Assembly: GCF_900116045.1 (NCBI RefSeq)
Contig: NZ_LT630450.1
Location: 124,001-188,000 of the forward strand
Length of the DNA: 64,000 nt
Source: Desulfovibrio piger
Lineage (GTDB): Bacteria > Desulfobacterota > Desulfovibrionia > Desulfovibrionales > Desulfovibrionaceae
Direction: 5' to 3'
Within the stretch, counting starts at the first letter, position 1; each line of letters starts with the position of its first letter. A model generated the notes under the pieces. It was not told the DNA's origin, searched no databases, and saw nothing but the letters and a program-made list of their open reading frames with translations. The translations under genes were made by a program, and so were the position numbers. This document shows positions 1-64,000 of the stretch, piece by piece.

Positions 1-32
1 GCTGGCTGACGCCTGTGCTGCTAGAGCGTTAA
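1..32 (+). CDS. possible 3' end of an upstream gene
   Basis: Frame 3 is open from the window edge and reads ...WLTPVLLER followed by TAA at 30-32. Only ten codons are visible, so neither coding status nor function can be judged. Confidence 0.25.
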   Translation, partial: WLTPVLLER

Positions 33-150
33 GGGTGCGGCGGCCGATGGACCGGCCATACCGGTACGGAAAGGCCGTTTTGCCCATTTTTTTGTATGGG
101 AATACATCCTGCCATAAAAAGAATGAAATTTTCACTCCTGCGAGGACGAC

Positions 151-1068
151 ATGAAACTGACGGACATGCATATGTTTGACAAGGCCCGTGTGGTGGCCAA
201 GACCCTGGGCATCCAGGTATGCCTTTTCGTGGGCCTGCTGGTGCTGGTCTGGGGCAGCCAGGCATTCTACGGAGTCATCGATACCAAGAAATTCCCCCAG
301 GCCTACAGCGTGGGCGAGACCGCGAACCTGAGCGAGAACGACAAGGGCAAGCTGCTGGTGGATTCCATCACCAACCAGCTGCGCCGCGAGATGGGCTCCA
401 CCTTCGGCTGGACCATGAACGACATCATCTTCAACCGCTTCGTGCTGGATAACCGCGCCTACCGCCAGTACGGCGTCTACCATGCCACGCGCGTGCTCAT
501 GGACCTGTACTCCACCCAGATCGCCAAGCTGGGTTCCAATGACCGCGAAAGCGAGTTCCTGTACCAGGCCCGTCTCAACGGCTTTGCCGTGGACCCGCGC
601 AGCTTCATGTTCCCCTCGGCGGAAGGCTCCTACAAGAAGGCCCTGAAGCAGGTGGAGGACTACAAAAAGTCCCTGGATACCGGCAAGGGCACCTACAATT
701 GCCGCACTGACGACCTGTACGCGGCCCTGAACACGGTGGTGGGCGAGAACATGCTGGGCTACGCTCTGGGCCTGCTGGCCGATGCCCAGGACATCCCCTT
801 CTACACCCTGGACAACCGCATCTACGAAGTGCAGGGCATGGTGCTGGTCATCCGCGACTTCGTGAAGGCCCTGTACGACCTGTATCCCGAGATCGCCCAG
901 AAGAACAACGCCGAGAACATGGCCGCCGCCATGCAGTTCATGGACGACATCTGTACCTATGATCCCATGTACATCACCTCGTCCTTCAACTCCGGCGAAC
1001 TCATCATCTCCTATCTGATGTTCACCAAGAACCGTCTGGAAGACATCCGCGACAGCCTGCGCATCTAG
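151..1068 (+). CDS. DUF2333 family inner-membrane protein
   Basis: 305-residue protein with one N-terminal hydrophobic segment (about residues 20-40, IQVCLFVGLLVLVWGSQAF) and a long helical remainder with no catalytic motif that I recognise. Sequence and length match the DUF2333 family, found in many proteobacteria and of unknown biochemical role; it is probably anchored in the inner membrane with the bulk in the periplasm. The start at 151 follows a weak GCGAGGAC ribosome site. It stands alone, closed by a strong terminator. Confidence 0.75.
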   Translation: MKLTDMHMFDKARVVAKTLGIQVCLFVGLLVLVWGSQAFYGVIDTKKFPQAYSVGETANLSENDKGKLLVDSITNQLRREMGSTFGWTMNDIIFNRFVLDNRAYRQYGVYHATRVLMDLYSTQIAKLGSNDRESEFLYQARLNGFAVDPRSFMFPSAEGSYKKALKQVEDYKKSLDTGKGTYNCRTDDLYAALNTVVGENMLGYALGLLADAQDIPFYTLDNRIYEVQGMVLVIRDFVKALYDLYPEIAQKNNAENMAAAMQFMDDICTYDPMYITSSFNSGELIISYLMFTKNRLEDIRDSLRI

Positions 1069-1093
1069 CAGGACATCTCCCCCGCGAGCGGCA

Positions 1094-1125
1094 AGGCCGG
1101 AGCCCCAAAGGCTCCGGCCTTTTCG
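1094..1125 (+). terminator. rho-independent terminator after the DUF2333 gene
   Basis: An 11-bp stem (AGGCCGGAGCC pairing with GGCTCCGGCCT) with a short CCAAA loop is followed by a T-rich stretch (TTTTCGTT). It sits 26 nt after the stop codon of the upstream gene. Confidence 0.9.
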
Positions 1126-1340
1126 TTCATGGCGGGGCCGCATTTTCACAGGTGACGCCCGCAAGGCGCATTTTCATCACCAGAAAAGCATAAAGCGTGA
1201 CCTGCCGCCGGAAATCCCCCCAAAAGCGTGCACCATGCCGCAGTCTGGCAAGCCGCTTTATTTTATGTGGTTTTTCTTTGCACTTTTTATGAAAAGCTGG
1301 TATTTCTTGGCTGTATCTCATAGTTTGTTCAGGAGAGACA

Positions 1341-2381
1341 ATGAAAGCTGCTGCCATGAAAACCATTCACGTCAAGGACGCTGTCGGCAGCGTCCTCTGT
1401 CACGATATCACCAGGATCGTGCCCGGAGGGGACAAGGGGCCCGTGTTCCGCAAGGGGCATATCGTGAGGGAGGAAGACATCCCGACCCTTCTGGAGGTGG
1501 GCAAAGAGCATCTGTATGTGTACGAGCCGCAGGAGGGCGTGCTGCATGAGAATGAAGCCGCCCGGCGCATCGCGGCCGCCACGGCCGGGGCCAACATCAC
1601 GCTGAGCGAGCCCAAGGAGGGGCGCATCAACTATTCGGCGTCCTGTATGGGCCTCCTGCGGGTGGATGTCCCCACGCTGACCCGCATCAATTCGTTGGGA
1701 GAGATCACCCTGGCCACGCTGCACAGCATGCAGCAGGTCAGGCCGGGACAAAACCTGGCAGGCACCCGCGTGGTGCCCCTGCTCATCGAGGAAAGCAAGA
1801 TCGTGGCCCTCGAGCAGCTGGCCTCCCGTCCCGTGGTCGAGGTCCTGCCCCTGCAAAAGTTCAAGGTAGGCATCGTCACTACCGGCAGCGAAGTCTACAC
1901 GGGCCGCATCAAGGATGCCTTCGGCCCTGTGCTTCGGGACAAGTTCGCCCGCCTTGAATGCACCGTCATGGATCAGGTCTTCACCAGTGATGATGTGGAG
2001 ATGACCTCGTCAGCCATCAGCGGCTTCATCCGACAGGGAGCCGACATGGTGGTGGTGACCGGGGGCATGTCCGTGGACCCTGACGACAAGACCCCCGCTT
2101 CCATCCGTGCCGCTGGCGCGCAGGTGGTGAGCTATGGCGCACCGGTCTACCCCGGGGCCATGTTCCTGCTGGGCTATGTGCCCACGGCACACGGCCGCGT
2201 CCCCGTGCTGGGGCTGCCCGGCTGCGTCATGTATTACAAGGCCAGCATCTTCGAACTCGTAGTCCCGCGCCTTCTGGCCGGACTGGAGGTGACGGCCGGG
2301 GATATCGCCGGCATGGGCCACGGGGGCTTCTGCTCCGGCTGTGGCGAATGCCGCTATCCCGTCTGTCCGTTTGGAAAATAG
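1341..2381 (+). CDS. molybdopterin-binding protein (MoeA/MoaB-like domain)
   Basis: 346 residues. The central and C-terminal part carries the MoCF/MoaB fold signature: VGIVTTGSEVYTGRIKDAFGP at about residues 175-195, MVVVTGGMSVDPDDKTP at about 235-251, and a LGLPGCVMYYKASIFE substrate-loop-like segment near 295. The C-terminus adds a Cys-rich tail (CSGCGECRYPVCPFGK) that could bind metal. The family handles molybdopterin-type cofactors. The position 51 nt upstream of mop suggests a role in making or inserting the Mop cofactor. The start at 1341 is favoured by the AGGAGAG ribosome site; an alternative ATG lies at 1356. Confidence 0.85.
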   Translation: MKAAAMKTIHVKDAVGSVLCHDITRIVPGGDKGPVFRKGHIVREEDIPTLLEVGKEHLYVYEPQEGVLHENEAARRIAAATAGANITLSEPKEGRINYSASCMGLLRVDVPTLTRINSLGEITLATLHSMQQVRPGQNLAGTRVVPLLIEESKIVALEQLASRPVVEVLPLQKFKVGIVTTGSEVYTGRIKDAFGPVLRDKFARLECTVMDQVFTSDDVEMTSSAISGFIRQGADMVVVTGGMSVDPDDKTPASIRAAGAQVVSYGAPVYPGAMFLLGYVPTAHGRVPVLGLPGCVMYYKASIFELVVPRLLAGLEVTAGDIAGMGHGGFCSGCGECRYPVCPFGK

Positions 2382-2432
2382 ACGGCGCGGCAGCGACCGT
2401 CTCAACTTGCAAGCCGTTTCTAGGAGTCGCAT

Positions 2433-5162
2433 ATGGAAACGAAAACGCTTGTGGTCAATGGCATTCCCCGTCAGGTCCTGGTGGATTCCGACACCCTTCT
2501 CGTTGACGTGCTGCGCAACCAGCTGCAGATCACCAGCGTCAAGGTCGGTTGCGGGCAGGGCCAGTGCGGCGCCTGCTCCGTGATCCTCGACGGCAAGGTC
2601 TCCCGCGCCTGCATCGTCAAGATGCGCCGCGTGCCCGACCAGGCCCAGGTCACCACCCTGGAAGGCGTGGGGACCCCCGCCAACCTCCATCCCCTCCAGG
2701 AATCCTGGATGTTCCACGGTGCGGCCCAGTGCGGTTTCTGTACGCCCGGCTTCATCGTGTCCGCCAAGGCCCTGCTGGACTCCAACCCCGCCCCCAGCCG
2801 TGAAGAAGTGCGCGACTGGTTCCAGAAACATCACAATATCTGCCGCTGCACCGGCTACAAGCCCCTGGTGGATGCCGTCATGGACGCCGCCGCCGTCATG
2901 CGCGGTGACAAGGATATCGAAGAACTGCGCTACAAGCTGCCCGCCGACGGCCGCGCCTTCGGTTCGCGCCTGCCCCGTCCCAGCGCCCTGGTCAAGGTGA
3001 CCGGCCTGGCCGAGTACGGCGCCGACGCCGCCGTGCACATGCCGCCCGACACCCTGCACCTGGCCCTGGCCCAGGCCAAGGTCTCCCACGCCCTCATCAA
3101 GGGCATCGACACCTCCGAAGCCGAAAAGATGCCCGGCGTGGTCCGCGTGCTGACCCACAAGGACGTCAAGGGCAAGAACCGCATCACCGGCCTCATCACC
3201 TTCGCCGACAACAAGGGCGACGGCTGGGACCGTCCCATCCTCAACGACACCAAGGTGTTCCAGTACGGTGACGCCCTGGCCATCGTCTGCGCCGACAGCG
3301 AGGCCCACGCCCGCGCCGCCGCCGACAAGGTCAAGTTCGACCTGGAACTGCTGCCCGAATACATGAGCGCGCCCGAAGCCATGGCTCCCGACGCCATCGA
3401 GATCCATCCCGGCACGCCCAACATCTATTATGAACCCCACATCGAAAAGGGCGAGGACACCAAGCCCTTCTTCGACGATCCCGAAAACGTGGTGGTGGAA
3501 GACAGCTTCTACACCCAGCGTCAGCCGCACCTGAACATCGAACCTGACGTGGGTTACGGCTACCTGAACGAGCAGGGCCAGCTGGTGATCCACTCCAAGT
3601 CCATCGGCCTGCATCTGCATGCCCTGATGATCGCCCCTGGCCTGGGCGTGAAATTCCCCGAAGAACTGGTCATGGTGCAGAACACCACCGGCGGCACCTT
3701 CGGCTACAAATTCAGCCCCACCATGGAAGCCCTCATCGGCGTGGCCGTGCTGGCCACCGGCCGTCCCTGCCACCTGCGCTACAACTACCAGCAGCAACAG
3801 CAGTACACCGGCAAGCGTTCGCCCTTCTGGACCAAGGTGCGCATGGCCGCCAACAAGAAGACCGGCAAGATCATGGCCATGGAGACCGACTGGACCTGTG
3901 ACCACGGGCCGTACTCCGAATTCGGCGATCTGCTGACCCTGCGCGGTGCCCAGTTCATCGGCGCGGGCTACGGCATCCCCAACATCCGTGGCGACGGCCG
4001 TACCGTGGCCACCAACCACGCCTGGGGCGCGGCTTTCCGCGGTTACGGCGGTCCCGAATCGGAATTCCCCTCCGAAGTGCTCATGGACGAACTGGCCGAA
4101 AAGCTGGGCATGGATCCCTTCGACCTGCGCGAGCTCAACTGCTACAAGGAAGGCGACACCACGCCCACCGGCCAGAAGCCCGAGGTCATGAATCTGCCCA
4201 CCATGTTCAAGGCCCTGCGTCCCAAGTATGAGGCCGCCAAAGCCAGGGCCAAGGCCGAATCCACCGATGCCGTCAAGCGCGGCGTGGGCCTGGCCCTTGC
4301 CGTGTACGGCGCCGGTCTGGACGGCCCCGACTCCTCCGAAGCCTGGGCCGAACTGAACCCCGACGGCTCCGTGACCATCGGCAGCTCCTGGGAAGATCAC
4401 GGCCAGGGCGCCGACTCCGGCGCGCAGTGCACCGCCCATGAGGCCCTGCGTCCCATCGGCCTGCCTGTGGAAAAGATCCGCCTGGTCATGAACGACACCA
4501 GCAAGACCCCCAATTCCGGTCCTGCCGGCGGTTCCCGCTCCCAGGTGATGACCGGCAACGCCATCCGCGTGGCCTGCGAACAGCTGGTGGAAGCCATGCG
4601 CAAGCCTGACGGCGGCTTCTACACCTATGACGAAATGAAGGCCGAAGGCCGCGCCGTGCATCAGGACGGCAAGTGGACCGCCCCGGCCCGCGACTGCGGC
4701 AAGAACTGCCAGGGCGAACCCTTCTGCTGCTACATGTACGGCCTGTTCATGGCCGAAGTGGCTGTGGAAGTGGCCACCGGCAAGACGCAGGTGGAAAAGA
4801 TGACCATGGTGGCCGACATCGGTAAGGTGGTCAACCGTCTGATCACCGACGGCCAGCTCTATGGCGGTATCGCCCAGGGCATCGGCCTGGCCCTTACCGA
4901 AGACTACGAGGACATCAAGAAGCACAGCACCATGGCCGGCGCCGGTATCCCCACCATCAAGGATATCCCGGACGACCTCGAGCTCATCTACGTGGAGACC
5001 CCGCGTCCTGACGGCCCCTTCGGCGCCTCCGGCACGGGCGAGATCCCGCTGTGCGGCCCGCATCCGGCCATCATCAACGCCATCTACAACGCCTGCGGCG
5101 CGCGCGTGACCCATCTGCCCGCGTACCCCGAAAAGGTGTTGGCGGCCATGCCCAAGAAGTAA
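2433..5162 (+). CDS. mop: aldehyde oxidoreductase, molybdenum hydroxylase of the xanthine oxidase family
   Basis: 909 residues, the same size as and closely similar to Desulfovibrio gigas Mop. It oxidises aldehydes to carboxylic acids using a molybdopterin cytosine dinucleotide cofactor and two [2Fe-2S] clusters. The N-terminal plant-type cluster motif is GCGQGQCGACS (about residues 38-48); the second cluster uses CGFC (about 100) and CRCTGY (about 137). The molybdenum-binding domains follow, with GGTFGYKFSPT (about 420), AFRGYGGPES (about 535) and a C-terminal GASGTGEIPL containing the catalytic glutamate (Glu869 in D. gigas). There is no FAD domain, as in D. gigas Mop. It lies directly downstream of the molybdopterin-binding protein gene. 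Recognition is by remembered sequence similarity and motif content. Confidence 0.95.
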   Translation: METKTLVVNGIPRQVLVDSDTLLVDVLRNQLQITSVKVGCGQGQCGACSVILDGKVSRACIVKMRRVPDQAQVTTLEGVGTPANLHPLQESWMFHGAAQCGFCTPGFIVSAKALLDSNPAPSREEVRDWFQKHHNICRCTGYKPLVDAVMDAAAVMRGDKDIEELRYKLPADGRAFGSRLPRPSALVKVTGLAEYGADAAVHMPPDTLHLALAQAKVSHALIKGIDTSEAEKMPGVVRVLTHKDVKGKNRITGLITFADNKGDGWDRPILNDTKVFQYGDALAIVCADSEAHARAAADKVKFDLELLPEYMSAPEAMAPDAIEIHPGTPNIYYEPHIEKGEDTKPFFDDPENVVVEDSFYTQRQPHLNIEPDVGYGYLNEQGQLVIHSKSIGLHLHALMIAPGLGVKFPEELVMVQNTTGGTFGYKFSPTMEALIGVAVLATGRPCHLRYNYQQQQQYTGKRSPFWTKVRMAANKKTGKIMAMETDWTCDHGPYSEFGDLLTLRGAQFIGAGYGIPNIRGDGRTVATNHAWGAAFRGYGGPESEFPSEVLMDELAEKLGMDPFDLRELNCYKEGDTTPTGQKPEVMNLPTMFKALRPKYEAAKARAKAESTDAVKRGVGLALAVYGAGLDGPDSSEAWAELNPDGSVTIGSSWEDHGQGADSGAQCTAHEALRPIGLPVEKIRLVMNDTSKTPNSGPAGGSRSQVMTGNAIRVACEQLVEAMRKPDGGFYTYDEMKAEGRAVHQDGKWTAPARDCGKNCQGEPFCCYMYGLFMAEVAVEVATGKTQVEKMTMVADIGKVVNRLITDGQLYGGIAQGIGLALTEDYEDIKKHSTMAGAGIPTIKDIPDDLELIYVETPRPDGPFGASGTGEIPLCGPHPAIINAIYNACGARVTHLPAYPEKVLAAMPKK

Positions 5163-5223
5163 ATGGAACACTGACTGTCCGGGGGGCCGGTTCGCCGGTC
5201 CCCCGCCAGATGCAGACAAGGCT

Positions 5224-5256
5224 GACGGCATCCTGCTGGAGGGATGCCGTCTTGCC
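5224..5256 (+). terminator. hairpin between mop and the downstream oxidoreductase
   Basis: GACGGCATCC and GGATGCCGTC form a perfect 10-bp stem with an 8-nt loop; only a weak T stretch follows (CTTGCCC, then GTTTTT at 5264). A second GC-rich hairpin lies at 5183-5205. Together they could attenuate transcription between the very highly expressed mop and the rest of the cluster, or stabilise the mop mRNA 3' end. Confidence 0.5.
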
Positions 5257-5374
5257 CTGTACCGTTTTTCCTTTCCTGCCCGCCGCAGGCGTGCCGTGTG
5301 CCGTATCCGTCGCCTGTCTCCCTCATGGGGCGTGACGATGCGGGGCCCCTGCCCGCCGGCATCCCGAGGTCCCC

Positions 5375-7738
5375 ATGAGCATTTCCATGAACTGCCAGAG
5401 CGCGCTGCATGAAGTGGAATCCCGCTGCACGCAGGAGCGCCCGCCCCGTTGCCAGTCCCTGTGTCCGCTGGGGCTGGACGCGCGTGCCTTCCTTGGCCAT
5501 GCCGCCGAAGGCCGCTGGAGCGACGCCCGCAAACAGCTGGAGCGTTATTTGCCCTTGCCGGGCCTGCTGGCCCGCATCTGCGACCATCCCTGCGAGCAGG
5601 GATGCCTGCGCGGCGATCTGGGGGGCGCCGTCAACCTGCACGGGCTGGAGATCTTCTGCACGGAACATCTGGGCGTGCAGACCCGTTCCCTGCCCATGCC
5701 GCGCAAACAGAAGCGCATCGCCGTCATGGGTGCCGGGCTGGCCGGTCTGGTCTGTGCCTGGGATCTGGCCGGCAAGGGCTATCCCGTGACCGTCTTCCAT
5801 GCGGGCGCCCCCCAAGCGCAGCTGCTGGCCTGCTGGCCCGTGCTGGCCGGGGCGGGGGCCGCCGCCCTGGATGCCGAATGGGAGGCCCTGGGCCGCCGGG
5901 GCGTGCGCTTCGAACAGGTCATGACGGATGCGGCCCGCCTGCAGCAGGCTGCCGGGGAATACGACGGCGTCCTGCTGGATGCCGGTGCCCTGCCGGAACT
6001 GGCACCCGCGGAATCCGGCATGGACGCGCAGATCCTGCACTGGCGGGACAATATCTGCTGTGCGGGCTGGGCCAGCGTCACGCCCACGGGCCACCGTTTC
6101 GCGTCCGCGTCGCGGCAGGCGGGGCAGGGCAGGAGCGCTGCCCGGACACTGGAACGCCTGGTGGCCGGTGTGTCCCTGACCGCGGCCCGCGATACGGACG
6201 ACCGCAGTCTGTTCACCGAGCTGGACGGTATCGCGCCGGTGGAGCGGGTCCTGCCCGCTGCGGAAGGCTATTCCGAGGCCGAGGCCCGGCAGGAGGCCGG
6301 CCGCTGCCTGCAATGCCAGTGTCTGGTCTGTGTCAGGGCCTGCGTCTATCTGCAGAAGTACAAGGGCTATCCCCGCGTCTACGCCCGCCAGATGTACAAC
6401 AATGCGGCCATCGTCAAAGGCCTGCATCTGGCCAACAACCTCATCAACGGCTGCGCCCTGTGCGGGCAGTGCGAGGAACTGTGCCCCGAGAATTTCTCCA
6501 TGGCCGAGCTCTGCCTGAGCGCGCGGCAGGACATGGTGGATCGCGGCGTCATGCCGCCTTCGGCCCATGAATTCGCGCTGGAGGACATGGAAGCCGCCAG
6601 CGGCCCGGAATGCGCCCTGAGCATCAGGGGAGGGGAGGGCGGCTGGCTGTTCTTCCCCGGCTGCCAGCTGGCGGCCTCGCGCGGGGAGCAGGTGGAGGCC
6701 CTCTATGCCTGGCTGCGCGAGGCTCTGGCCGGGCAGGGCGAGTTCGCCCCCGGTCTGGAACGCGGGCCCGTGAGCCTGCTGCTGCGCTGTTGCGGCATCC
6801 CGGCACGCTGGGGCGGCCGTGAAGCGCTTTTTGCCCGACAGGTGCAAGAATTGCGGCGGCAGTGGGAGGAACTGGGCAGGCCGCGGATCATGGCCGCCTG
6901 CTCGTCCTGCCTCGCCGTCCTGCGCGAGGCCCTGCCCGAGGCGCGCGCCCTTTCCCTCTGGGAGGTGCTGGATGCCCTGCCGTGGCCCGAAGGCGTCCCC
7001 GGCGGTGCGGACGGGGGCACGCCGCTGACCATGCAGGATCCCTGCACGGCCCGGCACGACACGGCATGGCAGGACGCCGTGCGTTCATTGGCACGCAAGG
7101 CCGGCATGGTCCCGGAAGAGCCGCCGCAGGGGCGCGACAGGACGGCCTGCTGCGGGTACGGCGGCCTGGTCTGGTGCGCCCAGCCTGAACTGGCCGATGC
7201 CATGGCCGGTCATCGGGCCGGGGGGCTGCCGCATGCGGCCCTCAGCTCCTGCATCATGTGCCGTGACCGTCTGGCGGGCAGCGGCAAGCCCGGGCTGCAT
7301 CTGCTGGACCTGCTGCCGCAGCTGGCCCCGCTGGCCCACGGTCTGGAGCCGGAAAAGGGCCCCGGCCTTTCGGAACGGCGTGCCCGCCGCGCGGCCTTGC
7401 GCCGTCGTCTGGCCCGTGTCTGGCTGGGGCAGGAGACGGCCGAACCGGCCGCCGGGCGGCTGGACCTGATCCCCGGCCTGCTGGAAGAGCTGGAGCGCCG
7501 CCATATTCTGCTGGAAGATGTGAACGGGGCCGTGGCGGCCGTGGAAGCGGAAAAAGCCTATTTCGTGGATGCGGAAAGCGGCCATCGCCTGGGCGCGTGG
7601 CGGCCGCGCAACGTGACCTTCTGGGTGGAATACACGGAAGACGGCGGGCGCTGGCTGCTGCATGATGCCTGGTGTCACCGGATGCGCGTGCCGGGCAGCG
7701 GCGGCGTGCAGGAAAACGGCTGCTGCGGGGAGGCGTGA
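5375..7738 (+). CDS. pyridine nucleotide-disulfide oxidoreductase / dicluster Fe-S / CCG-domain fusion protein
   Basis: 787-residue multidomain redox protein. The N-terminal part resembles the Fe-S-binding region of glutamate synthase small-subunit-type proteins (Cys at CQSLCP, CDHPCEQGC). A Rossmann FAD-binding motif, AVMGAGLAGLVCAWDLAGKG, lies at about residues 115-135. Around residue 310 are two 4Fe-4S-type clusters (CLQCQCLVCVRAC and CALCGQCEELCPE). The last third carries heterodisulfide-reductase-like CCG segments (LRCCGIPARWGG, ACCGYGGL). The same fusion neighbours Mop-type genes in other Desulfovibrio. It probably shuttles electrons between Mop, or a product of this cluster, and a soluble carrier. 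The substrate is unknown. A second in-frame ATG lies at 5387. Confidence 0.8.
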   Translation: MSISMNCQSALHEVESRCTQERPPRCQSLCPLGLDARAFLGHAAEGRWSDARKQLERYLPLPGLLARICDHPCEQGCLRGDLGGAVNLHGLEIFCTEHLGVQTRSLPMPRKQKRIAVMGAGLAGLVCAWDLAGKGYPVTVFHAGAPQAQLLACWPVLAGAGAAALDAEWEALGRRGVRFEQVMTDAARLQQAAGEYDGVLLDAGALPELAPAESGMDAQILHWRDNICCAGWASVTPTGHRFASASRQAGQGRSAARTLERLVAGVSLTAARDTDDRSLFTELDGIAPVERVLPAAEGYSEAEARQEAGRCLQCQCLVCVRACVYLQKYKGYPRVYARQMYNNAAIVKGLHLANNLINGCALCGQCEELCPENFSMAELCLSARQDMVDRGVMPPSAHEFALEDMEAASGPECALSIRGGEGGWLFFPGCQLAASRGEQVEALYAWLREALAGQGEFAPGLERGPVSLLLRCCGIPARWGGREALFARQVQELRRQWEELGRPRIMAACSSCLAVLREALPEARALSLWEVLDALPWPEGVPGGADGGTPLTMQDPCTARHDTAWQDAVRSLARKAGMVPEEPPQGRDRTACCGYGGLVWCAQPELADAMAGHRAGGLPHAALSSCIMCRDRLAGSGKPGLHLLDLLPQLAPLAHGLEPEKGPGLSERRARRAALRRRLARVWLGQETAEPAAGRLDLIPGLLEELERRHILLEDVNGAVAAVEAEKAYFVDAESGHRLGAWRPRNVTFWVEYTEDGGRWLLHDAWCHRMRVPGSGGVQENGCCGEA

Positions 7739-7739
7739 T

Positions 7740-7955
7740 ATGAGTATCGGTCCCAGTTATGAACCTGACGGCGGCAGCTGGACCTGCGGCCGCTGCGGCT
7801 GCCCGCTGGAACAGGGCAAGGTGCAGGTCTTTTATCTCAACAGCGCCTTTGACGTCATGCTGCCGCGCTGTCCGCAATGCGGGCTGACCATGGTGCCCAA
7901 GTCGCTGGCCGAGGGCAAGATGCTGGAAGTGGAAGCCCTGCTGGAAGACAAGTGA
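7740..7955 (+). CDS. small Cys-rich redox protein (DVU_1557-like)
   Basis: 71 residues with two CxxC pairs, CGRCGCP (about 16-22) and CPQCG (about 45-49), as in rubredoxin-like or zinc-ribbon proteins. The start at 7740 has a good ribosome site (GGGGAGG, 7-nt spacing) and follows the preceding stop by one base. I recognise it as the small redox protein that accompanies the Mop cluster in Desulfovibrio. Whether the four cysteines bind iron or zinc cannot be read from sequence. Confidence 0.75.
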   Translation: MSIGPSYEPDGGSWTCGRCGCPLEQGKVQVFYLNSAFDVMLPRCPQCGLTMVPKSLAEGKMLEVEALLEDK

Positions 7956-8668
7956 GCCAGCTCTACACCCGGCCGGAATTCAGGCGCATCGCGGGCGAGC
8001 ACTGGCGTCCCGGCGGGACGGAGATCACGGACAGGCTGCTGGTCCTGGGACGGCGCTGGCATGATGCCGGGCCGGAGGGACGCATCCTGGACGTGGGCTG
8101 CGGGCCCGGCGGCAGTGTGCGCCATCTGCGGCAGCAGGGGCGGCGGGTCTGGGGCCTGGATACCGTGCTGCGTCCCCAGTGGCGTGCGGAAGCTCCGGCC
8201 GCGACCGGGGAATCGCCGTATCTGGTGGCCGATGCCTGCGCGGGCCTGCCCCTGCGGGACAGCGTGATGGACATGATTTTGTGCGAATGCGTGCTGTCCG
8301 TAGTGCCGGACGCAGCGGCCCTGCTGCGGGAGGCACGGCGCGTCGTGCGGCCGGGCGGCCTGCTGGCGTGCAGTGACCTGTACCGGCGCGGGGAAGATCG
8401 CGTCCTTATGCCGCAGCCCGCCGGCTGCGCGGCCGGGGCCCGCTCCCGTGCGGGCTGGACGGCGCTGTGCGAAGAGGCGGGCTTCACCGTCCGGCATTTC
8501 GAGGATGCCAGCCCGGCCCTGGCCCGTCTGGCCGCGGCGCTGGTCTGGTATGGCGACAGGCAGAGCCTGCGGGAATGGGGCCTGTGCGGTCCCGGCTGCG
8601 GCGGAGCGTCGGCCCGGCCCGGTTATGCGCTCTGGATCGCGCAAAAGGAGGAAGGATGCATCCCCTGA
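7952..8668 (+). CDS. class I SAM-dependent methyltransferase (DVU_1556/TrsM-like)
   Basis: 238 residues. Motif I of class I methyltransferases, LDVGCGPGG, is at about residue 44; the acidic motif II position follows at GLDT, and LRDSVMDMILCECVLSVV (about 100-118) is the post-motif region. I chose GTG at 7952 because it overlaps the preceding stop as GTGA, implying translational coupling, and longer in-frame extensions run inside the upstream gene. The substrate is unknown. Its constant company of a radical SAM protein and an acyl-adenylating enzyme suggests a small-molecule or cofactor pathway. Confidence 0.8.
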   Translation: MSQLYTRPEFRRIAGEHWRPGGTEITDRLLVLGRRWHDAGPEGRILDVGCGPGGSVRHLRQQGRRVWGLDTVLRPQWRAEAPAATGESPYLVADACAGLPLRDSVMDMILCECVLSVVPDAAALLREARRVVRPGGLLACSDLYRRGEDRVLMPQPAGCAAGARSRAGWTALCEEAGFTVRHFEDASPALARLAAALVWYGDRQSLREWGLCGPGCGGASARPGYALWIAQKEEGCIP

Positions 8669-9117
8669 TGATGGATCTTTTGCCGCTGGTGCGGCAGGGC
8701 TATTGCTGCAGCCAGCTGCTGGTGCAGCAGCTGCTGCAGGCCCAGGGCAGGGAAGTGCCGGATCTGGTGCGGGCCCTGCACGGCCTTTGTCACGGCATCG
8801 GCCAGTCCGGCGGGCCCTGCGGCCTGCTCACGGGCGGGGCCTGCGTGCTGGCCCTGCTGGCGGGCAAGGGCGCGGAAGGCGAGGAGGCCCATCCCATGCT
8901 GGCCCCCATGCTCAATGAGTACGCCGGCTGGTTCTATGAGCGTACGGCGGCCTACGGCGGCCATTCCTGCGACCAGGTGGCGGCCGGGCTGGGGGCGCGC
9001 ACGGCGGGGAGCGCGGAGCCCGATCCCGTGGCCTGCGGCGACCTGCTGGCCGAATGCTGGGAAAAGATCCTGGAACTCATCCAGACCTACGATCTGGATT
9101 TCATGGCCCATGCCTGA
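8656..9117 (+). CDS. C_GCAxxG_C_C family protein
   Basis: 153 residues. The pattern CCSQLL near residue 15, then CHGIGQSGGPCGLLTGG (about 45-61) and a late Cys pair fit the C_GCAxxG_C_C family, thought to bind a redox cofactor or metal through conserved cysteines. A strong AAGGAGGAAGG ribosome site directly precedes ATG 8656, which overlaps the methyltransferase gene by 13 nt. This makes a much longer upstream reading of the frame unlikely. Function in the cluster is unknown; an electron-carrier role is an inference. Confidence 0.8.
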   Translation: MHPLMMDLLPLVRQGYCCSQLLVQQLLQAQGREVPDLVRALHGLCHGIGQSGGPCGLLTGGACVLALLAGKGAEGEEAHPMLAPMLNEYAGWFYERTAAYGGHSCDQVAAGLGARTAGSAEPDPVACGDLLAECWEKILELIQTYDLDFMAHA

Positions 9118-10570
9118 GGTGGACATGGAGATACTGCACGAGACCCGGAGCCTGTGCCCTGTCTGCCTGCGGCGGCTGGATGCCCGGTATGTGCGGCGGG
9201 GGCAGAGCGTGCTGTTGGAGCGTACCTGCCCGGAGCACGGCACCTTTGCCGTGGCCGTCTGGCATGAACGGACGGAAGGGGGCGTCACGCCGCCGCGCTT
9301 CAACGGCTGGTCACGGCCCAAAACGCCGTCGTACCCGCGTGAGCCGCGTACGCCGGTGCGGCACGGCTGTCCCTATGACTGCGGCCTGTGTCCGGCCCAT
9401 GCCCAGCATACCTGCACGGGCCTGGTGGAAGTGACCCTGCGCTGCAACATGGCCTGTCCCGTCTGTTATGCGGCGGCCGGCGGCGCTGTGCCCGACGATC
9501 CTTCGCCGGAGACCGTGGCCTTCCAGCTGGACAGCCTGCGCCGGGCCTCGCCGGGCTGCAATGTCCAGCTTTCCGGCGGCGAGCCCACCGTGCGCGACGA
9601 TCTGCCCGCCCTCATCCGCATGGCCTGGGAACGGGGCTTCGGCCTGTTGCAGATCAACAGCAACGGCCTGCGCCTGGGCCTGGAAGCGGGCTACGCCCGG
9701 AAATTGCGCGAAGCCGGGCTGGATTCCGTCTATCTGCAATGGGACAGCCCCGATCTGGAGGGCTGTCTGCCCCTGCGGGGGGCCGTGGCCCTGCCGGGGG
9801 GGCTGGATCTGCTGGCGGTCAAACGCCGGGCCGTGGAACAGTGCACGGACGCCGGTCTGGGCGTGGTGCTGGTGGCCACCGTGGTCCGGGGCGTCAATGA
9901 TGACCGGCTGGGGGCCCTGCTGCGCCTGGCGCTGGAGCTGGGCCCCGGTGTACGCGGCCTGCATATCCAGCCCGTGGCCCGTTTCGGCCGCTATCCCGGA
10001 CGGCTGGAGGACGGACTCCGCTTCACCCTCAGCGATGTGATGGCCGCCCTGTGCCGTCAGGTCCCGCAGTGGCTGCGCATGGAGCACTTCCATCCGCCGG
10101 GCTGCGAGCATTCGCTCTGTTCCTTCAGTTCCCTGTATGCACGGGAAAAGGCGGCGGACGGCAGCCCCTCCCTGCGCTGGCTGCCTGATGCGGCCCGTTC
10201 CTGCTGCGGGCCTGCCGTGGACAAGGCGCCGATCCCGGCGGCTGAAGGGGCGCGCAAGTCCCGGCAGTTCGTGGCCAGCCACTGGCGCGGTGGCGACAGG
10301 CCCCGGGACGAGGACAGGGCGGCGCTGGCCGATGACTTCGGCCGCTTCCTGGCCCGTGCCGGGGCCGAACAGCGTTTCACCCTTTCCTGCATGGCCTTTC
10401 AGGACGCGCTCTCTCTGGACGAGGAGCGGGTGCGCGGCTGCTGCATCCATGTGGTGCGTCCCGACGGCCGCATGATCCCCTTCTGTCTCCACAACCTTAC
10501 GTCCACGGAAGGCCGGATGCTCTATCCCCAGCGTCTGGCCCGCGGGGAGACCGGTCATGACGGCATCTGA
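9110..10570 (+). CDS. radical SAM protein (TrsS-like)
   Basis: About 486 residues. A Cys-rich N-terminus (CPVC, then CPEHG, then CPYDCGLCPAH) precedes the radical SAM cluster motif CNMACPVC at about residue 111, followed by a GGEPT segment (about 155) typical of SAM binding. The arrangement resembles the tetraether-lipid-synthase-like branch of radical SAM enzymes, with extra Cys sites before the main cluster. Starts at 9110 or 9125 are both possible: the first overlaps the upstream stop by 8 nt, the second has a GAGGTGG just before it. It probably performs radical chemistry on a lipid- or cofactor-like substrate together with the neighbouring ligase and methyltransferase; no product is known to me. 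Confidence 0.8.
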   Translation: MPEVDMEILHETRSLCPVCLRRLDARYVRRGQSVLLERTCPEHGTFAVAVWHERTEGGVTPPRFNGWSRPKTPSYPREPRTPVRHGCPYDCGLCPAHAQHTCTGLVEVTLRCNMACPVCYAAAGGAVPDDPSPETVAFQLDSLRRASPGCNVQLSGGEPTVRDDLPALIRMAWERGFGLLQINSNGLRLGLEAGYARKLREAGLDSVYLQWDSPDLEGCLPLRGAVALPGGLDLLAVKRRAVEQCTDAGLGVVLVATVVRGVNDDRLGALLRLALELGPGVRGLHIQPVARFGRYPGRLEDGLRFTLSDVMAALCRQVPQWLRMEHFHPPGCEHSLCSFSSLYAREKAADGSPSLRWLPDAARSCCGPAVDKAPIPAAEGARKSRQFVASHWRGGDRPRDEDRAALADDFGRFLARAGAEQRFTLSCMAFQDALSLDEERVRGCCIHVVRPDGRMIPFCLHNLTSTEGRMLYPQRLARGETGHDGI

Positions 10571-11816
10571 CCCATGCCCCGCGGCGACGGTGCAGCGTAC
10601 GGCACAGGAGCCGCCGCTCCTGCCCCCGGCCGTCCGGCAGGCCCTGGAACGTCCCGGGCCTTTCGCCTTGGGCCTGGACGCCTGGCTGGCGGCGGAATGC
10701 GGCGCGACGCGCCCCGAAGGGCTGGCCGCCGCCGTGCGGGCCCGCCAGCTGGAACTGCTCAATGCCGATCTTTGCCATATGGCGACGCACAGTCCCCTGT
10801 ACCGGCAACGCCTGACCGGGGCCGGGCGCTGGTCCGCGGCGGGCCTTCGTCCGCTGCGCGATCTTGCCGAGCTGGCGGAGCTGCCGTTCACCACGGCCGA
10901 CGACCTGCGCCCCGGCGAGGCCCTGCTCTGTGTCTCGCGCGACGAGGTGGCGCGCATGGTCACGGTGAGCACCTCCGGCAGTACGGGCGCGCCCAAGCGG
11001 CTGGCCTTCAGCGATGCCGAGCTGGCGCGCACGCGGGATTTCTTTGCCGTGGGCATGGCCCAGATGGTCACGGCAGGGCAGCTCGTGGCCGTGCTGCTGC
11101 CGGGCGCCCACCGTCCACGGGGCATCACTGACCTGCTGGCCGGGAGCCTGGCGCCGCAGGGCGTGCGCGTGACGGCCCGCATGGAACTGGCCGACCTGCT
11201 GCTGTGTGCGCCGGAACAGGCCCCGGAAGGGGCGGCGCTCCGCTTGGAGGCTGTCCGCACGGCCTGGCAGGCCCTTGCCTCCACGGCACCCGCCGGTCTG
11301 GCGCTCGTGCTGCTGCCCCGCCAGATGGGATGCCTGTGGCGGGCCTTCCCCCAGACACCGCCGGGCCTGTGCGCCGCCCTGTGCGCCGCCGACTGGCTGG
11401 ATCCCGGACTGCGCCGTCAGGTGGAACAGAGCTGGGACTGCCCCGTGCTGGATCATTACGGTTCCACGGAGAGCGCCTTTGCCGGGGCCGTGCAGTGCCG
11501 CTGCCGTGAAGGGCGGCATGTGCGGGCCCTGGACTTGCTGCTGGAGATAGTCCATCCTGTGACGGGCGAGGTCCTGCCTGCGGGCGAGACCGGGGAGCTG
11601 GTCATCACCACGTTGCAGCGGCGGGCCATGCCCTTGTTGCGCTACCGCACGGGCGACATGGCCAGCCTGCTGGACGGGCCCTGTGCCTGCGGCAGCCCGT
11701 TGCCGCGCCTGGGGCCGGTGCTGGGGCGCATCGAGTGCGATGGACGGGATTTTCGGGTGACGCACCCCCGCAAGGGCGGGAGCGAGGAGAGGAGGCCATG
11801 CGCCATTACGCTTTGA
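10557..11816 (+). CDS. AMP-dependent CoA ligase-like protein (PaaK-like, DVU_1553 type)
   Basis: 419 residues with adenylate-forming enzyme motifs in order: the P-loop-like TVSTSGSTGAPKRL (about 140-153), YGSTE (about 301) and LRYRTGDM (about 361). It is most like phenylacetate-CoA ligase but shorter than typical family members (about 430-450). It overlaps the radical SAM gene by 14 nt and the next gene by 19 nt. Expected chemistry is activation of a carboxylate as an acyl-adenylate; the acid and the acceptor are unknown. Confidence 0.8.
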   Translation: MTASDPCPAATVQRTAQEPPLLPPAVRQALERPGPFALGLDAWLAAECGATRPEGLAAAVRARQLELLNADLCHMATHSPLYRQRLTGAGRWSAAGLRPLRDLAELAELPFTTADDLRPGEALLCVSRDEVARMVTVSTSGSTGAPKRLAFSDAELARTRDFFAVGMAQMVTAGQLVAVLLPGAHRPRGITDLLAGSLAPQGVRVTARMELADLLLCAPEQAPEGAALRLEAVRTAWQALASTAPAGLALVLLPRQMGCLWRAFPQTPPGLCAALCAADWLDPGLRRQVEQSWDCPVLDHYGSTESAFAGAVQCRCREGRHVRALDLLLEIVHPVTGEVLPAGETGELVITTLQRRAMPLLRYRTGDMASLLDGPCACGSPLPRLGPVLGRIECDGRDFRVTHPRKGGSEERRPCAITL

Positions 11817-13036
11817 TACTGGCTGCCGGTGCGGCGTCCCGCATGGGGCGGTGCAAGGCCCTGCTGCCGCTGCCCTTCCCCGACGGGGAGTGCTGCGCTC
11901 TGGAGCGTCTGGCCCGGATGTACGCGTTTTGCGGGCGGCGCTTCGTGGTCACCGGGCACCATGCGGGCCTGCTGGAGCCGGTGGCGCCCGGCTGGGGACT
12001 GCGCGCGGTCCGTAACCCGCGCCCGGAAGACGGCATGTTCTCGTCCCTCTGCAGGGGGCTCCATGCCGTGCTGGAACAGGCCCGGGCGGATGGCGTGGGG
12101 CCGGAGCAGGGCGGCGTGTTCGTCCATCCTGTGGACGTGCCCCTGACCCGGAGCCTGACCCTGCTGGCCCTGCTGCGGGCCGCGGACGTCCTGCCGGGCA
12201 CGGCCCTGCAGGCGGCGTTCTGCGGCGAGCCGGGCCATCCCGTGTTCCTTCCCCTTTCCCTCGTGCCCGCCATCCTTGCCCATGACGGCCATGACGGCCT
12301 GCGCGGCGCGCTGGCGGCCGTTCCCTGCCGTCAGGCAGCGGTGGCCGATGCCGCCATGCTGCCGGATATGGACACCCCCGAACAGTATGCGACCTTGCAG
12401 CGCATGGCCGCCTGCCACGATGCCCTGACACGGGACGAGGCCGAGGGCCTGCTGCTCCAGGCCGGTGTGCCGGAGCGGGGCCTGCGCCATGCGCTGGCCG
12501 TGGGCCGGGTGGCGGAAGCCCTGTGCGCGGCCCTGGCGGAGGCCCGGGGAGAGGAGGCCCCCGTGGAGACGGCTTTGGCGCTGGCCTCCGGGCTGACGCA
12601 CGATATCTGCAAGGGCATGCACGGGCATGAGGCCGCCGGCGGGCGGCTGCTGTCCCGTCTCGGGCTGGCCCGCATGGCCGCCATCGTGGCGGCCCACCGG
12701 GATCAGAGCGTCCCGGCGGAAAAGAGGCTGGGCGCGCACGAGCTGGTCTATCTGGCGGACAAATACTGCCGGGGCGGCATCTGGGTGCCGGTGGCCCAGC
12801 GTTTTGCCCAGAAACTGGAGGAATTCGGCGACGATCCGGGAGCGCGGGCCGGTATCGAAGGGCGGCGCGACCGGGCCCTGGCCCTGGAACGGCGACTGGC
12901 CGCCGAGCTGGGCCGTGACCCCGCGCGGCTGGCGCGGGAAGCCCTGGCTGCGGCGGACATCGACACGCGCGCGCATATGCTGGATGCCCGGCGCGCCCTC
13001 TGGACGCCGCTGTGCCCCCTGATAGGGGAGGTCTAG
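11798..13036 (+). CDS. MobA-like nucleotidyltransferase fused to an HD domain (DVU_1551 type)
   Basis: 412 residues. The N-terminal half has the nucleotidyltransferase signature LAAGAASRMGRCKALLPL (about 6-23) and a VHPVDVPL metal/substrate site (about 108), as in the MobA/MocA family that builds molybdopterin dinucleotide cofactors. The C-terminal half has HD-domain features (GLTHDICKGMHGHEAAG, about 266-282). Mop-type enzymes need the cytosine dinucleotide cofactor, so a MocA-like CTP transferase role is a reasonable inference. ATG 11798 is chosen for its GAGGAGAGGAGG ribosome site. Confidence 0.8.
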   Translation: MRHYALILAAGAASRMGRCKALLPLPFPDGECCALERLARMYAFCGRRFVVTGHHAGLLEPVAPGWGLRAVRNPRPEDGMFSSLCRGLHAVLEQARADGVGPEQGGVFVHPVDVPLTRSLTLLALLRAADVLPGTALQAAFCGEPGHPVFLPLSLVPAILAHDGHDGLRGALAAVPCRQAAVADAAMLPDMDTPEQYATLQRMAACHDALTRDEAEGLLLQAGVPERGLRHALAVGRVAEALCAALAEARGEEAPVETALALASGLTHDICKGMHGHEAAGGRLLSRLGLARMAAIVAAHRDQSVPAEKRLGAHELVYLADKYCRGGIWVPVAQRFAQKLEEFGDDPGARAGIEGRRDRALALERRLAAELGRDPARLAREALAAADIDTRAHMLDARRALWTPLCPLIGEV

Positions 13037-13037
13037 C

Positions 13038-13769
13038 ATGGCAGGGCTTTGGCTGTTGCGGCACGGTGCTTTGCCGCCCAATCCGGAACGGCGTTTCGTG
13101 GGCGCGCGTGACATCGCCCTGACCGATGCGGGACGGGAGCAGATACGGCGGGCTGCCCGGGCCCTGCTGGCGGATTGCCGCACGGAAGGCGGACTGCCGA
13201 CGCTTGTGACCTCAGCCACGGGGCAGGGCGGCCATGCGGAGGGGGCGATCGCAGGAGCGCCGGAGAAAGGGGCGCCGGCAGAAGGAAATATCGGCCGCTC
13301 TGGTCCCTGTTTGCCGCAGCATATCATCTGTTCGGATCTGGGGCGCTGCCGGGAAAGCGCGCGGCTGGTGCAGGAAGTCTTCCAAGCCCGGGGCCATGCC
13401 ATAGACATTGTCCCCGATGCGGGGCTGCGCGAGATATCGCTGGGGCTGTGGGAAGGCCTGACCGTGGCCGAAGTGGAGGCCCGCTGGCCGGGCGGCCACG
13501 CGGCACGGGGGGCGGACATGGCGGGCTTCGCGCCGCCGCAGGGAGAGAGCTTTGCCGCCGTGCAGGCCCGCGCCGTGGCCTGTGTGGCCCGCTGGCAGGC
13601 CCGTTATCCTGGCGACTGTTTGCTGCTGGTCAGCCACGCGGGCGTGCTGCGCACCCTGCTGTGCCACTGGCTGGCCCTGCCGCTGGCCGCAGTGATGCGC
13701 ATCCCCCAGCACTATGCCTGCCGGGTCTGGCTGCCGGGGCAGGAGTTTTGGGAGGAAGGCCCCCGTTAG
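13038..13769 (+). CDS. histidine phosphatase family protein
   Basis: 243 residues. The RHG motif (LLRHGAL, residues 6-12) is the nucleophile site; a later catalytic glutamate region is REISLGLWEG (about 134), and a second histidine lies in LLVSHAGVL (about 196). These match phosphoglycerate-mutase-like phosphatases such as alpha-ribazole phosphatase. Around residues 60-95 there is a Gly/Ala-rich insertion not usual in the family. It follows the nucleotidyltransferase by one base and probably dephosphorylates a pathway intermediate. No terminator is obvious before the convergent regulator gene. Confidence 0.8.
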   Translation: MAGLWLLRHGALPPNPERRFVGARDIALTDAGREQIRRAARALLADCRTEGGLPTLVTSATGQGGHAEGAIAGAPEKGAPAEGNIGRSGPCLPQHIICSDLGRCRESARLVQEVFQARGHAIDIVPDAGLREISLGLWEGLTVAEVEARWPGGHAARGADMAGFAPPQGESFAAVQARAVACVARWQARYPGDCLLLVSHAGVLRTLLCHWLALPLAAVMRIPQHYACRVWLPGQEFWEEGPR

Positions 13770-13853
13770 CGGGCCCGGAAGGGGTTCCCCTCCCGGCCTC
13801 CATCTTCCAGGGCGCTCCGGTCAGGGAGATGGCAGGGAAGGCCCGTCCCGGTC

Positions 13854-14960
13854 CTAATCCAGGGTCAGGATGACGGACAGGGCCTTGAAGATGACCCAGA
13901 CGCTGCTGCCCACCGGCGGGATGGGGCTTTCACCGCGCACATGCAGGGCGCAGGCCTGGCTGCCGTCAGGCAGGTTGACCAGGATCTCGGCCAGCATCTC
14001 GTCCTGGCGCACGCGTTCCACCGTGCCCCGGAAGCAGTTGCGTGTGGCCACGGGGGGCTTGTCCTGGCCCTGGTCGGGCTCGATGATGATCCAGGGGGCC
14101 TTGATGCTGGCGGTGATGAGCATGTCCCTGGAAAGCCCCAGGCTTTTGCAGCTTTCATCCGTGATCATGGCCGTGACGCGCAGGCCGCCGGCCGTGCACA
14201 GGACCACGGTGACGATGATGCCCGAAGCCCGCAGGTGCTCGATGCGGCCGTGGAAGACATTGCGGGCGCTGGTGCGCAGGCCGCTGGTACGCTGGATGTG
14301 CTCGCGCAGCAGGGTCTGCGCTGCCTTGAGGTTGTAGCGGATGCTGCCGGACTGCTGGCGCCGGTTGCGCCCGGCGAACATGTCGGCCACGGGGGAGGGA
14401 AGGCCCTGGCGGAGCAGCTCGAGGATGCGGCTCTGGCGCAGGCTGCGGGCGCTGAGCAGGCCCGCGGGCAGGCCGCAGGCGCTGCCGCACTGCTGCAGGC
14501 TGCGGCGCACATAGCTGGCATCACAACGGAGCAGGGGACCGCTGGGCGCGAACAGGGCGGGGTCTTCCATCATCTGGCGCAGGCGGCGGCAATGGGTGGC
14601 GGGCAGGGGGACCTGCCGGGCCTGTTCGCCCTGGATGTGGATGAGGCCGGTGCCCCAGTCCAGGTGCTTCAGTTCCAGGGCGAGGGCTTCCACCAGGCGC
14701 AGGCCGCCGTAGCGCAAAAGCATGAAGATGCACCACAGACGGGCGTGGGCCCGGCGCGCCCGCATGCTGGACGATTCGGCGTACTGCTGCCAGTACCAGG
14801 ATTCGGCGGCCAGCAGTTCCTGGTCGCTCAGCCCCTTCTCGTCACGCAGCAGGCTGGCATTGTCCTGGCGCATGAGCTTCTGCTGCAGCCACTTCCTGTC
14901 TTCCGTCTCAAGACTGTGCAGTAACGTACTGAGTTTTTCACGTTTTTGCGCGGAAACCAT
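13854..14960 (-). CDS. tunR: TunR-type tungstate/molybdate-responsive regulator: dead tyrosine recombinase plus molbindin domains
   Basis: 368 residues. Residues 1-230 resemble a XerC/XerD tyrosine recombinase: the first catalytic Arg is kept in RYGGLRLVEAL (about 107), but the box-II HxLRH is replaced by ARSLRQS and the GHS box by GRN, so it should bind DNA without recombining it. Residues 235-368 form two Mop/TOBE oxyanion-binding repeats (SARNVFHGRIEHL and ATRNCFRGTVERV). This architecture is the TunR family described in sulfate reducers, which activates modABC or represses TSUP transporters. It is divergent from modABC, 153 bp away, which fits the activator class. Confidence 0.85.
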   Translation of the reverse strand: MVSAQKREKLSTLLHSLETEDRKWLQQKLMRQDNASLLRDEKGLSDQELLAAESWYWQQYAESSSMRARRAHARLWCIFMLLRYGGLRLVEALALELKHLDWGTGLIHIQGEQARQVPLPATHCRRLRQMMEDPALFAPSGPLLRCDASYVRRSLQQCGSACGLPAGLLSARSLRQSRILELLRQGLPSPVADMFAGRNRRQQSGSIRYNLKAAQTLLREHIQRTSGLRTSARNVFHGRIEHLRASGIIVTVVLCTAGGLRVTAMITDESCKSLGLSRDMLITASIKAPWIIIEPDQGQDKPPVATRNCFRGTVERVRQDEMLAEILVNLPDGSQACALHVRGESPIPPVGSSVWVIFKALSVILTLD

Positions 14961-14989
14961 AAAAACCCTCCCTGAAGCATACCTAAAAT

Positions 14990-15016
14990 AACTTGGATCA
15001 TAAGATGTTACAAGTT
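14990..15016. promoter_or_regulatory. inverted repeat, candidate TunR operator in the tunR-modA gap
   Basis: AACTTG (14990-14995) and CAAGTT (15011-15016) form a 6-bp inverted repeat separated by 15 bp, resembling the spaced arms of Xer-type sites. It lies between the two divergent starts. The assignment rests on position and symmetry only. Confidence 0.35.
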
Positions 15017-15113
15017 GTCGCGCTTTTTGTGTAATCCGTGTCTGCCTTGTCCTGCCCCAGCAGGCGCGTAAAGTGCATCATGACAAGAACATAAAAAAGC
15101 CAAGGAGGCTTGT

Positions 15114-15896
15114 ATGTTGTTCGAACGAGTGCTTTCCGCCTGTAGCAAAAGCGTGTCCCTGGCCGTGGCCGCCCTTGTCCTGGCCTTCAGCTGCGGGCAG
15201 GCCGTGACGGCGTCCGCCGGGGAGATGACCGTTTCCGCGGCGGCCAGCCTGACCAATGCCTTCGCGGAGCTCAAGACCGCTTTTGAAAAATCCCATCAGG
15301 GCCTGACCGTGCACACCAATTTTGCCGCTTCCAATCCGCTGCTCAAGCAGATGCAGGAAGGGGCGCCCGTGGACGTGTTCGCCTCCGCCGACCAGGAGAC
15401 CATGGACAAGGCCCAGAAAGCCCGGCTCATCAAGCCGGAAAGCCGCAGGAATTTCGTCAGCAACACGGTGGTCCTCATCGTGCCCGCCCAGGGCAAGAAG
15501 TTCGACAGCCTCGCCGATCTCACAAAGGCCCGGCGTATCGCCGTGGGTTCGCCCGAAAGCGTGCCGGTGGGCCGCTATACGCGTGACGCCCTGAAGAGCG
15601 CCGGCCTCTGGGAGACCCTCCAGCCCTCCTTCATCTACGGCAACAGCGTGCGGCAGGTCCTGGATTACGTGGCCCGTGGTGAAGTCGATGCCGGCATCGT
15701 CTACGCCACCGATGCCAGGCAGCGCGCCGACAAGGTCGATGTCTGCCTGACGCTCACGGGCCACAAGCCTGTCACCTATCCCATTGCCGTAGCCACCACC
15801 GGCAGCAATGCTGCCATGGGCCAGGCGTTCGTGGATTTCGCCCTTTCTCCCGAAGGACAGGCGATCCTGGCCCGTTACGGCTTCTCCAGGCCGTAG
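15114..15896 (+). CDS. modA: molybdate/tungstate ABC transporter, periplasmic binding protein
   Basis: 260 residues with a signal peptide (about 1-36, cleavage near ASAGE) followed by the ModA signature MTVSAAASLTNAFAEL, NFAASNPLLKQM and PVDVFASADQETMD. The protein captures molybdate or tungstate in the periplasm. It begins 7 nt after a strong AAGGAGG ribosome site. It is the first gene of modABC, divergent from tunR, which presumably controls it. Selectivity between Mo and W cannot be judged from sequence. Confidence 0.93.
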   Translation: MLFERVLSACSKSVSLAVAALVLAFSCGQAVTASAGEMTVSAAASLTNAFAELKTAFEKSHQGLTVHTNFAASNPLLKQMQEGAPVDVFASADQETMDKAQKARLIKPESRRNFVSNTVVLIVPAQGKKFDSLADLTKARRIAVGSPESVPVGRYTRDALKSAGLWETLQPSFIYGNSVRQVLDYVARGEVDAGIVYATDARQRADKVDVCLTLTGHKPVTYPIAVATTGSNAAMGQAFVDFALSPEGQAILARYGFSRP

Positions 15897-16093
15897 ATTC
15901 CGATGGCGGCGTCGCGGGCGCCGCCGTCCTGTTCCCTCCGGGCCCGGACATGTCCCGACTCCTGCATGTCCGGGCCCGGCACGTTGCGCTGCATGTCTCC
16001 GGTCCGGCGGTGCCGCCTGCGGCCGGAGCTCGGGTTGCTTCTGCCTGCCGGCGGCCGGTCCTGGCTCTCCCGGCATCGTTTCCCGGATACCGC

Positions 16094-16783
16094 ATGGAAT
16101 ACCTTGTCCCTACCGATCTTGTGCGGCCGCTCCTGCTTTCCCTGCGGGTGGCGGGCATCGCGACCGCGCTCTCCTTTCTGGCCGCGCTCTTCGTGGCCTG
16201 GCGTCTGGCCCGGCGCCGCGGTCCCCTGCCGGCCCTGCTGGATGCCCTGTGCACCCTGCCCCTTGTCCTGCCGCCCACGGTGCTGGGCTATTACCTGATC
16301 CTCGTCGTGGGCCGCAACGGCCTGCTGGGCCCGGCCTTGCGGGATCTTGGCCTGCAGCTCATCTTTTCCTGGCAGGGGGCGGTGGTGGCCGCCACCGTGG
16401 TGGTCTTCCCGCTGCTCTACAAATCCGCCCGGGCGGCCCTGGAACAGGTGGACCCGCATCTGGAGAACGCCGCACGCACCCTGGGCGCCTCGGAGCTGCG
16501 CATCCTGCTGACCGTTTCGCTGCCGCTGGCCTGGAAGGGCATCTTTGCCGGGCTCATGCTGGCCTTTGCCCGCGGCATGGGCGAGTTCGGCGCCACCCTG
16601 ATGGTGGCGGGCAACATCCCCGGCAAGACGCAGACTCTGGCCCTGGCCATCTACGATGCTTTCCAGGCGGGCAACGACGCCCTGGCGACCCTGCTGGTGC
16701 TGGTGACCTCCGGGCTGTGCGTGATGCTGCTCATGGCCGCCGAAGTGCTGGTCAAATACAAAAGAAGGCGGCGCAGCGCATGA
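16094..16783 (+). CDS. modB: molybdate ABC transporter permease
   Basis: 229 residues, about five membrane segments, starting LLLSLRVAGIATALSFLAAL. The ABC-permease EAA loop is NAARTLGASELRILLTVSLPLAW (about 137-159) and the conserved LAFARGMGEFGATLMVAGNIPG segment of ModB follows. I chose ATG 16094 because it gives the usual ModB N-terminus; the frame stays open further upstream but that part has no membrane character. The stop overlaps the start of modC as ATGA. Confidence 0.92.
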   Translation: MEYLVPTDLVRPLLLSLRVAGIATALSFLAALFVAWRLARRRGPLPALLDALCTLPLVLPPTVLGYYLILVVGRNGLLGPALRDLGLQLIFSWQGAVVAATVVVFPLLYKSARAALEQVDPHLENAARTLGASELRILLTVSLPLAWKGIFAGLMLAFARGMGEFGATLMVAGNIPGKTQTLALAIYDAFQAGNDALATLLVLVTSGLCVMLLMAAEVLVKYKRRRRSA

Positions 16784-17556
16784 TCTCTCTGGATATCACA
16801 AAATCGTTCGATGATCCCGGCCGGGCGGCCCCCTTCCATCTGGGCATCCATCTGGAGATGCCGGAAGACAGCCGTACCCTTGTCCTGTTCGGTGCCTCCG
16901 GTTCGGGCAAGACCCTGACCCTGCATTGCCTTGCCGGTCTGGTGCGGCCCGATGCCGGGCGCATCGTGGTGGACGGGAACGTCCTCTATGACGGTGGGCA
17001 GGGCATCTGTGTGCCTGCCCGGCGGAGGCGCATCGGCTACATGTTCCAGGATTACGCCCTGTTCCCGCATCTGAGCGTGCTGCACAACGTGGCCTATGCC
17101 GGGACAGGGCTGCTGCCCTGGCGCCTGACCAGGGAGCAGCGCGCCTGGGCCATGGATCTGCTGGAGCGCCTGGGCATCGCCCATCTGGCCCGCCTGTATC
17201 CCGGCAACCTTTCCGGCGGGCAGAAGCAGCGTGTGGCGCTGGCACGGGCCCTGGGCACGCGTCCGTCGCTCCTTTTGCTGGACGAGCCCTTTTCCGCGCT
17301 CGATCCCCTGCTGCGCGAGCGCCTGCGCGGCGAGATACAGGAGATCCTTGCCGCGTTCGCCATCCCGGCCGTCATCATCAGCCATGACCCGGAAGACGTG
17401 GACGCCTTTGCCGGGACCCTGGTCACCTATCACCGTGGCCGGGCCCGCATGATACCGGACTATGCCTCCCTGCGCCGGGCCTACGCATCGGCGGGCGACT
17501 GCCTGCGTCATCTGCAGCAGATGCAGGCGGAGAGCGCCCGGGAAGCGGGCCGGTAG
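16780..17556 (+). CDS. modC: molybdate ABC transporter ATP-binding protein, short form
   Basis: 258 residues. Walker A GASGSGKT (about 35-42), Q-loop MFQDYALFPH, ABC signature LSGGQKQR (about 144), Walker B LLLLDEPFSALD and the switch His in ISHD are all present. Escherichia coli ModC is about 350 residues because of a C-terminal TOBE/molbindin domain; here that domain is absent, so oxyanion sensing is left to the TunR protein encoded alongside. Translationally coupled to modB by ATGA. Confidence 0.92.
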   Translation: MISLDITKSFDDPGRAAPFHLGIHLEMPEDSRTLVLFGASGSGKTLTLHCLAGLVRPDAGRIVVDGNVLYDGGQGICVPARRRRIGYMFQDYALFPHLSVLHNVAYAGTGLLPWRLTREQRAWAMDLLERLGIAHLARLYPGNLSGGQKQRVALARALGTRPSLLLLDEPFSALDPLLRERLRGEIQEILAAFAIPAVIISHDPEDVDAFAGTLVTYHRGRARMIPDYASLRRAYASAGDCLRHLQQMQAESAREAGR

Positions 17557-17702
17557 GGCGCAGGCCCGGGCCCCGCCGCACGGCGCAGACAGGATTGCCG
17601 CCCGCGTCCCATGCGTTCCCGGGCCCCTCTGGTATCGGGCAGGCGTGTCCGTACATGTCCTGTGCTGCCTGCCGTCCTTCTGGACGGGCGGGCCCGGCCG
17701 AG

Positions 17703-17726
17703 AGCCTCCTTCGGGAGGCTTTTCTG
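17703..17726 (+). terminator. rho-independent terminator of modABC
   Basis: AGCCTCC-TTCG-GGAGGCT is a stable tetraloop hairpin followed by TTTTCTGTT. It lies in the 348-nt gap 17557-17904, in which I see no other gene; the last ~70 nt of the gap are AT-richer and probably hold the promoter of the next gene. Confidence 0.85.
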
Positions 17727-17904
17727 TTGCAGTTCCGCACCCTTGGCAATGCCGGAGGATGCGCCGCTGCATCATGTGAAGGACGCGCGGGAGGATTTTT
17801 GCAATCCTGTGGCATGGTTTGCCGAAGGTACGGATTTTGCTTGTCATTGGCGGCAGATTTCTTTTGAATAGCCGCGGCGCCATGTCCGGCGCGGGGAGGA
17901 AAGG

Positions 17905-18882
17905 ATGACGGACGCAGAACGATGCATGCCGGGAACAGGGCCCGCGGTACGCCGCGCCCGGCCAAAAGGCCTGCCGCTGGCGCTGCTGACCCTGCTGTGC
18001 ATGACCCTTTTTGCCCTCAACTCCGTCCTGTGCCGCCTTGCCCTGCTGCATCACGGCATGGATCCGGTCAGCTATACGGCCATCCGCATGGCGTCCGGCG
18101 CCCTGATGCTTGTTGTCCTGCACGCATGGCGCCGGCGGCGTCACGGGCTGGTGCCGGACTGGCGGGGGCAGGGCAGCCGGGGCGCGGCCCTGGCGCTGTT
18201 CGTCTACATGCTGGCGTTTTCCGTCGCCTATGTGAGCATGCCCGCCGCGGCCGGGGCCCTGGTCATCGCCGTGGCCGTGCAGACCAGCATGCTCGGCTAC
18301 GGCATCCGCGCGGGGCAGCGGCCCGGTCTGGGGCAGGCGCTGGGGATAGGCCTGGCCATGACCGGGCTCGTGGTCCTGCTGCTGCCCGGTCTGGAGGCGC
18401 CGCCCCTGCCGGCGGCCTGCGTGATGTTCGTGTCCGGTTCCGCCTGGGGGGCCTACAGTCTGTGCGGCCGCCAATTCCGCCATGCGGCGGAGGCCACCAC
18501 CGACAATTTCATCCGCTGCGTCCCCCTGGTCCTGGTGCTGATGCTGGCCCTGTGGTGGCGACTCTCCCTGCCGCCGCAAGGGGTGGTGCTGGCCCTGTGC
18601 GCCGGGGCCCTGGCCTCTGCCCTGGGCTATATCCTCTGGTATGCGCTGGTGCCCTGTTACAGTATCACGGCGGCCGCCGCCGCCCAGCTGAGCGTGCCCG
18701 TCATCACGGCCCTGGGGGCGGTGGTCTTCGTGGGCGAGGCCATCACCCCGCGCCTTGTGCTGTGTTCGGCCGCCATCCTCGGCGGCATCCTCATCGTGGC
18801 CGTGTGGGGGCAGCGTCATGCTGTGCCCCGGCCTGACGGCAAGGGGGGCGGACAGTCGGCGGACGCCGCCCCGGGGAGATGA
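17905..18882 (+). CDS. DMT-family (EamA) transporter
   Basis: 325 residues with about ten hydrophobic segments in two EamA-like halves. The first begins LTLLCMTLFALNSVLCRLAL and contains the YTAIRMASGALML segment; the second begins VMFVSGSAWGAYSLCGRQF and ends near ALGAVVFVGEAITPRLVL. Members export metabolites or amino-acid-related compounds; the substrate is not predictable. A strong GGGGAGGAAAGG ribosome site fixes the start. It overlaps the next gene by 4 nt. Confidence 0.85.
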   Translation: MTDAERCMPGTGPAVRRARPKGLPLALLTLLCMTLFALNSVLCRLALLHHGMDPVSYTAIRMASGALMLVVLHAWRRRRHGLVPDWRGQGSRGAALALFVYMLAFSVAYVSMPAAAGALVIAVAVQTSMLGYGIRAGQRPGLGQALGIGLAMTGLVVLLLPGLEAPPLPAACVMFVSGSAWGAYSLCGRQFRHAAEATTDNFIRCVPLVLVLMLALWWRLSLPPQGVVLALCAGALASALGYILWYALVPCYSITAAAAAQLSVPVITALGAVVFVGEAITPRLVLCSAAILGGILIVAVWGQRHAVPRPDGKGGGQSADAAPGR

Positions 18883-19826
18883 TCATGATGCACGGACTGG
18901 AACTTTCCCGGCGTTATTTCGAGGCCTGCCTGCCCCTGCTGCAGGAACAGGCGGGCGACATCCTGCCCCTGTGCGCCGTGGGGCTGGCGGGGGAGGGCTC
19001 GGAATGCCTGGGTTTTGACGATGCCACGTCCCGGGATCACGACTGGGGGCCGGGCTTCTGCCTCTGGCTTTCGCGGGAAGACCTGGCCCGGCACGGGCAG
19101 CGGCTGGAAGACGTCCTGCGTCTGCTGCCCGGGACCTTCGGGGGCTTTCCCTGCCGCATGGCGCCGGAACGGCGCAGGGGGCGGACAGGGCCCCTGGCCC
19201 TGGAGGATTTTTATGCCCGCTTCACCGGCCGGGACACGCCCCCGTCCCACTGGCGCCACTGGCTGGGCATGAAGGAATGGGGCCTGGCCACCTGCACCAG
19301 TGGTGAGGTCTTTTTCGACGGGCCCGGCCGTTTCAGTGCCTGGCGCGCGACCCTGCTGGACTATTTTCCCCGTGACCTGCACCTGAAAAAGATGGCCACG
19401 CGCTGCATGCAGATGGCGCAGGCCGGCCAGTACAACCTGCCGCGCTGCCTTGGGCGGGGGGACGGCATCGGCGCCATGCTGGCCCTGGGGCGTTTCAGCG
19501 AGGCGGCCCTTTCCCTGGCCTGCCTGCTGAACCGGCGCTATCTGCCCTTCTACAAATGGGCCTGGCGTACCGTGCAGGGCCTGCCCCGTCTGGGCGCCGA
19601 TATGTGCACGGCCCTGCAGCAGGCGGCAGCGGCCCCGTTGACGACCGGGGCCGGGGGGCAGCAGGCCGTGGCGGCCGTGGAAGACATCTGCGCCCTTGTG
19701 GCCGCGGAGCTGCGGCATCAGGGGCTGAGTGACGAACAGGACAACTGGCTGTGGCTGCACGGGCCCCTGGTGATGCGGCAGGTACGCACGGTGGAGATCC
19801 TGCGCATGGACCTGCTGCGGGATTGA
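18879..19826 (+). CDS. DUF4037 nucleotidyltransferase-like protein
   Basis: 315 residues. The segment GLAGEGSECLGFDDATSRDHDWGPGF (about 30-55, shown here in the order G-S-x-C-x-G-F-D-D-x-x-S-x-D-H-D) carries the acidic pattern of a nucleotidyltransferase fold and matches DUF4037 proteins. The rest is helical. Substrate unknown. ATG 18879 overlaps the transporter stop (ATGA); in-frame ATGs follow at 18885 and 18888. Confidence 0.75.
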   Translation: MIMMHGLELSRRYFEACLPLLQEQAGDILPLCAVGLAGEGSECLGFDDATSRDHDWGPGFCLWLSREDLARHGQRLEDVLRLLPGTFGGFPCRMAPERRRGRTGPLALEDFYARFTGRDTPPSHWRHWLGMKEWGLATCTSGEVFFDGPGRFSAWRATLLDYFPRDLHLKKMATRCMQMAQAGQYNLPRCLGRGDGIGAMLALGRFSEAALSLACLLNRRYLPFYKWAWRTVQGLPRLGADMCTALQQAAAAPLTTGAGGQQAVAAVEDICALVAAELRHQGLSDEQDNWLWLHGPLVMRQVRTVEILRMDLLRD

Positions 19827-19949
19827 GGGGCGGGCGCAGCCGGGATGACGGACGGTTGCGACCGGCTGCCCGTTTTGGCAACATGGGGCCAGCATGGCCG
19901 GACGTACACGCACACAGCCCGGCAGAAGAGATATGTCAGGAGGGCAAAC

Positions 19950-20795
19950 ATGGATGCGAAAAGCTGGATCCAGGAGATCCGTGCCGCCGGCAGGCTGATG
20001 GCTGCCGGAGACCTTGCCGGTGCCGAAAGCCGGTATCGCCAGTTGCTGGACAAGGGGACGGACGATCCCCTGCACAAGGCCCTGGCCCTGGACGGGCTGG
20101 GGCGTGCCGTTTTCGAACAGGGCCGCCAGGCCGAAGCCATCGAAGCCATCGAGGCGGCCGTGAGCCTGCTGCGCGAGCGGCAGGGAGCGCAGGATCCCGC
20201 CACCTGCGGCGCCCTGCAGAACCTGGGGCGCCTGTACCTTGCTGCCGGACAGGTGGAAAAAAGCATCGCCGTGAGCCGCGAAGCCGTGGACGGTCTGCGC
20301 GCCGCCTTTGGGGAAGACCATCCGCTGGTGGCCGGGGCACTGCTGCGCCTTTCGGCCTGCCTGTACATGCAGCGGGATCTGGACGGCGCCGAGGAGCTGC
20401 TGCTCAAGGCCAGGGACGTGTTCGAGAAGCAGCCGGGAAACGAGTCCCGCATGGATGTCTCCACCTGCCTGAACAATCTGGGGCGCATCCGCGAAGAACG
20501 CGGCGATCTTGAGCAGGGCATCGCCCTGCATCGCCAGGCCGCGGCCATCCGCAAGGGGCTGCTGGGCGACCATACGGAAACGGCCTTCTCCCTGGGCAAC
20601 CTGGGCGTGGCCCTGGCGACGGCCGGTCAGTGGCAGGAAGCTGTGGATACCCTGCAGGAAGCCCTGGACTGCTATGCCCGCGCCGGGCACACCAGCGGGC
20701 CGGACATCGAAGGCTACCGCAAGAATCTTGAGATCTGCCGCCATGCCCTGAAGATGGTGGCGCCGGGGACGGCCCCCCAGGTCAGCGACGACTAA
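19950..20795 (+). CDS. tetratricopeptide-repeat protein
   Basis: 281 residues made of consecutive TPR-type helical pairs, for example GALQNLGRLYLAAGQVEKSIAVSR (about 90), CLNNLGRIREERGDLEQGIALHR and SLGNLGVALATAGQWQEAVDTLQ, of the kinesin-light-chain-like kind. No signal peptide. It is a likely protein-interaction scaffold with unknown partners. The start at 19950 follows CAGGAGGG; upstream in-frame sequence lacks coding character. It is 123 nt after the DUF4037 gene. Confidence 0.8.
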   Translation: MDAKSWIQEIRAAGRLMAAGDLAGAESRYRQLLDKGTDDPLHKALALDGLGRAVFEQGRQAEAIEAIEAAVSLLRERQGAQDPATCGALQNLGRLYLAAGQVEKSIAVSREAVDGLRAAFGEDHPLVAGALLRLSACLYMQRDLDGAEELLLKARDVFEKQPGNESRMDVSTCLNNLGRIREERGDLEQGIALHRQAAAIRKGLLGDHTETAFSLGNLGVALATAGQWQEAVDTLQEALDCYARAGHTSGPDIEGYRKNLEICRHALKMVAPGTAPQVSDD

Positions 20796-20825
20796 ACGTC
20801 CCCATATTGACGACATAAAACGGCA

Positions 20826-20860
20826 ACGGGGAGATGCTTCACGGCATTTCCCCGTTTTTT
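20826..20860 (+). terminator. rho-independent terminator after the TPR gene
   Basis: AACGGGGAGATGC pairs with GCATTTCCCCGTT (one G-U pair) around a short loop, followed by a TTTTTT run. Confidence 0.85.
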
Positions 20861-21029
20861 GTACAGGAAGGAGAGGTTTCGTCGACAAGACTGGCAGTTG
20901 CGCCAGCCTGGCAGGACATGATGGTGCAGGGCCGGTGGTCTCGGCGCGGCGGGATGGAAGATGGCTCCAGGGGCTCCGGGGCTTCGGCGGATATCTGTCG
21001 CTCCGGCGGATGGCTTGTCCGGCCGGGTC

Positions 21030-21413
21030 TCAGCGACGGCGCAGGGCGAGGGCCAGCACGAGGATGACCAGGGCCAGGCCACCGGTGGCCACGGGCAGGG
21101 CCTCCAGGGCATCCAGGCTGTCACCGTACTGCTGCCGGACCAGCCCGGCCCCGGCAAAGATGATCCCGGCAAGGATGGCCTTGAGGCCCACGCCGCGCCA
21201 CTGGCGCCGGCGCAGGGCCGTCCGGCTCCGGTGGAGGCTGTCGCCATGACGTGCCTCGTAGGCGGTCAGATCAAGGCCGCGGCGGGCCAGCTCCGCATCG
21301 AAGAGCGCACGGGCCTGCTCGGTCAGCTTGTGGCGCTCCAGTGCGCACAGGCTTGCGTCATCCAGTTCGGCATAGCGCTGCCGCAGCAAGGTCTTTTTTT
21401 CGTCGTTGGTCAT
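21030..21413 (-). CDS. small membrane protein of unknown function
   Basis: 127 residues. The soluble N-terminal 60 residues are charged and helical; two hydrophobic segments follow (GLKAILAGIIFAGAGLV, about 76-92, and VATGGLALVILVLALAL near the C-terminus). No family recognised. The ATG overlaps the stop of the upstream acid phosphatase as ATGA, so the two are co-translated; a membrane-associated accessory role is only a guess. Confidence 0.65.
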   Translation of the reverse strand: MTNDEKKTLLRQRYAELDDASLCALERHKLTEQARALFDAELARRGLDLTAYEARHGDSLHRSRTALRRRQWRGVGLKAILAGIIFAGAGLVRQQYGDSLDALEALPVATGGLALVILVLALALRRR

Positions 21414-22780
21414 GGCTGTACGGGAAGGACGGGTGCCGGGGCCTGCGAAGAGACCATTTCAGGCAGGAAAGTGATGCGCGGCAGGCCCCGGCCTTCCAGC
21501 GCGCCGCGGACACGCTGTTCAAAACGTTCTCTGCCCATGACCGGGCCGTCCTCCTGGCCGTCGAGCGTGACATGGGCTTCCAGCAGGGCCGGGCCGAAGC
21601 TGTCCGGGGCCGTCTGGTAGCCGCCGGCCGTGGTGACGCTCAGCGGGGCATGCATGAAATCAAGACTCTGCAGGAAGACCCGGAAGCGTACCTCGCTGGC
21701 GTTGCCGGGGCCTTCCCACAGCTCCATGGCCAGGACGGTACCGGGGGGCAGGGCGTTGGGCGGGAAGCCCGAAGCCTGCCAGTCGATGCCCAGCAGGGCG
21801 CCGACGGCGGCCAGATTGTTGTCGTTGCCTACAAACACGGCGCACCGGGCCTCGTTGAGGCGCGGGTCGGCATGCTGGCTGTAGAGGGCAAGGGCCATGT
21901 CCCGCAGCAGGGGGCCGCCGTAGATGCCCGCGACCAGCGGCGTGCGGTGCAGGGCGTTGAAGATCTCGCTGCGGATGGGCAGGAGCTTGCGCAGGGCCGC
22001 GGCGTTGGCCTGGCCCCAGGCGGCATCCTGCTGCGGCCATTGGGCGTATTCCTGCACCAGCCGGTCCACCAGGAGCGATCCCAGGCCGAGGCCGCCCCGT
22101 ATCTCCACACGGCGGCCCATGTCCATGATGGAGATGGTGGGCACCATGTCGGACAGGCGGCAGCCGCCGGGCAGGTTGATGCTGTTGCAGACCTCCGCCG
22201 TCAGGGGGCCTGTGAGCTGGTCCAGCAGGGACATGGGTTCGCCCAGGCTTTCCCAGAACTGGGAGAAGTCCCCGTTGATATGGTCCAGCACGGCCAGGGC
22301 CGTTTCGGCCGGGTCGAAGATGGCAAGACCGGCCTGGACGGGCTCGAAGAGAGGGTCGGGATCCAGGTTCAGCACGGCATAGGCGGGCAGGGTGCCCGGC
22401 GTCAGGCCCCGCAACAGGGCCTCGGCACTGCCGCGGCTGCGCGGGGTGTTGTCGGCGCGCACGAACACCCGGGATTCGGTCTTTTGCGCCGGCAGCAGAC
22501 CGGCCTGAAGGTACAGGGCACGCAGGGAGGCCCACTGGGCCGTCAGCAGCCGGGCGCCGCGCGGCGAGAGCTGACCGGGCCCCACCGGCCATTGCGGCCA
22601 GGCTTTGCCGGTGATCCGGGGCAGCTGGTTGTCGTCGGCCGGAGCCGCGACACCGTGACGCGTCAGCATGACGACCTTGCTGAGCTGGCAGGCGGATGGG
22701 GCAGCAGACACCGGACAGGGCATCAGGCCTAGGAGCAGGGCCAGGGCGAGCAGTCCGGCGAGGCATGTCCAGGTTCGCAT
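21410..22780 (-). CDS. periplasmic histidine acid phosphatase (AppA/phytase-like)
   Basis: 456 residues with a signal peptide (about 1-26, ending PVSAA). The nucleophile motif MLTRHGVAAP (about 38-47) is intact, and later Arg (RVFVRADNTPRS) fits family substrate binding. The usual C-terminal HDTN proton-donor motif reads GNDNNLAAVGALL: the Asp is kept, the His is Asn. The family hydrolyses phosphomonoesters such as phytate or glucose-1-phosphate. The start at 22780 is set by an AAGGAGAT ribosome site; an upstream in-frame extension lacks signal-peptide character. Confidence 0.8.
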   Translation of the reverse strand: MRTWTCLAGLLALALLLGLMPCPVSAAPSACQLSKVVMLTRHGVAAPADDNQLPRITGKAWPQWPVGPGQLSPRGARLLTAQWASLRALYLQAGLLPAQKTESRVFVRADNTPRSRGSAEALLRGLTPGTLPAYAVLNLDPDPLFEPVQAGLAIFDPAETALAVLDHINGDFSQFWESLGEPMSLLDQLTGPLTAEVCNSINLPGGCRLSDMVPTISIMDMGRRVEIRGGLGLGSLLVDRLVQEYAQWPQQDAAWGQANAAALRKLLPIRSEIFNALHRTPLVAGIYGGPLLRDMALALYSQHADPRLNEARCAVFVGNDNNLAAVGALLGIDWQASGFPPNALPPGTVLAMELWEGPGNASEVRFRVFLQSLDFMHAPLSVTTAGGYQTAPDSFGPALLEAHVTLDGQEDGPVMGRERFEQRVRGALEGRGLPRITFLPEMVSSQAPAPVLPVQP

Positions 22781-23040
22781 GGGGATCTCCTTTCTTGATG
22801 GCAGCATAAGCGCAAACGGTGCCGGGGGCAACGTCTCCGCGCCGGTGTATCCGCATCCTGTCCCGTGCGCGGACATGGCGTTCGTGTGACACGGCGTTCG
22901 GGCATGGACAAAGCGGCCCGGCGCTGCTAGATTCCTGCTTTCCGCCTGTAGAGGAAAACGGCCTGCGGACAGGCCGGCAGCCGCCGGGCGGCACGGGCGG
23001 AGAGAGTTTCAGCAACGACCCGGGAAGGGTGGAGCATGGT

Positions 23041-24072
23041 ATGAGCAGACTGACCAATCGAGATTTTTTGAAGGAAACGGACTTTACTTCCGAAGACCTG
23101 ATCTACCTGCTGGATCTGGCCGCCGCACTGAAAAAAGCCAAGCAGGAAAAGCGCGAGCCCAAGTTCCTGCTGGACAAGAATATCGTGCTGCTGTTTGAAA
23201 AAGATTCCACCCGGACCCGTTGCTCCTTTGAGGTGGCGGCCCATGACCAGGGTGCCCATACCACCTATCTGGGCCCTTCCGGCTCCCAGATCGGCAAAAA
23301 GGAATCCATGGCCGATACGGCCCGCGTGCTGGCCGGCTTCTATGACGGCATCGAATACCGCGGCTTCGGCCAGAGCATCGTGGAAGAACTGGCCCGCTAT
23401 GCCAGCGTGCCGGTGTGGAACGGCCTGACCAACGAATGGCACCCCACCCAGATCCTGGCGGACTTTCTGACCATGCGCGAGCATTGCGACAAGCCCTACA
23501 AGGACCAGACCCTGGCCTATATCGGGGATGCCCGGTACAATATGGGCAATTCCCTGATGATCGCCTCGGCCATGCTGGGCCTGGATTTCCGCAGCGTGGC
23601 GCCCCGGGCCCTGTGGACCTCCGACGAGATCTACGGGCAGGCCTGCGCCATCGCCGAACGGACCGGTGCCCGCATCACCCGCACGGAAGATGCGGACAAC
23701 GGCGTCAGGGGCTGCGACTTCCTGTATTCCGACGTCTGGGTCTCCATGGGCGAGCCGGAAGATGTCTGGCAGGAACGCATCAACCTGCTGACCCCTTACC
23801 GTATCGATGCCGAGATGATGCGCAGGACCGGCAACGAGCGCTGTGCCTTCCTGCACTGCCTGCCCAGCTTCCACAACCGCGACACCATCATCGGCGAGAA
23901 GATGTACCAGCGTTTCGGTCTGGAATGCATGGAAGTGAGCGACGAAGTCTTCGAATCGCCCAACAGCCTCGTGTTTGCCGAAGCCGCCAACCGCATGCAT
24001 ACCATCAAGGCCGTCATGGTGGCCACGCTGGCCGACGTGCCGGATGATTTCGTGAAGCAGGGCAGCCTGTAG
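23041..24072 (+). CDS. argF: ornithine carbamoyltransferase
   Basis: 343 residues. Carbamoyl-phosphate site [13 protein letters not shown] (about 59-71, STRTR), HPTQ (about 137) and [12 protein letters not shown] (about 277, with the catalytic Cys) are all present and in order. The enzyme makes citrulline from ornithine and carbamoyl phosphate in arginine synthesis. The start at 23041 follows GGGTGGAG and gives the usual N-terminus; the longer open frame upstream is GC-rich and not conserved in character. It is the last host gene before the prophage. Confidence 0.95.
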
Positions 24073-24185
24073 GCCGCACGCTACCGGCCCGGCGCCTTCC
24101 TGCCGCCATATGATGAGCCCCTTTTTTCCGAAAGGGGCGTGGATGGCGGACCCGGCTAGCGGCCGAACAACGCTTTGGCCAACCA

Positions 24186-24222
24186 AAAGAGCGTGTATCC
24201 GCCAGGGATGCACGCTCTTTTA
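24186..24222 (+). terminator. rho-independent terminator downstream of argF
   Basis: AAAAGAGCGTG pairs with CACGCTCTTTT, then TATTT. A weaker hairpin (GCCCCTTT / AAAGGGGC) lies at about 24117-24136. The gap 24073-24431 holds these, the proposed prophage left end and phased repeats, and no gene that I can support. Confidence 0.85.
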
Positions 24223-24293
24223 TTTATGGGCTTTAGCCTGTTGAGCGCCTGACAGGCGCGAAACAAAAAATGATTCATAGCGTAATAACCGAG

Positions 24294-24340
24294 GGGATAA
24301 AAGTGGGATAACCAGGGATGAGCCGGGATATACCGGGAAG
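24294..24340. repeat. helically phased GGGATA repeats at the prophage left end
   Basis: GGGATA or a one- or two-base variant begins at 24294, 24305, 24315, 24325 and 24335, a period of 10-11 bp, so all copies face the same side of the helix. The array lies just inside the proposed left terminus. It could bind transposase or a repressor cooperatively. Confidence 0.5.
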
Positions 24341-24431
24341 ACACTTTGCAATTTTATTGCGTGGGATGAAAATAGAAGGGGAGGCAAAAGCCTCCCTTTT
24401 TCGTCTTTGCAAAGCAGGTCACTGTACGTTC

Positions 24432-24734
24432 TTAGATGGGATTCGCGTCTGGCCGAAGAGTCTCTTCAGGCTGTCGGCACATCATGGGTCTGGGGCCGTA
24501 GGGGGTGTTCTCCCACATCTGGGTAAGCCCACCGTAGGATCGTTGACTGTACTCTTCTTCCATCGCGAGATACCGGTATCCTTCGACACAGATCGTCCGA
24601 AATTTGGATGCAGGTCTCCCGCCCTCGTATTCGGCATCAAGCTGCTGCATCCGCACCTCTTCGCATCCAGAGAGCGATCCGGCCAGTACCAGCAGGGCTA
24701 TCACCAGTACCCGCATGAGGCCGTCCATCCCCAT
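24432..24734 (-). CDS. small prophage lipoprotein
   Basis: 100 residues. The N-terminus MRVLVIALLVLAG leads to a lipobox LSGC near residue 23, so it is probably a lipoprotein; the remainder has Cys at CVEGYRYLAMEEEY and MMCRQPEE. No family recognised. It is the last gene of the leftward early operon, directly behind the HU gene; ATG 24734 follows GGAGG at a 10-nt spacing. A role in superinfection exclusion is possible but unsupported. Confidence 0.6.
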   Translation of the reverse strand: MGMDGLMRVLVIALLVLAGSLSGCEEVRMQQLDAEYEGGRPASKFRTICVEGYRYLAMEEEYSQRSYGGLTQMWENTPYGPRPMMCRQPEETLRPDANPI

Positions 24735-24735
24735 G

Positions 24736-25059
24736 TTACTCGATCCTCCCGAGCAGCTTTTTCCCGGCATTGAACGTCACACCACGCTTGGGTGGAAGGG
24801 ACATAGGCTCGCCTGTACGCGGGTTACGCCCCATGCGGGCGGCCCGTGCTTTTACCTTCAGGCGGCCGATGCCCGGCAGCGTCACGTCATCCCCGGCAGC
24901 CAGTCGTGCAGCGCAGGCTTCGGCCAGAGCATCCAGGACAACTTCCACGTCCACGGCGTGGAGATCGCGGGCGTCTTCCTCGCGTGTGATGCGCAGCACG
25001 TCCTTGATCAGTTCCGCCTTGGTGGCCAGATGGGGGCGCTGTGTCTGTTCCTGACTCAT
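24736..25059 (-). CDS. HU/IHF-family DNA-binding protein
   Basis: 107 residues. The HU-like core is LATKAELIKDVLRITREED near the N-terminus, and GRLKVKARAARMGRNPRTGE (about 65-84) is the DNA-binding arm with the conserved RNPRTGE. It should bend DNA and may assist transposition, which in Mu depends on HU and IHF. The start overlaps the mor stop as ATGA. Confidence 0.85.
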   Translation of the reverse strand: MSQEQTQRPHLATKAELIKDVLRITREEDARDLHAVDVEVVLDALAEACAARLAAGDDVTLPGIGRLKVKARAARMGRNPRTGEPMSLPPKRGVTFNAGKKLLGRIE

Positions 25060-25394
25060 TGATCTTCCTCCTGTAACAAAACCCCGGGCAAGACGCCCTG
25101 ACGTAGGCGCCGCCGGGAACGTTCCGCGCGGATGACCTGATAAAGCGTCGATTCGCTCAATTTGTACCGCGCACGCAATTCCAGAACATTGTCGCCGGTG
25201 TATTCGTCAAAAATCCTGGCATCCCGGCGAGCCTTGTCCTTCGGCAAATAGATTTGCTCGCCCCCGAACTCCAACGCGATGCGCGTGGTGACCCGGCGGG
25301 CGAGCGTGGTGGTGCCATTCGCGAGCTCTTCCTCGATGATGGCCTCTATCTGATTCAGCAGGTCTGAGCCGCGGTTAGTGCCGGACCTCGCCAC
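25056..25394 (-). CDS. mor: Mor-family transcription activator of middle/late genes
   Basis: 112 residues. The central IALEFGGEQIYLPK and the C-terminal helix-turn-helix region (YTGDNVLELRARYKLSESTLYQVIRAE, about 70-96) match the Mor/C family of Mu, dimeric activators that switch on middle and late promoters. It is the only such activator found in the prophage, so it is the best candidate for the repeated late promoter element at 43611 and 55905. GTG start at 25394 after GGAGG; overlaps gemA by 20 nt. Confidence 0.85.
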   Translation of the reverse strand: MARSGTNRGSDLLNQIEAIIEEELANGTTTLARRVTTRIALEFGGEQIYLPKDKARRDARIFDEYTGDNVLELRARYKLSESTLYQVIRAERSRRRLRQGVLPGVLLQEEDQ

Positions 25395-25878
25395 AACCGC
25401 CTCCGATTATGGGAAGTCCGTCCAGCATGGGCGGCGCATCCTGCTCCTTCAGGACCGACAGGCAAATTTCTCGTTTCCGGGGATCGTCGCAGCGGTCGAG
25501 CCACCGTTTCAGGGTCTCGATAACAAGGGAGAGCTGCTTTGTGCTGGCGTCCGCCAGGCCACCCCCTGTGATACGGCGCACATAGGTGCCGAGGGCCTTC
25601 TCGGATCTGTCCCGGACGATGCCGCAATCGGCCATGGTCAGCCAGAGGGCGCGGATTTTCTTCGCCTGCGGATCATCCACAAGGCGGGCGCCCTTATGGA
25701 TGGCCTGGGGTGCGAAGCCGCGCCGCTTCAGTTCTTCCATAACGCGCCATTGCTCGCGGGCGTTTGTGTCCCGCAGAGAGTTTTTTCCGATCGTATCGAC
25801 CAGAAACATACGGTAGGTTTCATCATCCATGCCGAGCCGTGCCTTGGCCATGTGGATCATGCCGATCAGCTTGCTCAT
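25375..25878 (-). CDS. gemA: GemA/Gp16 family phage regulatory protein
   Basis: 167 residues. The N-terminal IGMIHMAKARLGMDDETYRM and the following WRVMEELKRRGF pattern match the GemA (Mu gp16) family. In Mu, GemA affects host gene expression and DNA supercoiling. The C-terminal half is helical and charged. It lies between gam and mor as in other Mu-like phages. The ribosome site AGGGGGA precedes ATG 25878. Confidence 0.85.
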   Translation of the reverse strand: MSKLIGMIHMAKARLGMDDETYRMFLVDTIGKNSLRDTNAREQWRVMEELKRRGFAPQAIHKGARLVDDPQAKKIRALWLTMADCGIVRDRSEKALGTYVRRITGGGLADASTKQLSLVIETLKRWLDRCDDPRKREICLSVLKEQDAPPMLDGLPIIGGGCGEVRH

Positions 25879-25887
25879 GTCGTCCCC

Positions 25888-26409
25888 CTATGTCCGGTTT
25901 CCTTCCAGCTCTGTTTCGTTGAGCTCGTAGAAAAAGCCGTCTTCCTGCACCAGCTTGCAGCCCACATCCGCCAGCGTGTTGGGGCCAAGGGTGCGCAGGG
26001 CTTCCTTGTCCACTTCTTCCTTGATGCGGATGCAGTTGGTCATGCCACGCTCCTTGAGAACGCCCAGCACCCGTTCCCAAGTCATTTTTTTGATGGTCCG
26101 CAGGCTGGACGAGACTCTGAAACCGATGATGCCGAAAGTCAGCTCGCGGGACTTGCGGCCCTTGAACAACTCTTCCCGCCGGGCCAGTGCGAACTGCATA
26201 AGCGCCTGCTCGCGAGCTTCGATGTCTTTTTTCAGCGGTTCACAGCGGGCGGCGCATTCTGTTTTCAGTTTGTCCACGTCTTCCTTGAGGGCGATCTCAT
26301 GCAGACTGATCTGACGCTTGCGGGCGGCTATTTCGGCCAGGATGGCGTCGGCGTCTTCCACGGTGTTCACAACAGGGATATTGAGGACAGGTTTCACACG
26401 CTTCGTCAT
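25888..26409 (-). CDS. gam: host-nuclease inhibitor protein Gam
   Basis: 173 residues, predominantly coiled-coil (about 20-85), with the Gam-family C-terminal part RTIKKMTWERVLGVLKERG and VDKEALRTLG. Mu Gam binds double-stranded DNA ends, is related to Ku, and protects phage DNA from exonucleases. ATG 26409 is set by AAGGAGAAA; the frame extends upstream but without a ribosome site. It sits between B and gemA as expected. Confidence 0.88.
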   Translation of the reverse strand: MTKRVKPVLNIPVVNTVEDADAILAEIAARKRQISLHEIALKEDVDKLKTECAARCEPLKKDIEAREQALMQFALARREELFKGRKSRELTFGIIGFRVSSSLRTIKKMTWERVLGVLKERGMTNCIRIKEEVDKEALRTLGPNTLADVGCKLVQEDGFFYELNETELEGNRT

Positions 26410-26425
26410 GGTTTTTCTCCTTATT

Positions 26426-27601
26426 CTACGGCTGTACCTGCCGCACGATATCGGCGTCGACGAGGTCAAAGCCAAGTTCCGCCGCCAGATTCATGGCAGC
26501 TATGGCAAAATTGCTGATGGCCAGCGGGTAGCCAAGATATACTCCGGCGGAATTGAGCCCGCGTGCCACGATCAGCTGGTCATGCAGTTCCTCGATCCCG
26601 TCCGGGGAAAAAACATCCTCCAGGCAGGCGCCCGCCCTTTGGAAGCGGAAGGCGAGAAAGTCCCCGGGCTGCTTGATGGGCGGCAGCTCCACCACATCGC
26701 AGCGTTGCACCACCTCGCGCACGTCGCTCTGGGTGCTGGAGAGCTTGTCCCTGAGTTCGGTCTGCCCGATGAGGATGATGGACAGCAGGCGGCGCATGCC
26801 GTCCTTGAGTTCCCAGAATCGCTTGAGGGCCTTCAAGGTGTGCATGTGCAAGTCGTGGGCTTCTTCGATGACGAGGCAGTGCCGGAAGCCCGCACGGCTG
26901 GATTCCACCAGCACCTTGTGCAGCTTGCGGGCGCGCATCTCCGGGCTGGACGGCACGCTGGTGCCGGGCGAGACGGTGGAGATGATGGCCTCGGCGATGT
27001 GCGGGGCGCGCAGCGGCTTCCCGTTCTTTTCCGATTCCGCCATGCTCAGGGTGTACGGTTCCACCACGATGACGGATTCCCCGTTGAGGCGCAGACGCTC
27101 CACCAGTTCCTCGCGCAGCGTGGACTTGCCGGAGCCGGATTCACCAACCACGGCCAGGAAATTGCCGTTGACCGCGGCATCGTGCATGGTCTCACGCACA
27201 AAGCGGCTGTCCGGGTTCAGGTAGACATCCTCCACGCCTTGCGGATCTGCGAAGGGATCGCGCAGCAATTTGAAGTGCTGGCGGGTGGACATCTTGAGGT
27301 GCTGTTTGCGGATGATCATATCGTTTTCCTCTTGGCTGCTTTCGCCATTCTTTTTTTTTGCGTCCGTTTCTTCGTCTCTGAGCGCCCATTCCGCATCCAG
27401 ACCGTTCGCGCCCGATTCTTCCAGCAGGGAGATCAGCGCATTCTTAAGTCCGGTCCAGTCTGTTTTGGGCGGCAGCCCCTTGCGCAACAATATATTGATG
27501 GTCGCGGGGCTCACATCGCAGGCGGCCGCCGCCTGCCGCTGACTGATTTTGTGGACGGCAAACAGATTTCTGAGCGCCGCCGGATCTGTTAATTGGCGCA
27601 T
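26426..27601 (-). CDS. MuB-type transposition target-selection ATPase
   Basis: 391 residues. An N-terminal helix-turn-helix (ISQRQAAAACDVSPATINILL, about 19-39) precedes an AAA+ ATPase: Walker A GESGSGKS (about 153) and Walker B CLVIEEAHD (about 243). This is the MuB/ExeA-like layout. MuB binds target DNA as a filament, activates the MuA transposase and gives target immunity. The start overlaps the end of the transposase gene by 13 nt. Confidence 0.9.
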   Translation of the reverse strand: MRQLTDPAALRNLFAVHKISQRQAAAACDVSPATINILLRKGLPPKTDWTGLKNALISLLEESGANGLDAEWALRDEETDAKKKNGESSQEENDMIIRKQHLKMSTRQHFKLLRDPFADPQGVEDVYLNPDSRFVRETMHDAAVNGNFLAVVGESGSGKSTLREELVERLRLNGESVIVVEPYTLSMAESEKNGKPLRAPHIAEAIISTVSPGTSVPSSPEMRARKLHKVLVESSRAGFRHCLVIEEAHDLHMHTLKALKRFWELKDGMRRLLSIILIGQTELRDKLSSTQSDVREVVQRCDVVELPPIKQPGDFLAFRFQRAGACLEDVFSPDGIEELHDQLIVARGLNSAGVYLGYPLAISNFAIAAMNLAAELGFDLVDADIVRQVQP

Positions 27602-29394
27602 GCCCGTCCCCCTTCAAAGCGGATTACGGTCGCGGGACGCGGTGCGAAGCGCTCCTGAATGGCCCCGGCCAGCTCTTCCAGCGCCCCTTCCGGCACCTGC
27701 ACGGGGAAGCGCTTGCGCACCAATGCCATGCAGGCAGCCGGATCAGCGCTCCATACCTCGCCGCACAGAGCCTTGAGGCGCTGCGCCGCCTGTGCGTGAC
27801 TAAGCGGTATCGGCGCCGCCTGCGGTGTGTCCACGGGCAACGCTTCGCCCTTCCGGCGCAGGTATTGCGGGGCCTCCTTCACGTCCGCCATAATGTCCAG
27901 ACCGGCATACGGCACACGGTTGCGGGCCTTATGGGCCTTTTCGGCCTCTTCAAGACTGTCCGTCCCGTAGGCGCGCATCTTGATTTCCTTGAGAGCCGTT
28001 TCCGCCGGGGTATCGGGCGCACGGCGGAAATTTTCACCGATGACCGGGGCTGTGATGTCACGCCCGGCCGCGTCCTTCTCGATGGGCCGGACCTCAAAGC
28101 GCAGCTCTTCGCCGCTCGGGAGCTCCTTGATGACCGTGATGGCCGGAGCCCGGAAGGGATTGAGGCGCACCACCACGCTGTCGCCCACGCACAGGCCGTG
28201 GTAACCCAGCTCGCGCAGGTCGTATTCATGCACCCCGCAAGCCCGGGTATCCACGCTGATGCGGAACTTGCCGTCGATCTTGCGGCGCACGTCCTGCCAG
28301 TGGGCGATGGCCTCCAGCACGGAGCGATCCACGGTCTTGAGCTGTCCGTCCGTAATGCCGATCCAGAGGTTGTTCCGGGGGCGTCCCGCACGTGTCAGAA
28401 CGGCGTGGGCGTTGAAATGGCGTCGCCACGCATCCGCCTGTCGCTGGAGCTCTTCAATGGACGGCGTCTCCATGAAGCGCAGCCGGGACTCAAACCCCTT
28501 TTCTACCAGATTTTGCAGGCATTCCACCGTGCCCTTAGCGCGGGGATTGCCTGCTTCATGCGTCAGGGGGATGACACCAAGGTTGTCGAGAAAGTCCCGC
28601 ACAAGGGAGGAAAGGTTGCCGCTGCCCTTGTCCATGAGCAGCTGAACAGGGACGCCGTGCAGAGGGTCTCTTTCGCCACGATCGCTTATCGCTTCCACCA
28701 GTGTCCTGATGACCCCTTGAGCGTCTTCTCCCTTGGCCTGTTCGTAGCGCAGGTAAAACGCGTCGCTGAAGTGATCCGCGACGATGTAACGGACGACCCT
28801 CTGCCCGGCGATCTCCACCAGTTTCCCGGGCTTGTCCTTGTTATAGATTTTTTCGTCCAGAAGACGCACACCGCCGCCCTTAAGGCGGTAGAGGACGCAG
28901 ACAGATGCGTCGATCTCCCATGTGTGGTTGGGGTGCAGGCTGCGCAGCTCCGTGGCGGGACGCGCCGCTCCCAGCTGGTCAGGATGGCAGGCGTAGCGGC
29001 GCATGGCGCGGGAAAGTGTCGAAGCGCTGGGCATGATGACTTCTCCGGTCTCCGGGTTGACAATGCCGAGGCCGTTGGCGGCCAGACGCTCGCGGGCGGC
29101 CTTGATGGACGTGATCCGCTTGCCGGTCTGGCGCTCGCTCAAGTGGGAAAGTCCCCCGACAGCAAGTGCCAGCTCCCGGTCGACACAGGTCTCGCCCTTG
29201 TCCGCCCGCGTTTTGCGTCCGCTGCTCCAGCCCGTATGCTTTTTGAGAAGGGCGTACACGCTCTTTTTGCTCTTTCCCAGCGTGGCGGCGGCGCGTTCCA
29301 TGATGCGGCCGCGCTCACCACCAACGGCGGGAGCCGCCGCAAGTTCCTTTGCCGTTTCGTGCAGAAAATCTTGCTGTGCGGGCGTGAGAGCCAT
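27589..29394 (-). CDS. MuA-type DDE transposase
   Basis: 601 residues. An N-terminal DNA-binding region is followed by the catalytic core with HTWEIDASVC (first Asp, about 183), LLMDKGSGNLSSLV (second Asp, about 260) and NPRAKGTVECLQNLVEKGF (Glu, about 295), then the mu-C barrel with VGDSVVVRLNPFRAP. It cuts and joins phage ends for integration and replicative transposition. Length is slightly below Mu A (663). ATG 29394 follows an AAAGGGGGG ribosome site. Confidence 0.92.
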   Translation of the reverse strand: MALTPAQQDFLHETAKELAAAPAVGGERGRIMERAAATLGKSKKSVYALLKKHTGWSSGRKTRADKGETCVDRELALAVGGLSHLSERQTGKRITSIKAARERLAANGLGIVNPETGEVIMPSASTLSRAMRRYACHPDQLGAARPATELRSLHPNHTWEIDASVCVLYRLKGGGVRLLDEKIYNKDKPGKLVEIAGQRVVRYIVADHFSDAFYLRYEQAKGEDAQGVIRTLVEAISDRGERDPLHGVPVQLLMDKGSGNLSSLVRDFLDNLGVIPLTHEAGNPRAKGTVECLQNLVEKGFESRLRFMETPSIEELQRQADAWRRHFNAHAVLTRAGRPRNNLWIGITDGQLKTVDRSVLEAIAHWQDVRRKIDGKFRISVDTRACGVHEYDLRELGYHGLCVGDSVVVRLNPFRAPAITVIKELPSGEELRFEVRPIEKDAAGRDITAPVIGENFRRAPDTPAETALKEIKMRAYGTDSLEEAEKAHKARNRVPYAGLDIMADVKEAPQYLRRKGEALPVDTPQAAPIPLSHAQAAQRLKALCGEVWSADPAACMALVRKRFPVQVPEGALEELAGAIQERFAPRPATVIRFEGGRACAN

Positions 29395-29407
29395 AGCCGC
29401 CCCCCCT

Positions 29408-30418
29408 TTATTCCCTGTTGTCGTTCATGTCCGTCCCGTCGTCCTGCGGCAGCTCAAGGTATGCCCGCAAATCGACGTCGATCCCCGCGCCGAGAAGGGC
29501 CTCGGCCACGGAATTGGCCAGCACACTGACGCGCTTGTGTATCCACATGCAGGTTTCGTCCGTGGACCGTTCGTCCTGCATGACCGCGGCGCAGCGGGAA
29601 GCAAGGCCCATGACGGCCACGAACACGGCCTGACACTCGCTGTCCACATCGGCGCGTGCCTGCGCATTGGCCTCATTGCGTGCCGTGACCCTGTCGTCAG
29701 GGCTCATGCTGGTCAGCCGGGCCACCTGTTCTTCCAGGGCGTCCAGCTTTTCGCTTTTTTCCTTGCTGACCTTTTCCTTGGCCTGCATGTCGGCTTCCAG
29801 TTCTTTTCTGTCCGCCTTGGCCTTGGCCAGCTCCAGCCGAAGGTCAGCCAGCTTTTCCTTGACCTCTTCCGGGCCTTCGGCCGCGGCTACGTCATCCAGT
29901 ATGGCCTGCCTCTCTTCCGGCGGCAGGGCCGCGATGCCGTTACGCAACAGGCGCAGGTCACGGTAGCCAAGGCCCAGCTTTTCCTGCATCTCCATAAAGT
30001 CCCCGCCGAACGCGGCGAGGCTCTGCAAATCTTCGTCGATCTTGCGTCTGCTGTAGCCGTGCGCGTTGCAGAACTCCTCCCAGGTAGTGACGGTCACGGT
30101 CTCGCCGCTGGCCCTGTCAGTGACGCGGGCGCCCTTGTAAGCCTTGCTGTCGCGGATCTGGGCGAACAGCTTGAGCATGGCCACGCGGTTGGCCGTCTCG
30201 TTGTACTGAAAGGCGGTGATCATGCCCGCCGCCTCGGCAACGCGCAGGCTTTGCGCAAGCTGCGCCTTGGGCATCACGGCGGTATCCTGCCGCAATTCAT
30301 CCACATAGGCGCGGGTGGTCTGGTCACTCACGATGTCCGGCGTCGCGGGAGTCGGGCCGTCAATAGGACGGCGGCCACGGGCAGGGGCGGCGATGACGGG
30401 GGTATCCATATCTTTCAT
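29408..30418 (-). CDS. early phage protein with coiled coil, unknown function
   Basis: 336 residues. The first 160 residues include TTWEEFCNAHGYSRRKIDEDLQSL, a helix-turn-helix-like stretch. Residues about 175-240 form a strong coiled coil (VKEKLADLRLELAKAKADRKELE...). The C-terminus is helical. No family recognised with confidence. Its place directly upstream of the transposase in the early operon suggests a DNA-binding role in replication or regulation. ATG 30418 follows AGGAG. Confidence 0.7.
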   Translation of the reverse strand: MKDMDTPVIAAPARGRRPIDGPTPATPDIVSDQTTRAYVDELRQDTAVMPKAQLAQSLRVAEAAGMITAFQYNETANRVAMLKLFAQIRDSKAYKGARVTDRASGETVTVTTWEEFCNAHGYSRRKIDEDLQSLAAFGGDFMEMQEKLGLGYRDLRLLRNGIAALPPEERQAILDDVAAAEGPEEVKEKLADLRLELAKAKADRKELEADMQAKEKVSKEKSEKLDALEEQVARLTSMSPDDRVTARNEANAQARADVDSECQAVFVAVMGLASRCAAVMQDERSTDETCMWIHKRVSVLANSVAEALLGAGIDVDLRAYLELPQDDGTDMNDNRE

Positions 30419-30427
30419 GTCGGGCTC

Positions 30428-30742
30428 CTAAAGATACTGTCTGGCCTTGGCCTGCACGCGGGCCGCGAACTGGTCACGCTGACGGGAAAGGTCGTCCATA
30501 TACAGGGTGTACACTTGCATGAGGGCCGCCGGTTTCTCCGTGATGGCCCAGCGGTTCGTCTCCAGCCGTCGCACCCAGCCGGTACTTTCCAGCATGGCAA
30601 GATCCCGGCAAATGGTGCTGGGGCTGCATCCGAGGGCATCGGCGATCTCCTTGTTGGAAAAGCCGTCCAGCACCCGCTGGAAAAGCAGCTCCACGATCTT
30701 CAGGACACGGACGGGGGCCGCGTCGGTCGTCGGATGTCTCAT
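30428..30742 (-). CDS. IclR-type helix-turn-helix protein
   Basis: 104 residues. The segment LLFQRVLDGFSNKEIADALGCSPSTICRDLAMLESTGWVRR forms a winged helix-turn-helix of the IclR type (about 20-60), with no effector domain. Probably an early regulator. ATG 30742 overlaps the preceding stop as ATGA and follows GAGGTGG; a GTG lies three codons upstream. Confidence 0.75.
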   Translation of the reverse strand: MRHPTTDAAPVRVLKIVELLFQRVLDGFSNKEIADALGCSPSTICRDLAMLESTGWVRRLETNRWAITEKPAALMQVYTLYMDDLSRQRDQFAARVQAKARQYL

Positions 30743-31464
30743 ATCCACCACCTCGGCTGCGCTACCAGCTCAAACGGCTGGGGCGCGTCATCGCTTGCCG
30801 CCATGCGCACCTGATTGAGCGGGATGCCCAGCTTGCGGGCATGAGCTATGGCGTCAGCCACGCCCTCGCTTTCACGCATCCCGTCAAGCAGCAGCACGAC
30901 GAGGGCATCGCATGTTTCCAGCATCCGCAAAGAAGCCTCTTTCCAGAAAGGATAATCCGTAGGCAGGCCGCGATCCGCCGAGCAGGCGGCGTGCCGCATG
31001 GCCACCGGGCACATGACCCGCCAGCCGGAACGGGCGAACCACGCCGCGCACTGGCTGGCGATATCCGCACGGGCTGCCCGCTTGGGGGCCTCGGGATGAT
31101 GGTAGGAGGTGACGACGCACAGAACGGCGGGGTGGTCATCCAGCGCCCAGGTGGCGTCGGCGAGGCCCACGTTTTCCACAAACCAGAGCTTGCCTTCATC
31201 CAGCCAGCTTTCCGGTACACGGCGCTCATGGGCATGGCCGCAGGCGGGGCAGTGCCAGCTCAAGGTCAGCTCAAACGCGGTGCTCTGATAATTGTCCCGC
31301 CGGGTGATCTCGCACACGGCCATGTCCGGGACGGCATGCGGGGACACAGGGGTGTAATGCGGGATGCTTGCCGCCTGCACAAGGCGGCCGGGCCAATCCT
31401 TCTTGAACCGGGGCGGTTCCACCTTGCGCCACTCGATGAGGGAATCAGGATTGCACAGGCGCAT
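30739..31464 (-). CDS. DUF1937 protein with an N-terminal zinc-ribbon-like region
   Basis: 241 residues. Around residue 70 is CPACGH with further His, a possible metal site. From about residue 120 the sequence follows the DUF1937 pattern (LRMLETCDALVVLLLDGMRESEGVADAIAHARKLG), which has the nucleoside 2-deoxyribosyltransferase-like fold. A nucleotide-processing role is plausible but untested. It is coupled by ATGA to the downstream regulator gene and starts after GAGG. Confidence 0.7.
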   Translation of the reverse strand: MRLCNPDSLIEWRKVEPPRFKKDWPGRLVQAASIPHYTPVSPHAVPDMAVCEITRRDNYQSTAFELTLSWHCPACGHAHERRVPESWLDEGKLWFVENVGLADATWALDDHPAVLCVVTSYHHPEAPKRAARADIASQCAAWFARSGWRVMCPVAMRHAACSADRGLPTDYPFWKEASLRMLETCDALVVLLLDGMRESEGVADAIAHARKLGIPLNQVRMAASDDAPQPFELVAQPRWWI

Positions 31465-31467
31465 GGT

Positions 31468-31974
31468 CTACCTCGCAAAGCTGGTGGTCATGTCTTCCAC
31501 CTTCAGAACGTGCGGCAGGCAAAGGTACTCGACGCGGAAGGAATGCACGCGGCCGGTCACGCCCTTCACAAAGATGATCGCCTCTCCAAAGGTGTCGGTC
31601 TCAAAGCGGGCAAGGCCGATCTCGGGCAGCCGGTCCGTAATGGCGAGGCCCGCCGCCTCTTCCGGGCTGGAGGCTTCCACCACGGGCGCGGTCTCCCAGG
31701 CGTCCTCGACGCCGTCACAGGCCTCTTCCGCAAGGCAGCGGTAGTCCTGCCCGGGCAGCGGCATCTCCATAACGTCTGGCCGCACCAGCCCGCCGATCTC
31801 GTCCGCGACACCGCGCAGGGTGGCGATGACGCGGCGCAGCGTATCCCACTGCTCCGTGGTCACATGGCCGGAAAAGGCGGCCAGTTCCGCGCAGGCGCTA
31901 AAAATGTCCTGGGCGGGGGTGGTGACGGGGGCTTGCGTTTCCATAGCGGGGGTGATATCTGTCTTTTCATTCAT
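31468..31974 (-). CDS. early phage protein, unknown
   Basis: 168 residues, acidic, no transmembrane segment, no family recognised. It has a helical middle (TTEQWDTLRRVIATLRGVADEIG) and a beta-rich C-terminal part. It sits 3 nt before the DUF1937 gene in the early operon. ATG 31974 is preferred to the GTG at 31983 because AGGTGA is 5 nt upstream of it. Confidence 0.65.
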   Translation of the reverse strand: MNEKTDITPAMETQAPVTTPAQDIFSACAELAAFSGHVTTEQWDTLRRVIATLRGVADEIGGLVRPDVMEMPLPGQDYRCLAEEACDGVEDAWETAPVVEASSPEEAAGLAITDRLPEIGLARFETDTFGEAIIFVKGVTGRVHSFRVEYLCLPHVLKVEDMTTSFAR

Positions 31975-31983
31975 ATCGTTCAC

Positions 31984-32259
31984 CTATTTGGTGGAGGCGG
32001 AGCTGTTGCTGGCTCCGCCTTTTTTGTTGTTAAAGGCTTCCTTGAAACACCGATCCATCAACCGTCTGTATTCTTGAAGTCTGGGCATAAACCGGGTCTT
32101 CCAGTACTGCCCTGCTCCATAGCGGGCGATTTTTTCCAGCTCTTTTTTCTCCTCTTCGGAGTCGAGAGCCCCGTCATTCGCCCCTGTGTCATAGCCAATC
32201 AAAAAGCCGTCGAAGAACGCCCCTTTGACGAATTTTTCCAGCTCCCGTTCCCTGCTCAT
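31984..32259 (-). CDS. small early phage protein, unknown
   Basis: 91 residues, highly charged and helical (EEEKKELEKIARYGAGQYWK), with an Asn/Lys/Ser-rich tail. No family recognised. It overlaps the upstream gp16-like gene by 4 nt (ATGA), which supports its reality. Confidence 0.65.
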   Translation of the reverse strand: MSRERELEKFVKGAFFDGFLIGYDTGANDGALDSEEEKKELEKIARYGAGQYWKTRFMPRLQEYRRLMDRCFKEAFNNKKGGASNSSASTK

Positions 32260-32477
32260 GCCGTCCGCCTTTCGTCCGTCGGCTCACCTTCCTTGATGCC
32301 GAGCGCCACGGCGATGTCGTGCGCCACGCCGTAATTGCCCTTGGCGCGATCCCGCAACAGCTCCTGGACTACGCGGACGGGGAAATTGTTGGCTCGCGCC
32401 CATGCGGCGGCGGTGAGGCCCTGCGCTTGCAGCCACTCCCGCGCCTCGGCGCGTGTGCGCAGCTTCTTCTTTTTCAT
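32256..32477 (-). CDS. BcepMu gp16-like DNA-binding protein
   Basis: 73 residues. AREWLQAQGLTAAAWARANNFPVRVVQELLRDRAKGNYGVAHDIAVALGI is a compact helix-turn-helix matching the family named after BcepMu gp16, which takes the Ner-like place at the head of the early operon. It probably modulates early transcription. The ribosome site AAAGGAGAT precedes ATG 32477. The 250 nt upstream (32478-32729) hold no gene that I can support. Confidence 0.8.
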   Translation of the reverse strand: MKKKKLRTRAEAREWLQAQGLTAAAWARANNFPVRVVQELLRDRAKGNYGVAHDIAVALGIKEGEPTDERRTA

Positions 32478-32729
32478 CGATAATCTCCTTTGTTGGTAAA
32501 GCCCGGATTATGCCGCTCCGGGCGGGCGTCCCGCATGGGCTTGCGGTATTCGCCGTTGCACGCTGCTCCGCGAGGTGAACGGAGGTCTACACGGTCGCGG
32601 TAGCCGGGGCTCAGGCCCTCGTGGGGCTCCGGCCCGCTTTGAGGTTTCCGGCTCCTCTGGTAAGATTGATGCTCACCTACTAAACCTCTTCCCACTCCCG
32701 GAACCGCTCCGGGAAAAGGAGCCGGAAAT

Positions 32730-33182
32730 ATGGAACTGTATCACTACTGTCCTGTGCCGCTTGAAAATGGATCCGTCATTACCCCCGGAAATTGGGGGCG
32801 CATCATACGTCAGTATCCTATGCCAGACAATTGTAATGCCATTGTCGTCAAGGAACTTCTTCTGGAGAACATTCGTTTACATCTATATCCCAGTTATCCA
32901 AGCAGACTTGATTGTGCTTATGTCTGCATTGGTGAAGAGAGTGCAAAAGAATTTAAAAGCCGAAGGAAACTTCATTTTTGTTACCATGTAGACCTTGTCT
33001 CTCCCTCTATGCCAAGCTTTCAAGGCTCATGGAAACACTTTGAAATGCCACCTGGATCCCTTGAGGATTGGCACCGTGCTGCAGAAAAATACTGGTCTAC
33101 AAACTGGGCCACGGAGTCTCCCAATACGCTTGAGCTGCTGACCATGTCCTCCATCAGGATTCTCGGTAAGGTTAGCCTGTAA
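32730..33182 (+). CDS. DUF2441 domain protein, probable moron
   Basis: 150 residues. The N-terminus MELYHYCPVPLENGSVITPGNW, the Cys pair region SRLDCAYVCIGEE and the ending LELLTMSSIRILGKVSL resemble DUF2441 proteins. It is AT-richer than its neighbours and points against the early operon, so it looks like an inserted moron expressed from its own promoter. AAAGGAGCC precedes the ATG. A defence or toxin role is possible; nothing in the sequence proves it. Confidence 0.7.
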   Translation: MELYHYCPVPLENGSVITPGNWGRIIRQYPMPDNCNAIVVKELLLENIRLHLYPSYPSRLDCAYVCIGEESAKEFKSRRKLHFCYHVDLVSPSMPSFQGSWKHFEMPPGSLEDWHRAAEKYWSTNWATESPNTLELLTMSSIRILGKVSL

Positions 33183-33196
33183 GGATCAGCTTTATT

Positions 33197-33216
33197 AGGA
33201 GGGGCTTGCCCCTCCT
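33197..33216. terminator. hairpin between convergent genes
   Basis: AGGAGGGG-CTTG-CCCCTCCT is a perfect 8-bp stem 14 nt after the DUF2441 stop and just before the end of the convergent zinc-finger gene. There is no clear T tract on the + side, so termination strength is uncertain. Confidence 0.6.
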
Positions 33217-33219
33217 CCC

Positions 33220-33489
33220 TCAATCAAGAAACTTTGCATAAAGGCATATGTTGCAGGGATGATTGTGCATCTCGCATTTCCTGGCTTTCCTGTAGGGGCA
33301 GTCCTCAGATTGGGGATGTTGAGGCAAGATTTTTTCCGTCTTGCCAAGGCGGGAGGCGATGCTGCGCAGCGCACAATCCGCACAGATATGGCAGCGCCCG
33401 CCCATTCCGTTATTGGCCGTCACAGGCCCGCACTCCGCCTGCTCCCTGCCGCAAAAATCGCAGTAAATGTTACCCGTGGGACTGATCAT
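33220..33489 (-). CDS. ClpX-type C4 zinc-finger protein
   Basis: 89 residues. CDFCGREQAECG, then CHICADC (about 35-41) match the zinc finger at the N-terminus of ClpX. Further Cys and His follow (CPYRKARKCEMHNHPCNICLY), perhaps a second site. It could bind protein or nucleic acid. It is the first gene reached by the proposed early promoter. ATG 33489 is preceded by AGGGGAAA; an upstream GTG is adjacent. Confidence 0.75.
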   Translation of the reverse strand: MISPTGNIYCDFCGREQAECGPVTANNGMGGRCHICADCALRSIASRLGKTEKILPQHPQSEDCPYRKARKCEMHNHPCNICLYAKFLD

Positions 33490-33565
33490 CACGTTTCCCC
33501 TGTTCTTGTGCCGCGCTCGCCTTTCCTGTAGGGAGTGGGGAGGCGTTTAACGGCGTTGTTTATGG

Positions 33566-33634
33566 GAACAATTTATAGGAACAAAATAAGAACGTCAACA
33601 TTTTTTCTTAAAAAAAGAACAAAAATGAGAACAA
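33566..33634. promoter_or_regulatory. repressor operator candidate: direct GAACA repeats
   Basis: GAACA occurs at 33566, 33579, 33617 and 33629, with GAACG at 33590, mostly followed by A-rich sequence; spacings are 11-13 bp and one of 27. The repeats cover the early promoter and the repressor start codon, the layout expected for an autoregulating repressor. Confidence 0.5.
33572..33598 (-). promoter_or_regulatory. early promoter, leftward
   Basis: On the minus strand TTGACG (33598-33593) and TATAAA (33577-33572) are separated by 15 bp; a shifted TAAATT would give 17. It points at the zinc-finger gene and the early operon and is overlapped by GAACA repeats. Confidence 0.55.
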
Positions 33635-34164
33635 AAAATTCCGTTGGGGAACGAATCCGAAAGCTGCGGGGTATGAATACCCAAACAGAGTTTGCCAATC
33701 TTCTTGGGATTACCCAGCGCGCTGTTGTGAACTATGAGACCCAAGGGCGCATCCCTCGGGGCTCTATTTTAAAAAAAATTTGCAGCTGCTTTGGGGTCAG
33801 TGAAAAGTGGCTACTTACAGGATCAGACGAAGTGAACAATCCTACACAGCAAGAAGCCGCTGTCTGTTCCAAAATGGGCGACATGTCGCCCATTTCAAAA
33901 CAAGAAAAAAGACAACTTGCTGATTTTATTGTTTCTGAGAAAAATAATTTGGGCGACACGTCGCCTATTTTGGATCTTCAGCAAAAGCTTCTTGAGGCTT
34001 TGCAAGAGCAAAATAACCTGCTCCGGGAGAATGCTCACTTGCGCCTTCAGCTGGAGCGCCGGGACATGCGCATCCGCGACCTGGAACGGGAGGTCGCCGA
34101 ACTGCGGGAGGCGCGGAAGGGGCCTTCCGCTTATGGAGCTGGATTTGCGGGGAGTGCGGGTTAA
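33625..34164 (+). CDS. XRE-family prophage repressor
   Basis: 179 residues. The N-terminal helix-turn-helix (ERIRKLRGMNTQTEFANLLGITQRAVVNYETQGRIPRG) is followed by a linker with GDMSPIS and GDTSPIL and a C-terminal coiled coil (LQEQNNLLRENAHLRLQLERRDMRIRDLEREVAEL), probably for dimerisation. There is no S24 peptidase domain, so RecA-stimulated self-cleavage is not expected. It diverges from the early operon, like the BcepMu and Mu repressors. I chose ATG 33625; no strong ribosome site exists and the upstream frame is AT-rich operator DNA. Confidence 0.8.
   Translation: MRTKNSVGERIRKLRGMNTQTEFANLLGITQRAVVNYETQGRIPRGSILKKICSCFGVSEKWLLTGSDEVNNPTQQEAAVCSKMGDMSPISKQEKRQLADFIVSEKNNLGDTSPILDLQQKLLEALQEQNNLLRENAHLRLQLERRDMRIRDLEREVAELREARKGPSAYGAGFAGSAG
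33872..33895. repeat. 24-bp perfect palindrome inside the repressor gene
   Basis: AAATGGGCGACA is followed immediately by its exact reverse complement. A second, imperfect copy of the core (GGGCGACACGTCGCC) lies at 33951-33965, in the same reading frame. Both encode GD(M/T)SPI in the repressor linker. Confidence 0.9.
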
Positions 34165-34199
34165 GGTCTACGGAGTGCCCGAGAGGTAGTTTTTATGGA

Positions 34200-34439
34200 T
34201 TATCGGGCAGTCAGCCAGAGTTCCGTGGCTGTCGTGATCGCATCCTGGGGGGATAAGGTCTGATCATGGGCCAGCAGGATGCAGGCCGCGAAAAAGATGG
34301 TATGGCGGTATTCCGGGTTATCTTGGCGAGCGCATAAGCTGGCAATTTGCCGTGCATCATCAAGGGCGTCGGCAGGTGTTATGTCCGGGATTGTAGCAAG
34401 AAAAAGGGACGCGGCGAGTATCAGGTCAGAACGAGACAT
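34200..34439 (-). CDS. small protein of unknown function
   Basis: 79 residues, beginning MSRSDLILAASLFLATIPDITPADA, with Cys at SLCARQ and FFAACILLAHDQ. It is helical, perhaps weakly membrane-associated. It diverges from the nuclease gene, with a shared promoter region. No family recognised; coding status rests on length and codon pattern. Confidence 0.5.
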   Translation of the reverse strand: MSRSDLILAASLFLATIPDITPADALDDARQIASLCARQDNPEYRHTIFFAACILLAHDQTLSPQDAITTATELWLTAR

Positions 34440-34449
34440 TTATGGCTCC

Positions 34450-34479
34450 TTTACATACTCTCTCGGGCCGCGTCATAAT
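34450..34479 (+). promoter_or_regulatory. sigma70-type promoter of the nuclease gene
   Basis: TTTACA (34450-34455) and CATAAT (34474-34479) are separated by 18 bp, ending 18 nt before the start codon at 34498. This suggests expression from the lysogen independent of phage operons. Confidence 0.5.
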
Positions 34480-34497
34480 GGCAGAGTGGAGGGAAAT

Positions 34498-35199
34498 ATG
34501 CTTAGGGTAACATTGGTGCTGGCATACCTGCTGCTGGCCGTTCCGGTATGGGCGGCTCAGGTCTTTGAAGGGAAGGTTGTGGGGATCAGTGACGGGGATA
34601 CCATTACCGTCCTGACGGATCAGAAGCAGCAGATCAAAGTCCGCCTTTATGGCGTGGACTGCCCGGAAACGAAGCAGGCCTACGGCACTAGGGCGCGTCA
34701 GTTTACCAGCGACAAGGTCTTTGGAAAGCGCGTCCGTGTCGAGGTGGCTGATATGGATCACTATGGCCGGACGGTAGGTATCGTGACCGCCCCGGGCGGC
34801 TCCGTCCTGAACAGTGACCTTTTGGCGGGTGGTATGGCGTGGCTTTATACGGCGTATTGCAAAAAGCCGTTCTGCCGGGAATGGAAGAAGCTCGAAGAAG
34901 GGGCCAGGATCGCACACAAGGGCTTGTGGGCGGACACCGCCGTGCCGCCGTGGGAGTTTCGCAAGGCGGGCAGAAGCGGTGGGGGCAATTGGGGGAGCGT
35001 ACAGGGTGCGCCGTCCACATCATCCGGTAAGAGCAGCTATGCCGTGTCGGGTGGCGGCTATTCCGGCAACACCAATTCCGGCATTTTTCATGCGTCGACC
35101 TGCCGCTATTACAACTGCAAGCGGTGTACGGCGCACTTTTCAAGCCGGGAGGCAGCTATCCAGGCGGGGTACAGGCCGTGCAAGGTATGCAGGCCGTAA
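34498..35199 (+). CDS. secreted thermonuclease-family nuclease with Ada-like Cys domain
   Basis: 233 residues. A signal peptide (about 1-20, VPVWAAQ) precedes a staphylococcal-nuclease fold: GKVVGISDGDTITVL, VRLYGVDCPETKQ (catalytic Arg and Asp region), and DHYGRTVGIV. A Gly/Ser linker leads to a C-terminal metal-binding-like domain (ASTCRYYNCKRCTAHF...GYRPCKVC). Such proteins are exported DNases. In a prophage it may be a moron that changes the host surface environment or DNA uptake. ATG 34498 follows GGAGGG. Confidence 0.85.
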   Translation: MLRVTLVLAYLLLAVPVWAAQVFEGKVVGISDGDTITVLTDQKQQIKVRLYGVDCPETKQAYGTRARQFTSDKVFGKRVRVEVADMDHYGRTVGIVTAPGGSVLNSDLLAGGMAWLYTAYCKKPFCREWKKLEEGARIAHKGLWADTAVPPWEFRKAGRSGGGNWGSVQGAPSTSSGKSSYAVSGGGYSGNTNSGIFHASTCRYYNCKRCTAHFSSREAAIQAGYRPCKVCRP

Positions 35200-35289
35200 G
35201 GCGGCGAATGGGCTTGATTGGCAAGGTTTTTTGCAATAAGATTGCATCTGATGCAAGAAAGTTGCAGCCAGCAAAACAGGAGAAGTCCT

Positions 35290-35754
35290 ATGTCTTCCGC
35301 AATAGAAACCGCGAAGCGGACCCTGGAGCGGCATTGGGACAAGACCCTGCCGGTCAATCCATCCGCTATCGCCTACGCGATGGGCGCCAAGATTGTCTAC
35401 GACCCGGATCTTTCCATAAGTGGATATTTTGATTTTCAGGACGACGGAAAGCCCGTCATCTACGTCAATCCACTCGATTCCTTTGTCAGACAACGTTTCA
35501 CCATTTTTCATGAGCTTGGGCACTACGCCCTGGGCCATGGTCCCAGTGCCCGCGATCCCTCGCAAAATTACGACCGTCAGAACTATGATCTTTGTGAAGT
35601 CATGGCAAACCAGTTCGCGGCGGAGATGATCATGCCGAGTGACGTGGTATTCTTGTATGCCAACGGAGACTACTCGCTCGCTCAAATGGCACATTTGTTC
35701 AATGTGTCCGAGCAGGCGATGCGTATCCGCCTTGAGCGGCTGGGGATATTGTAG
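35290..35754 (+). CDS. ImmA/IrrE-family metallopeptidase
   Basis: 154 residues. The zinc protease motif HELGHYALGH (about 78-87) and a downstream Glu/Asn segment (CEVMANQFAAEMIMP) define the family. ImmA cleaves the ImmR repressor in ICEBs1 and related phages. Here the phage repressor lacks its own protease domain, so ImmA-like cleavage of the repressor encoded 1.1 kb upstream is an attractive inference. ATG 35290 follows CAGGAGA. The dyad GCAATAAGATTGC lies at 35233-35245, in its leader. Confidence 0.85.
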   Translation: MSSAIETAKRTLERHWDKTLPVNPSAIAYAMGAKIVYDPDLSISGYFDFQDDGKPVIYVNPLDSFVRQRFTIFHELGHYALGHGPSARDPSQNYDRQNYDLCEVMANQFAAEMIMPSDVVFLYANGDYSLAQMAHLFNVSEQAMRIRLERLGIL

Positions 35755-35757
35755 CGC

Positions 35758-36165
35758 ATGGCACAAACTCCCGCAGATGATCCTTTAACCCAGGCGTTGC
35801 GGGGAGCGGACACCACAACGCTCCCGTCAGGCACGAAAAACAAGGCGCTGGAGGACGAGATGCTGGAGCATCATCGCCAGCGCCGACGTCACAAATCGGT
35901 TTTGTTCTGGGGAGCCTTGCTTGTTTGTGCCGCTCTTTTCAGCTTGTTTTGCTATGCCATGCTTTTTTCCGATTTGTCGTTAAGGTACTTGGAAAAGTCA
36001 GTATTTTCACTGATCCCGCTTACTTTGCTGGGAGCTGCTCCACTTCTTCTCCTGGTCAGCCTCTTCCGGTGTGTTTTTCGCCCATCAGGAAATGCTGATC
36101 TTTTAGACAAGAAAGACATGGAGGCGGTTAAGGATTTGGCCGCCATTATCAAAGCCGTGCGTTAA
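35758..36165 (+). CDS. two-helix membrane protein, unknown
   Basis: 135 residues. A charged N-terminus (EDEMLEHHRQRRRHK) leads to two hydrophobic segments (about 45-65, LFWGALLVCAALFSLFCYAML, and 80-100, SLIPLTLLGAAPLLLLVSLF). It starts 4 nt after the ImmA-like gene, so the two are probably co-expressed, reminiscent of protease and membrane-partner pairs. No family recognised. Confidence 0.7.
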   Translation: MAQTPADDPLTQALRGADTTTLPSGTKNKALEDEMLEHHRQRRRHKSVLFWGALLVCAALFSLFCYAMLFSDLSLRYLEKSVFSLIPLTLLGAAPLLLLVSLFRCVFRPSGNADLLDKKDMEAVKDLAAIIKAVR

Positions 36166-36174
36166 TTCATCCAG

Positions 36175-36198
36175 GCCCGCCCACAAGCGGGCTTTTTT
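36175..36198 (+). terminator. rho-independent terminator
   Basis: GCCCGC-CCACAA-GCGGGC followed by TTTTTT. It separates the repressor-side genes from the lysis operon. The 109 nt from 36199 to 36307 must hold the lysis-operon promoter, but I see no copy of the late element there. Confidence 0.92.
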
Positions 36199-36307
36199 CA
36201 TGCTCTCGTTTTCCTGAAATTCCACAATGCACCTCCAGGCCGTGCCGCGCTAGGGTAAGGCAATCGCCCCGCATAAGCCGGGCGCCACCCTAACCTCTGG
36301 AGGCGTC

Positions 36308-36640
36308 ATGCCCACCACATCCACCCGCCGGCAGCGTATGCTGTCCACCCTGCGTCCTTTCTATGATTTTCGCGGTCTGTCCCTGCTGGCCCTGTGCGCC
36401 GTCATCGGCCTGGTGACGGACCCCGCCGCCACCCTGGGCCTGGCCGGATACCTGGCCTATGTCATCGGCATGGCCGGGGCCGCGATCATGCTGGCCAAGA
36501 TCGCCATGCCCTACCTGGACGTTTCCGAGCACGCAGCCTCGGCCCTCAATGAAGGCAACGTGGCCAGCGCCCTGGTGGTGCTGGCGCGCTCCCTGCTCAT
36601 CGTCGGCGTCCTGGTCTGCATCATGGCCTGGGGGAAGTGA
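36308..36640 (+). CDS. holin-like membrane protein
   Basis: 110 residues with three hydrophobic segments (about 24-40, 45-67 and 90-107) and a short charged N-terminus. Position directly before the lytic transglycosylase and spanin genes supports a holin role, making the membrane lesions that end the infection cycle. Assignment is by topology and context, not by sequence family. GGAGG upstream of the ATG. Confidence 0.7.
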
Positions 36641-37311
36641 TGGCCGCCGGTTCCGCGTTGCTGGCCCTTCCCCTGCTGGCCCAGCTCTATCTGCCCATGC
36701 TCTATGAGGAGCACCTGACCTACACCCCTGACTTCTACGACCCGGCCATCTACGCCGGGCAGGTGGAGCAGGAGACGTGCTACGGTCTTGGCAGCAAACG
36801 CTGCTGGAATCCGCGCACCGAGCTGAAAACGTCCCGCGAGTACGGTTTCGGCCTGGGGCAGATCACCATTGCTTACGACAGCAAGGGCCGGGTGCGCTTC
36901 AGCAACTTTGAAGACGTGAAGAAGCTGCACAAGGACCTCAGGCACTGGCGCTGGGAAGACCGCTACGACCCGCGCCTCCAGCTGCGGGCGCTGGTCATCA
37001 AGAACCGCGCCAACTGGAACGCCCTCAAGGGCTGCGCCACGGACGAGGACAGGGCCGCCATGATGCTTTCCGCCTACAACGGTGGTCTGGGCGGCGTCCT
37101 GCAGGACAGGGCCTACTGTGGCCGCATCGCGGGCTGTGACCAGGGACGCTGGTTCGGCCATGTGGAGACCCATAGCCGCAAGTCCCGCAAGGGTATGGGC
37201 AAGGCCTATGCGGACAAGTCCCCCTACGGCATAAACCGCGCCTATGTGCGCAACGTCATGGGCGAAAAGCGGGAGCGCTACCGGGCGGCCCTGCAGGAGC
37301 TTGCACGATGA
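36640..37311 (+). CDS. lytic transglycosylase (endolysin)
   Basis: 223 residues. An N-terminal hydrophobic stretch (about 2-18) may be a signal-arrest segment. The SLT-like catalytic region is [13 protein letters not shown] (Glu about 41-43), with [15 protein letters not shown] and [12 protein letters not shown], the AYNGG motif typical of the fold. It degrades peptidoglycan at lysis. ATG 36640 overlaps the holin stop (TGATG); a GTG at 36637 is possible. Confidence 0.85.
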
Positions 37312-37682
37312 TGTGGCTTCTCAAGCTGCTGCCCGGCAGCCTCCTGGAATGGCTGCTGCTGGTCTTTGTCCTGACCGCGGCCTTTGCCGCCGGGCTGGCC
37401 CGGGGCATGGATGCCCGGGAAGCCGAGCTGCTGCCCCGGCTGGAAGCTGTGAGCCGGGAGCGGGACGCCTGGCGTCTGACGGCCGCACAACGGCAGACAG
37501 GACTGGACGCCCAGACGGCCCTTGCCGATGCCTGCCTGAAGCGGGAGGCCGCGGCCCAGGCCGATGCCGCGGAACGCGAGGCCATCCTGGCCTTGCCTCC
37601 CGTCCCTCCCCATCCCACGGAGACCCTCCATGAAAATCCCCGTCGTGCGGCTGTGGCCCGTTATCTCAATCGTCCTCTGTAG
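37308..37682 (+). CDS. inner-membrane spanin (Rz-like)
   Basis: 124 residues with an N-terminal membrane anchor (about 10-30) and a periplasmic coiled-coil-like stretch ([23 protein letters not shown]), the classic i-spanin layout. A lipoprotein gene in another frame begins inside its 3' end. Overlaps the transglycosylase by 4 nt. Confidence 0.75.
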
Positions 37683-37923
37683 CTGTGCGGCCCAGGCACC
37701 GTCCCCGCCGCCCGAGGTCCTTGCCCCGGCACATTGCCCGGCCCCGGCCGTTCCCCTGCTGCCGCAGCTCGATCCGGCGGCCCCCCTGGAAGGGGACGCC
37801 AACCTGGAGGCATTGCTGCACCGGGATGCCGTCATGCGCCGTTACATCGGCGGTCTGCGGGCGGCCCTGGACTGCTGGGAGGCCCAGACAGACAGCGGAG
37901 GGACGCATGGAAACCCTGATTGA
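37630..37923 (+). CDS. outer-membrane lipoprotein spanin (Rz1-like), overlapping Rz
   Basis: 97 residues. [24 protein letters not shown] has a lipobox-type signal (VLCSC) followed by a Pro-rich segment (SPPPEVLAPAHCPAPAVP), as in Rz1 proteins. It starts 53 nt before the Rz stop in a different frame, the usual nested spanin arrangement. Together they would fuse inner and outer membranes at lysis. Confidence 0.75.
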   Translation: MKIPVVRLWPVISIVLCSCAAQAPSPPPEVLAPAHCPAPAVPLLPQLDPAAPLEGDANLEALLHRDAVMRRYIGGLRAALDCWEAQTDSGGTHGNPD

Positions 37924-38287
37924 TCTTTCCAAGGCCTTCGGCTGGCTGGCGGCCATCATCGTCAATCTGCTCATCGCCTGGATCGTCTGGAGCCTGCACA
38001 AAAAATTTATGAACCGAGACGATTGCGAGGCCAACCGCAAGGCGGACAAGAAAGAACGGGAACACTTCATCCAGCTGCTGACCACCCACGAGCAGGCCGT
38101 GCGCGAGCTGAACCTGCGCGTGGACCAGATGCCGCCGCAAGGCTCGGTGCATGATCTGGAAGTGCGTCTGGAACGCATGGATGGCGAACAAAAGCGTCTG
38201 GCCGAGGAGATCAGCGGCCTGCGCGGCATAATGGAACGCGTGGAGCGGCAGGTGGACCTGCTGTTCCGCGGGCACATGAAGGATTGA
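37907..38287 (+). CDS. DUF2730 family protein (Mu gp25-like)
   Basis: 126 residues: one N-terminal membrane helix (about 10-30) then coiled-coil sequence (VHDLEVRLERMDGEQKRLAEEISGLRG). Size, topology and position between lysis and packaging genes match DUF2730. Role in Mu-like phages unknown. GGAGGG precedes the ATG. Confidence 0.78.
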   Translation: METLIDLSKAFGWLAAIIVNLLIAWIVWSLHKKFMNRDDCEANRKADKKEREHFIQLLTTHEQAVRELNLRVDQMPPQGSVHDLEVRLERMDGEQKRLAEEISGLRGIMERVERQVDLLFRGHMKD

Positions 38288-38290
38288 ACC

Positions 38291-38590
38291 ATGAGCGATA
38301 TGCAGGACATCATCAGCAAGAACCGCCGTCTGGCCATCCTGCGCTTTCTGAGTGAGGAGCAGGACTATGCCATGAACACCAGCACCCTGCAGGCGGCCCT
38401 GCGAGCCATCGGCCACGGGGTGCCGCGCGATACTGTGGAGGCCGACGCCCTCTGGCTGGCCGAACAGGGTCTTGCCCGCCGCCAGCGTCTGGATGTGGGC
38501 GTCACGGTGCTCACCGTCACCCCGCGCGGGGTGGAAGTGGCCCAGGGCATCGCCGGGCATCCCGGTGTGGACCGCCCCCTGCCGAGGTAG
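38291..38590 (+). CDS. winged-helix phage protein (Mu gp26 / VpaChn25_0724-like)
   Basis: 99 residues with a helix-turn-helix-like pattern (NTSTLQAALRAIGHGVPRDTVEADALWLAEQGLARRQ). It matches the small winged-helix protein found between gp25 and the small terminase in Mu-like phages. DNA-binding role inferred. Confidence 0.75.
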   Translation: MSDMQDIISKNRRLAILRFLSEEQDYAMNTSTLQAALRAIGHGVPRDTVEADALWLAEQGLARRQRLDVGVTVLTVTPRGVEVAQGIAGHPGVDRPLPR

Positions 38591-38595
38591 TGGCC

Positions 38596-39150
38596 ATGCC
38601 CCGCACGAGCAAGGTCCGCCGCCTGCCCCCGGAGCTGCGCGAACAGCTCCACGCCATGCTGGACGCGGGCCATACCCTGGAAGAGATCACCGCCCACCTG
38701 AAGGCCCTGGGGGCGGACGTATCCCGCTCCGGCCTGGGCCGCTACAAGCAGCAGGTGGACAAGGTGGCGGCCCGTCTGCGCGAGTCCCGCGCCATGGCCG
38801 AGGCCGTCATGGAGCGTATGGGCGCTCAGGCCGCCACCGGCAAGAGCGGCGCGGCCCTCATCGAGATGCTGACCACCCTCACCAGCGACTACCTGTTGCG
38901 CCGCATGGATGACCCGGATGCCGAGATCGAGGTGGACGAGCTGCGTGCCCTGGCCCGTACCGTCAAGGAACGCGCGCAGGCCGCCCGTGCCACCCAGGAT
39001 TATGACCTGAAACTGCGCGAGGAGGCCCGCCGCGAGGCCGAAGAAGCCATGCGCAAGGCCGTGGAAAAAGCCGCCAAAGAAAGCCCGGCCGCTGCCAGCC
39101 CGGCGGAAGTCTTTGCCCGCATCCAGGCCGTCTACAGGGGGGAAGCCTGA
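38596..39150 (+). CDS. DUF3486 protein, probable small terminase (Mu gp27-like)
   Basis: 184 residues. SKVRRLPPELREQLHAMLDAGHTLEEITAHLKALG is the conserved DUF3486 N-terminus with a helix-turn-helix; the C-terminal half is a long coiled coil. It precedes the large terminase and should recognise the packaging start. ATG 38596; a GTG lies two codons earlier. Confidence 0.82.
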   Translation: MPRTSKVRRLPPELREQLHAMLDAGHTLEEITAHLKALGADVSRSGLGRYKQQVDKVAARLRESRAMAEAVMERMGAQAATGKSGAALIEMLTTLTSDYLLRRMDDPDAEIEVDELRALARTVKERAQAARATQDYDLKLREEARREAEEAMRKAVEKAAKESPAAASPAEVFARIQAVYRGEA

Positions 39151-39323
39151 TGGACAAGACCGGCAACGCTCCGGACACACACGAAACACGCATGGTGGGC
39201 CAGGGCGTGCCCTTTGAAAGGATACGCCGCATCACCGGTTACCTGGTGGGCCGTCTGGAACGCTTCAACGATGCCAAAAAGAAGGAGGTGGCCGACCGTG
39301 TCGTCCATGGGTTCCGCCGCTGA
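39150..39323 (+). CDS. short ORF resembling the NrdD C-terminal segment
   Basis: 57 residues, overlapping the small terminase stop (TGATG) and ending inside the terminase gene. FERIRRITGYLVGRLERFNDAKKKEVADRVVHGF resembles the C-terminal 'R(I/V)TGYL...RFN..K..E..DRV.H' segment of anaerobic ribonucleotide reductase NrdD, without the catalytic parts. The GAAGGAGGT ribosome site of the terminase lies within it, so translation is probably coupled. Function unknown. Confidence 0.65.
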   Translation: MDKTGNAPDTHETRMVGQGVPFERIRRITGYLVGRLERFNDAKKKEVADRVVHGFRR

Positions 39324-40677
39324 GGCCCGTGCCATCCTCTATCCCTACCAGCGCCGCTGGATAGACGACCAGAGCCGCTTCAAGATCGGCATGTTCTCGC
39401 GCCAGACGGGCAAGACCTACACCAGCACGCTGGAGATCGCCGAGGACATGGTCAAGGCCGAAGTGGAAAAACGCCGTGTGCGCTGGGTCATCCTCTCGCG
39501 CGGGGAACGGCAGGCCCGCGAAGCCATGGAGGAAGGCCTCAAAGTACATCTGCGGGCCTACGGGGCCGCCTTCGAGAGCCTGGAGTCGGACTTTCACCTG
39601 GCGGACGCCACCTCCTGCAAGTCCCTGGAGGTGGTCATGGCTCACGGCTCCCGTGTGACCGCGCTGCCTGCCAACCCCGACACGGCCCGAGGCTTCAGTG
39701 CCAACGTTTTCCTGGATGAGTTCGCCTTCCATGCCGACAGCCGCAAGATCTGGGCGGCCCTCTTTCCCGTGGTCTCCCGTAACGGCCTGAAACTGCGCGT
39801 GGTCTCCACGCCCAACGGCAAGGGCAACAAGTTCTACGACCTCATGACCTCCGCCGAGACGGCGGGCTGGTCCAAGCATGTGGTGGATATCTATCAGGCC
39901 GTGGCCGATGGCCTGCCGCGTGACGTGGAGGCCCTGCGGGCCGCCCTGAACGATCCCGACGCCTGGGCGCAGGAATACGAGCTGCAATGGCTGGACGAGG
40001 CCAGCGCCTGGCTGTCGTATGACCTCATCAATGCCGTGGAGCATGAGCGGGCGGGCATCCCGCAGAACTATGCGGGCGGCCCCTGCTATGTGGGGGTGGA
40101 CATCGGCCGCCGGCACGACCTTTTTGTCATCTGGGTGCTGGAGGAAGTGGGCGACGTCTTATGGACGCGGGAACTGGTGACGCGACGCGGAGCCAGCTTT
40201 GCCGAGCAGGATGGCCTGCTGGACGATGTGTTCCGGCGTTACCGGGTGCTGCGTTGCTGCATGGACCAGACCGGCATGGGCGAAAAGCCCGTGGAAGACG
40301 CCCGCCACCGTCACGGCAGCGGCCGCGTGGAAGGGGTTCTGTTCACATCGTCCAGCAAGCTGGCCCTGGCCACGGTGGGCAAGCAGGCCTTTGAGGACAG
40401 ACGCCTGCGCATCCCGCAAGGGGACGAGGCACTGCGCAGCGACCTGCACAAATTGCAAAAGGTGGCCAGCCCTACGGGCGCACCCCGCTTTGTGGCCGAC
40501 TCTGACAGCGGGGGCCATGCAGACCGCGCCTGGGCCTGCTTTCTGGCTGTCAACGCGGCTACGGGGCCTGCCGTCGTTTTGCCGGATCATGCCGTGCCCT
40601 CCGGCCCGGCCCGTGGGGGCCTTGGGCGCTTCACTGATCCCGACGCCGCCTTCATGCCTTACAGGAGAATGTTCTGA
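39298..40677 (+). CDS. terminase large subunit (Mu gp28-like)
   Basis: 459 residues. The ATPase Walker A-like motif is FSRQTGKTYTS (about 25-35), with a hydrophobic Walker B segment NVFLDEFAFHAD (about 138), and the C-terminal nuclease domain begins near YVGVDIGRRHDLFVIW (about 264). It cuts and pumps DNA into capsids. GTG 39298 is chosen for the strong AAGGAGGT at 8 nt; an ATG follows three codons later. Confidence 0.9.
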   Translation: MSSMGSAAEARAILYPYQRRWIDDQSRFKIGMFSRQTGKTYTSTLEIAEDMVKAEVEKRRVRWVILSRGERQAREAMEEGLKVHLRAYGAAFESLESDFHLADATSCKSLEVVMAHGSRVTALPANPDTARGFSANVFLDEFAFHADSRKIWAALFPVVSRNGLKLRVVSTPNGKGNKFYDLMTSAETAGWSKHVVDIYQAVADGLPRDVEALRAALNDPDAWAQEYELQWLDEASAWLSYDLINAVEHERAGIPQNYAGGPCYVGVDIGRRHDLFVIWVLEEVGDVLWTRELVTRRGASFAEQDGLLDDVFRRYRVLRCCMDQTGMGEKPVEDARHRHGSGRVEGVLFTSSSKLALATVGKQAFEDRRLRIPQGDEALRSDLHKLQKVASPTGAPRFVADSDSGGHADRAWACFLAVNAATGPAVVLPDHAVPSGPARGGLGRFTDPDAAFMPYRRMF

Positions 40678-42167
40678 TGCCCGACATCCTTGCCAACCCC
40701 AACGCCCTGCCTGCCCGGGCGGACATGCAGGTCCGTTCCGACGGCATCCTTGATCTTGCCAACTTCGTGGCCGAAGTAGTGCCCGCTCCGGACAGCGTGC
40801 TGGCCTCCCTGGGCGGCGATCTGCGCGAATACGGCAAACTGCGACGTGATGACCAGGTGGCCGCCCTCATGCAGCAACGGCAGGACAAGCTGGTGGAAGC
40901 GGAATGGGAGGTTATCCCCGGCGGCGATGCGCCTGCGGACGTGGCGGCCGCGGACTTTTTGCGCGAGCAGCTGGCGGGCTTCAACTTTGACGCGGCCTGC
41001 CGCAAGATGCACGGTTCCCTGCTGTACGGCTACGGTGTGGCCGAATGCCTGTGGGGACGGGACGGCAGCCGCATCACTTTGCGGGACATCCGCGTGCGCG
41101 CGCCCTGGCGTTTCGGCTTCGCCAAGGACAGGCAGCTGAAGCTGCTGGTGGAGAGCCGCTGGCTTGTCATGCCGCCGCGCAAATTCTGGCTGGTGACCTG
41201 GGGCGCGGAAGACGATGATAACCCTTACGGCATGGGCCTTGGGCACCAGTTGTGGTGGCCCGTGTACCTCAAGCGCAACGGCGCCCGCTTCTGGGCCGCC
41301 TACCTGGACCGCTTTGGGGTGCCTACCACCAAGGCCGTCTATCCTTCCGATGAATCGGAGGCCGAAAACGAGAAGCGCAAAAAGGATGCTCTGGCCGCGG
41401 CCCTGTCCCTGCGCAGCGAAGGGGCCGTGGCCCTGCCCGAGGGCTTCGACGTTTCCCTGGTGGAATCCACCAGCCGGGGCAGCGGGGACTTCAAGGACTT
41501 CCTCGCCTATTGGGACGATGCCATTGCCAAGATTATCCTTTCCCAGACCGGAACCTCGCGCATCGGCCAGTACAGCGGCACGGCCGAGGTCCACAGCGGC
41601 ATCGGCACCAGCGTGGTCAAGGCTGACGCGGATATGCTGTGCCAGTCTTTCAATACCGGTCCGGCTGTCTGGCTGACGGAGTGGAACTTTCCCGGCGCGC
41701 GGCCGCCCCAGGTCTGGCGCCGGGTGGAAGACCCCGCAAAGGTCAAGGCCGATGCCCAGAAGGACAAGGACACGGCGGCCCTGGGTCTGGAACTGACCGA
41801 CGACGAGATCGCCCGCCGCTACGGCGACGCCTGGCAGCGCAGGCGCGACGGGGCAAGCGCATCCGGGGCGGAGTTCGCCGAAGCCGGCACGGAAGGCCAT
41901 GCCCCCGCCGAGCCCTACAGCGATACGCTGGCTCGGCAGGCCATGACGCTGGCCGATGCCCCGCAAACCTCCATGATCGATGCCATCCGCACGGAACTGG
42001 ACAAGGCTGTGGCGGAAGGCGAGGACCTGGCCTCCTTTGCGGAGCGCATGCTTGCCCTGAATAAATTGTCCGGCGTGGATGATCTTGCCCAGATCCTCTA
42101 CGGGGCCATGACCACGGCCCACCTGGCGGGCCTGGCCGGTGAGGAGGACAGCGATGCCGGAAAGTGA
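40677..42167 (+). CDS. portal protein, DUF935 (Mu gp29-like)
   Basis: 496 residues. The N-terminal DGILDLANFVAEVVPAPDSVLASLGGDL and the LSQTGTSRIGQYSGTAEVHSG segment (about 285) match the DUF935 portal family of Mu-like phages. It forms the ring through which DNA enters the head. ATG overlaps the terminase stop. Confidence 0.9.
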   Translation: MPDILANPNALPARADMQVRSDGILDLANFVAEVVPAPDSVLASLGGDLREYGKLRRDDQVAALMQQRQDKLVEAEWEVIPGGDAPADVAAADFLREQLAGFNFDAACRKMHGSLLYGYGVAECLWGRDGSRITLRDIRVRAPWRFGFAKDRQLKLLVESRWLVMPPRKFWLVTWGAEDDDNPYGMGLGHQLWWPVYLKRNGARFWAAYLDRFGVPTTKAVYPSDESEAENEKRKKDALAAALSLRSEGAVALPEGFDVSLVESTSRGSGDFKDFLAYWDDAIAKIILSQTGTSRIGQYSGTAEVHSGIGTSVVKADADMLCQSFNTGPAVWLTEWNFPGARPPQVWRRVEDPAKVKADAQKDKDTAALGLELTDDEIARRYGDAWQRRRDGASASGAEFAEAGTEGHAPAEPYSDTLARQAMTLADAPQTSMIDAIRTELDKAVAEGEDLASFAERMLALNKLSGVDDLAQILYGAMTTAHLAGLAGEEDSDAGK

Positions 42168-43296
42168 GGTGCGTTTCGGCGGTGGACCTTTTGAGGATGC
42201 CATCGCTCATTTCCAGCGCAAGGTGCGCGTGCCGGTCACGACCTACCGGGACCTGCCCGCGCAGATGCACGCCAAGGCCTTCATGGTGGCCGGGGCCGCC
42301 AATGACGCCCTGCTGGCCGATTTTCAGCAAAGCCTGCTGCTGGCCATGAAACAGGGGACCACGCTTGCGGCCTTCCGTGACGACTTTGACCGCATGGTCA
42401 AAGCCCACGGCTGGCAGTACCGGGGCGAGCCGGGCTGGCGCAGCGCGGTCATCTTCAATACCAACATGCGCACAGCCAATATGGCCGGACACTGGAAGCG
42501 TATGTGGGAAGATCGCGAGATGCACCCGTACCTGCGCTATGTGCAGGTGCAGCGTCCTACCAAGCGCCCGGAGCACGCCGTCTGGCACGGCGTCATCCTG
42601 CCCATCGAGGACCCCTTCTGGGACGCCCACTTTCCGCCCAACGGCTGGGGCTGCAAATGTACGGTGCAGAACGTGAGCAACGCCCGTATGGAGGCCGAAG
42701 GCTGGCAGGTCAGCGAGAACGTGGAGACCTTTCCCGGAGATGTGCCGGAAGACTGGGCCTACAATGTAGGCAAGGCGGAGCGGGTAAGTACCGGGCCGGA
42801 AAAAGCGGCATGGGAGCCCATCGCCTCCAGCCGGGATTTCACGACCTACAAGCGTCCTGTTTCTGTGCCGCAGGATACGCCAAGGGCCGGGCTTGGTCCT
42901 GAAGCGGACGGACGCGGGGAAGTCATGGACGCGGTCAGGAAGATGCTTGGAGGACCGGCAAATACGTTCACCGGCCCGGATGGTCTGAGTGTCGGCATCA
43001 CGGCCGCGACCTTGGGCGAACACCTCAAACCGGATCGAGCGCCCGCCATTCCCCTGTTGCCGGAGATCATAGAAGAGCCCTTCGAGATATGGCTCATGCC
43101 CTACCAGGACAGACTGACCGGGCGTGTGGAGCTGCGTCGGCGCTATATCAAGGCCTTCGCCATGCCCAAAAGCTTGTATGTGTGGTTCATCGCCGAGTGG
43201 CGCAAGGGAGAGCTGGGGGACGTGACCTTGATCCGCAGCTCCAAGGCACGGGAACTGCAGAAAATGCGGCGCGGCATCCTTGTCTATGGGCGTTAA
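42154..43296 (+). CDS. head morphogenesis protein (Mu gpF-like) with C-terminal PBECR2-type nuclease domain
   Basis: 380 residues. Residues 1-200 match the minor head protein family (VIFNTNMRTANMAGHWKRM; HFPPNGWGCKCTVQNVSNARM). From about residue 255 a separate domain follows: HLKPDRAPAIPLLPEIIEEPFEIW ... RRYIKAF ... RRGILVYGR, resembling the PBECR2 fold of barnase/EndoU/colicin-E5/RelE-like nucleases often fused to phage head proteins. Such a domain could be injected with DNA. GAGGAGG precedes ATG 42154. The minor-head part is confident; the nuclease part is recognised from pattern. Confidence 0.82.
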   Translation: MPESEVRFGGGPFEDAIAHFQRKVRVPVTTYRDLPAQMHAKAFMVAGAANDALLADFQQSLLLAMKQGTTLAAFRDDFDRMVKAHGWQYRGEPGWRSAVIFNTNMRTANMAGHWKRMWEDREMHPYLRYVQVQRPTKRPEHAVWHGVILPIEDPFWDAHFPPNGWGCKCTVQNVSNARMEAEGWQVSENVETFPGDVPEDWAYNVGKAERVSTGPEKAAWEPIASSRDFTTYKRPVSVPQDTPRAGLGPEADGRGEVMDAVRKMLGGPANTFTGPDGLSVGITAATLGEHLKPDRAPAIPLLPEIIEEPFEIWLMPYQDRLTGRVELRRRYIKAFAMPKSLYVWFIAEWRKGELGDVTLIRSSKARELQKMRRGILVYGR

Positions 43297-43324
43297 AAAA
43301 GGCCCTCCACACGGAAGGGCCTTG
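43297..43324. terminator. hairpin after the head morphogenesis gene
   Basis: AAGGCCCT and AGGGCCTT pair around a 9-nt loop. An A-run precedes it but few Ts follow, so it may act mainly on the minus strand or as an mRNA end. It begins the 374-nt gap 43297-43670, which holds this hairpin, a palindrome, a terminator and a late promoter element. Confidence 0.55.
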
Positions 43325-43510
43325 CGTCCACACTCGCCGACGATGGCGCAGGAACCCGGCACGGCATGATGGATCGTCCCCGAACCGCGCCTTCGATAGC
43401 GTCATCATACGTGTTTTGCCCAAAACGTCAAATTTGCCCTGTGCCGCATGTTTGTCTCGTCCCGGGCACTTGCCTTCCTTGACGGGCTTTCGTCCCGCCT
43501 ACCCCGTTTA

Positions 43511-43530
43511 CAGGCGTTTATAAACACCTG
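43511..43530. repeat. 20-bp near-perfect palindrome
   Basis: CAGGCGTTTATAAACACCTG is symmetric except for one position pair. It lies in the gap between head operons, about 100 bp before the late promoter element, and looks like a protein-binding site. Confidence 0.6.
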
Positions 43531-43574
43531 TTCGTAAGGCCGTCTTGCACTACTTTTCATGCATTCCCCTTCCG

Positions 43575-43610
43575 AAGCCCCGTCCCTGTGCCGGGGCTTT
43601 GTGTTTTTTT
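43575..43610 (+). terminator. rho-independent terminator before the protease-capsid operon
   Basis: AAGCCCCG pairs with CGGGGCTT around an 8-nt loop, followed by TGTG and seven Ts. It ends directly against the late promoter palindrome. Confidence 0.88.
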
Positions 43611-43655
43611 GTGAGAATCCTCACCAGATTTCCCCCGGCATCCTGTGCATGATGT
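43611..43655 (+). promoter_or_regulatory. late promoter element, copy 1
   Basis: The palindrome GTGAGAATCCTCAC plus CAGATTT, then 15 variable bases, then GCATGATGT. The same blocks with the same 15-base spacing occur at 55905-55949. It is probably an activator site with a -10 element in CATGAT, feeding the protease, capsid and tail genes. Confidence 0.75.
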
Positions 43656-43670
43656 CCAAAGGAGGACAGC

Positions 43671-44795
43671 ATGCAGGACAACAACCATGCCATCCATATT
43701 TTTCGCCCCGGCCGACATACGTCCATGCAGGGGGCAACCATCGACTTTGGCGAGGGCGACCTGATCGCCACGGCCAAAGCCTACGACCCGACCCGGCACG
43801 AAGCGCCGCTGGTCATCGGGCATCCCCGGGCCGACGCTCCGGCCTGGGGATGGGTAGGCGGTCTTACGGCGGATGAGGGCGGCCTTTTTGCCACGCCCCG
43901 CCAGCTGGACCCGGCGTTCGCGGAGATGGTGCGGGCCGGGCGCTTCAAAAAAGTCTCGGCCAGCTTTTACACGCCCGACAGCCCCCACAATCCCGTTCCC
44001 GGCGTCTACTACCTGCGCCATGTGGGTTTTCTGGGCGCCCAGCCCCCGGCGGTGAAGGGCCTTGCCCCGGTGCCGGTGAACTTTGCTGAAGGCGACACGG
44101 AAGAGGGCTGCGTCAGCTTTGACTTTGCGGAATCGCCGGGCCTGTTGCGCTGGCTGGCCGATCTGTTCCGGGGCCTGCGTGAATACGTCGTGGAAAAGGA
44201 CGGCACGGAGATGGCGGACAGGGCCATCCCCTCGTATGCCGTGAGCGGCCTTCAGGAGATGGCCGCGGCATCCGCGGCCCAGGCGGCCGAGATTCCCGCT
44301 TTTGCGGAAAACCTTACCCCTCCCAAGGAGAAGAGCATGCAGAAACAGGAAACGCCCCCGGCGGAAAACATCGACTTCGCCGAGACCAAGGCCCGTGCCG
44401 ACGAGCTGGAACGCAAGGTGGCCTATCTGACCGGCATCGCCCGCAAGGAGCGCGCCAGCCGTCTGGTGGACAAGGCCCTGGCCGACGGCCGCCTGACGCC
44501 CGCCCAGAGCGTGGGCCTTGCGGACTTCATGGCCGGCCTGGACGAAGAAGGGACCTTCGACTTCGCCGAAAACGGCGGCAAGACCACCAGCATGAGCCCG
44601 GCCGCCTTCATGGCCGCCTTCCTGGAACGCCTGCCCAAACAGGTGGATTTCAGCGAAGCCGCGCCCGGCGGCGAAGAAGCCCCGGATACCTCGTCCAATG
44701 ACATTGCCCAGCGCGCCCTTGCCTATTGCGAGGAGATGCGCACCAAGGGCGTCACGGTGAGCGTCACCGACGCCGTGGCCCACGTCAGCAAATAG
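43671..44795 (+). CDS. phage prohead protease/scaffold (Mu gpI-like)
   Basis: 374 residues. The N-terminal half (EAPLVIGHPRADAPAWGWVGGL, GRFKKVSASFYTPD, YYLRHVGFLGAQPPAVKG) is the protease domain of Mu-like phages; the C-terminal half after about residue 220 is a charged coiled-coil scaffold. An internal ATG at 44337 with AAGGAG could give a separate scaffold product, as Mu Z does. AAAGGAGG precedes the start. Confidence 0.88.
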   Translation: MQDNNHAIHIFRPGRHTSMQGATIDFGEGDLIATAKAYDPTRHEAPLVIGHPRADAPAWGWVGGLTADEGGLFATPRQLDPAFAEMVRAGRFKKVSASFYTPDSPHNPVPGVYYLRHVGFLGAQPPAVKGLAPVPVNFAEGDTEEGCVSFDFAESPGLLRWLADLFRGLREYVVEKDGTEMADRAIPSYAVSGLQEMAAASAAQAAEIPAFAENLTPPKEKSMQKQETPPAENIDFAETKARADELERKVAYLTGIARKERASRLVDKALADGRLTPAQSVGLADFMAGLDEEGTFDFAENGGKTTSMSPAAFMAAFLERLPKQVDFSEAAPGGEEAPDTSSNDIAQRALAYCEEMRTKGVTVSVTDAVAHVSK

Positions 44796-44804
44796 GAGAC
44801 CGCC

Positions 44805-45179
44805 ATGCCCAGGACCGATCTTTACGTCAATCTTTCCATCACCGGCGAGCTGGCCCCTTTCCGCATCGTGGCTCACGACGGCAGCGGTGGCTACAAACAG
44901 GCCACGGCCGCCACGGAGGCGCTTGTCGGTACGGCCGACGAGCTGGGCAAGCAGCCCAACGGCGGGGCCGATGTGGCCATGAGTGACCAGCCGGAAGTTG
45001 AGGCTGGCGCGGCGGTGGCCGCGGGCGATCCCCTGACCAGCGATGCCCAAGGCCGCGCCGTCAAGGCCACGGCTGCCGGGGACCGCATCATCGGCTTTGC
45101 CTGCAAAGCCGCCACCGATGCCGGAGAGATCATCGACTACCAGTTCGCGCCCGGCTTTCTGGCCACGGCAGGCGCGTAA
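44805..45179 (+). CDS. DUF2190 capsid decoration protein
   Basis: 124 residues, beta-rich, with the pattern of the capsid cement family: AGAAVAAGDPLTSDAQGRAVKATAAGDRIIGFA. It lies between the scaffold and the major capsid protein and probably stabilises the head. Confidence 0.8.
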   Translation: MPRTDLYVNLSITGELAPFRIVAHDGSGGYKQATAATEALVGTADELGKQPNGGADVAMSDQPEVEAGAAVAAGDPLTSDAQGRAVKATAAGDRIIGFACKAATDAGEIIDYQFAPGFLATAGA

Positions 45180-45194
45180 TAAGGAGAGAGCATC

Positions 45195-46136
45195 ATGGCA
45201 ACGACCACACCCTTTGCCACCAATCCCCAACTGACGGCCATTGCCCTGGCCTACATGAACCAGCCCTCGGACTATGTGGCGGATCATGTCATGCCCAGGG
45301 TCAAGGCCATCGGCAAAAAAGAGTTCCAGTACAACATCTACGGTCTGGAATCCTTTGCCGCGCCCGACAGCCGCGTGGGACGCAAGGGCCGCCCCAATGA
45401 GGTCAGCCTGTCCAACAGCCTGGCCACGGCAGCCATCGAAGACTACGGTCTGGAAGACCCCATCCCGCAGGATGACATCGACCAGGGCCGCAAGGACGGC
45501 CGGGACATTGCCGGTGAATCCACGGAGTATCTGCTCTCCCTGGTCAAACTGGACCGCGAACTGCGCGTGGCGCGCCTCGTGCAGGACAAAAACAACTATG
45601 CCGCGGCTTGCGTGAAGGAGCTGTCCGGCGGTCAGGGCATCGACAACGCCGAAGTGGACGCGGAAGCGATCATCACCGAGATGCTGGAAAAGCCCTTCAT
45701 GCGGCCCAACATCGGCGTCATGAGCCAGAAGGTCTGGGACAGGCTTTCCCGCAATCCGTTGCTCATCAAGGCCATCAAGGGCGAGCTGGTGGGCAAGAAG
45801 CTGACCACGGCCGAGTTCTGCAGCTACTTCGAGTTGAACCAGCTCTACATCGGCAAGGCCCGCGTCACCCGGCAGGTCAAGGGCAAGACGCCTGTCCCCG
45901 AGCGTGTCTGGGGCACGGGCATGGCCTTCCATTACCGCGACATGACCGCCAGCGAACAGCGCGGCGTCACCTGGGGCCTGACCGTGCCCTATGGCCAGCC
46001 CTTTGCCGGGAGCCGCACGGACCCCGATATCGGCCTGCGCGGTGGCATCCGCATCCGGGCGGGCGAAAGCCTCAAGGAACTGGTGCTGGCCAAGGATGCG
46101 GGCTGCCTCATCACCGGGGCCATCGCCGCCGGCTAG
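45195..46136 (+). CDS. major capsid protein
   Basis: 313 residues: NPQLTAIALAYMNQPSDYVADHVMPRVKA at the N-terminus and FGLEDPIP-type segment (YGLEDPIPQDDID) are hallmarks of the Mu-like major head subunit. Position after decoration protein agrees. AAGGAGAG precedes the ATG. Confidence 0.9.
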   Translation: MATTTPFATNPQLTAIALAYMNQPSDYVADHVMPRVKAIGKKEFQYNIYGLESFAAPDSRVGRKGRPNEVSLSNSLATAAIEDYGLEDPIPQDDIDQGRKDGRDIAGESTEYLLSLVKLDRELRVARLVQDKNNYAAACVKELSGGQGIDNAEVDAEAIITEMLEKPFMRPNIGVMSQKVWDRLSRNPLLIKAIKGELVGKKLTTAEFCSYFELNQLYIGKARVTRQVKGKTPVPERVWGTGMAFHYRDMTASEQRGVTWGLTVPYGQPFAGSRTDPDIGLRGGIRIRAGESLKELVLAKDAGCLITGAIAAG

Positions 46137-46144
46137 GGGGCATC

Positions 46145-46567
46145 ATGTATGCCACACCTGAAGACATCCGTGCCCGCTACAAGGAAGTCTACCCCCTGCT
46201 GGCGGGCAAGGACGCGGAAGGCAGGCCGGACACGGCCGCTGTGGAACAGGCCCTGGCCGAAGCCGCCAGCGAGATCGACGCCATCCTGGGTACGCGTTTT
46301 GCCGTGCCGGTAAGCCCCGTGCCGCCTGTGCTGCGTCGCATCGCCGTGGATCTGGCCGTGGGGGCCTTGCCCCGCACCGGCGCCACGGAAGCCAGCATGT
46401 ACGAGCGCCGTGCCCGTGAAGCGCGGGATCTTTTGGACAAGCTGGCCGCGGGAGAGGCCAGTCTGGGGCCGGGCTATGACCCGGCCCCGGCGGGCAGCGG
46501 CGGCACAGGACGCATCGGCTATGCCGTGCGTCCGTCCGACTTCCGCCGCCGTCTGGAGGACTACTGA
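46145..46567 (+). CDS. DUF1320 head-tail connector protein (Mu gp36-like)
   Basis: 140 residues. MYATPEDIRARYKEVYPLLAG and the segment AASEIDAILGTRFAVPVSPVPPVLRRIAVDLA match DUF1320. It is expected at the head-neck interface. Frame open much further upstream, but ATG 46145 fits the family start. Confidence 0.85.
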   Translation: MYATPEDIRARYKEVYPLLAGKDAEGRPDTAAVEQALAEAASEIDAILGTRFAVPVSPVPPVLRRIAVDLAVGALPRTGATEASMYERRAREARDLLDKLAAGEASLGPGYDPAPAGSGGTGRIGYAVRPSDFRRRLEDY

Positions 46568-47106
46568 TGGCCGGAGCTACCCTGGAGTTCACCTTCAAGG
46601 ACGAGGAAGTGCAGGCCATGGCCCGGCGCTTTCGGGAGCAGCTTGCCCGGGTGCGCTTCCGCCCTCTGCTGGCCGCCATCGGCAACGAGCTGGTCACGTC
46701 CGTGTCCCGCCGTTTCGAGACGGGCACGGCTCCGGACGGCTCCCGCTGGCCGGAATCCCTGCGGGCCAGACTGACCGGCGGCCAGACGCTCATCAAGAGC
46801 GGCCGCCTGCGGGATTCCATCGCCGAGACCGGGCCGCAGCTCACTGCCCGCAGTGTGGAAGTGGGCACCAACGTGGTCTATGCGGCCATCCACCAGTTCG
46901 GCGGCATCATCCCGCCGCACATCATCCGGGCACGGCGGGCGCGTGCCCTGAGCATCCCCGGCATCGGCTTCCGCCGGGCCGTCCATCATCCCGGCGGCAC
47001 CATCCCGGCCCGGCCATATCTGGGCCTGTCCGATACCGACGAGCGCGTCATCCAGGACCTCACCGAGGACTGGATGCGCAAAAAGATGGCCAAAATGCGT
47101 GCATAA
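46567..47106 (+). CDS. phage virion morphogenesis protein (Mu gpG-like)
   Basis: 179 residues with the family pattern SVSRRFETGTAPDGSRWPES, LIKSGRLRDSI and YAAIHQFGG. It takes part in head completion or head-tail joining. Overlaps the previous stop (TGATG). Confidence 0.86.
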   Translation: MAGATLEFTFKDEEVQAMARRFREQLARVRFRPLLAAIGNELVTSVSRRFETGTAPDGSRWPESLRARLTGGQTLIKSGRLRDSIAETGPQLTARSVEVGTNVVYAAIHQFGGIIPPHIIRARRARALSIPGIGFRRAVHHPGGTIPARPYLGLSDTDERVIQDLTEDWMRKKMAKMRA

Positions 47107-47115
47107 GGAACCACC

Positions 47116-47670
47116 ATGCTTGACCAGTACCGGGCCGCCATCGCGGCCCATTTGAGAGAACATCTGCCGCCCTCCGTCACGGTCTGCGAGCTGGGCAATT
47201 CTCTGGACGATGCGGAGATGCGACGCCTGTGTCTGGCCGCTCCCGGAGTGGGCGTGGAGATCCTGGGCGCGGACGGCGCGGAACTTGTGGGCCGCAGCCC
47301 CTATGTGACCATCAATGTGGGTCTGTCCCTGGTCTCCGGTCCCGGCTGTGACGGCCAGCCCGCGGACAGCGCCGTGCTGGTGCTGGCAGCCTTGGTCATG
47401 GCCGCGGTGGCGGACCAGCGCTTCGGCCTGGACTGCATGCGTCCGGAGAGCGTGCGGGCCGCAAATCTCACCAGCGGTGACCAGGCATCCAACAATGTGG
47501 CCCTGTGGACCGTCTCCTGGAAGCAGGCCCTGGACGTTTCCCACGTCATCGCCCGGCCGGATCTGGACGACTTTTTGCGCTGCTATACGCGCGAAAAAAA
47601 GGATGGCCCTGTGACCATCGAAACGCATCTTCCCGGCCCGTTGGCCGCAAAGGAGGACCCGCATGTGTAG
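47116..47670 (+). CDS. Mu gp37-like protein (DUF1834 type)
   Basis: 184 residues. Position and sequence (VGRSPYVTINVGLSLVSG; WTVSWKQAL) correspond to the gp37 family preceding the tail sheath, probably a tail-terminator component. Confidence 0.72.
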   Translation: MLDQYRAAIAAHLREHLPPSVTVCELGNSLDDAEMRRLCLAAPGVGVEILGADGAELVGRSPYVTINVGLSLVSGPGCDGQPADSAVLVLAALVMAAVADQRFGLDCMRPESVRAANLTSGDQASNNVALWTVSWKQALDVSHVIARPDLDDFLRCYTREKKDGPVTIETHLPGPLAAKEDPHV

Positions 47671-47860
47671 ACATATCACCCCTCGCGCCGGACTGGTGGT
47701 GCGGCGGCCCGATACGGGCGAGATCCTGCCGCCCGCCGGGGCCGTGGTTCCCTGGGGACCGCATCGTGCCTACTGGCTGCGCCGCCGGAAGGACGGCGAC
47801 GTGAGCATAACCCATACGGCGGTCCCTGTCCGGCCCGCCGATGACAGGGAGGAAGGATAA
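47663..47860 (+). CDS. DUF2635 protein (Mu gp38-like)
   Basis: 65 residues: PRAGLVVRRPDTGEILPPAGAVVPW followed by YWLRRRKDGDV matches DUF2635, always placed just before the tail sheath. Function unknown. Overlaps neighbours on both sides. Confidence 0.82.
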   Translation: MCRHITPRAGLVVRRPDTGEILPPAGAVVPWGPHRAYWLRRRKDGDVSITHTAVPVRPADDREEG

Positions 47861-49335
47861 TGGCTGTCTCGTTCAATGCCATCCCCGCGGATATCCGCGT
47901 GCCGCTCACCTATATCGAGTTCGACAACTCCGGAGCCGTGTCCGGCACGCCGGTCATGGAGTGGCGCGTCCTGCTGCTGGGACAGGCCGAAGCCGACTGC
48001 GCGGGCGAGCTGCTCAAACCCGTGCTGATGAACACCGCGGACCAGGCGGCCCGCCTGTGGGGCCAGGGCAGCCAGATCGCGGACATGGTGCGCTATGCCA
48101 AGCGCAACAGCACCATGCTGGAGATCTGGGCCATGGCCGTGCCGGACGATGAATCCGCTGTGGCCGCTACCGGCGAAGTGACCCTGTCCGGCAAATGTAC
48201 GGCCACGGGCGTGCTGTGCCTTTATGTGGGCGGCAGGCGCGTGCGTGTGCAGGCCGTAGGCGGTGAAGAGCTGGCCGCCACCGTGGAACGCGTGGTGCAG
48301 GCCGTCAATGCCGACGGCGAGTTGCCCGTCACCGCCGCGGTCAAGGACGCCTCGCCCGGTGTGCTGACCCTGACATGCAAATGGAAGGGCGCCACGGGCA
48401 ACGACATCGACCTGGCCGTCAACCTGTCCACGGACGACAGCTTCCCTGCGGGCCTTACCGCTTCCTGCGGCAAAATGGCCTCGGGCGCGGCTGACCCGGA
48501 CATGGAAAGCATCATCGCCGCCATGGGCGATACCTGGTGGAAGGCGCTGGTGCTGCCCTGGAACCAGAAGGACGGCCGTGTGCTGCTGGAAGAATGGCTG
48601 GACGCGCAGTTCGGCCCCCTGCGCCAGCAGGAATGCCAGGCTTTTCTGGCCTATCGCGGCACCCTGTCCGAGACCTCCACCTACGGCAATGCCGGGAACT
48701 CGCAGCTGGTGAGCTGCATGGGCATCGGCTCCATCCCCACCTCGCCCTGGAACGTGGCCGCCGCCTATGCCCTGCAGGCCGCGACCTCGCTGGCCAATGA
48801 CCCGGCGCGGCCCCTGCAGACCCTTGAGCTTGTGGGCGTCATGGCGCCGCCCCGGGAAAAACGCTGGAGCATGGAAGAGCGCAATATCCTGCTTTATGAC
48901 GGCATCGCCACCTATCGCATCGCCAGCGACGATACGGTGCAGATTGAACGTGAAGTGACCATGTACCAGACCAATGCCTGGGGCTCGCCCGATCCCTCGT
49001 ATCTTGACGTGCAGACCGTGGCCACCCTGGGCTACTGGCGCTATGCCGTCAACGCCCGCATCCAGCAGAAGTTCCCGCGCCACAAGCTGGCTGACGACGG
49101 TACGGCCTACGGGCCGGGCAATGCCGTGGTCACGCCCTCGGTCATCCGGGCGGAACTCATCGCCCTGATGCGCGAGCTGGAAGAAAAGGGCCTGGTGGAG
49201 AACGTGGAGACCTTCAAGGAACAGCTCATCGTGGAACGCAATGCGGACGACCGCAACCGCGTGGACGTGCTGGCCCCGCCGGATCTGGTCAACCAGTTCC
49301 GCATCTTCGCCTGCCTGACCCGCTTTGTCCTGTAA
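47860..49335 (+). CDS. tail sheath protein (Mu gpL-like)
   Basis: 491 residues, with the usual N-terminal FNAIPADIRVPLTYIEFDNSGAV and C-terminal RNADDRNRVDVLAPPDLVNQFRIFA. It forms the contractile sheath, so the phage is a myovirus. The AGGAAGG ribosome site overlaps the end of the DUF2635 gene. Confidence 0.92.
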   Translation: MAVSFNAIPADIRVPLTYIEFDNSGAVSGTPVMEWRVLLLGQAEADCAGELLKPVLMNTADQAARLWGQGSQIADMVRYAKRNSTMLEIWAMAVPDDESAVAATGEVTLSGKCTATGVLCLYVGGRRVRVQAVGGEELAATVERVVQAVNADGELPVTAAVKDASPGVLTLTCKWKGATGNDIDLAVNLSTDDSFPAGLTASCGKMASGAADPDMESIIAAMGDTWWKALVLPWNQKDGRVLLEEWLDAQFGPLRQQECQAFLAYRGTLSETSTYGNAGNSQLVSCMGIGSIPTSPWNVAAAYALQAATSLANDPARPLQTLELVGVMAPPREKRWSMEERNILLYDGIATYRIASDDTVQIEREVTMYQTNAWGSPDPSYLDVQTVATLGYWRYAVNARIQQKFPRHKLADDGTAYGPGNAVVTPSVIRAELIALMRELEEKGLVENVETFKEQLIVERNADDRNRVDVLAPPDLVNQFRIFACLTRFVL

Positions 49336-49347
49336 GGAGGGACGCAT

Positions 49348-49572
49348 ATGACCGTCAAAGAACTTATGGAAAAACTGGCCGGACTGCCGCCGGACATGCC
49401 CGTCATGTACGACGACAAGACCACCTTCGGCCTGGATCTGGCCGCGGTTTCCGAGGTGTGTATCGGGCTGGATGACGAAAATCTGGAAGTGCTCGTCATT
49501 CACGCCGAGGGCGGCCATCCCGGCGCCACCCTGGACGAGATCCACCGGCGTGAAGCCGGGGGAAAGGAGTAA
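49348..49572 (+). CDS. small tail-region protein, unknown
   Basis: 74 residues, acidic: TVKELMEKLAGLPPDMPVMYDDKTT then beta-strand-rich. Similar short proteins about modulating 'limits and values' occur in many phages, but I assign no function. Strong AAGGAGGG ribosome site between sheath and tube genes. Confidence 0.7.
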   Translation: MTVKELMEKLAGLPPDMPVMYDDKTTFGLDLAAVSEVCIGLDDENLEVLVIHAEGGHPGATLDEIHRREAGGKE

Positions 49573-49575
49573 GCC

Positions 49576-49932
49576 ATGCCGCAGATCACAGGCAAGGCCG
49601 TCATCCGTGTGGACGGCGAGGAATGGCGCACCGAAGACGGTGCCAAGCTGAACCCCGGCGGCGTCACGCGCGAGGCCAAAGTGGGCGGCGGCAAAGTGCA
49701 TGGTTTTGCCGAAAAGACCAAGGAACCGGAACTGGAGTGTTCCGTCTATCACACCCGGGATACGGACCTGACGGCCATCAATGCCATCAGGGACGCCACC
49801 GTGGTCTATGAGTCCGATACCGGAGACCGGTACGTCCTGCGCAGCGCCTTTGTGACCGAACAGGGCGAACTGGACGCGGAAAACGGCACCATCAACGTCA
49901 AATTCAGCGCCATCTCGTGCGAAAGGATCTAG
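49576..49932 (+). CDS. tail tube protein (Mu gpM-like)
   Basis: 118 residues: ITGKAVIRVDGEEWRTEDGAKLNPGGVTREAKVGGGKVHGF and the LECSVYHTRDTDL segment fit the Mu-type tail tube. It lies after the sheath as expected. Confidence 0.86.
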   Translation: MPQITGKAVIRVDGEEWRTEDGAKLNPGGVTREAKVGGGKVHGFAEKTKEPELECSVYHTRDTDLTAINAIRDATVVYESDTGDRYVLRSAFVTEQGELDAENGTINVKFSAISCERI

Positions 49933-49934
49933 CC

Positions 49935-50429
49935 ATGACCCAACCCGCTCTGAAGGATTTTACCCCTGTGGACGGTATTACCGTGGCCGAAGGCGGCCAG
50001 GTGCGCGTCGAGCTTGAAGACGGCCTTGTGGTGGGCTCTGCCACCTACACGGCGGCCGTGCTGCGCCAGCTCAATGCCGGGGCCGTGCTGGCCGCGGCCG
50101 AAGCCGCGGAACGCCTGGTCTCCACGGCTACGGGCCTGGAGCTTGTTTCCTCCCCGGCTCGCATGGGGGCGGAATTGCTGCGCCGTCAGATCGCACGTCT
50201 GGAGGACGATAACGGCGGCAAGTTCGATGGGCCGCTCTCCCTGGAACATCTGGGCAAAGCCTCGGCCCGAGATCTGGACAGCCTTAACTTTGCCGCCCGC
50301 CTGTTGGATCAGGGAGCGGAAAAAAGCCTGGAAGGAGTAGCCGGCCGGGGGCGAAATGCTGCCGGTAGCGACCAGTCTCGAGATGCTGCTGGCCCGGCTG
50401 GCCAGCCGGGCGGGGCTGCCGGTGAATGA
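49935..50429 (+). CDS. tail assembly chaperone (Mu gp41-like)
   Basis: 164 residues. The N-terminal two thirds (KDFTPVDGITVAEGGQVRVEL...LDSLNFAARLLDQG) look like a tail assembly protein; the last 35 residues are Gly/Ala-rich and poorly structured, read over an A6 run at about 50320. Many phages make an extended chaperone by frameshifting here; I cannot demonstrate a slip site that reaches the next frame. Confidence 0.78.
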   Translation: MTQPALKDFTPVDGITVAEGGQVRVELEDGLVVGSATYTAAVLRQLNAGAVLAAAEAAERLVSTATGLELVSSPARMGAELLRRQIARLEDDNGGKFDGPLSLEHLGKASARDLDSLNFAARLLDQGAEKSLEGVAGRGRNAAGSDQSRDAAGPAGQPGGAAGE

Positions 50430-50484
50430 GGGGGCGTCCTGGCCGCTCCAGAGGCTCCTCCGTTTTTTGCACTATGTGAAATAG
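50356..50484 (+). CDS. short overlapping ORF between chaperone and tape measure
   Basis: 42 residues in the +1 frame relative to the chaperone: it starts MLPVATSLEMLLARL and ends RLLRFLHYVK, a helical peptide with a Trp-Pro segment. It fills the space before the tape measure, where phages often encode a second chaperone product. The ribosome site is weak (GGGGGC). Confidence 0.45.
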   Translation: MLPVATSLEMLLARLASRAGLPVNEGASWPLQRLLRFLHYVK

Positions 50485-50493
50485 GATTGCATC

Positions 50494-52485
50494 GTGGCGA
50501 ACCTGCGCACCTCCTTCACGCTTGATCTTGGCGGTAATCTCATTACCCGGGCCAAGGCCTTTTCTGCATCCATATCGGGCATGGCCCGGCAGATACGTTC
50601 CAGTCTGGGGGGCCTCAATGGTGTGGCCGCCCAGGCCGGGAAAGGTCTTGAGGCCCTGACCGGGCGCTATGCCGCGGGCTTGGCCGGACTGGGCGTCAGC
50701 TACAAGGCGGCCCAGGCTGTCATGGACAGCGCCCGTCTGGACAAGGGCCTGATGCGTACCAGCCAGACCATGGGCCTGACCGCACAGCAGGCGGTCGATG
50801 CCCGGCGCGAACTCTTCGCCATGGCACAGCGAACGGGTCAACCCATCGAAAAGCTCAAGGCCGGCTTGGATGACCTGGGGGCCTCGGGGATGGAGTATGC
50901 GCAGGCCTTGGAATCCATCAAGGCCATCAACCCTGCTATGGCCGTCACCGGGGCCAGCGGCGAACAGCTGGCCAGTGCCCTGAGTGTGGTGGGGGAAAGC
51001 TTCAAGTTTGATCTGTCCAAGGCCGGTGTAGCCGTCAAGCTGCTGGACCAGATGACCGTGGCCGGACGTCTGGGCAAGGCGGAGCTGGAAGATCTTTCCT
51101 CCATCGTTTCCCGCGTGGGGGTCAACGCCAAGAGCGCCGGATTGAGCTACACCCAGAGCTTGGCCTTCATCGAGCAGCTTTCCCAGATGGAGAAAGAGCC
51201 GGAGCGCCTGGCCACGCTGGTGGACTCCACGCTGCGTCTGTTCACCAACCAGAACTACCTGAAGGAAGCTGCCAAGGTCACGGGCGTCAAATTCTATGAT
51301 GCCAAAGGCGAACGGCGGGCCGCCTTCGATGTTTTGCGGGATATCGCCAAGAAGTACCAGAAGTTCAAGACCGATGCCGAACGGGACAAGGCCTTTTCCC
51401 AGGCCTTCGCCAAGACGGACCTAGATACCCAGCGGGGCTTGCGTTACCTGTTCAGCGCCGGTGTGCTAGACAATCTGGACAAGCTCAACGCGGAGATCGA
51501 GGGCGCATCCGGCACCATCGCCCGCGACCTGCCGGACGCCATCAACAACAGTGTGGACCAGGTGGGACGCCTGAAGGCGGCGCTTTCCCAGGCCGCTGAT
51601 GACTTCGCCAGGCCCTTCAATGAGGCCATCGCAAGCGGCATCGCCATGCTCCTGGACGACAAAGGCCTGTCCGGCAAGCAACTGCTGGGCGGTGCGGCCG
51701 CTGCGGGCGTGGCCGGATATGGCGCCCTCAAGCTGGCGGGCATGGGCCTTTCCCGCCTGGGCAGCAAGGCGGCCGGCGGGCTTGTCTCCACCGTGGCCCG
51801 GCAGGCTGGGCTTGCCGGGCTCAAGCTGCCGCTGCCCGTCTATGTGGTCAACAAACAGATGAGCCTTACCCGTGAGGCCATGCTGGGCCAATCGGGTGGC
51901 GCTCCCGCAGCTCCGGGGGCTCCAGGCGGAAAAAAGGCCGGCAAGGGCAAAACGGTCTCCGGGGCACAGCTTGACGGGGCCAAAAGCGCGGGCCGGGGCG
52001 CGGCTGTGCTGACTGCGGCCGCGACAGTGGCACCGGTCCTTTTTGATTCCGATGCCACCATGGCTCAAAAGGTCGACGCCGCTACGGACGCGGCCGGCGG
52101 CCTTGCCGGTGGTTGGGCGGGCACGGCGGCCGGCGCCAAGGCGGGTGCGTTCCTTGGCGGTTTTCTCGGACCTTTCGGCGCTGCCGCCGGTGGTGTCGTG
52201 GGAGGTGTGGCCGGGGGCATCTTGGGCTCGGAGCTTGGACAAAGCCTAGTCTCCACCGTCAAAAACTGGCTCGGCGTTGGGGAAGGTGAAAACCCGGCCC
52301 TGCAGAAAACGATGCAGACTTTCTTGACCTCCATGCAGCAGGTCGTCGCCGCCATCCCCACGGGCGGCATCGCTGTGGACGTCAACGTGACGGGCAATGC
52401 CCAGGCCGCCATCCGGTCCAGTAACGGCAATATCGACAGCGGCCTGTCCTATTCCCGGCAGATAGCCGACGAGATGATGGAGTAA
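50494..52485 (+). CDS. tail tape measure protein
   Basis: 663 residues. The N-terminal half is a TP901-type tape-measure domain (MGLTAQQAVDARRELFAMAQRTG; GESFKFDLSKAGVAVKLLDQM). Hydrophobic Gly/Ala-rich segments lie at about 395-435 and 530-590, the latter glycine-zipper-like (GGFLGPFGAAAGGVVGGVAGG). It sets tail length and may pass through the host membrane. GTG start. Confidence 0.9.
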   Translation: MANLRTSFTLDLGGNLITRAKAFSASISGMARQIRSSLGGLNGVAAQAGKGLEALTGRYAAGLAGLGVSYKAAQAVMDSARLDKGLMRTSQTMGLTAQQAVDARRELFAMAQRTGQPIEKLKAGLDDLGASGMEYAQALESIKAINPAMAVTGASGEQLASALSVVGESFKFDLSKAGVAVKLLDQMTVAGRLGKAELEDLSSIVSRVGVNAKSAGLSYTQSLAFIEQLSQMEKEPERLATLVDSTLRLFTNQNYLKEAAKVTGVKFYDAKGERRAAFDVLRDIAKKYQKFKTDAERDKAFSQAFAKTDLDTQRGLRYLFSAGVLDNLDKLNAEIEGASGTIARDLPDAINNSVDQVGRLKAALSQAADDFARPFNEAIASGIAMLLDDKGLSGKQLLGGAAAAGVAGYGALKLAGMGLSRLGSKAAGGLVSTVARQAGLAGLKLPLPVYVVNKQMSLTREAMLGQSGGAPAAPGAPGGKKAGKGKTVSGAQLDGAKSAGRGAAVLTAAATVAPVLFDSDATMAQKVDAATDAAGGLAGGWAGTAAGAKAGAFLGGFLGPFGAAAGGVVGGVAGGILGSELGQSLVSTVKNWLGVGEGENPALQKTMQTFLTSMQQVVAAIPTGGIAVDVNVTGNAQAAIRSSNGNIDSGLSYSRQIADEMME

Positions 52486-52488
52486 GCC

Positions 52489-53670
52489 ATGCGTGCCCGC
52501 AGCTTTTTCAGCAACCTGCGCGAGGCCTCCTTCCGGGGCGCCCGTTTCGAGGTGGACGATGTGGAAGCCTCGGGCGGTCGCCGTGTGGTGCTGCACGAGT
52601 ACCCGTTGCGGGATACGCCCTACAGTGAGGACCTGGGCCGCCGGGCGCGGGAGTTTTCGGTGCGCGGCTACATCATCCAGGGCCGCACGTATGACTACGC
52701 CTCGGCCCGGGCGGACGTGCTCAAGGCCCTGGAAGCCTACGGCCCCGGCGAGCTGGTGCATCCCTGGCATGGCGAGGTCAGTGTGGTGGTGGACGACTAC
52801 CGCCTGCGCGAGAGCATGGAGCGCGGGGGGCTGCTTGAACTGGATATCCGCTTTCGGGAAGCCGGACAGCTCGCGAACCCCACCTCATCCGCCGATACGG
52901 CCAAGGGGGTCGCTTCGGCCGCCTCCAGTGTCCGGCAAGCCCTGAAGAACAGTTTTTTATCCGCCTTCGCGCTCGCCCTGGACGAGATCGACAAAGCTGT
53001 CACGGCGCTCAATGACGCGGCAAGCCTTGCCATGGAATACCTGGGCCTGCCCCAAAGCCTTATTGCGGAAGGGCTTGCCTATGTTCAAAGCCTGATCTCC
53101 ACGCCCGCGGCCTTCTTCAATGCCCTGGTGGGGCTCTTCGGGGGGCTGCTCGGCAATGAGAGCGGGGAAAAAGCCCTGGCTGCTCCCGTGCCGGATGCGT
53201 CCTTCAGCATCGCATCCGGGGAAGGCACCGCGCCGCTGGAAAGTATCCTGGGCGGCAGTGCTTCCATCACCACCGAAGCCGAGCGCGTGATCCGCGATAC
53301 CGTCGCCCAGGTAGTGGTCATAGAGGCCGCCGCATCCACGGCCCACGCGGAGTACGCCACGGCCGACGACGCTCTGGCGGATCGGGATGCCGTGGTGGAA
53401 GGCCTGGATACCATCGAGCCGGCGGCTGATGATGCCGTCTTTCTGGGGCTTGCCGAGCTGCGCCGGGCCGTAGTGACGGACCTGACCACACGCGGCGCGG
53501 AGCTGCCGCGCGTGCGTGCCGTGACCCTGCCGGGCACCGTGCCCGCGCTGGTGGCCGCCTACCGCATCCATGCGGATGCCGGGCGTGCCGATGAGATCGT
53601 GTCCCGTAACCGCATCCGCCATCCCGGCCGCGTACCGGGCGGCACCCCGCTGGAGGTCTTGAGTGAGTAG
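52489..53670 (+). CDS. DNA circularization protein (Mu gpN-like)
   Basis: 393 residues. The N-terminus NLREASFRGARFEVDDVEASGGRRVVLHEYPLRDTPYSEDLG is the conserved DNA circulation N domain; GRRAREFSVRGYIIQG follows. In Mu, protein N is linked to protecting or circularising infecting DNA and is a tail component. Confidence 0.88.
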   Translation: MRARSFFSNLREASFRGARFEVDDVEASGGRRVVLHEYPLRDTPYSEDLGRRAREFSVRGYIIQGRTYDYASARADVLKALEAYGPGELVHPWHGEVSVVVDDYRLRESMERGGLLELDIRFREAGQLANPTSSADTAKGVASAASSVRQALKNSFLSAFALALDEIDKAVTALNDAASLAMEYLGLPQSLIAEGLAYVQSLISTPAAFFNALVGLFGGLLGNESGEKALAAPVPDASFSIASGEGTAPLESILGGSASITTEAERVIRDTVAQVVVIEAAASTAHAEYATADDALADRDAVVEGLDTIEPAADDAVFLGLAELRRAVVTDLTTRGAELPRVRAVTLPGTVPALVAAYRIHADAGRADEIVSRNRIRHPGRVPGGTPLEVLSE

Positions 53671-54730
53671 CCGCAAGCCCGACATTATCCTGGAGGTGGA
53701 CGGCCGGCGTTACGGCGGCTGGAAATCCATAGATATCAGCCGGGGCCTGGAGCAGTGCGCCGGGACCTTCAGGTTGTCCGTCACCGACCGCTGGCCGCAG
53801 CAAAATGAACCGCGCGGCATCAAGGCCGGGGCCGCCTGCCGTGTGACCATCGACGGCCGGGCCGTCATCACGGGCTATGTGGATGATGTGGAAGTCTCCT
53901 GGAGCGCCACCTCCCACGAGTATCGCGTCTCCGGACGAGACAAAACGGCGGATCTTGTGGACTGCTGCCCGCCCTCCCTGCAACTCAAGGGCGCGGACCT
54001 GCCCGCGCTGGCCCGCCGCTGGGCCGGACTGTTCGGCATCGAGGTCATGGTGGAAGCGGAATGCAACAAGGCCGTACCCGGTTTCAAGACCGAAGAAGGC
54101 GAGACCTGTTTCGAGATGCTGGAACGGCTGGCGCGGGCCAATGCCGTCATGCTCACCAGCGACGGCGACGGCCGTCTGGTCATCACCCGCGCCGGCACAC
54201 ACAAGGCGGCCGCCGCTTTGCAGATGGGCGGCAATCTGCTGCGCCTTGCTCTGTCCTCCAGCATGAAGGATCGCTTTTCGGAAGTTACTGTCAAAGGCCA
54301 GTCCGCCGGTTCCGATACCTGGGACGGCCCCGGCAATGCCCAGGCCAAGGGGACGGCCACCGATCCCAACGTGCCCCGCTACCGCCCCCTGACCGTCATC
54401 GCGGAACAGGAGGAGTTCGGCAGCGCCACCACCCGCGCCCGCCACGAAGTTGCCGTGCGCTACGGCAAGGGGCATCAGGCCCGGGCGCTGGTCAACGGCT
54501 GGTATGCGGGGACGGAGCTCTGGCAGCCCAATCGTCTGGCCGACATCCTGGACAGCAGCGGGCAGGCCATGGCCACCTGGCTCATCGTCAATGTGAGCTG
54601 GCACATGGACGACCGGGGCTGCCTTACGGAACTTTCCCTGTCCCCCAAGGAAGCCTATGAACTGCTGCCCGAGATGCCCAAAGGGGCAAAGGGCAAAAAA
54701 GGCAAGGAGGCCTCGTTATGGCTGCAATGA
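53663..54730 (+). CDS. baseplate hub protein (Mu gpP-like)
   Basis: 355 residues with the hub pattern GWKSIDISRGLEQCAGTFRLSVTDRW and DGRAVITGYVDDVEVSW. It forms the baseplate hub around the spike. GTG start overlapping the upstream gene by 8 nt. Confidence 0.87.
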   Translation: MSSRKPDIILEVDGRRYGGWKSIDISRGLEQCAGTFRLSVTDRWPQQNEPRGIKAGAACRVTIDGRAVITGYVDDVEVSWSATSHEYRVSGRDKTADLVDCCPPSLQLKGADLPALARRWAGLFGIEVMVEAECNKAVPGFKTEEGETCFEMLERLARANAVMLTSDGDGRLVITRAGTHKAAAALQMGGNLLRLALSSSMKDRFSEVTVKGQSAGSDTWDGPGNAQAKGTATDPNVPRYRPLTVIAEQEEFGSATTRARHEVAVRYGKGHQARALVNGWYAGTELWQPNRLADILDSSGQAMATWLIVNVSWHMDDRGCLTELSLSPKEAYELLPEMPKGAKGKKGKEASLWLQ

Positions 54731-55365
54731 TCCCCGGGCGCCTCCTGCGCTCCCTGCAACGGCGCATGGCCACCCTGGTTGGCCGTGCCGTGCTATTGGC
54801 CGTCAATTCCGGGACAGGCCTGCAAAGCGTGCAGGTGAGCATCTTGGCCGACGAGGTCATGGACGGAGTGGAACATATGGAGCCGTATGGCTTCACCTCC
54901 AACCCCCTGCCGGGCGCGGAAGGTGTGGTCCTCAATGTGGCCGGACAGCGCGGCGCCTGCGTGGGCGTGAACTTCGGCAACCGCGGCGTGCGTGTGGCCG
55001 GTCTCAAGAGCGGCGAGGTCTGCATCTATACCGACGAGGGCGACAAAATCACCCTCAAACGGGACCGGCATATTGAGATCGAGACCTTGCATCTGACCAT
55101 CCATGCCCAAGAGGATGCCACGGTGGAAACGAAGACCTACACGGTCAAAGCCTCGCAGAGCGTCAGCTATGAGACGCCGTCCTTTGGCCTTGGCGGAGGA
55201 TCGGGCGGCTGCACGGCGGATATTGCTGCCGACATGGCCATCACCGGCAATACCACGCAACAGGGCACTATCACCGCCAGCGGCGATGTGACGGCCGAAG
55301 GCATCTCCACCGCCCACCACACCCATCCCGGCGATTCCGGCGGCACCACGGGGGCGCCGCAATGA
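54718..55365 (+). CDS. baseplate spike protein (gpV/Mu gp45-like)
   Basis: 215 residues. Repeated beta-strand segments (RHIEIETLHLTIHAQEDATVETKTYTVKAS...) form the triple beta-helix, ending in the metal-binding apex pattern HHTHPGDSGGTTGAPQ. It pierces the outer membrane. Confidence 0.87.
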   Translation: MAAMIPGRLLRSLQRRMATLVGRAVLLAVNSGTGLQSVQVSILADEVMDGVEHMEPYGFTSNPLPGAEGVVLNVAGQRGACVGVNFGNRGVRVAGLKSGEVCIYTDEGDKITLKRDRHIEIETLHLTIHAQEDATVETKTYTVKASQSVSYETPSFGLGGGSGGCTADIAADMAITGNTTQQGTITASGDVTAEGISTAHHTHPGDSGGTTGAPQ

Positions 55366-55850
55366 TGCGCGTCAATGACCTGGCTCTGCTGCCTCCTGCT
55401 CCTCTGGACGTGGCCGGGCCGGATTGCGGCATGGAGGCCGGGGATCTAGTGGCCGAAGACAGCTTGCGCACGGCCGTCATCCTGTCCCTGTTCCTGGACA
55501 GGAGGGCAAACGATGACGACATCCTACCCAATGGCAGCGATGACAGGCGCGGCTGGTGGGCAGACACCGTGGCACCCATGACCGACTACGGCATCGGCGG
55601 AGGCAGCGCCTCCGGGGACCGTATCGGTTCCCGTCTCTGGCTGCTTTCCCGTGAAAAGCAGCTTGCCGGCGTACTGGAAAGGGCGCGGCACTATGCTGAA
55701 GAAGCCCTCGCCTGGCTGGTGGAAGACGGTGTGGCCACAGCTGTCAGCGTCACGGCCTCCAGCCCTAGGTCTGGCTGGCTTGCGCTTGAGGTGACGATCA
55801 CCTTGCCCGACACCAGCGAATACCGGGAAACATTTCCTCTGTCCGTCTGA
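55362..55850 (+). CDS. baseplate protein (Mu gp46-like)
   Basis: 162 residues: ILSLFLDRRANDDDILPNGSDDRRGWWAD and GSRLWLLSREKQL are characteristic of the gp46 baseplate wedge family. Overlaps the spike gene by 4 nt; last gene before a terminator. Confidence 0.87.
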   Translation: MMRVNDLALLPPAPLDVAGPDCGMEAGDLVAEDSLRTAVILSLFLDRRANDDDILPNGSDDRRGWWADTVAPMTDYGIGGGSASGDRIGSRLWLLSREKQLAGVLERARHYAEEALAWLVEDGVATAVSVTASSPRSGWLALEVTITLPDTSEYRETFPLSV

Positions 55851-55880
55851 AGCCTCCCGCGTCGCAACGACTGAAGCATG

Positions 55881-55904
55881 GCCCGGTTTTTACCGGGCTT
55901 TTTT
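55881..55904 (+). terminator. rho-independent terminator before the baseplate J operon
   Basis: GCCCGGT-TTTT-ACCGGGC followed by six Ts, abutting the second late promoter palindrome exactly as at 43610. Confidence 0.92.
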
Positions 55905-55949
55905 GTGAGAATCCTCACCAGATTTTTACAGACGCTCCGGGCATGATGT
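55905..55949 (+). promoter_or_regulatory. late promoter element, copy 2
   Basis: GTGAGAATCCTCAC plus CAGATTT, 15 bases, GCATGATGT: blocks identical to 43611-43655. It drives baseplate J, the tail-fibre genes and perhaps the recombinase. Confidence 0.75.
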
Positions 55950-55953
55950 GTCC

Positions 55954-57009
55954 ATGCCATTTGAACGTCCCTCCCTTCAGGAACTCATTGCCCGCATCCA
56001 GGCCGATATGGACAGCCGTCTTGACGGCCAGCCTTGGCTGCGCCGCCGCCTGCTGGCCATCCTGGCCCGCATGGAGGGCGGCGTGGCCCACGGCCTGTAC
56101 GGCTATCTGGACTGGCTGGCCCGGCAGATCATGCCGGATACGGCCGAGGCCGAACATCTGGAACGCTGGGCCTCCATCTGGGGCATCACACGCCGGACCG
56201 CCATACAGGCAGCCGGGTATGCCGCTTTCAGCGGCGAGGATGGTGCCGCCATCCCCACCGGTACGGAAGTACAGAGCCCGTCCGGGCAGATCTACGTGAC
56301 CCTGGCCGATGCCTGGATCGAAGACGGTACGGCCCGTGCGGCCATCGAGGCTGTGGAGGCCGGGCCGGACGGCAATGCATCCGACGCAACGCCCTTGCAG
56401 CTGACCATACCGGTGGCAGGCGTCCAGGCCCGGGCCGCAGCTTCCGGCAACATCACCGGCGGCGCGGCAGCGGAGACGGATGCCTCCCTGCGCACACGCC
56501 TGCTGTCGCGCATCCGCACCCTGCCGTCGGGCGGGGCCGCGCGCGATTACGTTACCTGGACACTGGAGGTGGCGGGCGTGACCCGCGCCTGGTGCTACCC
56601 GGGCGAGATGGGCCGCGGCTCCGTGACCGTGCGCTTCATGATGGATGATGCCTATGAAAACGGCATCCCCCAGCCGGAAGACGTGCAGCGCGTTGCGGAT
56701 CATCTGGACGGTCTGCGGCCGGTCACGGCGGATGTCTATGTGGTGGCCCCCGTGCCGGAGCCCGTCAGCCTTGATTTGCGCATCAGCCCGGACAATCCCC
56801 GGCTTCGCGTGGTGGTGGCCGAGGCCGTCTGGGCCGTCCTGCGTCGCGATGCCGTGCCCGGCGGCACGGTCGTCATCTCCCGCCTTAACGAGGCCATTTC
56901 CGGTGCTGAAGGCGAGGAAGACCACGTTCTCTTGTCTCCCACCCAGAATATCCAGATTCCCACCGGCAAGATCGCCGTGCCGGGCAGCATCACCTGGGAG
57001 GAGGCATAG
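55954..57009 (+). CDS. baseplate J protein (Mu gp47-like)
   Basis: 351 residues: MPFERPSLQELIARIQADMDSRL, the EAEHLERWASIWGITR segment and AATEGPDGNASD-type motif (AVEAGPDGNASDATPL) identify baseplate protein J. I chose ATG 55954, giving the usual MPF start; GTG 55948 is possible. Confidence 0.88.
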   Translation: MPFERPSLQELIARIQADMDSRLDGQPWLRRRLLAILARMEGGVAHGLYGYLDWLARQIMPDTAEAEHLERWASIWGITRRTAIQAAGYAAFSGEDGAAIPTGTEVQSPSGQIYVTLADAWIEDGTARAAIEAVEAGPDGNASDATPLQLTIPVAGVQARAAASGNITGGAAAETDASLRTRLLSRIRTLPSGGAARDYVTWTLEVAGVTRAWCYPGEMGRGSVTVRFMMDDAYENGIPQPEDVQRVADHLDGLRPVTADVYVVAPVPEPVSLDLRISPDNPRLRVVVAEAVWAVLRRDAVPGGTVVISRLNEAISGAEGEEDHVLLSPTQNIQIPTGKIAVPGSITWEEA

Positions 57010-57593
57010 TGTCCTACCGCGAGCAGTTCTTTGCCCTGCAGCCGCCGGGTCAGGCCCTGCCCACAGACCCGGACAGCGTCTGGGGCCGCCTGCTGGACGG
57101 TCTGGCGCGGGAATACGGCCGCACGGAGAGCCGGAGCAGCGCCTTGGTACGGGAATCCGATCCACGGCAGTCCGCGGAGCTGTTGCCCGACTGGGAGCGC
57201 GTCTGCGGCCTGCCCGGAGACTGCGCCATCGCCTGGGACAGTACCTTGCAGGCCCGCCGTGCGGCCGTGGTAGCCCAGCTGACCGGCGCCGGGGGCCAGC
57301 GTATCGCCTACTTTCAGCAGCTGGCGGCCCTGCTGGGGCTTTCCATCCATGTGACGGAGTACAAGCCGTTTTTGACCGGGCTTTCCCGCTGTGGCCAGCG
57401 CCTCAACGGCGACCACGACGTGCGCTTCGTCTGGTCCGTGGTGGTCAGGGGGCAGCGTGTGCTGCGCTTTCGCTGCGGGGCCAGTGTGCCGGGGGAACGC
57501 CTGCTGGACTTTGCCCGCCGGGAAGATCTGGAATGCCTGCTGCGCCTTTACGCCCCGGCCCATACGGTACTCATCATCGGATACGAGGAATAA
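57009..57593 (+). CDS. DUF2313 tail protein (Mu gp48/YmfQ-like)
   Basis: 194 residues: a C-terminal pattern (RREDLECLLRLYAPAHTVLIIGYEE) and a LLPDWERVCGLPGDC segment typical of the family that joins baseplate and fibres. GTG start overlaps the gp47 stop (TAGTG). Confidence 0.85.
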   Translation: MSYREQFFALQPPGQALPTDPDSVWGRLLDGLAREYGRTESRSSALVRESDPRQSAELLPDWERVCGLPGDCAIAWDSTLQARRAAVVAQLTGAGGQRIAYFQQLAALLGLSIHVTEYKPFLTGLSRCGQRLNGDHDVRFVWSVVVRGQRVLRFRCGASVPGERLLDFARREDLECLLRLYAPAHTVLIIGYEE

Positions 57594-57595
57594 GC

Positions 57596-58414
57596 ATGAA
57601 ATACGCGCCCCCCATCGGGCAGGAAGCCCAGGGCGAAGAAGCCCACTATGTCGACGGCAACCCGGAACTCGGCATCCTTGGCTCGCCCGTACCCGCGGCT
57701 GCCATTGAGCAGGGCCAGCGGGAGCTTTTGCATGTCATCAAACAGGCAGGCCTCACGCCCAGCAGCGAAGACCTGACCCAGCTCTTCCAGGCCATCGGCA
57801 AGCTGATCAGCGACAAAGTTCCCATCGCTACCAACGAAACGGTCGGGCTCGTCAAAGGCGGTGCCAATATCGATATCGGCGAAGACGGGACCATCAGCCT
57901 GACAGGTATTGATCCCTGGTCTGTTTTCCCGAAGCGAGTCCCTATTGCCGTTGACGGAGTTACGTTTGGCGGCAGTGACGGACGCCGTGCCATTATGCCT
58001 GGCGAGTCCGAACCCCGCGAGAACTGGGTCAAATGTGATGGCGGTAGTGATGGTCAGGGCGGCTCTGTGCCGAATTTGCAAGGGCGGTTTATTTTGGGTG
58101 CGTCGGAAGACCACAAAGCCGGCTCCACTGGCGGTTCGGAGACGCATGCCCACAGTCTATCCGGCACTGTCGGCGAGACCACGCTCACGGTGGAGCAGCT
58201 GGCCAGTCATACGCATAAATATACCATTGGTAACGGTGGGGCCTGGGAGGCGAGTGGCGCATCGTATCGAGAGTCTACGGAGAACAGATCCCAAATCCCT
58301 ACGACTTCGACTGGAGGGTCTAAGCCCCACACACATACACTTTCCGGGGCGTCTGGAGAGGTGGATAGCTTGCCGCCATATTATGCGCTTGCGCTGATCA
58401 TGCGCATCGCATGA
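57596..58414 (+). CDS. tail fibre protein, currently expressed form
   Basis: 272 residues. The constant part (1-187) contains a collar-like segment (AIMPGESEPRENWVKCDGGSDGQGGSVPNLQGRFILG). At residue 188 the recombination site encodes LSGTVG, after which the variable part runs ETTLTVEQLASHTHKYTIG ... GGSKPHTHTLSG ... LPPYYALALIMRIA. The His-rich HTH repeats suggest metal-stabilised trimers. Two other variable parts lie downstream in inverse orientation. The tip probably determines which host receptor is bound. Confidence 0.88.
   Translation: MKYAPPIGQEAQGEEAHYVDGNPELGILGSPVPAAAIEQGQRELLHVIKQAGLTPSSEDLTQLFQAIGKLISDKVPIATNETVGLVKGGANIDIGEDGTISLTGIDPWSVFPKRVPIAVDGVTFGGSDGRRAIMPGESEPRENWVKCDGGSDGQGGSVPNLQGRFILGASEDHKAGSTGGSETHAHSLSGTVGETTLTVEQLASHTHKYTIGNGGAWEASGASYRESTENRSQIPTTSTGGSKPHTHTLSGASGEVDSLPPYYALALIMRIA
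58155..58175 (+). repeat. recombination site 1, in frame in the expressed fibre gene
   Basis: Core TATCCGGCACTGTCGG at 58158-58173; 21 bp are identical to the reverse complement of 58941-58961. Confidence 0.9.
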
Positions 58415-58664
58415 CGTACGACAGTACATAGTACGGCGGCAGGCCGTTGGCTTCTCCAGATGCACCGTCCAGCGTATGGGTATGGGGCTGAGAGCCGCCT
58501 ACGGTAGTTGTGGTTCCGTGCGTATCGCCATTGATGTTGCCATTTTTTGTAACGCCATCAGCATGCGTTTCCCCAGAAATCCATGTTTGGACATGACGCC
58601 ATTGGTGGGCATGCGCTGTCATCTGCTCGATGGACAGCGTGGTGTCCCCGACAGTGCCGGATAC
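58398..58664 (-). other. silent tail-fibre C-terminal cassette 2
   Basis: Read on the minus strand from the site at 58663, it is open for 87 codons with no start codon of its own: VSGTVGDTTLSIEQMTAHAHQ ..., then GGSQPHTHTLDGASGEANG, ending LPPYYVLSYVMRCA and TGA at 58398. It aligns along its whole length with the expressed end but differs strongly in the middle 35 residues. Its last 17 nt overlap the 3' end of the expressed cassette. Confidence 0.85.
58648..58663 (-). repeat. recombination site 2
   Basis: Minus-strand copy of the 16-bp core TATCCGGCACTGTCGG. Flanks diverge from the other two sites. Confidence 0.85.
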
Positions 58665-58701
58665 ACCCGGCCACCACCCTCAACCCCGCGTCTACCGGGG
58701 C

Positions 58702-58961
58702 TCAGACGCGGATCACATAATGCCCGGCATAGTACGGCGGCAGGCTGTCGGCAGCCTCGGAGCTGACCCCAGACAGACTATGGGTGTGAGGCTGAGAACC
58801 ACCGGTCTGTCTTGTCTTTTGGCTCGGACCGTAGGCGTCGTCTAGTCGGCATACATTTCGATTGGCGCTGCTGCCCTCCAAAGCAGATCCGTAAAGGTTA
58901 TGTGTGTGGCCAGCCAGCTGCTCCACGCTCAACGTCGTGGCGCCGACAGTGCCGGATAGAC
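58702..58961 (-). other. silent tail-fibre C-terminal cassette 3
   Basis: Minus-strand open frame from the site at 58958 to TGA at 58702: LSGTVGATTLSVEQLAGHTHN ..., then GGSQPHTHSLSGVSSEAADS, ending LPPYYAGHYVIRV. Same layout as the expressed cassette with a different variable middle. No promoter or start of its own is evident. Confidence 0.85.
58941..58961 (-). repeat. recombination site 3
   Basis: Exact 21-bp inverted copy of site 1, at the outer edge of the segment, 42 bp before the assembly gene. Confidence 0.9.
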
Positions 58962-59002
58962 ATTTTTAATCGCCGCCATGCGGCATAACCAGGAGCTTTC
59001 CT

Positions 59003-59527
59003 ATGCCTCAAGTTACCGTAGTTCCCGCCGATAATCTGATCATCGTCGACGGCGCGGCCCTCGTTTTCCCGTTTGACGCCCCGACAAATCTGCATGCCCT
59101 GCAATGGCACGGTGACACTGGCCATACCGAGTGGACGGATGGCCCCAACAAGCCGCTGACTGCTGAAGATTATGACGAGCAGGTCGTGCCGTATGTGAAG
59201 CTCTGGCAGGCGGAAAAAGCACGCCTGGAGAAGAAAGCCACCGAGGAGGCTGCCGCCCGTGCGCTCCCCGATGCCAAGTCCGCCAAGCAAAGCGAGATCC
59301 AGAACGGCTACGACGCTGCTCTGGCGGCCTCCCTGACCATGCCCTCCACCGCCCCTACTGCGCAGGACGTAGCCGTGGGCGCGGCCCTTCTGGCCGTAGA
59401 GGATGCGGAGGGGCTGGCGTATGTGCAGGCTCTGCACGCCGCCCGCCGTGACGAGCTGCTGGCCGCCGTGGATGCCGCCGAGACCGTAGAGGCCGTGCAG
59501 GCCGTGGTCGTGGACTATGACGTATAG
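59003..59527 (+). CDS. tail fibre assembly protein
   Basis: 174 residues. The N-terminal PDNLIIVDGAALVFPFDAP-type segment and LHALQWHGDTGHTEWTDG fit tail-fibre assembly and DUF4376-like chaperones; the remainder is a long Ala-rich helix. It follows the fibre switch, outside the invertible part, so it would serve all fibre variants. Start at 59003. Confidence 0.78.
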   Translation: MPQVTVVPADNLIIVDGAALVFPFDAPTNLHALQWHGDTGHTEWTDGPNKPLTAEDYDEQVVPYVKLWQAEKARLEKKATEEAAARALPDAKSAKQSEIQNGYDAALAASLTMPSTAPTAQDVAVGAALLAVEDAEGLAYVQALHAARRDELLAAVDAAETVEAVQAVVVDYDV

Positions 59528-60245
59528 CCTGGCGGGCCAGACCATCACCGCTCCGGACGCGAGCGGGCATGGCCTGGATATAAGCAACGGGCAGGACTGG
59601 CTGGTAGAGGATTGCCTCATCGACCTGTCCGCCTGCCCGCTGGGGCAGCTGGATGAGGCTGTGGGCGTGGTATGGGGCAGCAGTGCCGTTTTTCGACGCT
59701 GTGTCATCCGGGGCGCGGCCAAGCTGGTGCTGTGCGGCTCCGGGGATACGGATAAAGTGAACGTTGAACGCGGCAAGACCGTCATTTTCGAGGACTGTAT
59801 CCTCGAGGACTTCGGGCGGCGGGGACCGGAAGCGCAGTCCGGCATGCGGGTCATGCTGCGTGGCTGCCTGATCCGCAACTGGTGCGCTCCGGACCGCTTT
59901 GATGTGCGGTCCTTTGGATCTTGGGCGCATCACGGCGGCAGCATCGAGGCCGTGGGCTGCGTGTTTGATCAGCCCCGTTTCTGGCATGGCTGGCACATCA
60001 TGGCACGAGACTGGCTGGCCCATCTGGGCCAGGCATGGAACGACGAGGACCTGCGCGGCCTGCTACGCCCCGCCAACTGGCTGCCCGGTGTCTGCCGGGG
60101 GCTGGTGGCCACAGCGGGCGGACAGGTCCGGGCCGAGAACTGCCATGCCACACGCTGGTGGATACGGCTTGAAGGGCACCATGGCCCGCGCATGAGCCCC
60201 AACCAAGCGCAGGCGCTCATGGCTAGGCTGGAGGGTATGCTATAG
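59517..60245 (+). CDS. beta-helix-like phage protein, unknown
   Basis: 242 residues with repeated short strands (DWLVEDCLIDLSAC, AVFRRCVIRGAAKLV, VIFEDCILEDFG, VMLRGCLIRNW, SIEAVGCVFDQP), a right-handed parallel beta-helix pattern as in pectate-lyase-like or tailspike proteins. It overlaps the assembly gene by 11 nt. It may be an accessory fibre or decoration protein; enzymatic activity is not evident. Confidence 0.7.
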   Translation: MTYSLAGQTITAPDASGHGLDISNGQDWLVEDCLIDLSACPLGQLDEAVGVVWGSSAVFRRCVIRGAAKLVLCGSGDTDKVNVERGKTVIFEDCILEDFGRRGPEAQSGMRVMLRGCLIRNWCAPDRFDVRSFGSWAHHGGSIEAVGCVFDQPRFWHGWHIMARDWLAHLGQAWNDEDLRGLLRPANWLPGVCRGLVATAGGQVRAENCHATRWWIRLEGHHGPRMSPNQAQALMARLEGML

Positions 60246-60265
60246 GCCTCCCACAAGGAGGCCAT

Positions 60266-61156
60266 ATGGCAACAAAACACAAACGGACCACTATGACGGC
60301 CCGCCAACTGGCAGAGGACTATCTGGCCCACCAGATCACGCGGGACGTGACCCGCACCAGTACCCGGCATCACCTCAACCAGCTTCTGGCCCTGTTCGGG
60401 GGCTGGCAGGCCCGCCGGGTGGGGGCGGATCAAGTACGGGAGTTTCTGGCGGTCCAGAAAACACGCGGCGTCATGGCCACCACAGCGCACCACCGCGTCC
60501 GCCTGTGGCGTACCGTCTTGGCCTGGGCAGTGGAGACGGGCCGCCTGCCCGCGTCGCCTCTGGCGGGTTTCCGGCTGCACCGCCCCAGGGCACGGCGCAT
60601 CGATCCGCCCACGCGGGCCGAGGCTGCGCGCATGTATAAGGTAGCCGCGCCGCATATCCGGCGTGTGATTGTCCTGGGCATGGCGGCCGGGCCGCGTATC
60701 GGCCCCAGCGAGCTTTTTCGGCTTGCATGGGCGGATGTGGATCTGGCGGCGGGCTATATGAGGATGCCCAACGCTGCCAAGGGCGCGAAGGACGACAGCA
60801 GGATCGTCCCCATCCGGGACGACATCCTGCCCCTGTTGCGGAAGTGGAGAGAGGAAGACGAAAAGCTGGCCTGTCCGTGGGTTATTCACTGGCAGGGACG
60901 GCCGGTGCGATGCATAGGCCATGCGTGGCACCAGGCCCGCAAGGCGGCGGGCATCACGCGGCGCATAACGCCCTACAGCCTGCGCCATGCCATGCCCACG
61001 GAAGCCCTTGAGCATGGCGCGGACGTGAAAGCGGTGGCGGAGGTCATGGGCCATGCTGACCCGACCACGCTGCTGCGTGTCTATCAGCACACACGCTACA
61101 GGCTTCGGAAAAAAGCGGTCAACGCCGCGCCAGGACTGAAACTCGACAAGATTTGA
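60266..61156 (+). CDS. tyrosine recombinase in the gin position, candidate fibre invertase
   Basis: 296 residues. The catalytic pattern is recognisable: Arg in AAGPRIGPSELFRLAW (about 155), Lys in AAKGAKDDSRIVPI, then TPYSLRHAMPTEAL (the first His of the box is Tyr), MGHADPTTLLRVYQHT with the nucleophile Tyr. Integration is already served by the Mu transposase, and this gene lies where Mu has gin, next to the fibre switch. It is therefore the likely inversion enzyme, like Rci of plasmid shufflons. AAGGAGG precedes the ATG. Confidence 0.82.
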   Translation: MATKHKRTTMTARQLAEDYLAHQITRDVTRTSTRHHLNQLLALFGGWQARRVGADQVREFLAVQKTRGVMATTAHHRVRLWRTVLAWAVETGRLPASPLAGFRLHRPRARRIDPPTRAEAARMYKVAAPHIRRVIVLGMAAGPRIGPSELFRLAWADVDLAAGYMRMPNAAKGAKDDSRIVPIRDDILPLLRKWREEDEKLACPWVIHWQGRPVRCIGHAWHQARKAAGITRRITPYSLRHAMPTEALEHGADVKAVAEVMGHADPTTLLRVYQHTRYRLRKKAVNAAPGLKLDKI

Positions 61157-61265
61157 CAGTGGCGGGGGCGCCGCAACGCCCCCACCGACGGGCCTGACAA
61201 GCCCGCCACGGCCCCACGGATAGAAAAAACGACCCTCTATCCGCAGAGTATCCGCCTTGTCGGAA

Positions 61266-61324
61266 GTCTCGGCGAGAGACGTCATCAGTATAGGCGGTTA
61301 TATCATGGGGCGCAACATGATTGC
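61266..61324 (+). promoter_or_regulatory. com-mom control region
   Basis: An inverted repeat GTCTC-N5-GAGAC (61266-61280), a TATCAT -10-like element (61301-61306) and the dyad GCAACATGATTGC (61312-61324) precede com. There is no GATC in 61157-61329, so the Dam/OxyR switch of Mu mom is absent. Confidence 0.45.
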
Positions 61325-61329
61325 ATACC

Positions 61330-61545
61330 ATGAAACAGGAGCAACTTACCGAGATCCGTTGCCGCCATTGCGGCAAACTTCTGGCCAGAGGCTGGATAGT
61401 TGAAGCATCACTTGAGCATAAATGCCCCCGCTGTGGGGCATATCACCTCCTGCGGGCCACGCGCCCCGATCAGGCAGGCCATGGAGCCTCTCCTATGGAG
61501 GCACTATGGCCACAAACCGCAGACCATACCATCCGCCGGTCCTGA
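61330..61545 (+). CDS. com: Com-like zinc-binding translational activator of mom
   Basis: 71 residues. IRCRHCGKLLARG and HKCPRCGAYHLL give the two CxxC pairs of Com, the small RNA-binding protein that unfolds mom mRNA in Mu. It overlaps the mom gene by 40 nt, as in Mu. A TTG start three codons upstream is possible. Confidence 0.85.
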   Translation: MKQEQLTEIRCRHCGKLLARGWIVEASLEHKCPRCGAYHLLRATRPDQAGHGASPMEALWPQTADHTIRRS

Positions 61546-62246
61546 GCGACTGGCTGCCCCCCCTGGCCGGGCCGCCCGGCTACATCATGGGAGCAACAGG
61601 GGTGCAAGGGTTCGGCACGGCCGATTATTTTGTAGCCCAAATCCCCTGTGCTACAGCCCGTGAAATTATCCGGCGCGAACACTACAGCCATAGCGTTGTC
61701 AACAATAGTTACGTAAACTTGGGAGTTTTTCTCGAAGGGGCCATCGTTGGCGTCCTGCAATGGGGCTATGCCCTCAATCCGGCCAGAGCTGGCAAAGTGG
61801 TGGCAAACACTACACAAGGACAATACCTGGAACTCAACCGTATGTGGCTGTCGGACGATGCCCCGCGCAACAGTGAGAGCCGGGCGATCAGCTACAGCTT
61901 GAAATACATCCGCCGCGCCTGCCCGTCCGTGGCCTGGGTACAGTCCTATGCGGACGAACGCTGCCAGGGCCTGGGCGTGGTCTATCAGGCGTGTTCATTT
62001 TTGTATCTTGGATGCCATGAGAGTCCGTTTTACGCGTTGGACGGCGAGGTCTATCACAATATACTGGCCACAGCCAAAAGGCAGGGCAACAAACGTGGAG
62101 CATACCTGCGGGCCAATTTGGACAGGGCACGAAAGATCATGCTGCGCCAATATCGTTACATCCGCTTCTTGAAAACGGATTGGCTCCGGCGCCTTCGCCT
62201 GCCGATTCTTCCGTATCCCAAACGGCAGATGCCTGATGGGCTGTAA
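61506..62246 (+). CDS. mom: Mom-like DNA adenine modification protein
   Basis: 246 residues. The pattern REIIRREHYSHSVVNNSYVNLGVF, ELNRMWLSDDAPRNSESRAISYSLKYI and VAWVQSYADERCQGLGVVYQA is the Mom acetyltransferase-like fold. Mom converts adenine to an acetamido derivative that resists restriction. GGAGG lies 5 nt before ATG 61506, inside com. Confidence 0.87.
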   Translation: MATNRRPYHPPVLSDWLPPLAGPPGYIMGATGVQGFGTADYFVAQIPCATAREIIRREHYSHSVVNNSYVNLGVFLEGAIVGVLQWGYALNPARAGKVVANTTQGQYLELNRMWLSDDAPRNSESRAISYSLKYIRRACPSVAWVQSYADERCQGLGVVYQACSFLYLGCHESPFYALDGEVYHNILATAKRQGNKRGAYLRANLDRARKIMLRQYRYIRFLKTDWLRRLRLPILPYPKRQMPDGL

Positions 62247-62321
62247 AGATAATCAGATAAAACTATCTGAGGGCCATGAGCCCCGTTATTGAGGGCCGCG
62301 AGCTCTAACTGGGGAAATTTT

Positions 62322-63062
62322 ATGGTTCCACGCTTTCAGGCGGACAACGTCACTCTATACCAAGGTGACGCGCTGGCTATCCTGACAACGCTGAAGAGCG
62401 GCTCCGTGGACGCTGTCCTGACCGATCCTCCGTACTCCAGCGGCGGTGTCTCCCTGAGTACACGACAGGCCGACCCGGCGCAAAAATACCAATTGAGCGG
62501 GGTAAAACGTCGGTACCCTCCGATGCTTGGCGATGCCAAAGACCAGCATAGCTGGGCCATGTGGTGTACGTTGTGGCTTGGAGAATGTTGGCGCATTGCC
62601 CGCGATGGTGCGCCGCTCATGGTCTTTACGGACTGGAGACAGCTTCCGGCCTTAAGCGACGCCGTACAAGCCGCAGGGTGGAAATGGCTGGGCATCGTGC
62701 CTTGGGACAAGCGCAGCGCTCGCCCGCAAATGGGCCGTTTCCGGCAACAGTGCGAATATGTCCTATTTGCCTCCAAGGGACGCATCATCGAGCATGCTCG
62801 CTCATGTCTTCCGGGCGTGTACTCTTATCCGGTAGTTGCTGCACGAAAGGTTCACCTGACCAGCAAACCCGTGCCCCTGATCGAAAATCTGCTTGCCGTG
62901 GCCGCTGCACAGGCTACTGTCCTAGATCCGTTCATGGGCGGCGGAAGCGTAGGGGAGGCCTGTATCAGGACTGGCCGGGGTTATATCGGCATGGAACTGT
63001 CGCCGGAATATTACGAGATCAGCCGCAGCAGGCTGACAGCCGTGCTCGCTGAGCGCACATAG
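62322..63062 (+). CDS. site-specific DNA (adenine) methyltransferase
   Basis: 246 residues. DAVLTDPPYSSGG (motif IV DPPY, about 34-46) comes first and DPFMGGGSVGEACIRTGRGYIGMEL (motif I, about 205-229) last, the beta-class order. It is a stand-alone enzyme without a restriction partner, probably protecting phage DNA together with Mom. ATG 62322. Confidence 0.87.
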   Translation: MVPRFQADNVTLYQGDALAILTTLKSGSVDAVLTDPPYSSGGVSLSTRQADPAQKYQLSGVKRRYPPMLGDAKDQHSWAMWCTLWLGECWRIARDGAPLMVFTDWRQLPALSDAVQAAGWKWLGIVPWDKRSARPQMGRFRQQCEYVLFASKGRIIEHARSCLPGVYSYPVVAARKVHLTSKPVPLIENLLAVAAAQATVLDPFMGGGSVGEACIRTGRGYIGMELSPEYYEISRSRLTAVLAERT

Positions 63063-63064
63063 AA

Positions 63065-63093
63065 AAAGGCGGGGTCCAACGACCTCGCCTTTT
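63065..63093 (+). terminator. rho-independent terminator after the methyltransferase gene
   Basis: AAAGGCGGGGTC pairs with GACCTCGCCTTT (one G-U) around a 4-nt loop. The last phage transcript ends here; 63094-63174 is non-coding and contains end-related repeats. Confidence 0.85.
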
Positions 63094-63220
63094 GCAATTA
63101 TGTTGCATCCTATGAAATACTATGTTGCGCATGTTATTACGCTTCCCCAAGGGGATTTTTGACGGCGCGCATCAAAAAAACCACCCGCTATGCGGGTGGA
63201 GACAATACGTTATACACACA

Positions 63221-63284
63221 AAAACACCTTTCCGATACGATGAAGTTGTTCAAGCCCATCGCAACGTTAACGGAAAGGTGTTTT
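63221..63284 (+). ncRNA. 5' leader hairpin of tnpA
   Basis: AAAACACCTTTCCG (63221-63234) pairs perfectly with CGGAAAGGTGTTTT (63271-63284), the long stem known from IS200 leaders that blocks read-through and hides the ribosome site. Confidence 0.7.
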
Positions 63285-63288
63285 TGTT

Positions 63289-63744
63289 ATGAAAACTAAG
63301 GCTCATAGTTTAGCACATACGAAGTTGTTGTGCAAGTATCATATCGTCTTTACTCCAAAATATAGAAGGAAAATAATCTTCGCACAGCTTCGTGAAAGTA
63401 TAAAAGAAATTTTGCAATGTCTCTGCAAATATAAAGGGGTTGAGATTCTGGAAGGGCATCTGATGCCGGATCATGTCCACATGCTGGTGTCCATACCTCC
63501 TAAAATCAGTGTGGCAAATTTCATGGGCTACCTGAAAGGGAAAAGTTCATTGATGATATTCGATAAACACGCAAACCTTAAGTATAAGTTCGGCAACAGA
63601 AAATTTTGGGCCGAAGGATATTATGTCAGTACGGTGGGGCTTAATGAGGCAACGATTAAAAAGTATATCCAGGATCAGGAACGCCACGATATTATAAGAG
63701 ACAAGCTGACATCACGCGAATATCAAGACCCCTTTAAGGGGTAG
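63289..63744 (+). CDS. tnpA: IS200/IS605-family transposase TnpA
   Basis: 151 residues, the normal family length. The HUH metal motif is in PDHVHMLVSIPPK (about 63-75) and the nucleophile Tyr region is FWAEGYYVSTVGLN (about 104-117). It moves single-stranded DNA by hairpin recognition. Codon use is AT-richer than in host genes. Confidence 0.93.
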   Translation: MKTKAHSLAHTKLLCKYHIVFTPKYRRKIIFAQLRESIKEILQCLCKYKGVEILEGHLMPDHVHMLVSIPPKISVANFMGYLKGKSSLMIFDKHANLKYKFGNRKFWAEGYYVSTVGLNEATIKKYIQDQERHDIIRDKLTSREYQDPFKG

Positions 63745-63901
63745 TCAAGGCGGCAAGGGCACTGGGCTTGAACAACGTGAAAGCCAGCGTCTTTAGGCGC
63801 AGCCGGTAATAGGCCCTTATAGGGCCAGAGCAAACCACCCGCTTTGCGGGTGGTTCTGATTTTTCATGCGGCATAGAAAAAATATGGCCCGGTCTACGCA
63901 G

Positions 63902-64000
63902 CTAGCGGTATTCGCGGCCGGACCAGAGCACACGGCCGATGACGCGGAACTGTTCGGCGCAGTCGCCGCTCAGGTCGAGGGTCACGGGAGGGTAGGCGGG
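63902..64000 (-). CDS. partial S24-peptidase-like repressor, C-terminal end
   Basis: 32 codons before TAG at 63902: PAYPPVTLDLSGDCAEQFRV then IGRVLWSGREYR. This ending is typical of LexA/CI-like S24 peptidases. The 5' part lies beyond the window. It may be a host regulator or part of another prophage. Confidence 0.6.
   Translation of the reverse strand, partial: PAYPPVTLDLSGDCAEQFRVIGRVLWSGREYR

Follow-up and report, generated by a model that had tools for sequence, protein, structure and literature searches.

In this study, we show by comparison of sequences that a Mu-like prophage of Desulfovibrio piger FI11049 carries an array of intact tail-fibre tip cassettes led by short recombination sites, together with an intact tyrosine recombinase (TyrR), that recombinase clade and site class segregate together among related prophages, and that relatives join the same fibre stem to different cassettes. 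We interpret the locus as a phage tail-fibre shufflon in which TyrR recombines short asymmetric sites, a reading to which we give a probability of about 0.9; the prophage very probably flips DNA to choose its fibre tip. The window analysed is 64,000 nucleotides long and corresponds to bases 124001-188000 of the complete 2,807,531-bp genome (PMC5313605). Loci, genomes and fibre proteins are given as L, G and P numbers.

Results

Organization of the fibre locus

The locus lies in prophage FI11049_P2 (Table 1), whose Mu-like matches include Portal_Mu, a Mu-like protease, sheath, Com and Mom; the left arm carries the DDE transposase and the MuB-like ATPase, and the right arm the Mu-type portal and protease, Com and Mom. 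Downstream of the fibre gene come two inverted tip cassettes, genes for an assembly protein and a beta-helix-like protein and, 1.3 kb beyond the array, the gene for TyrR. A preliminary description had placed a three-cassette switch with a 16-bp core at 58155..58961. The parts of such a switch are present, but the functional unit is wider, reaching from the fibre gene at 57596 to the end of the recombinase at 61156, and the conserved core measures 13 bp, the base on either side of it being variable. The beta-helix-like gene is kept between the assembly gene and the recombinase at the array loci L048, L098 and L099, and is present at L053 as well, which has no array. Elsewhere in the prophage (34279-35199), a staphylococcal-nuclease-like domain is fused to an Ada-type zinc-binding domain.

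Table 1. Features of the fibre locus and its prophage (window coordinates)
Feature	Position	Strand	Basis or remark
Mu-like prophage FI11049_P2	24226..63174	+	chromosome 148226-187174 in the prophage table of PMC12724379
MuB-like transposition ATPase	26426..27601	-	AAA_22; phrog_296 DNA transposition protein
DDE transposase, presumed integration function of FI11049_P2	27589..29394	-	rve below Pfam cut-off; phrog_310 transposase, E 3e-77
Tail-fibre gene, expressed form (stem residues 1-187 + tip 1)	57596..58414	+	PHROG tail/tail-fibre matches
Recombination site 1, 13-bp core TATCCGGCACTGT	58158..58170	+	within fibre gene, at stem/tip border
Silent tip cassette 2	58398..58663	-	open frame; tip match; expressed behind the same stem in P0148
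Recombination site 2, core	58651..58663	-	13 bp, leads cassette 2
Silent tip cassette 3	58702..58958	-	open frame; tip match
Recombination site 3, core	58946..58958	-	13 bp, leads cassette 3
Tail-fibre assembly protein	59003..59527	+	phrog_4912
Beta-helix-like protein	59517..60245	+	weak PF13229 below cut-off; homologues adjoin arrays
Tyrosine recombinase TyrR, proposed shufflase, class-1 array clade	60266..61156	+	PF00589; clade and site class; catalytic motifs

The fibre reading frame encodes 272 amino acids from an ATG at 57596 that lies inside a longer open frame, and site 1 starts at the second base of codon 188, in frame as first described. The 16-mer TATCCGGCACTGTCGG occurs exactly at 58158-58173 (+) and, as had been noticed, twice more on the opposite strand (58648-58663 and 58943-58958); the reported identity of sites 1 and 3 over 21 bp (58155-58175 and 58941-58961) was also seen. 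With up to three mismatches the 16-mer is found at four places in the window, compared with a mean of 0.58 in 100 shuffles, none of which reached four. In the whole genome exact copies are confined to the three window places, and with two mismatches there are three further places, the control (the pattern read backwards) giving three matches.

Both inverted frames run open from their site to a stop and can be aligned with the expressed tip, from which they differ in the middle, so that the likeness to the expressed C-terminus first proposed holds. An in-frame stop lies six codons before cassette 2 and three codons before cassette 3, and no ATG, GTG or TTG is found between that stop and the start of either cassette; ATG and TTG codons are present deeper within these frames, which the earlier statement describes as lacking a start. 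Two HxH motifs (fibre residues 205-207 and 245-247) are kept in all 30 tips of the alignment. HxH motifs in the tip of T4 gp37 bind iron. Where neighbouring cassettes converge, their tails overlap, in 16 of 18 cases by exactly 17 bp (58398-58414 in the window) and in the other two by 22 bp. The AlphaFold prediction for the fibre reached a mean pLDDT of 49.8 and was set aside.

Switching is probably active in FI11049 itself, although the same genome holds a decayed counterpart. In prophage FI11049_P3 (L048 7950-8330, ~467.9-468.3 kb) the fibre stem is broken off just before the site and a single inverted cassette is left, with the changed core TTGCTGGCACTGT; the recombinase of that locus is a full open frame with 61% identity. 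This sister array lends some weight to the view that the array in the window is likewise a former switch that has become locked. We regard that as unlikely: TyrR is full length with intact motifs, the three cores are identical, all three tips are open to a stop, and proteins of the kind that isomers would encode circulate (see below). Moreover, according to the prophage study from which the boundaries of P2 are taken, this prophage was released in every induced sample (PMC12724379).

Constraint on the core at the DNA level

Among 35 class-1 cassettes from 13 loci, picked by the core pattern with at most one mismatch and so favouring conserved cores, positions 1-13 (TNTCCGGCACTGT) are invariant except for position 2 and, in one cassette, position 8. 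The core sits in the codons for an SGTV motif; third codon positions 5 and 11 show no variation in these cassettes, and third positions 14 to 29, outside the core, all vary. All 50 cassettes (35/35 of class 1 and 15/15 of the G049 array) carry the rare threonine codon ACT, whose share among 254 threonine codons of 13 prophage genes is 3.5%. In the AT-rich G049 array the core is TTTCTGGGACTGT in 13 of the 15 cassettes, with one other base in the remaining two, and again third codon positions are nearly frozen inside the core and free outside it. The frozen synonymous positions and the bias towards ACT indicate a constraint on DNA and not only on protein.

Dropped from this count were 14 matches without the core pattern, namely three fragments (L045, L046 and L050) that lie at gaps or ends, two cassettes of L119 and nine single-tip fibres; the two cassette tables also leave out L048, L064, L053, L054, L055 and L135. 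Since L054 and L055, which are single fibres without an array, carry the same core, the core alone is no marker of an array. The second base of the core is uniform within each of 12 arrays and unlike between arrays (the core starts TATCC in the window, TGTCC in L045, L098, L099 and L140, and TTTCC in L100, L117 and others), a pattern to be expected from poor exchange between unlike cores.

Evidence for movement of tips between positions

Related prophages with another cassette in the expressed position, for which the preliminary description proposed to look, were found. In the complete genome G111, prophages L100 and L117 have three cassettes in common, two of them identical and one at 98.7%, and a cassette that is silent in L100 (6786-7045, minus strand) is expressed, without any sequence difference, in L117 (7331-7590, minus strand), the 25 bp on the stem side being identical as well. 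When 52 cassettes were compared, counting a flank as shared if at least 22 of 25 upstream bases agreed, 20 pairs shared the upstream flank with an unlike cassette and six shared the cassette with an unlike flank. Three prophages of G055 have like spacers joined to different cassettes, and the first cassette of L105 behind the stem-side flank has the same first 45 bp as a silent cassette of L103. Open frames run through the first site in L103, L104 and L105; a fibre N-terminus was recognised in L103 and L104, and we infer the stem of L105 from its flank, which is alike in 27 of 30 bp.

Alternative joins were also seen in two metagenome-assembled genomes (MAGs). On one scaffold of G024, from mouse, the stem leads into tip 18, and a 350-bp inverted copy connects the stem to tip 19; past a gap, this 18/19 block is attached to the flank of the assembly gene, with the change exactly at the site, and either a mixture of two isomers or two prophage copies would yield this layout. 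In G049, the last cassette on the fibre-stem contig shares 74 bp with a silent cassette of the array contig, which for its part terminates in 77 bp that repeat one of its spacer-cassette junctions; here too, two prophage copies are the alternative to isomers.

The search with the fibre protein gave 1370 matches at E <= 1e-40; 120 were listed, of which 99 allowed a division into stem and tip and 21 did not. The window stem is unchanged in seven of the 99 split listed proteins, each of which has a different tip, and tip 1 of the window is not among these. One of the seven, P0148, has a stem identical to the window's in 187 of 187 residues and a tip identical to silent cassette 2 in 87 of 88; the sole tip difference is residue 1 (Leu for Val), a residue with the first base of its codon on the stem side of the core, as expected if the base left of the core stays with the stem at the predicted crossover edge. 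Compared with the window stem plus cassette 2, P0152, P0153 and P0155 differ in one stem residue and residue 1, and P0152 in one more. Natural proteins that join the window stem, or a one-residue variant of it, to silent cassette 2 thus lend support to the original proposal of tip swapping by inversion. P0121 and P0162 have the same four stem differences from the window, the tip of P0121 being 98% like tip 1 and that of P0162 sharing 82 of 88 residues with cassette 2. Cassette 3 was absent from the 99 split listed proteins, and no listed protein joins it to the window stem. Probing IMG/VR with the three tips returned 1, 0 and 0 contigs and no isomer, the single contig being that of the decayed P3-type locus.

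The inverted copies might alternatively be leftover duplicates, or donors for RecA-type recombination or gene conversion, with no dedicated site-specific switch at all. Tips behind one stem are indeed extremely diverse (the 61 listed proteins whose stems reach 95% identity or more fall into 48 tip clusters), and mosaic cassettes with the same middle and different ends indicate that homologous recombination also acts: window cassette 2 and the L048 cassette are alike in the middle and not at the end, and window cassette 3 and L100:7084-7334 are alike at the ends and not in the middle. However, the exchange boundaries fall at a 13-bp core with frozen synonymous positions, the silent cassettes are inverted, in frame and closed off by upstream stops, and the recombinase clade tracks the site classes (see below). 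We therefore consider duplicates without a switch very improbable and retain the site-specific shufflon.

The recombinase clade and its site classes

The integrase match of TyrR ends at residue 277 of 296, with 19 residues after it. About 8 residues precede the core-binding profile in TyrR and about 63-85 in most members of classes 2-4; in none of the 10 proteins tried was a Pfam arm-binding domain named. Relative to XerA, two residues are inserted in TyrR behind the first catalytic arginine, and a tyrosine takes the place of the first histidine (box II). The motifs G.R.GPSE and Y..RH are present in all 35 members of the array clade, and in 10 and 21, respectively, of 30 sister recombinases, so these marks are wider than the clade. 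NCBIfam gave only sub-cut-off matches for TyrR, to Xer, integron-integrase and invertase models, and no close relative was found in known phages, where all 99 records were below 60% identity and the 20 listed were at 23-31%.

In a quick tree of 65 recombinases, built without bootstrap, the array-linked proteins form one clade of 35 (SH-aLRT 100) with the 30 sisters outside; clade members L109, L114 and L116, at which an array was not seen, were labelled apart from the sisters. The sites are TNTCCGGCACTG in class 1, TTTCCGAAATTG and TTTCCGAGCTTG in class 2, TNCCCGGAACTGT in class 3 and TGCCCGGTACTG in class 4 (one member). For the 27 members whose site class is known, three changes on the tree, the minimum, account for the four classes; class 3 forms several basal groups and no single subclade. 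Clade and site class thus tie the tyrosine recombinase to the arrays, in keeping with the switch enzyme first proposed, and we infer that TyrR catalyses the inversion.

At least two sites of the class lie nearby in 25 of the 35 clade members, in one direction only among the visible copies of L052, L108 and L163. The other ten comprise two assembly gaps (L101, L102), five contig edges (L109, L110, L114, L119, L161), one decayed locus (L048) and two unexplained cases (L116, L177); L119 has two inverted tips with another site, and two scattered pattern hits each at L109 and L177 were left uncounted. No array was seen at any of the 30 sister loci, with a site pattern that was learned from the arrays themselves; L132 and L198 have two and three hits, respectively, spread over 7-8 kb. 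When 12-mers were counted without bias on both strands, none of the 30 sister loci exceeded three copies and 15 array loci reached 4 to 14, the best 12-mer differing from the site in 2 of the 15; smaller arrays, the window with its three copies included, are not outstanding in this count.

Of the 16 sister recombinases located in bacterial genomes, 13 have a tRNA gene no more than 70 bp from their end, and on viral contig pieces none of 14 has a tRNA gene beside it. Within 1 kb of the array-clade loci no tRNA gene was found in the 30 scanned (of 34), some of which are cut by contig ends. The sisters therefore look like integrases and the clade like shufflases. By tree, clade members occur in 16 of 79 genomes of the genus, plus G049, where the gene is split into two frames, in a census that leaves out three weaker matches; MAGs of Bilophila and Mailhella (Desulfovibrionaceae) contain members as well. 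The recombinase gene is interrupted, forming two frames, at L043 6336-7173 (G049), L046 1436-2324 (G024) and L107 7787-8634 (G112), with no array seen at L107.

A search of 101 genomes with the fibre protein gave matches in 21. Fifteen cassettes, most of them in alternating direction, lie on the G049 contig, and L106 has 11 sites. Of the 12 single-tip fibre loci (L049, L051, L053-L062), 11 have no family recombinase in the fetched stretch, and L055 has a weak recombinase match 5 kb away. The two-cassette array L140 (G111, ~2.915 Mb; 9457-10800) has class-1 sites and, in the 20 kb fetched, no clade recombinase, just a weak match 8 kb away; it may be served in trans. That array, together with the integrase-like sisters, is what speaks for the least probable reading, a real inversion carried out by a recombinase elsewhere in the cell with TyrR as the phage integrase, which we find hardly credible given that the prophage owns a Mu-type transposase and ATPase, that no scanned array-clade recombinase abuts a tRNA gene, that site class follows the recombinase tree, that serine recombinase families have no match within the window, and that the only three Resolvase family matches of the genome lie far from the locus (321 kb, 1849 kb and 1890 kb).

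Discussion

In the mechanism that we propose for the shufflon, TyrR would pair inverted sites and exchange strands inside the core. Inversion between site 1 and site 2 or 3 would place the corresponding silent cassette, 2 or 3, in frame after the constant stem, the displaced tip would move to the silent, inverted slot, and the particles of one lysogen would carry alternative tips with presumably different receptors. In class 1 the exchange would fall within the interval bounded by the two bases that flank the 13-bp core, and in class 2 apparently in the first 7 bases, since the same flanks join both variants, which are unlike from base 8. The fibre tips may set host range or change the receptor.

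Shuffling of a receptor-binding protein by a tyrosine recombinase has a published precedent in the Rin shufflon of Bifidobacterium prophages, where reads and virion DNA showed inversions (PMC6109161), with a counterpart in Eggerthella lenta (PMC8778435). As far as these published descriptions go, both Rin and the D. piger locus have a prophage tyrosine recombinase adjoining an array of receptor-binding-protein C-terminus cassettes and, within the constant gene as well as at the cassettes, a short asymmetric repeat (of 11 bp and 8 bp in Rin-type systems, with a 13-bp core here); Rin is described without an arm-binding domain, as seems to be so for class 1 of the array clade, and related prophages differ by inversions, seen for the D. 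piger system in the sequences of relatives alone. The two are likened by organization; they differ in host phylum and phage type, the D. piger phage being Mu-like, and the D. piger system has the IntDes marks discussed below, several site classes and arrays of up to 15 cassettes.

In the accounts of the R64 shufflon cited here, multiple inversions likewise yield alternative C-termini of a surface-binding protein (PMC11852207, PMC5430464), at sites with a conserved core and right side and a variable left; in D. piger positions 1-13 are kept and the upstream side varies. It has been proposed that the asymmetry of the sfx sites confines Rci to inversion (PMC11852207). Unlike TyrR with its short tail after the integrase match, Rci carries a further domain at its C-terminus; it has been placed in the IntP2 subgroup (PMC8138268). 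Gin of Mu, Cin of P1 and Min of p15B also swap phage tail-fibre C-termini by inversion, as summarized in the Rin report (PMC6109161), but they are serine recombinases. Gin belongs to phage Mu, and the D. piger prophage is Mu-like. The phase variation of the haloarchaeal virus phiCh1 uses a tyrosine recombinase. This tailed virus, the subject of work cited in PMC8371274, inverts DNA to vary a surface-adhesion protein, in an archaeal host unlike that of the D. piger prophage.

The preliminary description had called a multi-cassette tyrosine-recombinase switch in a Mu-like phage unusual. This needs to be narrowed, given that the Rin report already describes such shuffling in prophages (PMC6109161), and stands for Mu-like phages, for which we found no other case: titles and the starts of abstracts in our literature search named no Desulfovibrio or Mu-like tyrosine-recombinase tail shufflon. 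In the main text of a 2025 study of D. piger prophages the words 'inversion' and 'recombinase' occur 0 times (PMC12724379). What is new here is the Mu-like phage, recombinases fitting the IntDes description, several site classes and large arrays.

IntDes is a subgroup of Desulfovibrio tyrosine recombinases with an arm-binding domain and, in the published classification as cited, no function assigned (PMC8138268). Matched by that description, TyrR has its marks, a shifted first catalytic arginine and a tyrosine for the first histidine; in contrast to IntDes as described there, it has no N-terminal extension and is array-linked (PMC8138268). It is conceivable, at somewhat less than even odds, that IntDes includes a clade of tail-fibre shufflases, in which a tRNA-site integrase lineage of Desulfovibrionaceae was converted in Mu-like phages into at least four recombinase/site classes, with arrays trading cassettes between co-resident prophages, so that a polylysogen would be a shared tip library served partly in trans. 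The present findings give a testable function to recombinases fitting a group published without one, and the site classes naturally suggest themselves as candidate orthogonal recombinase/site pairs.

The phage lies dormant in a human gut bacterium, and the choice of tip may change its possible hosts. The 2025 study found diversity-generating retroelements (PMC12724379), and the shufflon would be a second route by which gut Desulfovibrio phages may change receptors. Cross-infections in that study gave, in its own account, no suitable hosts (PMC12724379); mixed tips in each lysate could be one reason for such failure.

Three further observations concern related arrays. At L098 9092-14531 (G111, ~1.78 Mb), the right ends of two prophages, with 96% identity across 2181 bp, lie head to head through a two-cassette array. 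No matching left-left junction was found in G111; we do not claim a large chromosomal inversion, as its left-left partner would be expected at 2.915 Mb, where L140 is an ordinary two-cassette array, and L098 perhaps reflects a deletion between the arrays of two neighbouring prophages. In D. piger ATCC 29098, runs of N precede the assembly gene at L101 5326-5893, where the run lies between the fibre N-terminus and the assembly gene, and at L102 6961-7690, as expected if assembly failed at a shuffling array; masking by the operators of the assembly is another possible origin. Finally, the G055 arrays L103, L104 and L105 contain both site variants, TTTCCGAAATTG and TTTCCGAGCTTG, in one array, possibly as two partly separate exchange groups, and their divergent cassette starts are spaced a constant 71 bp apart.
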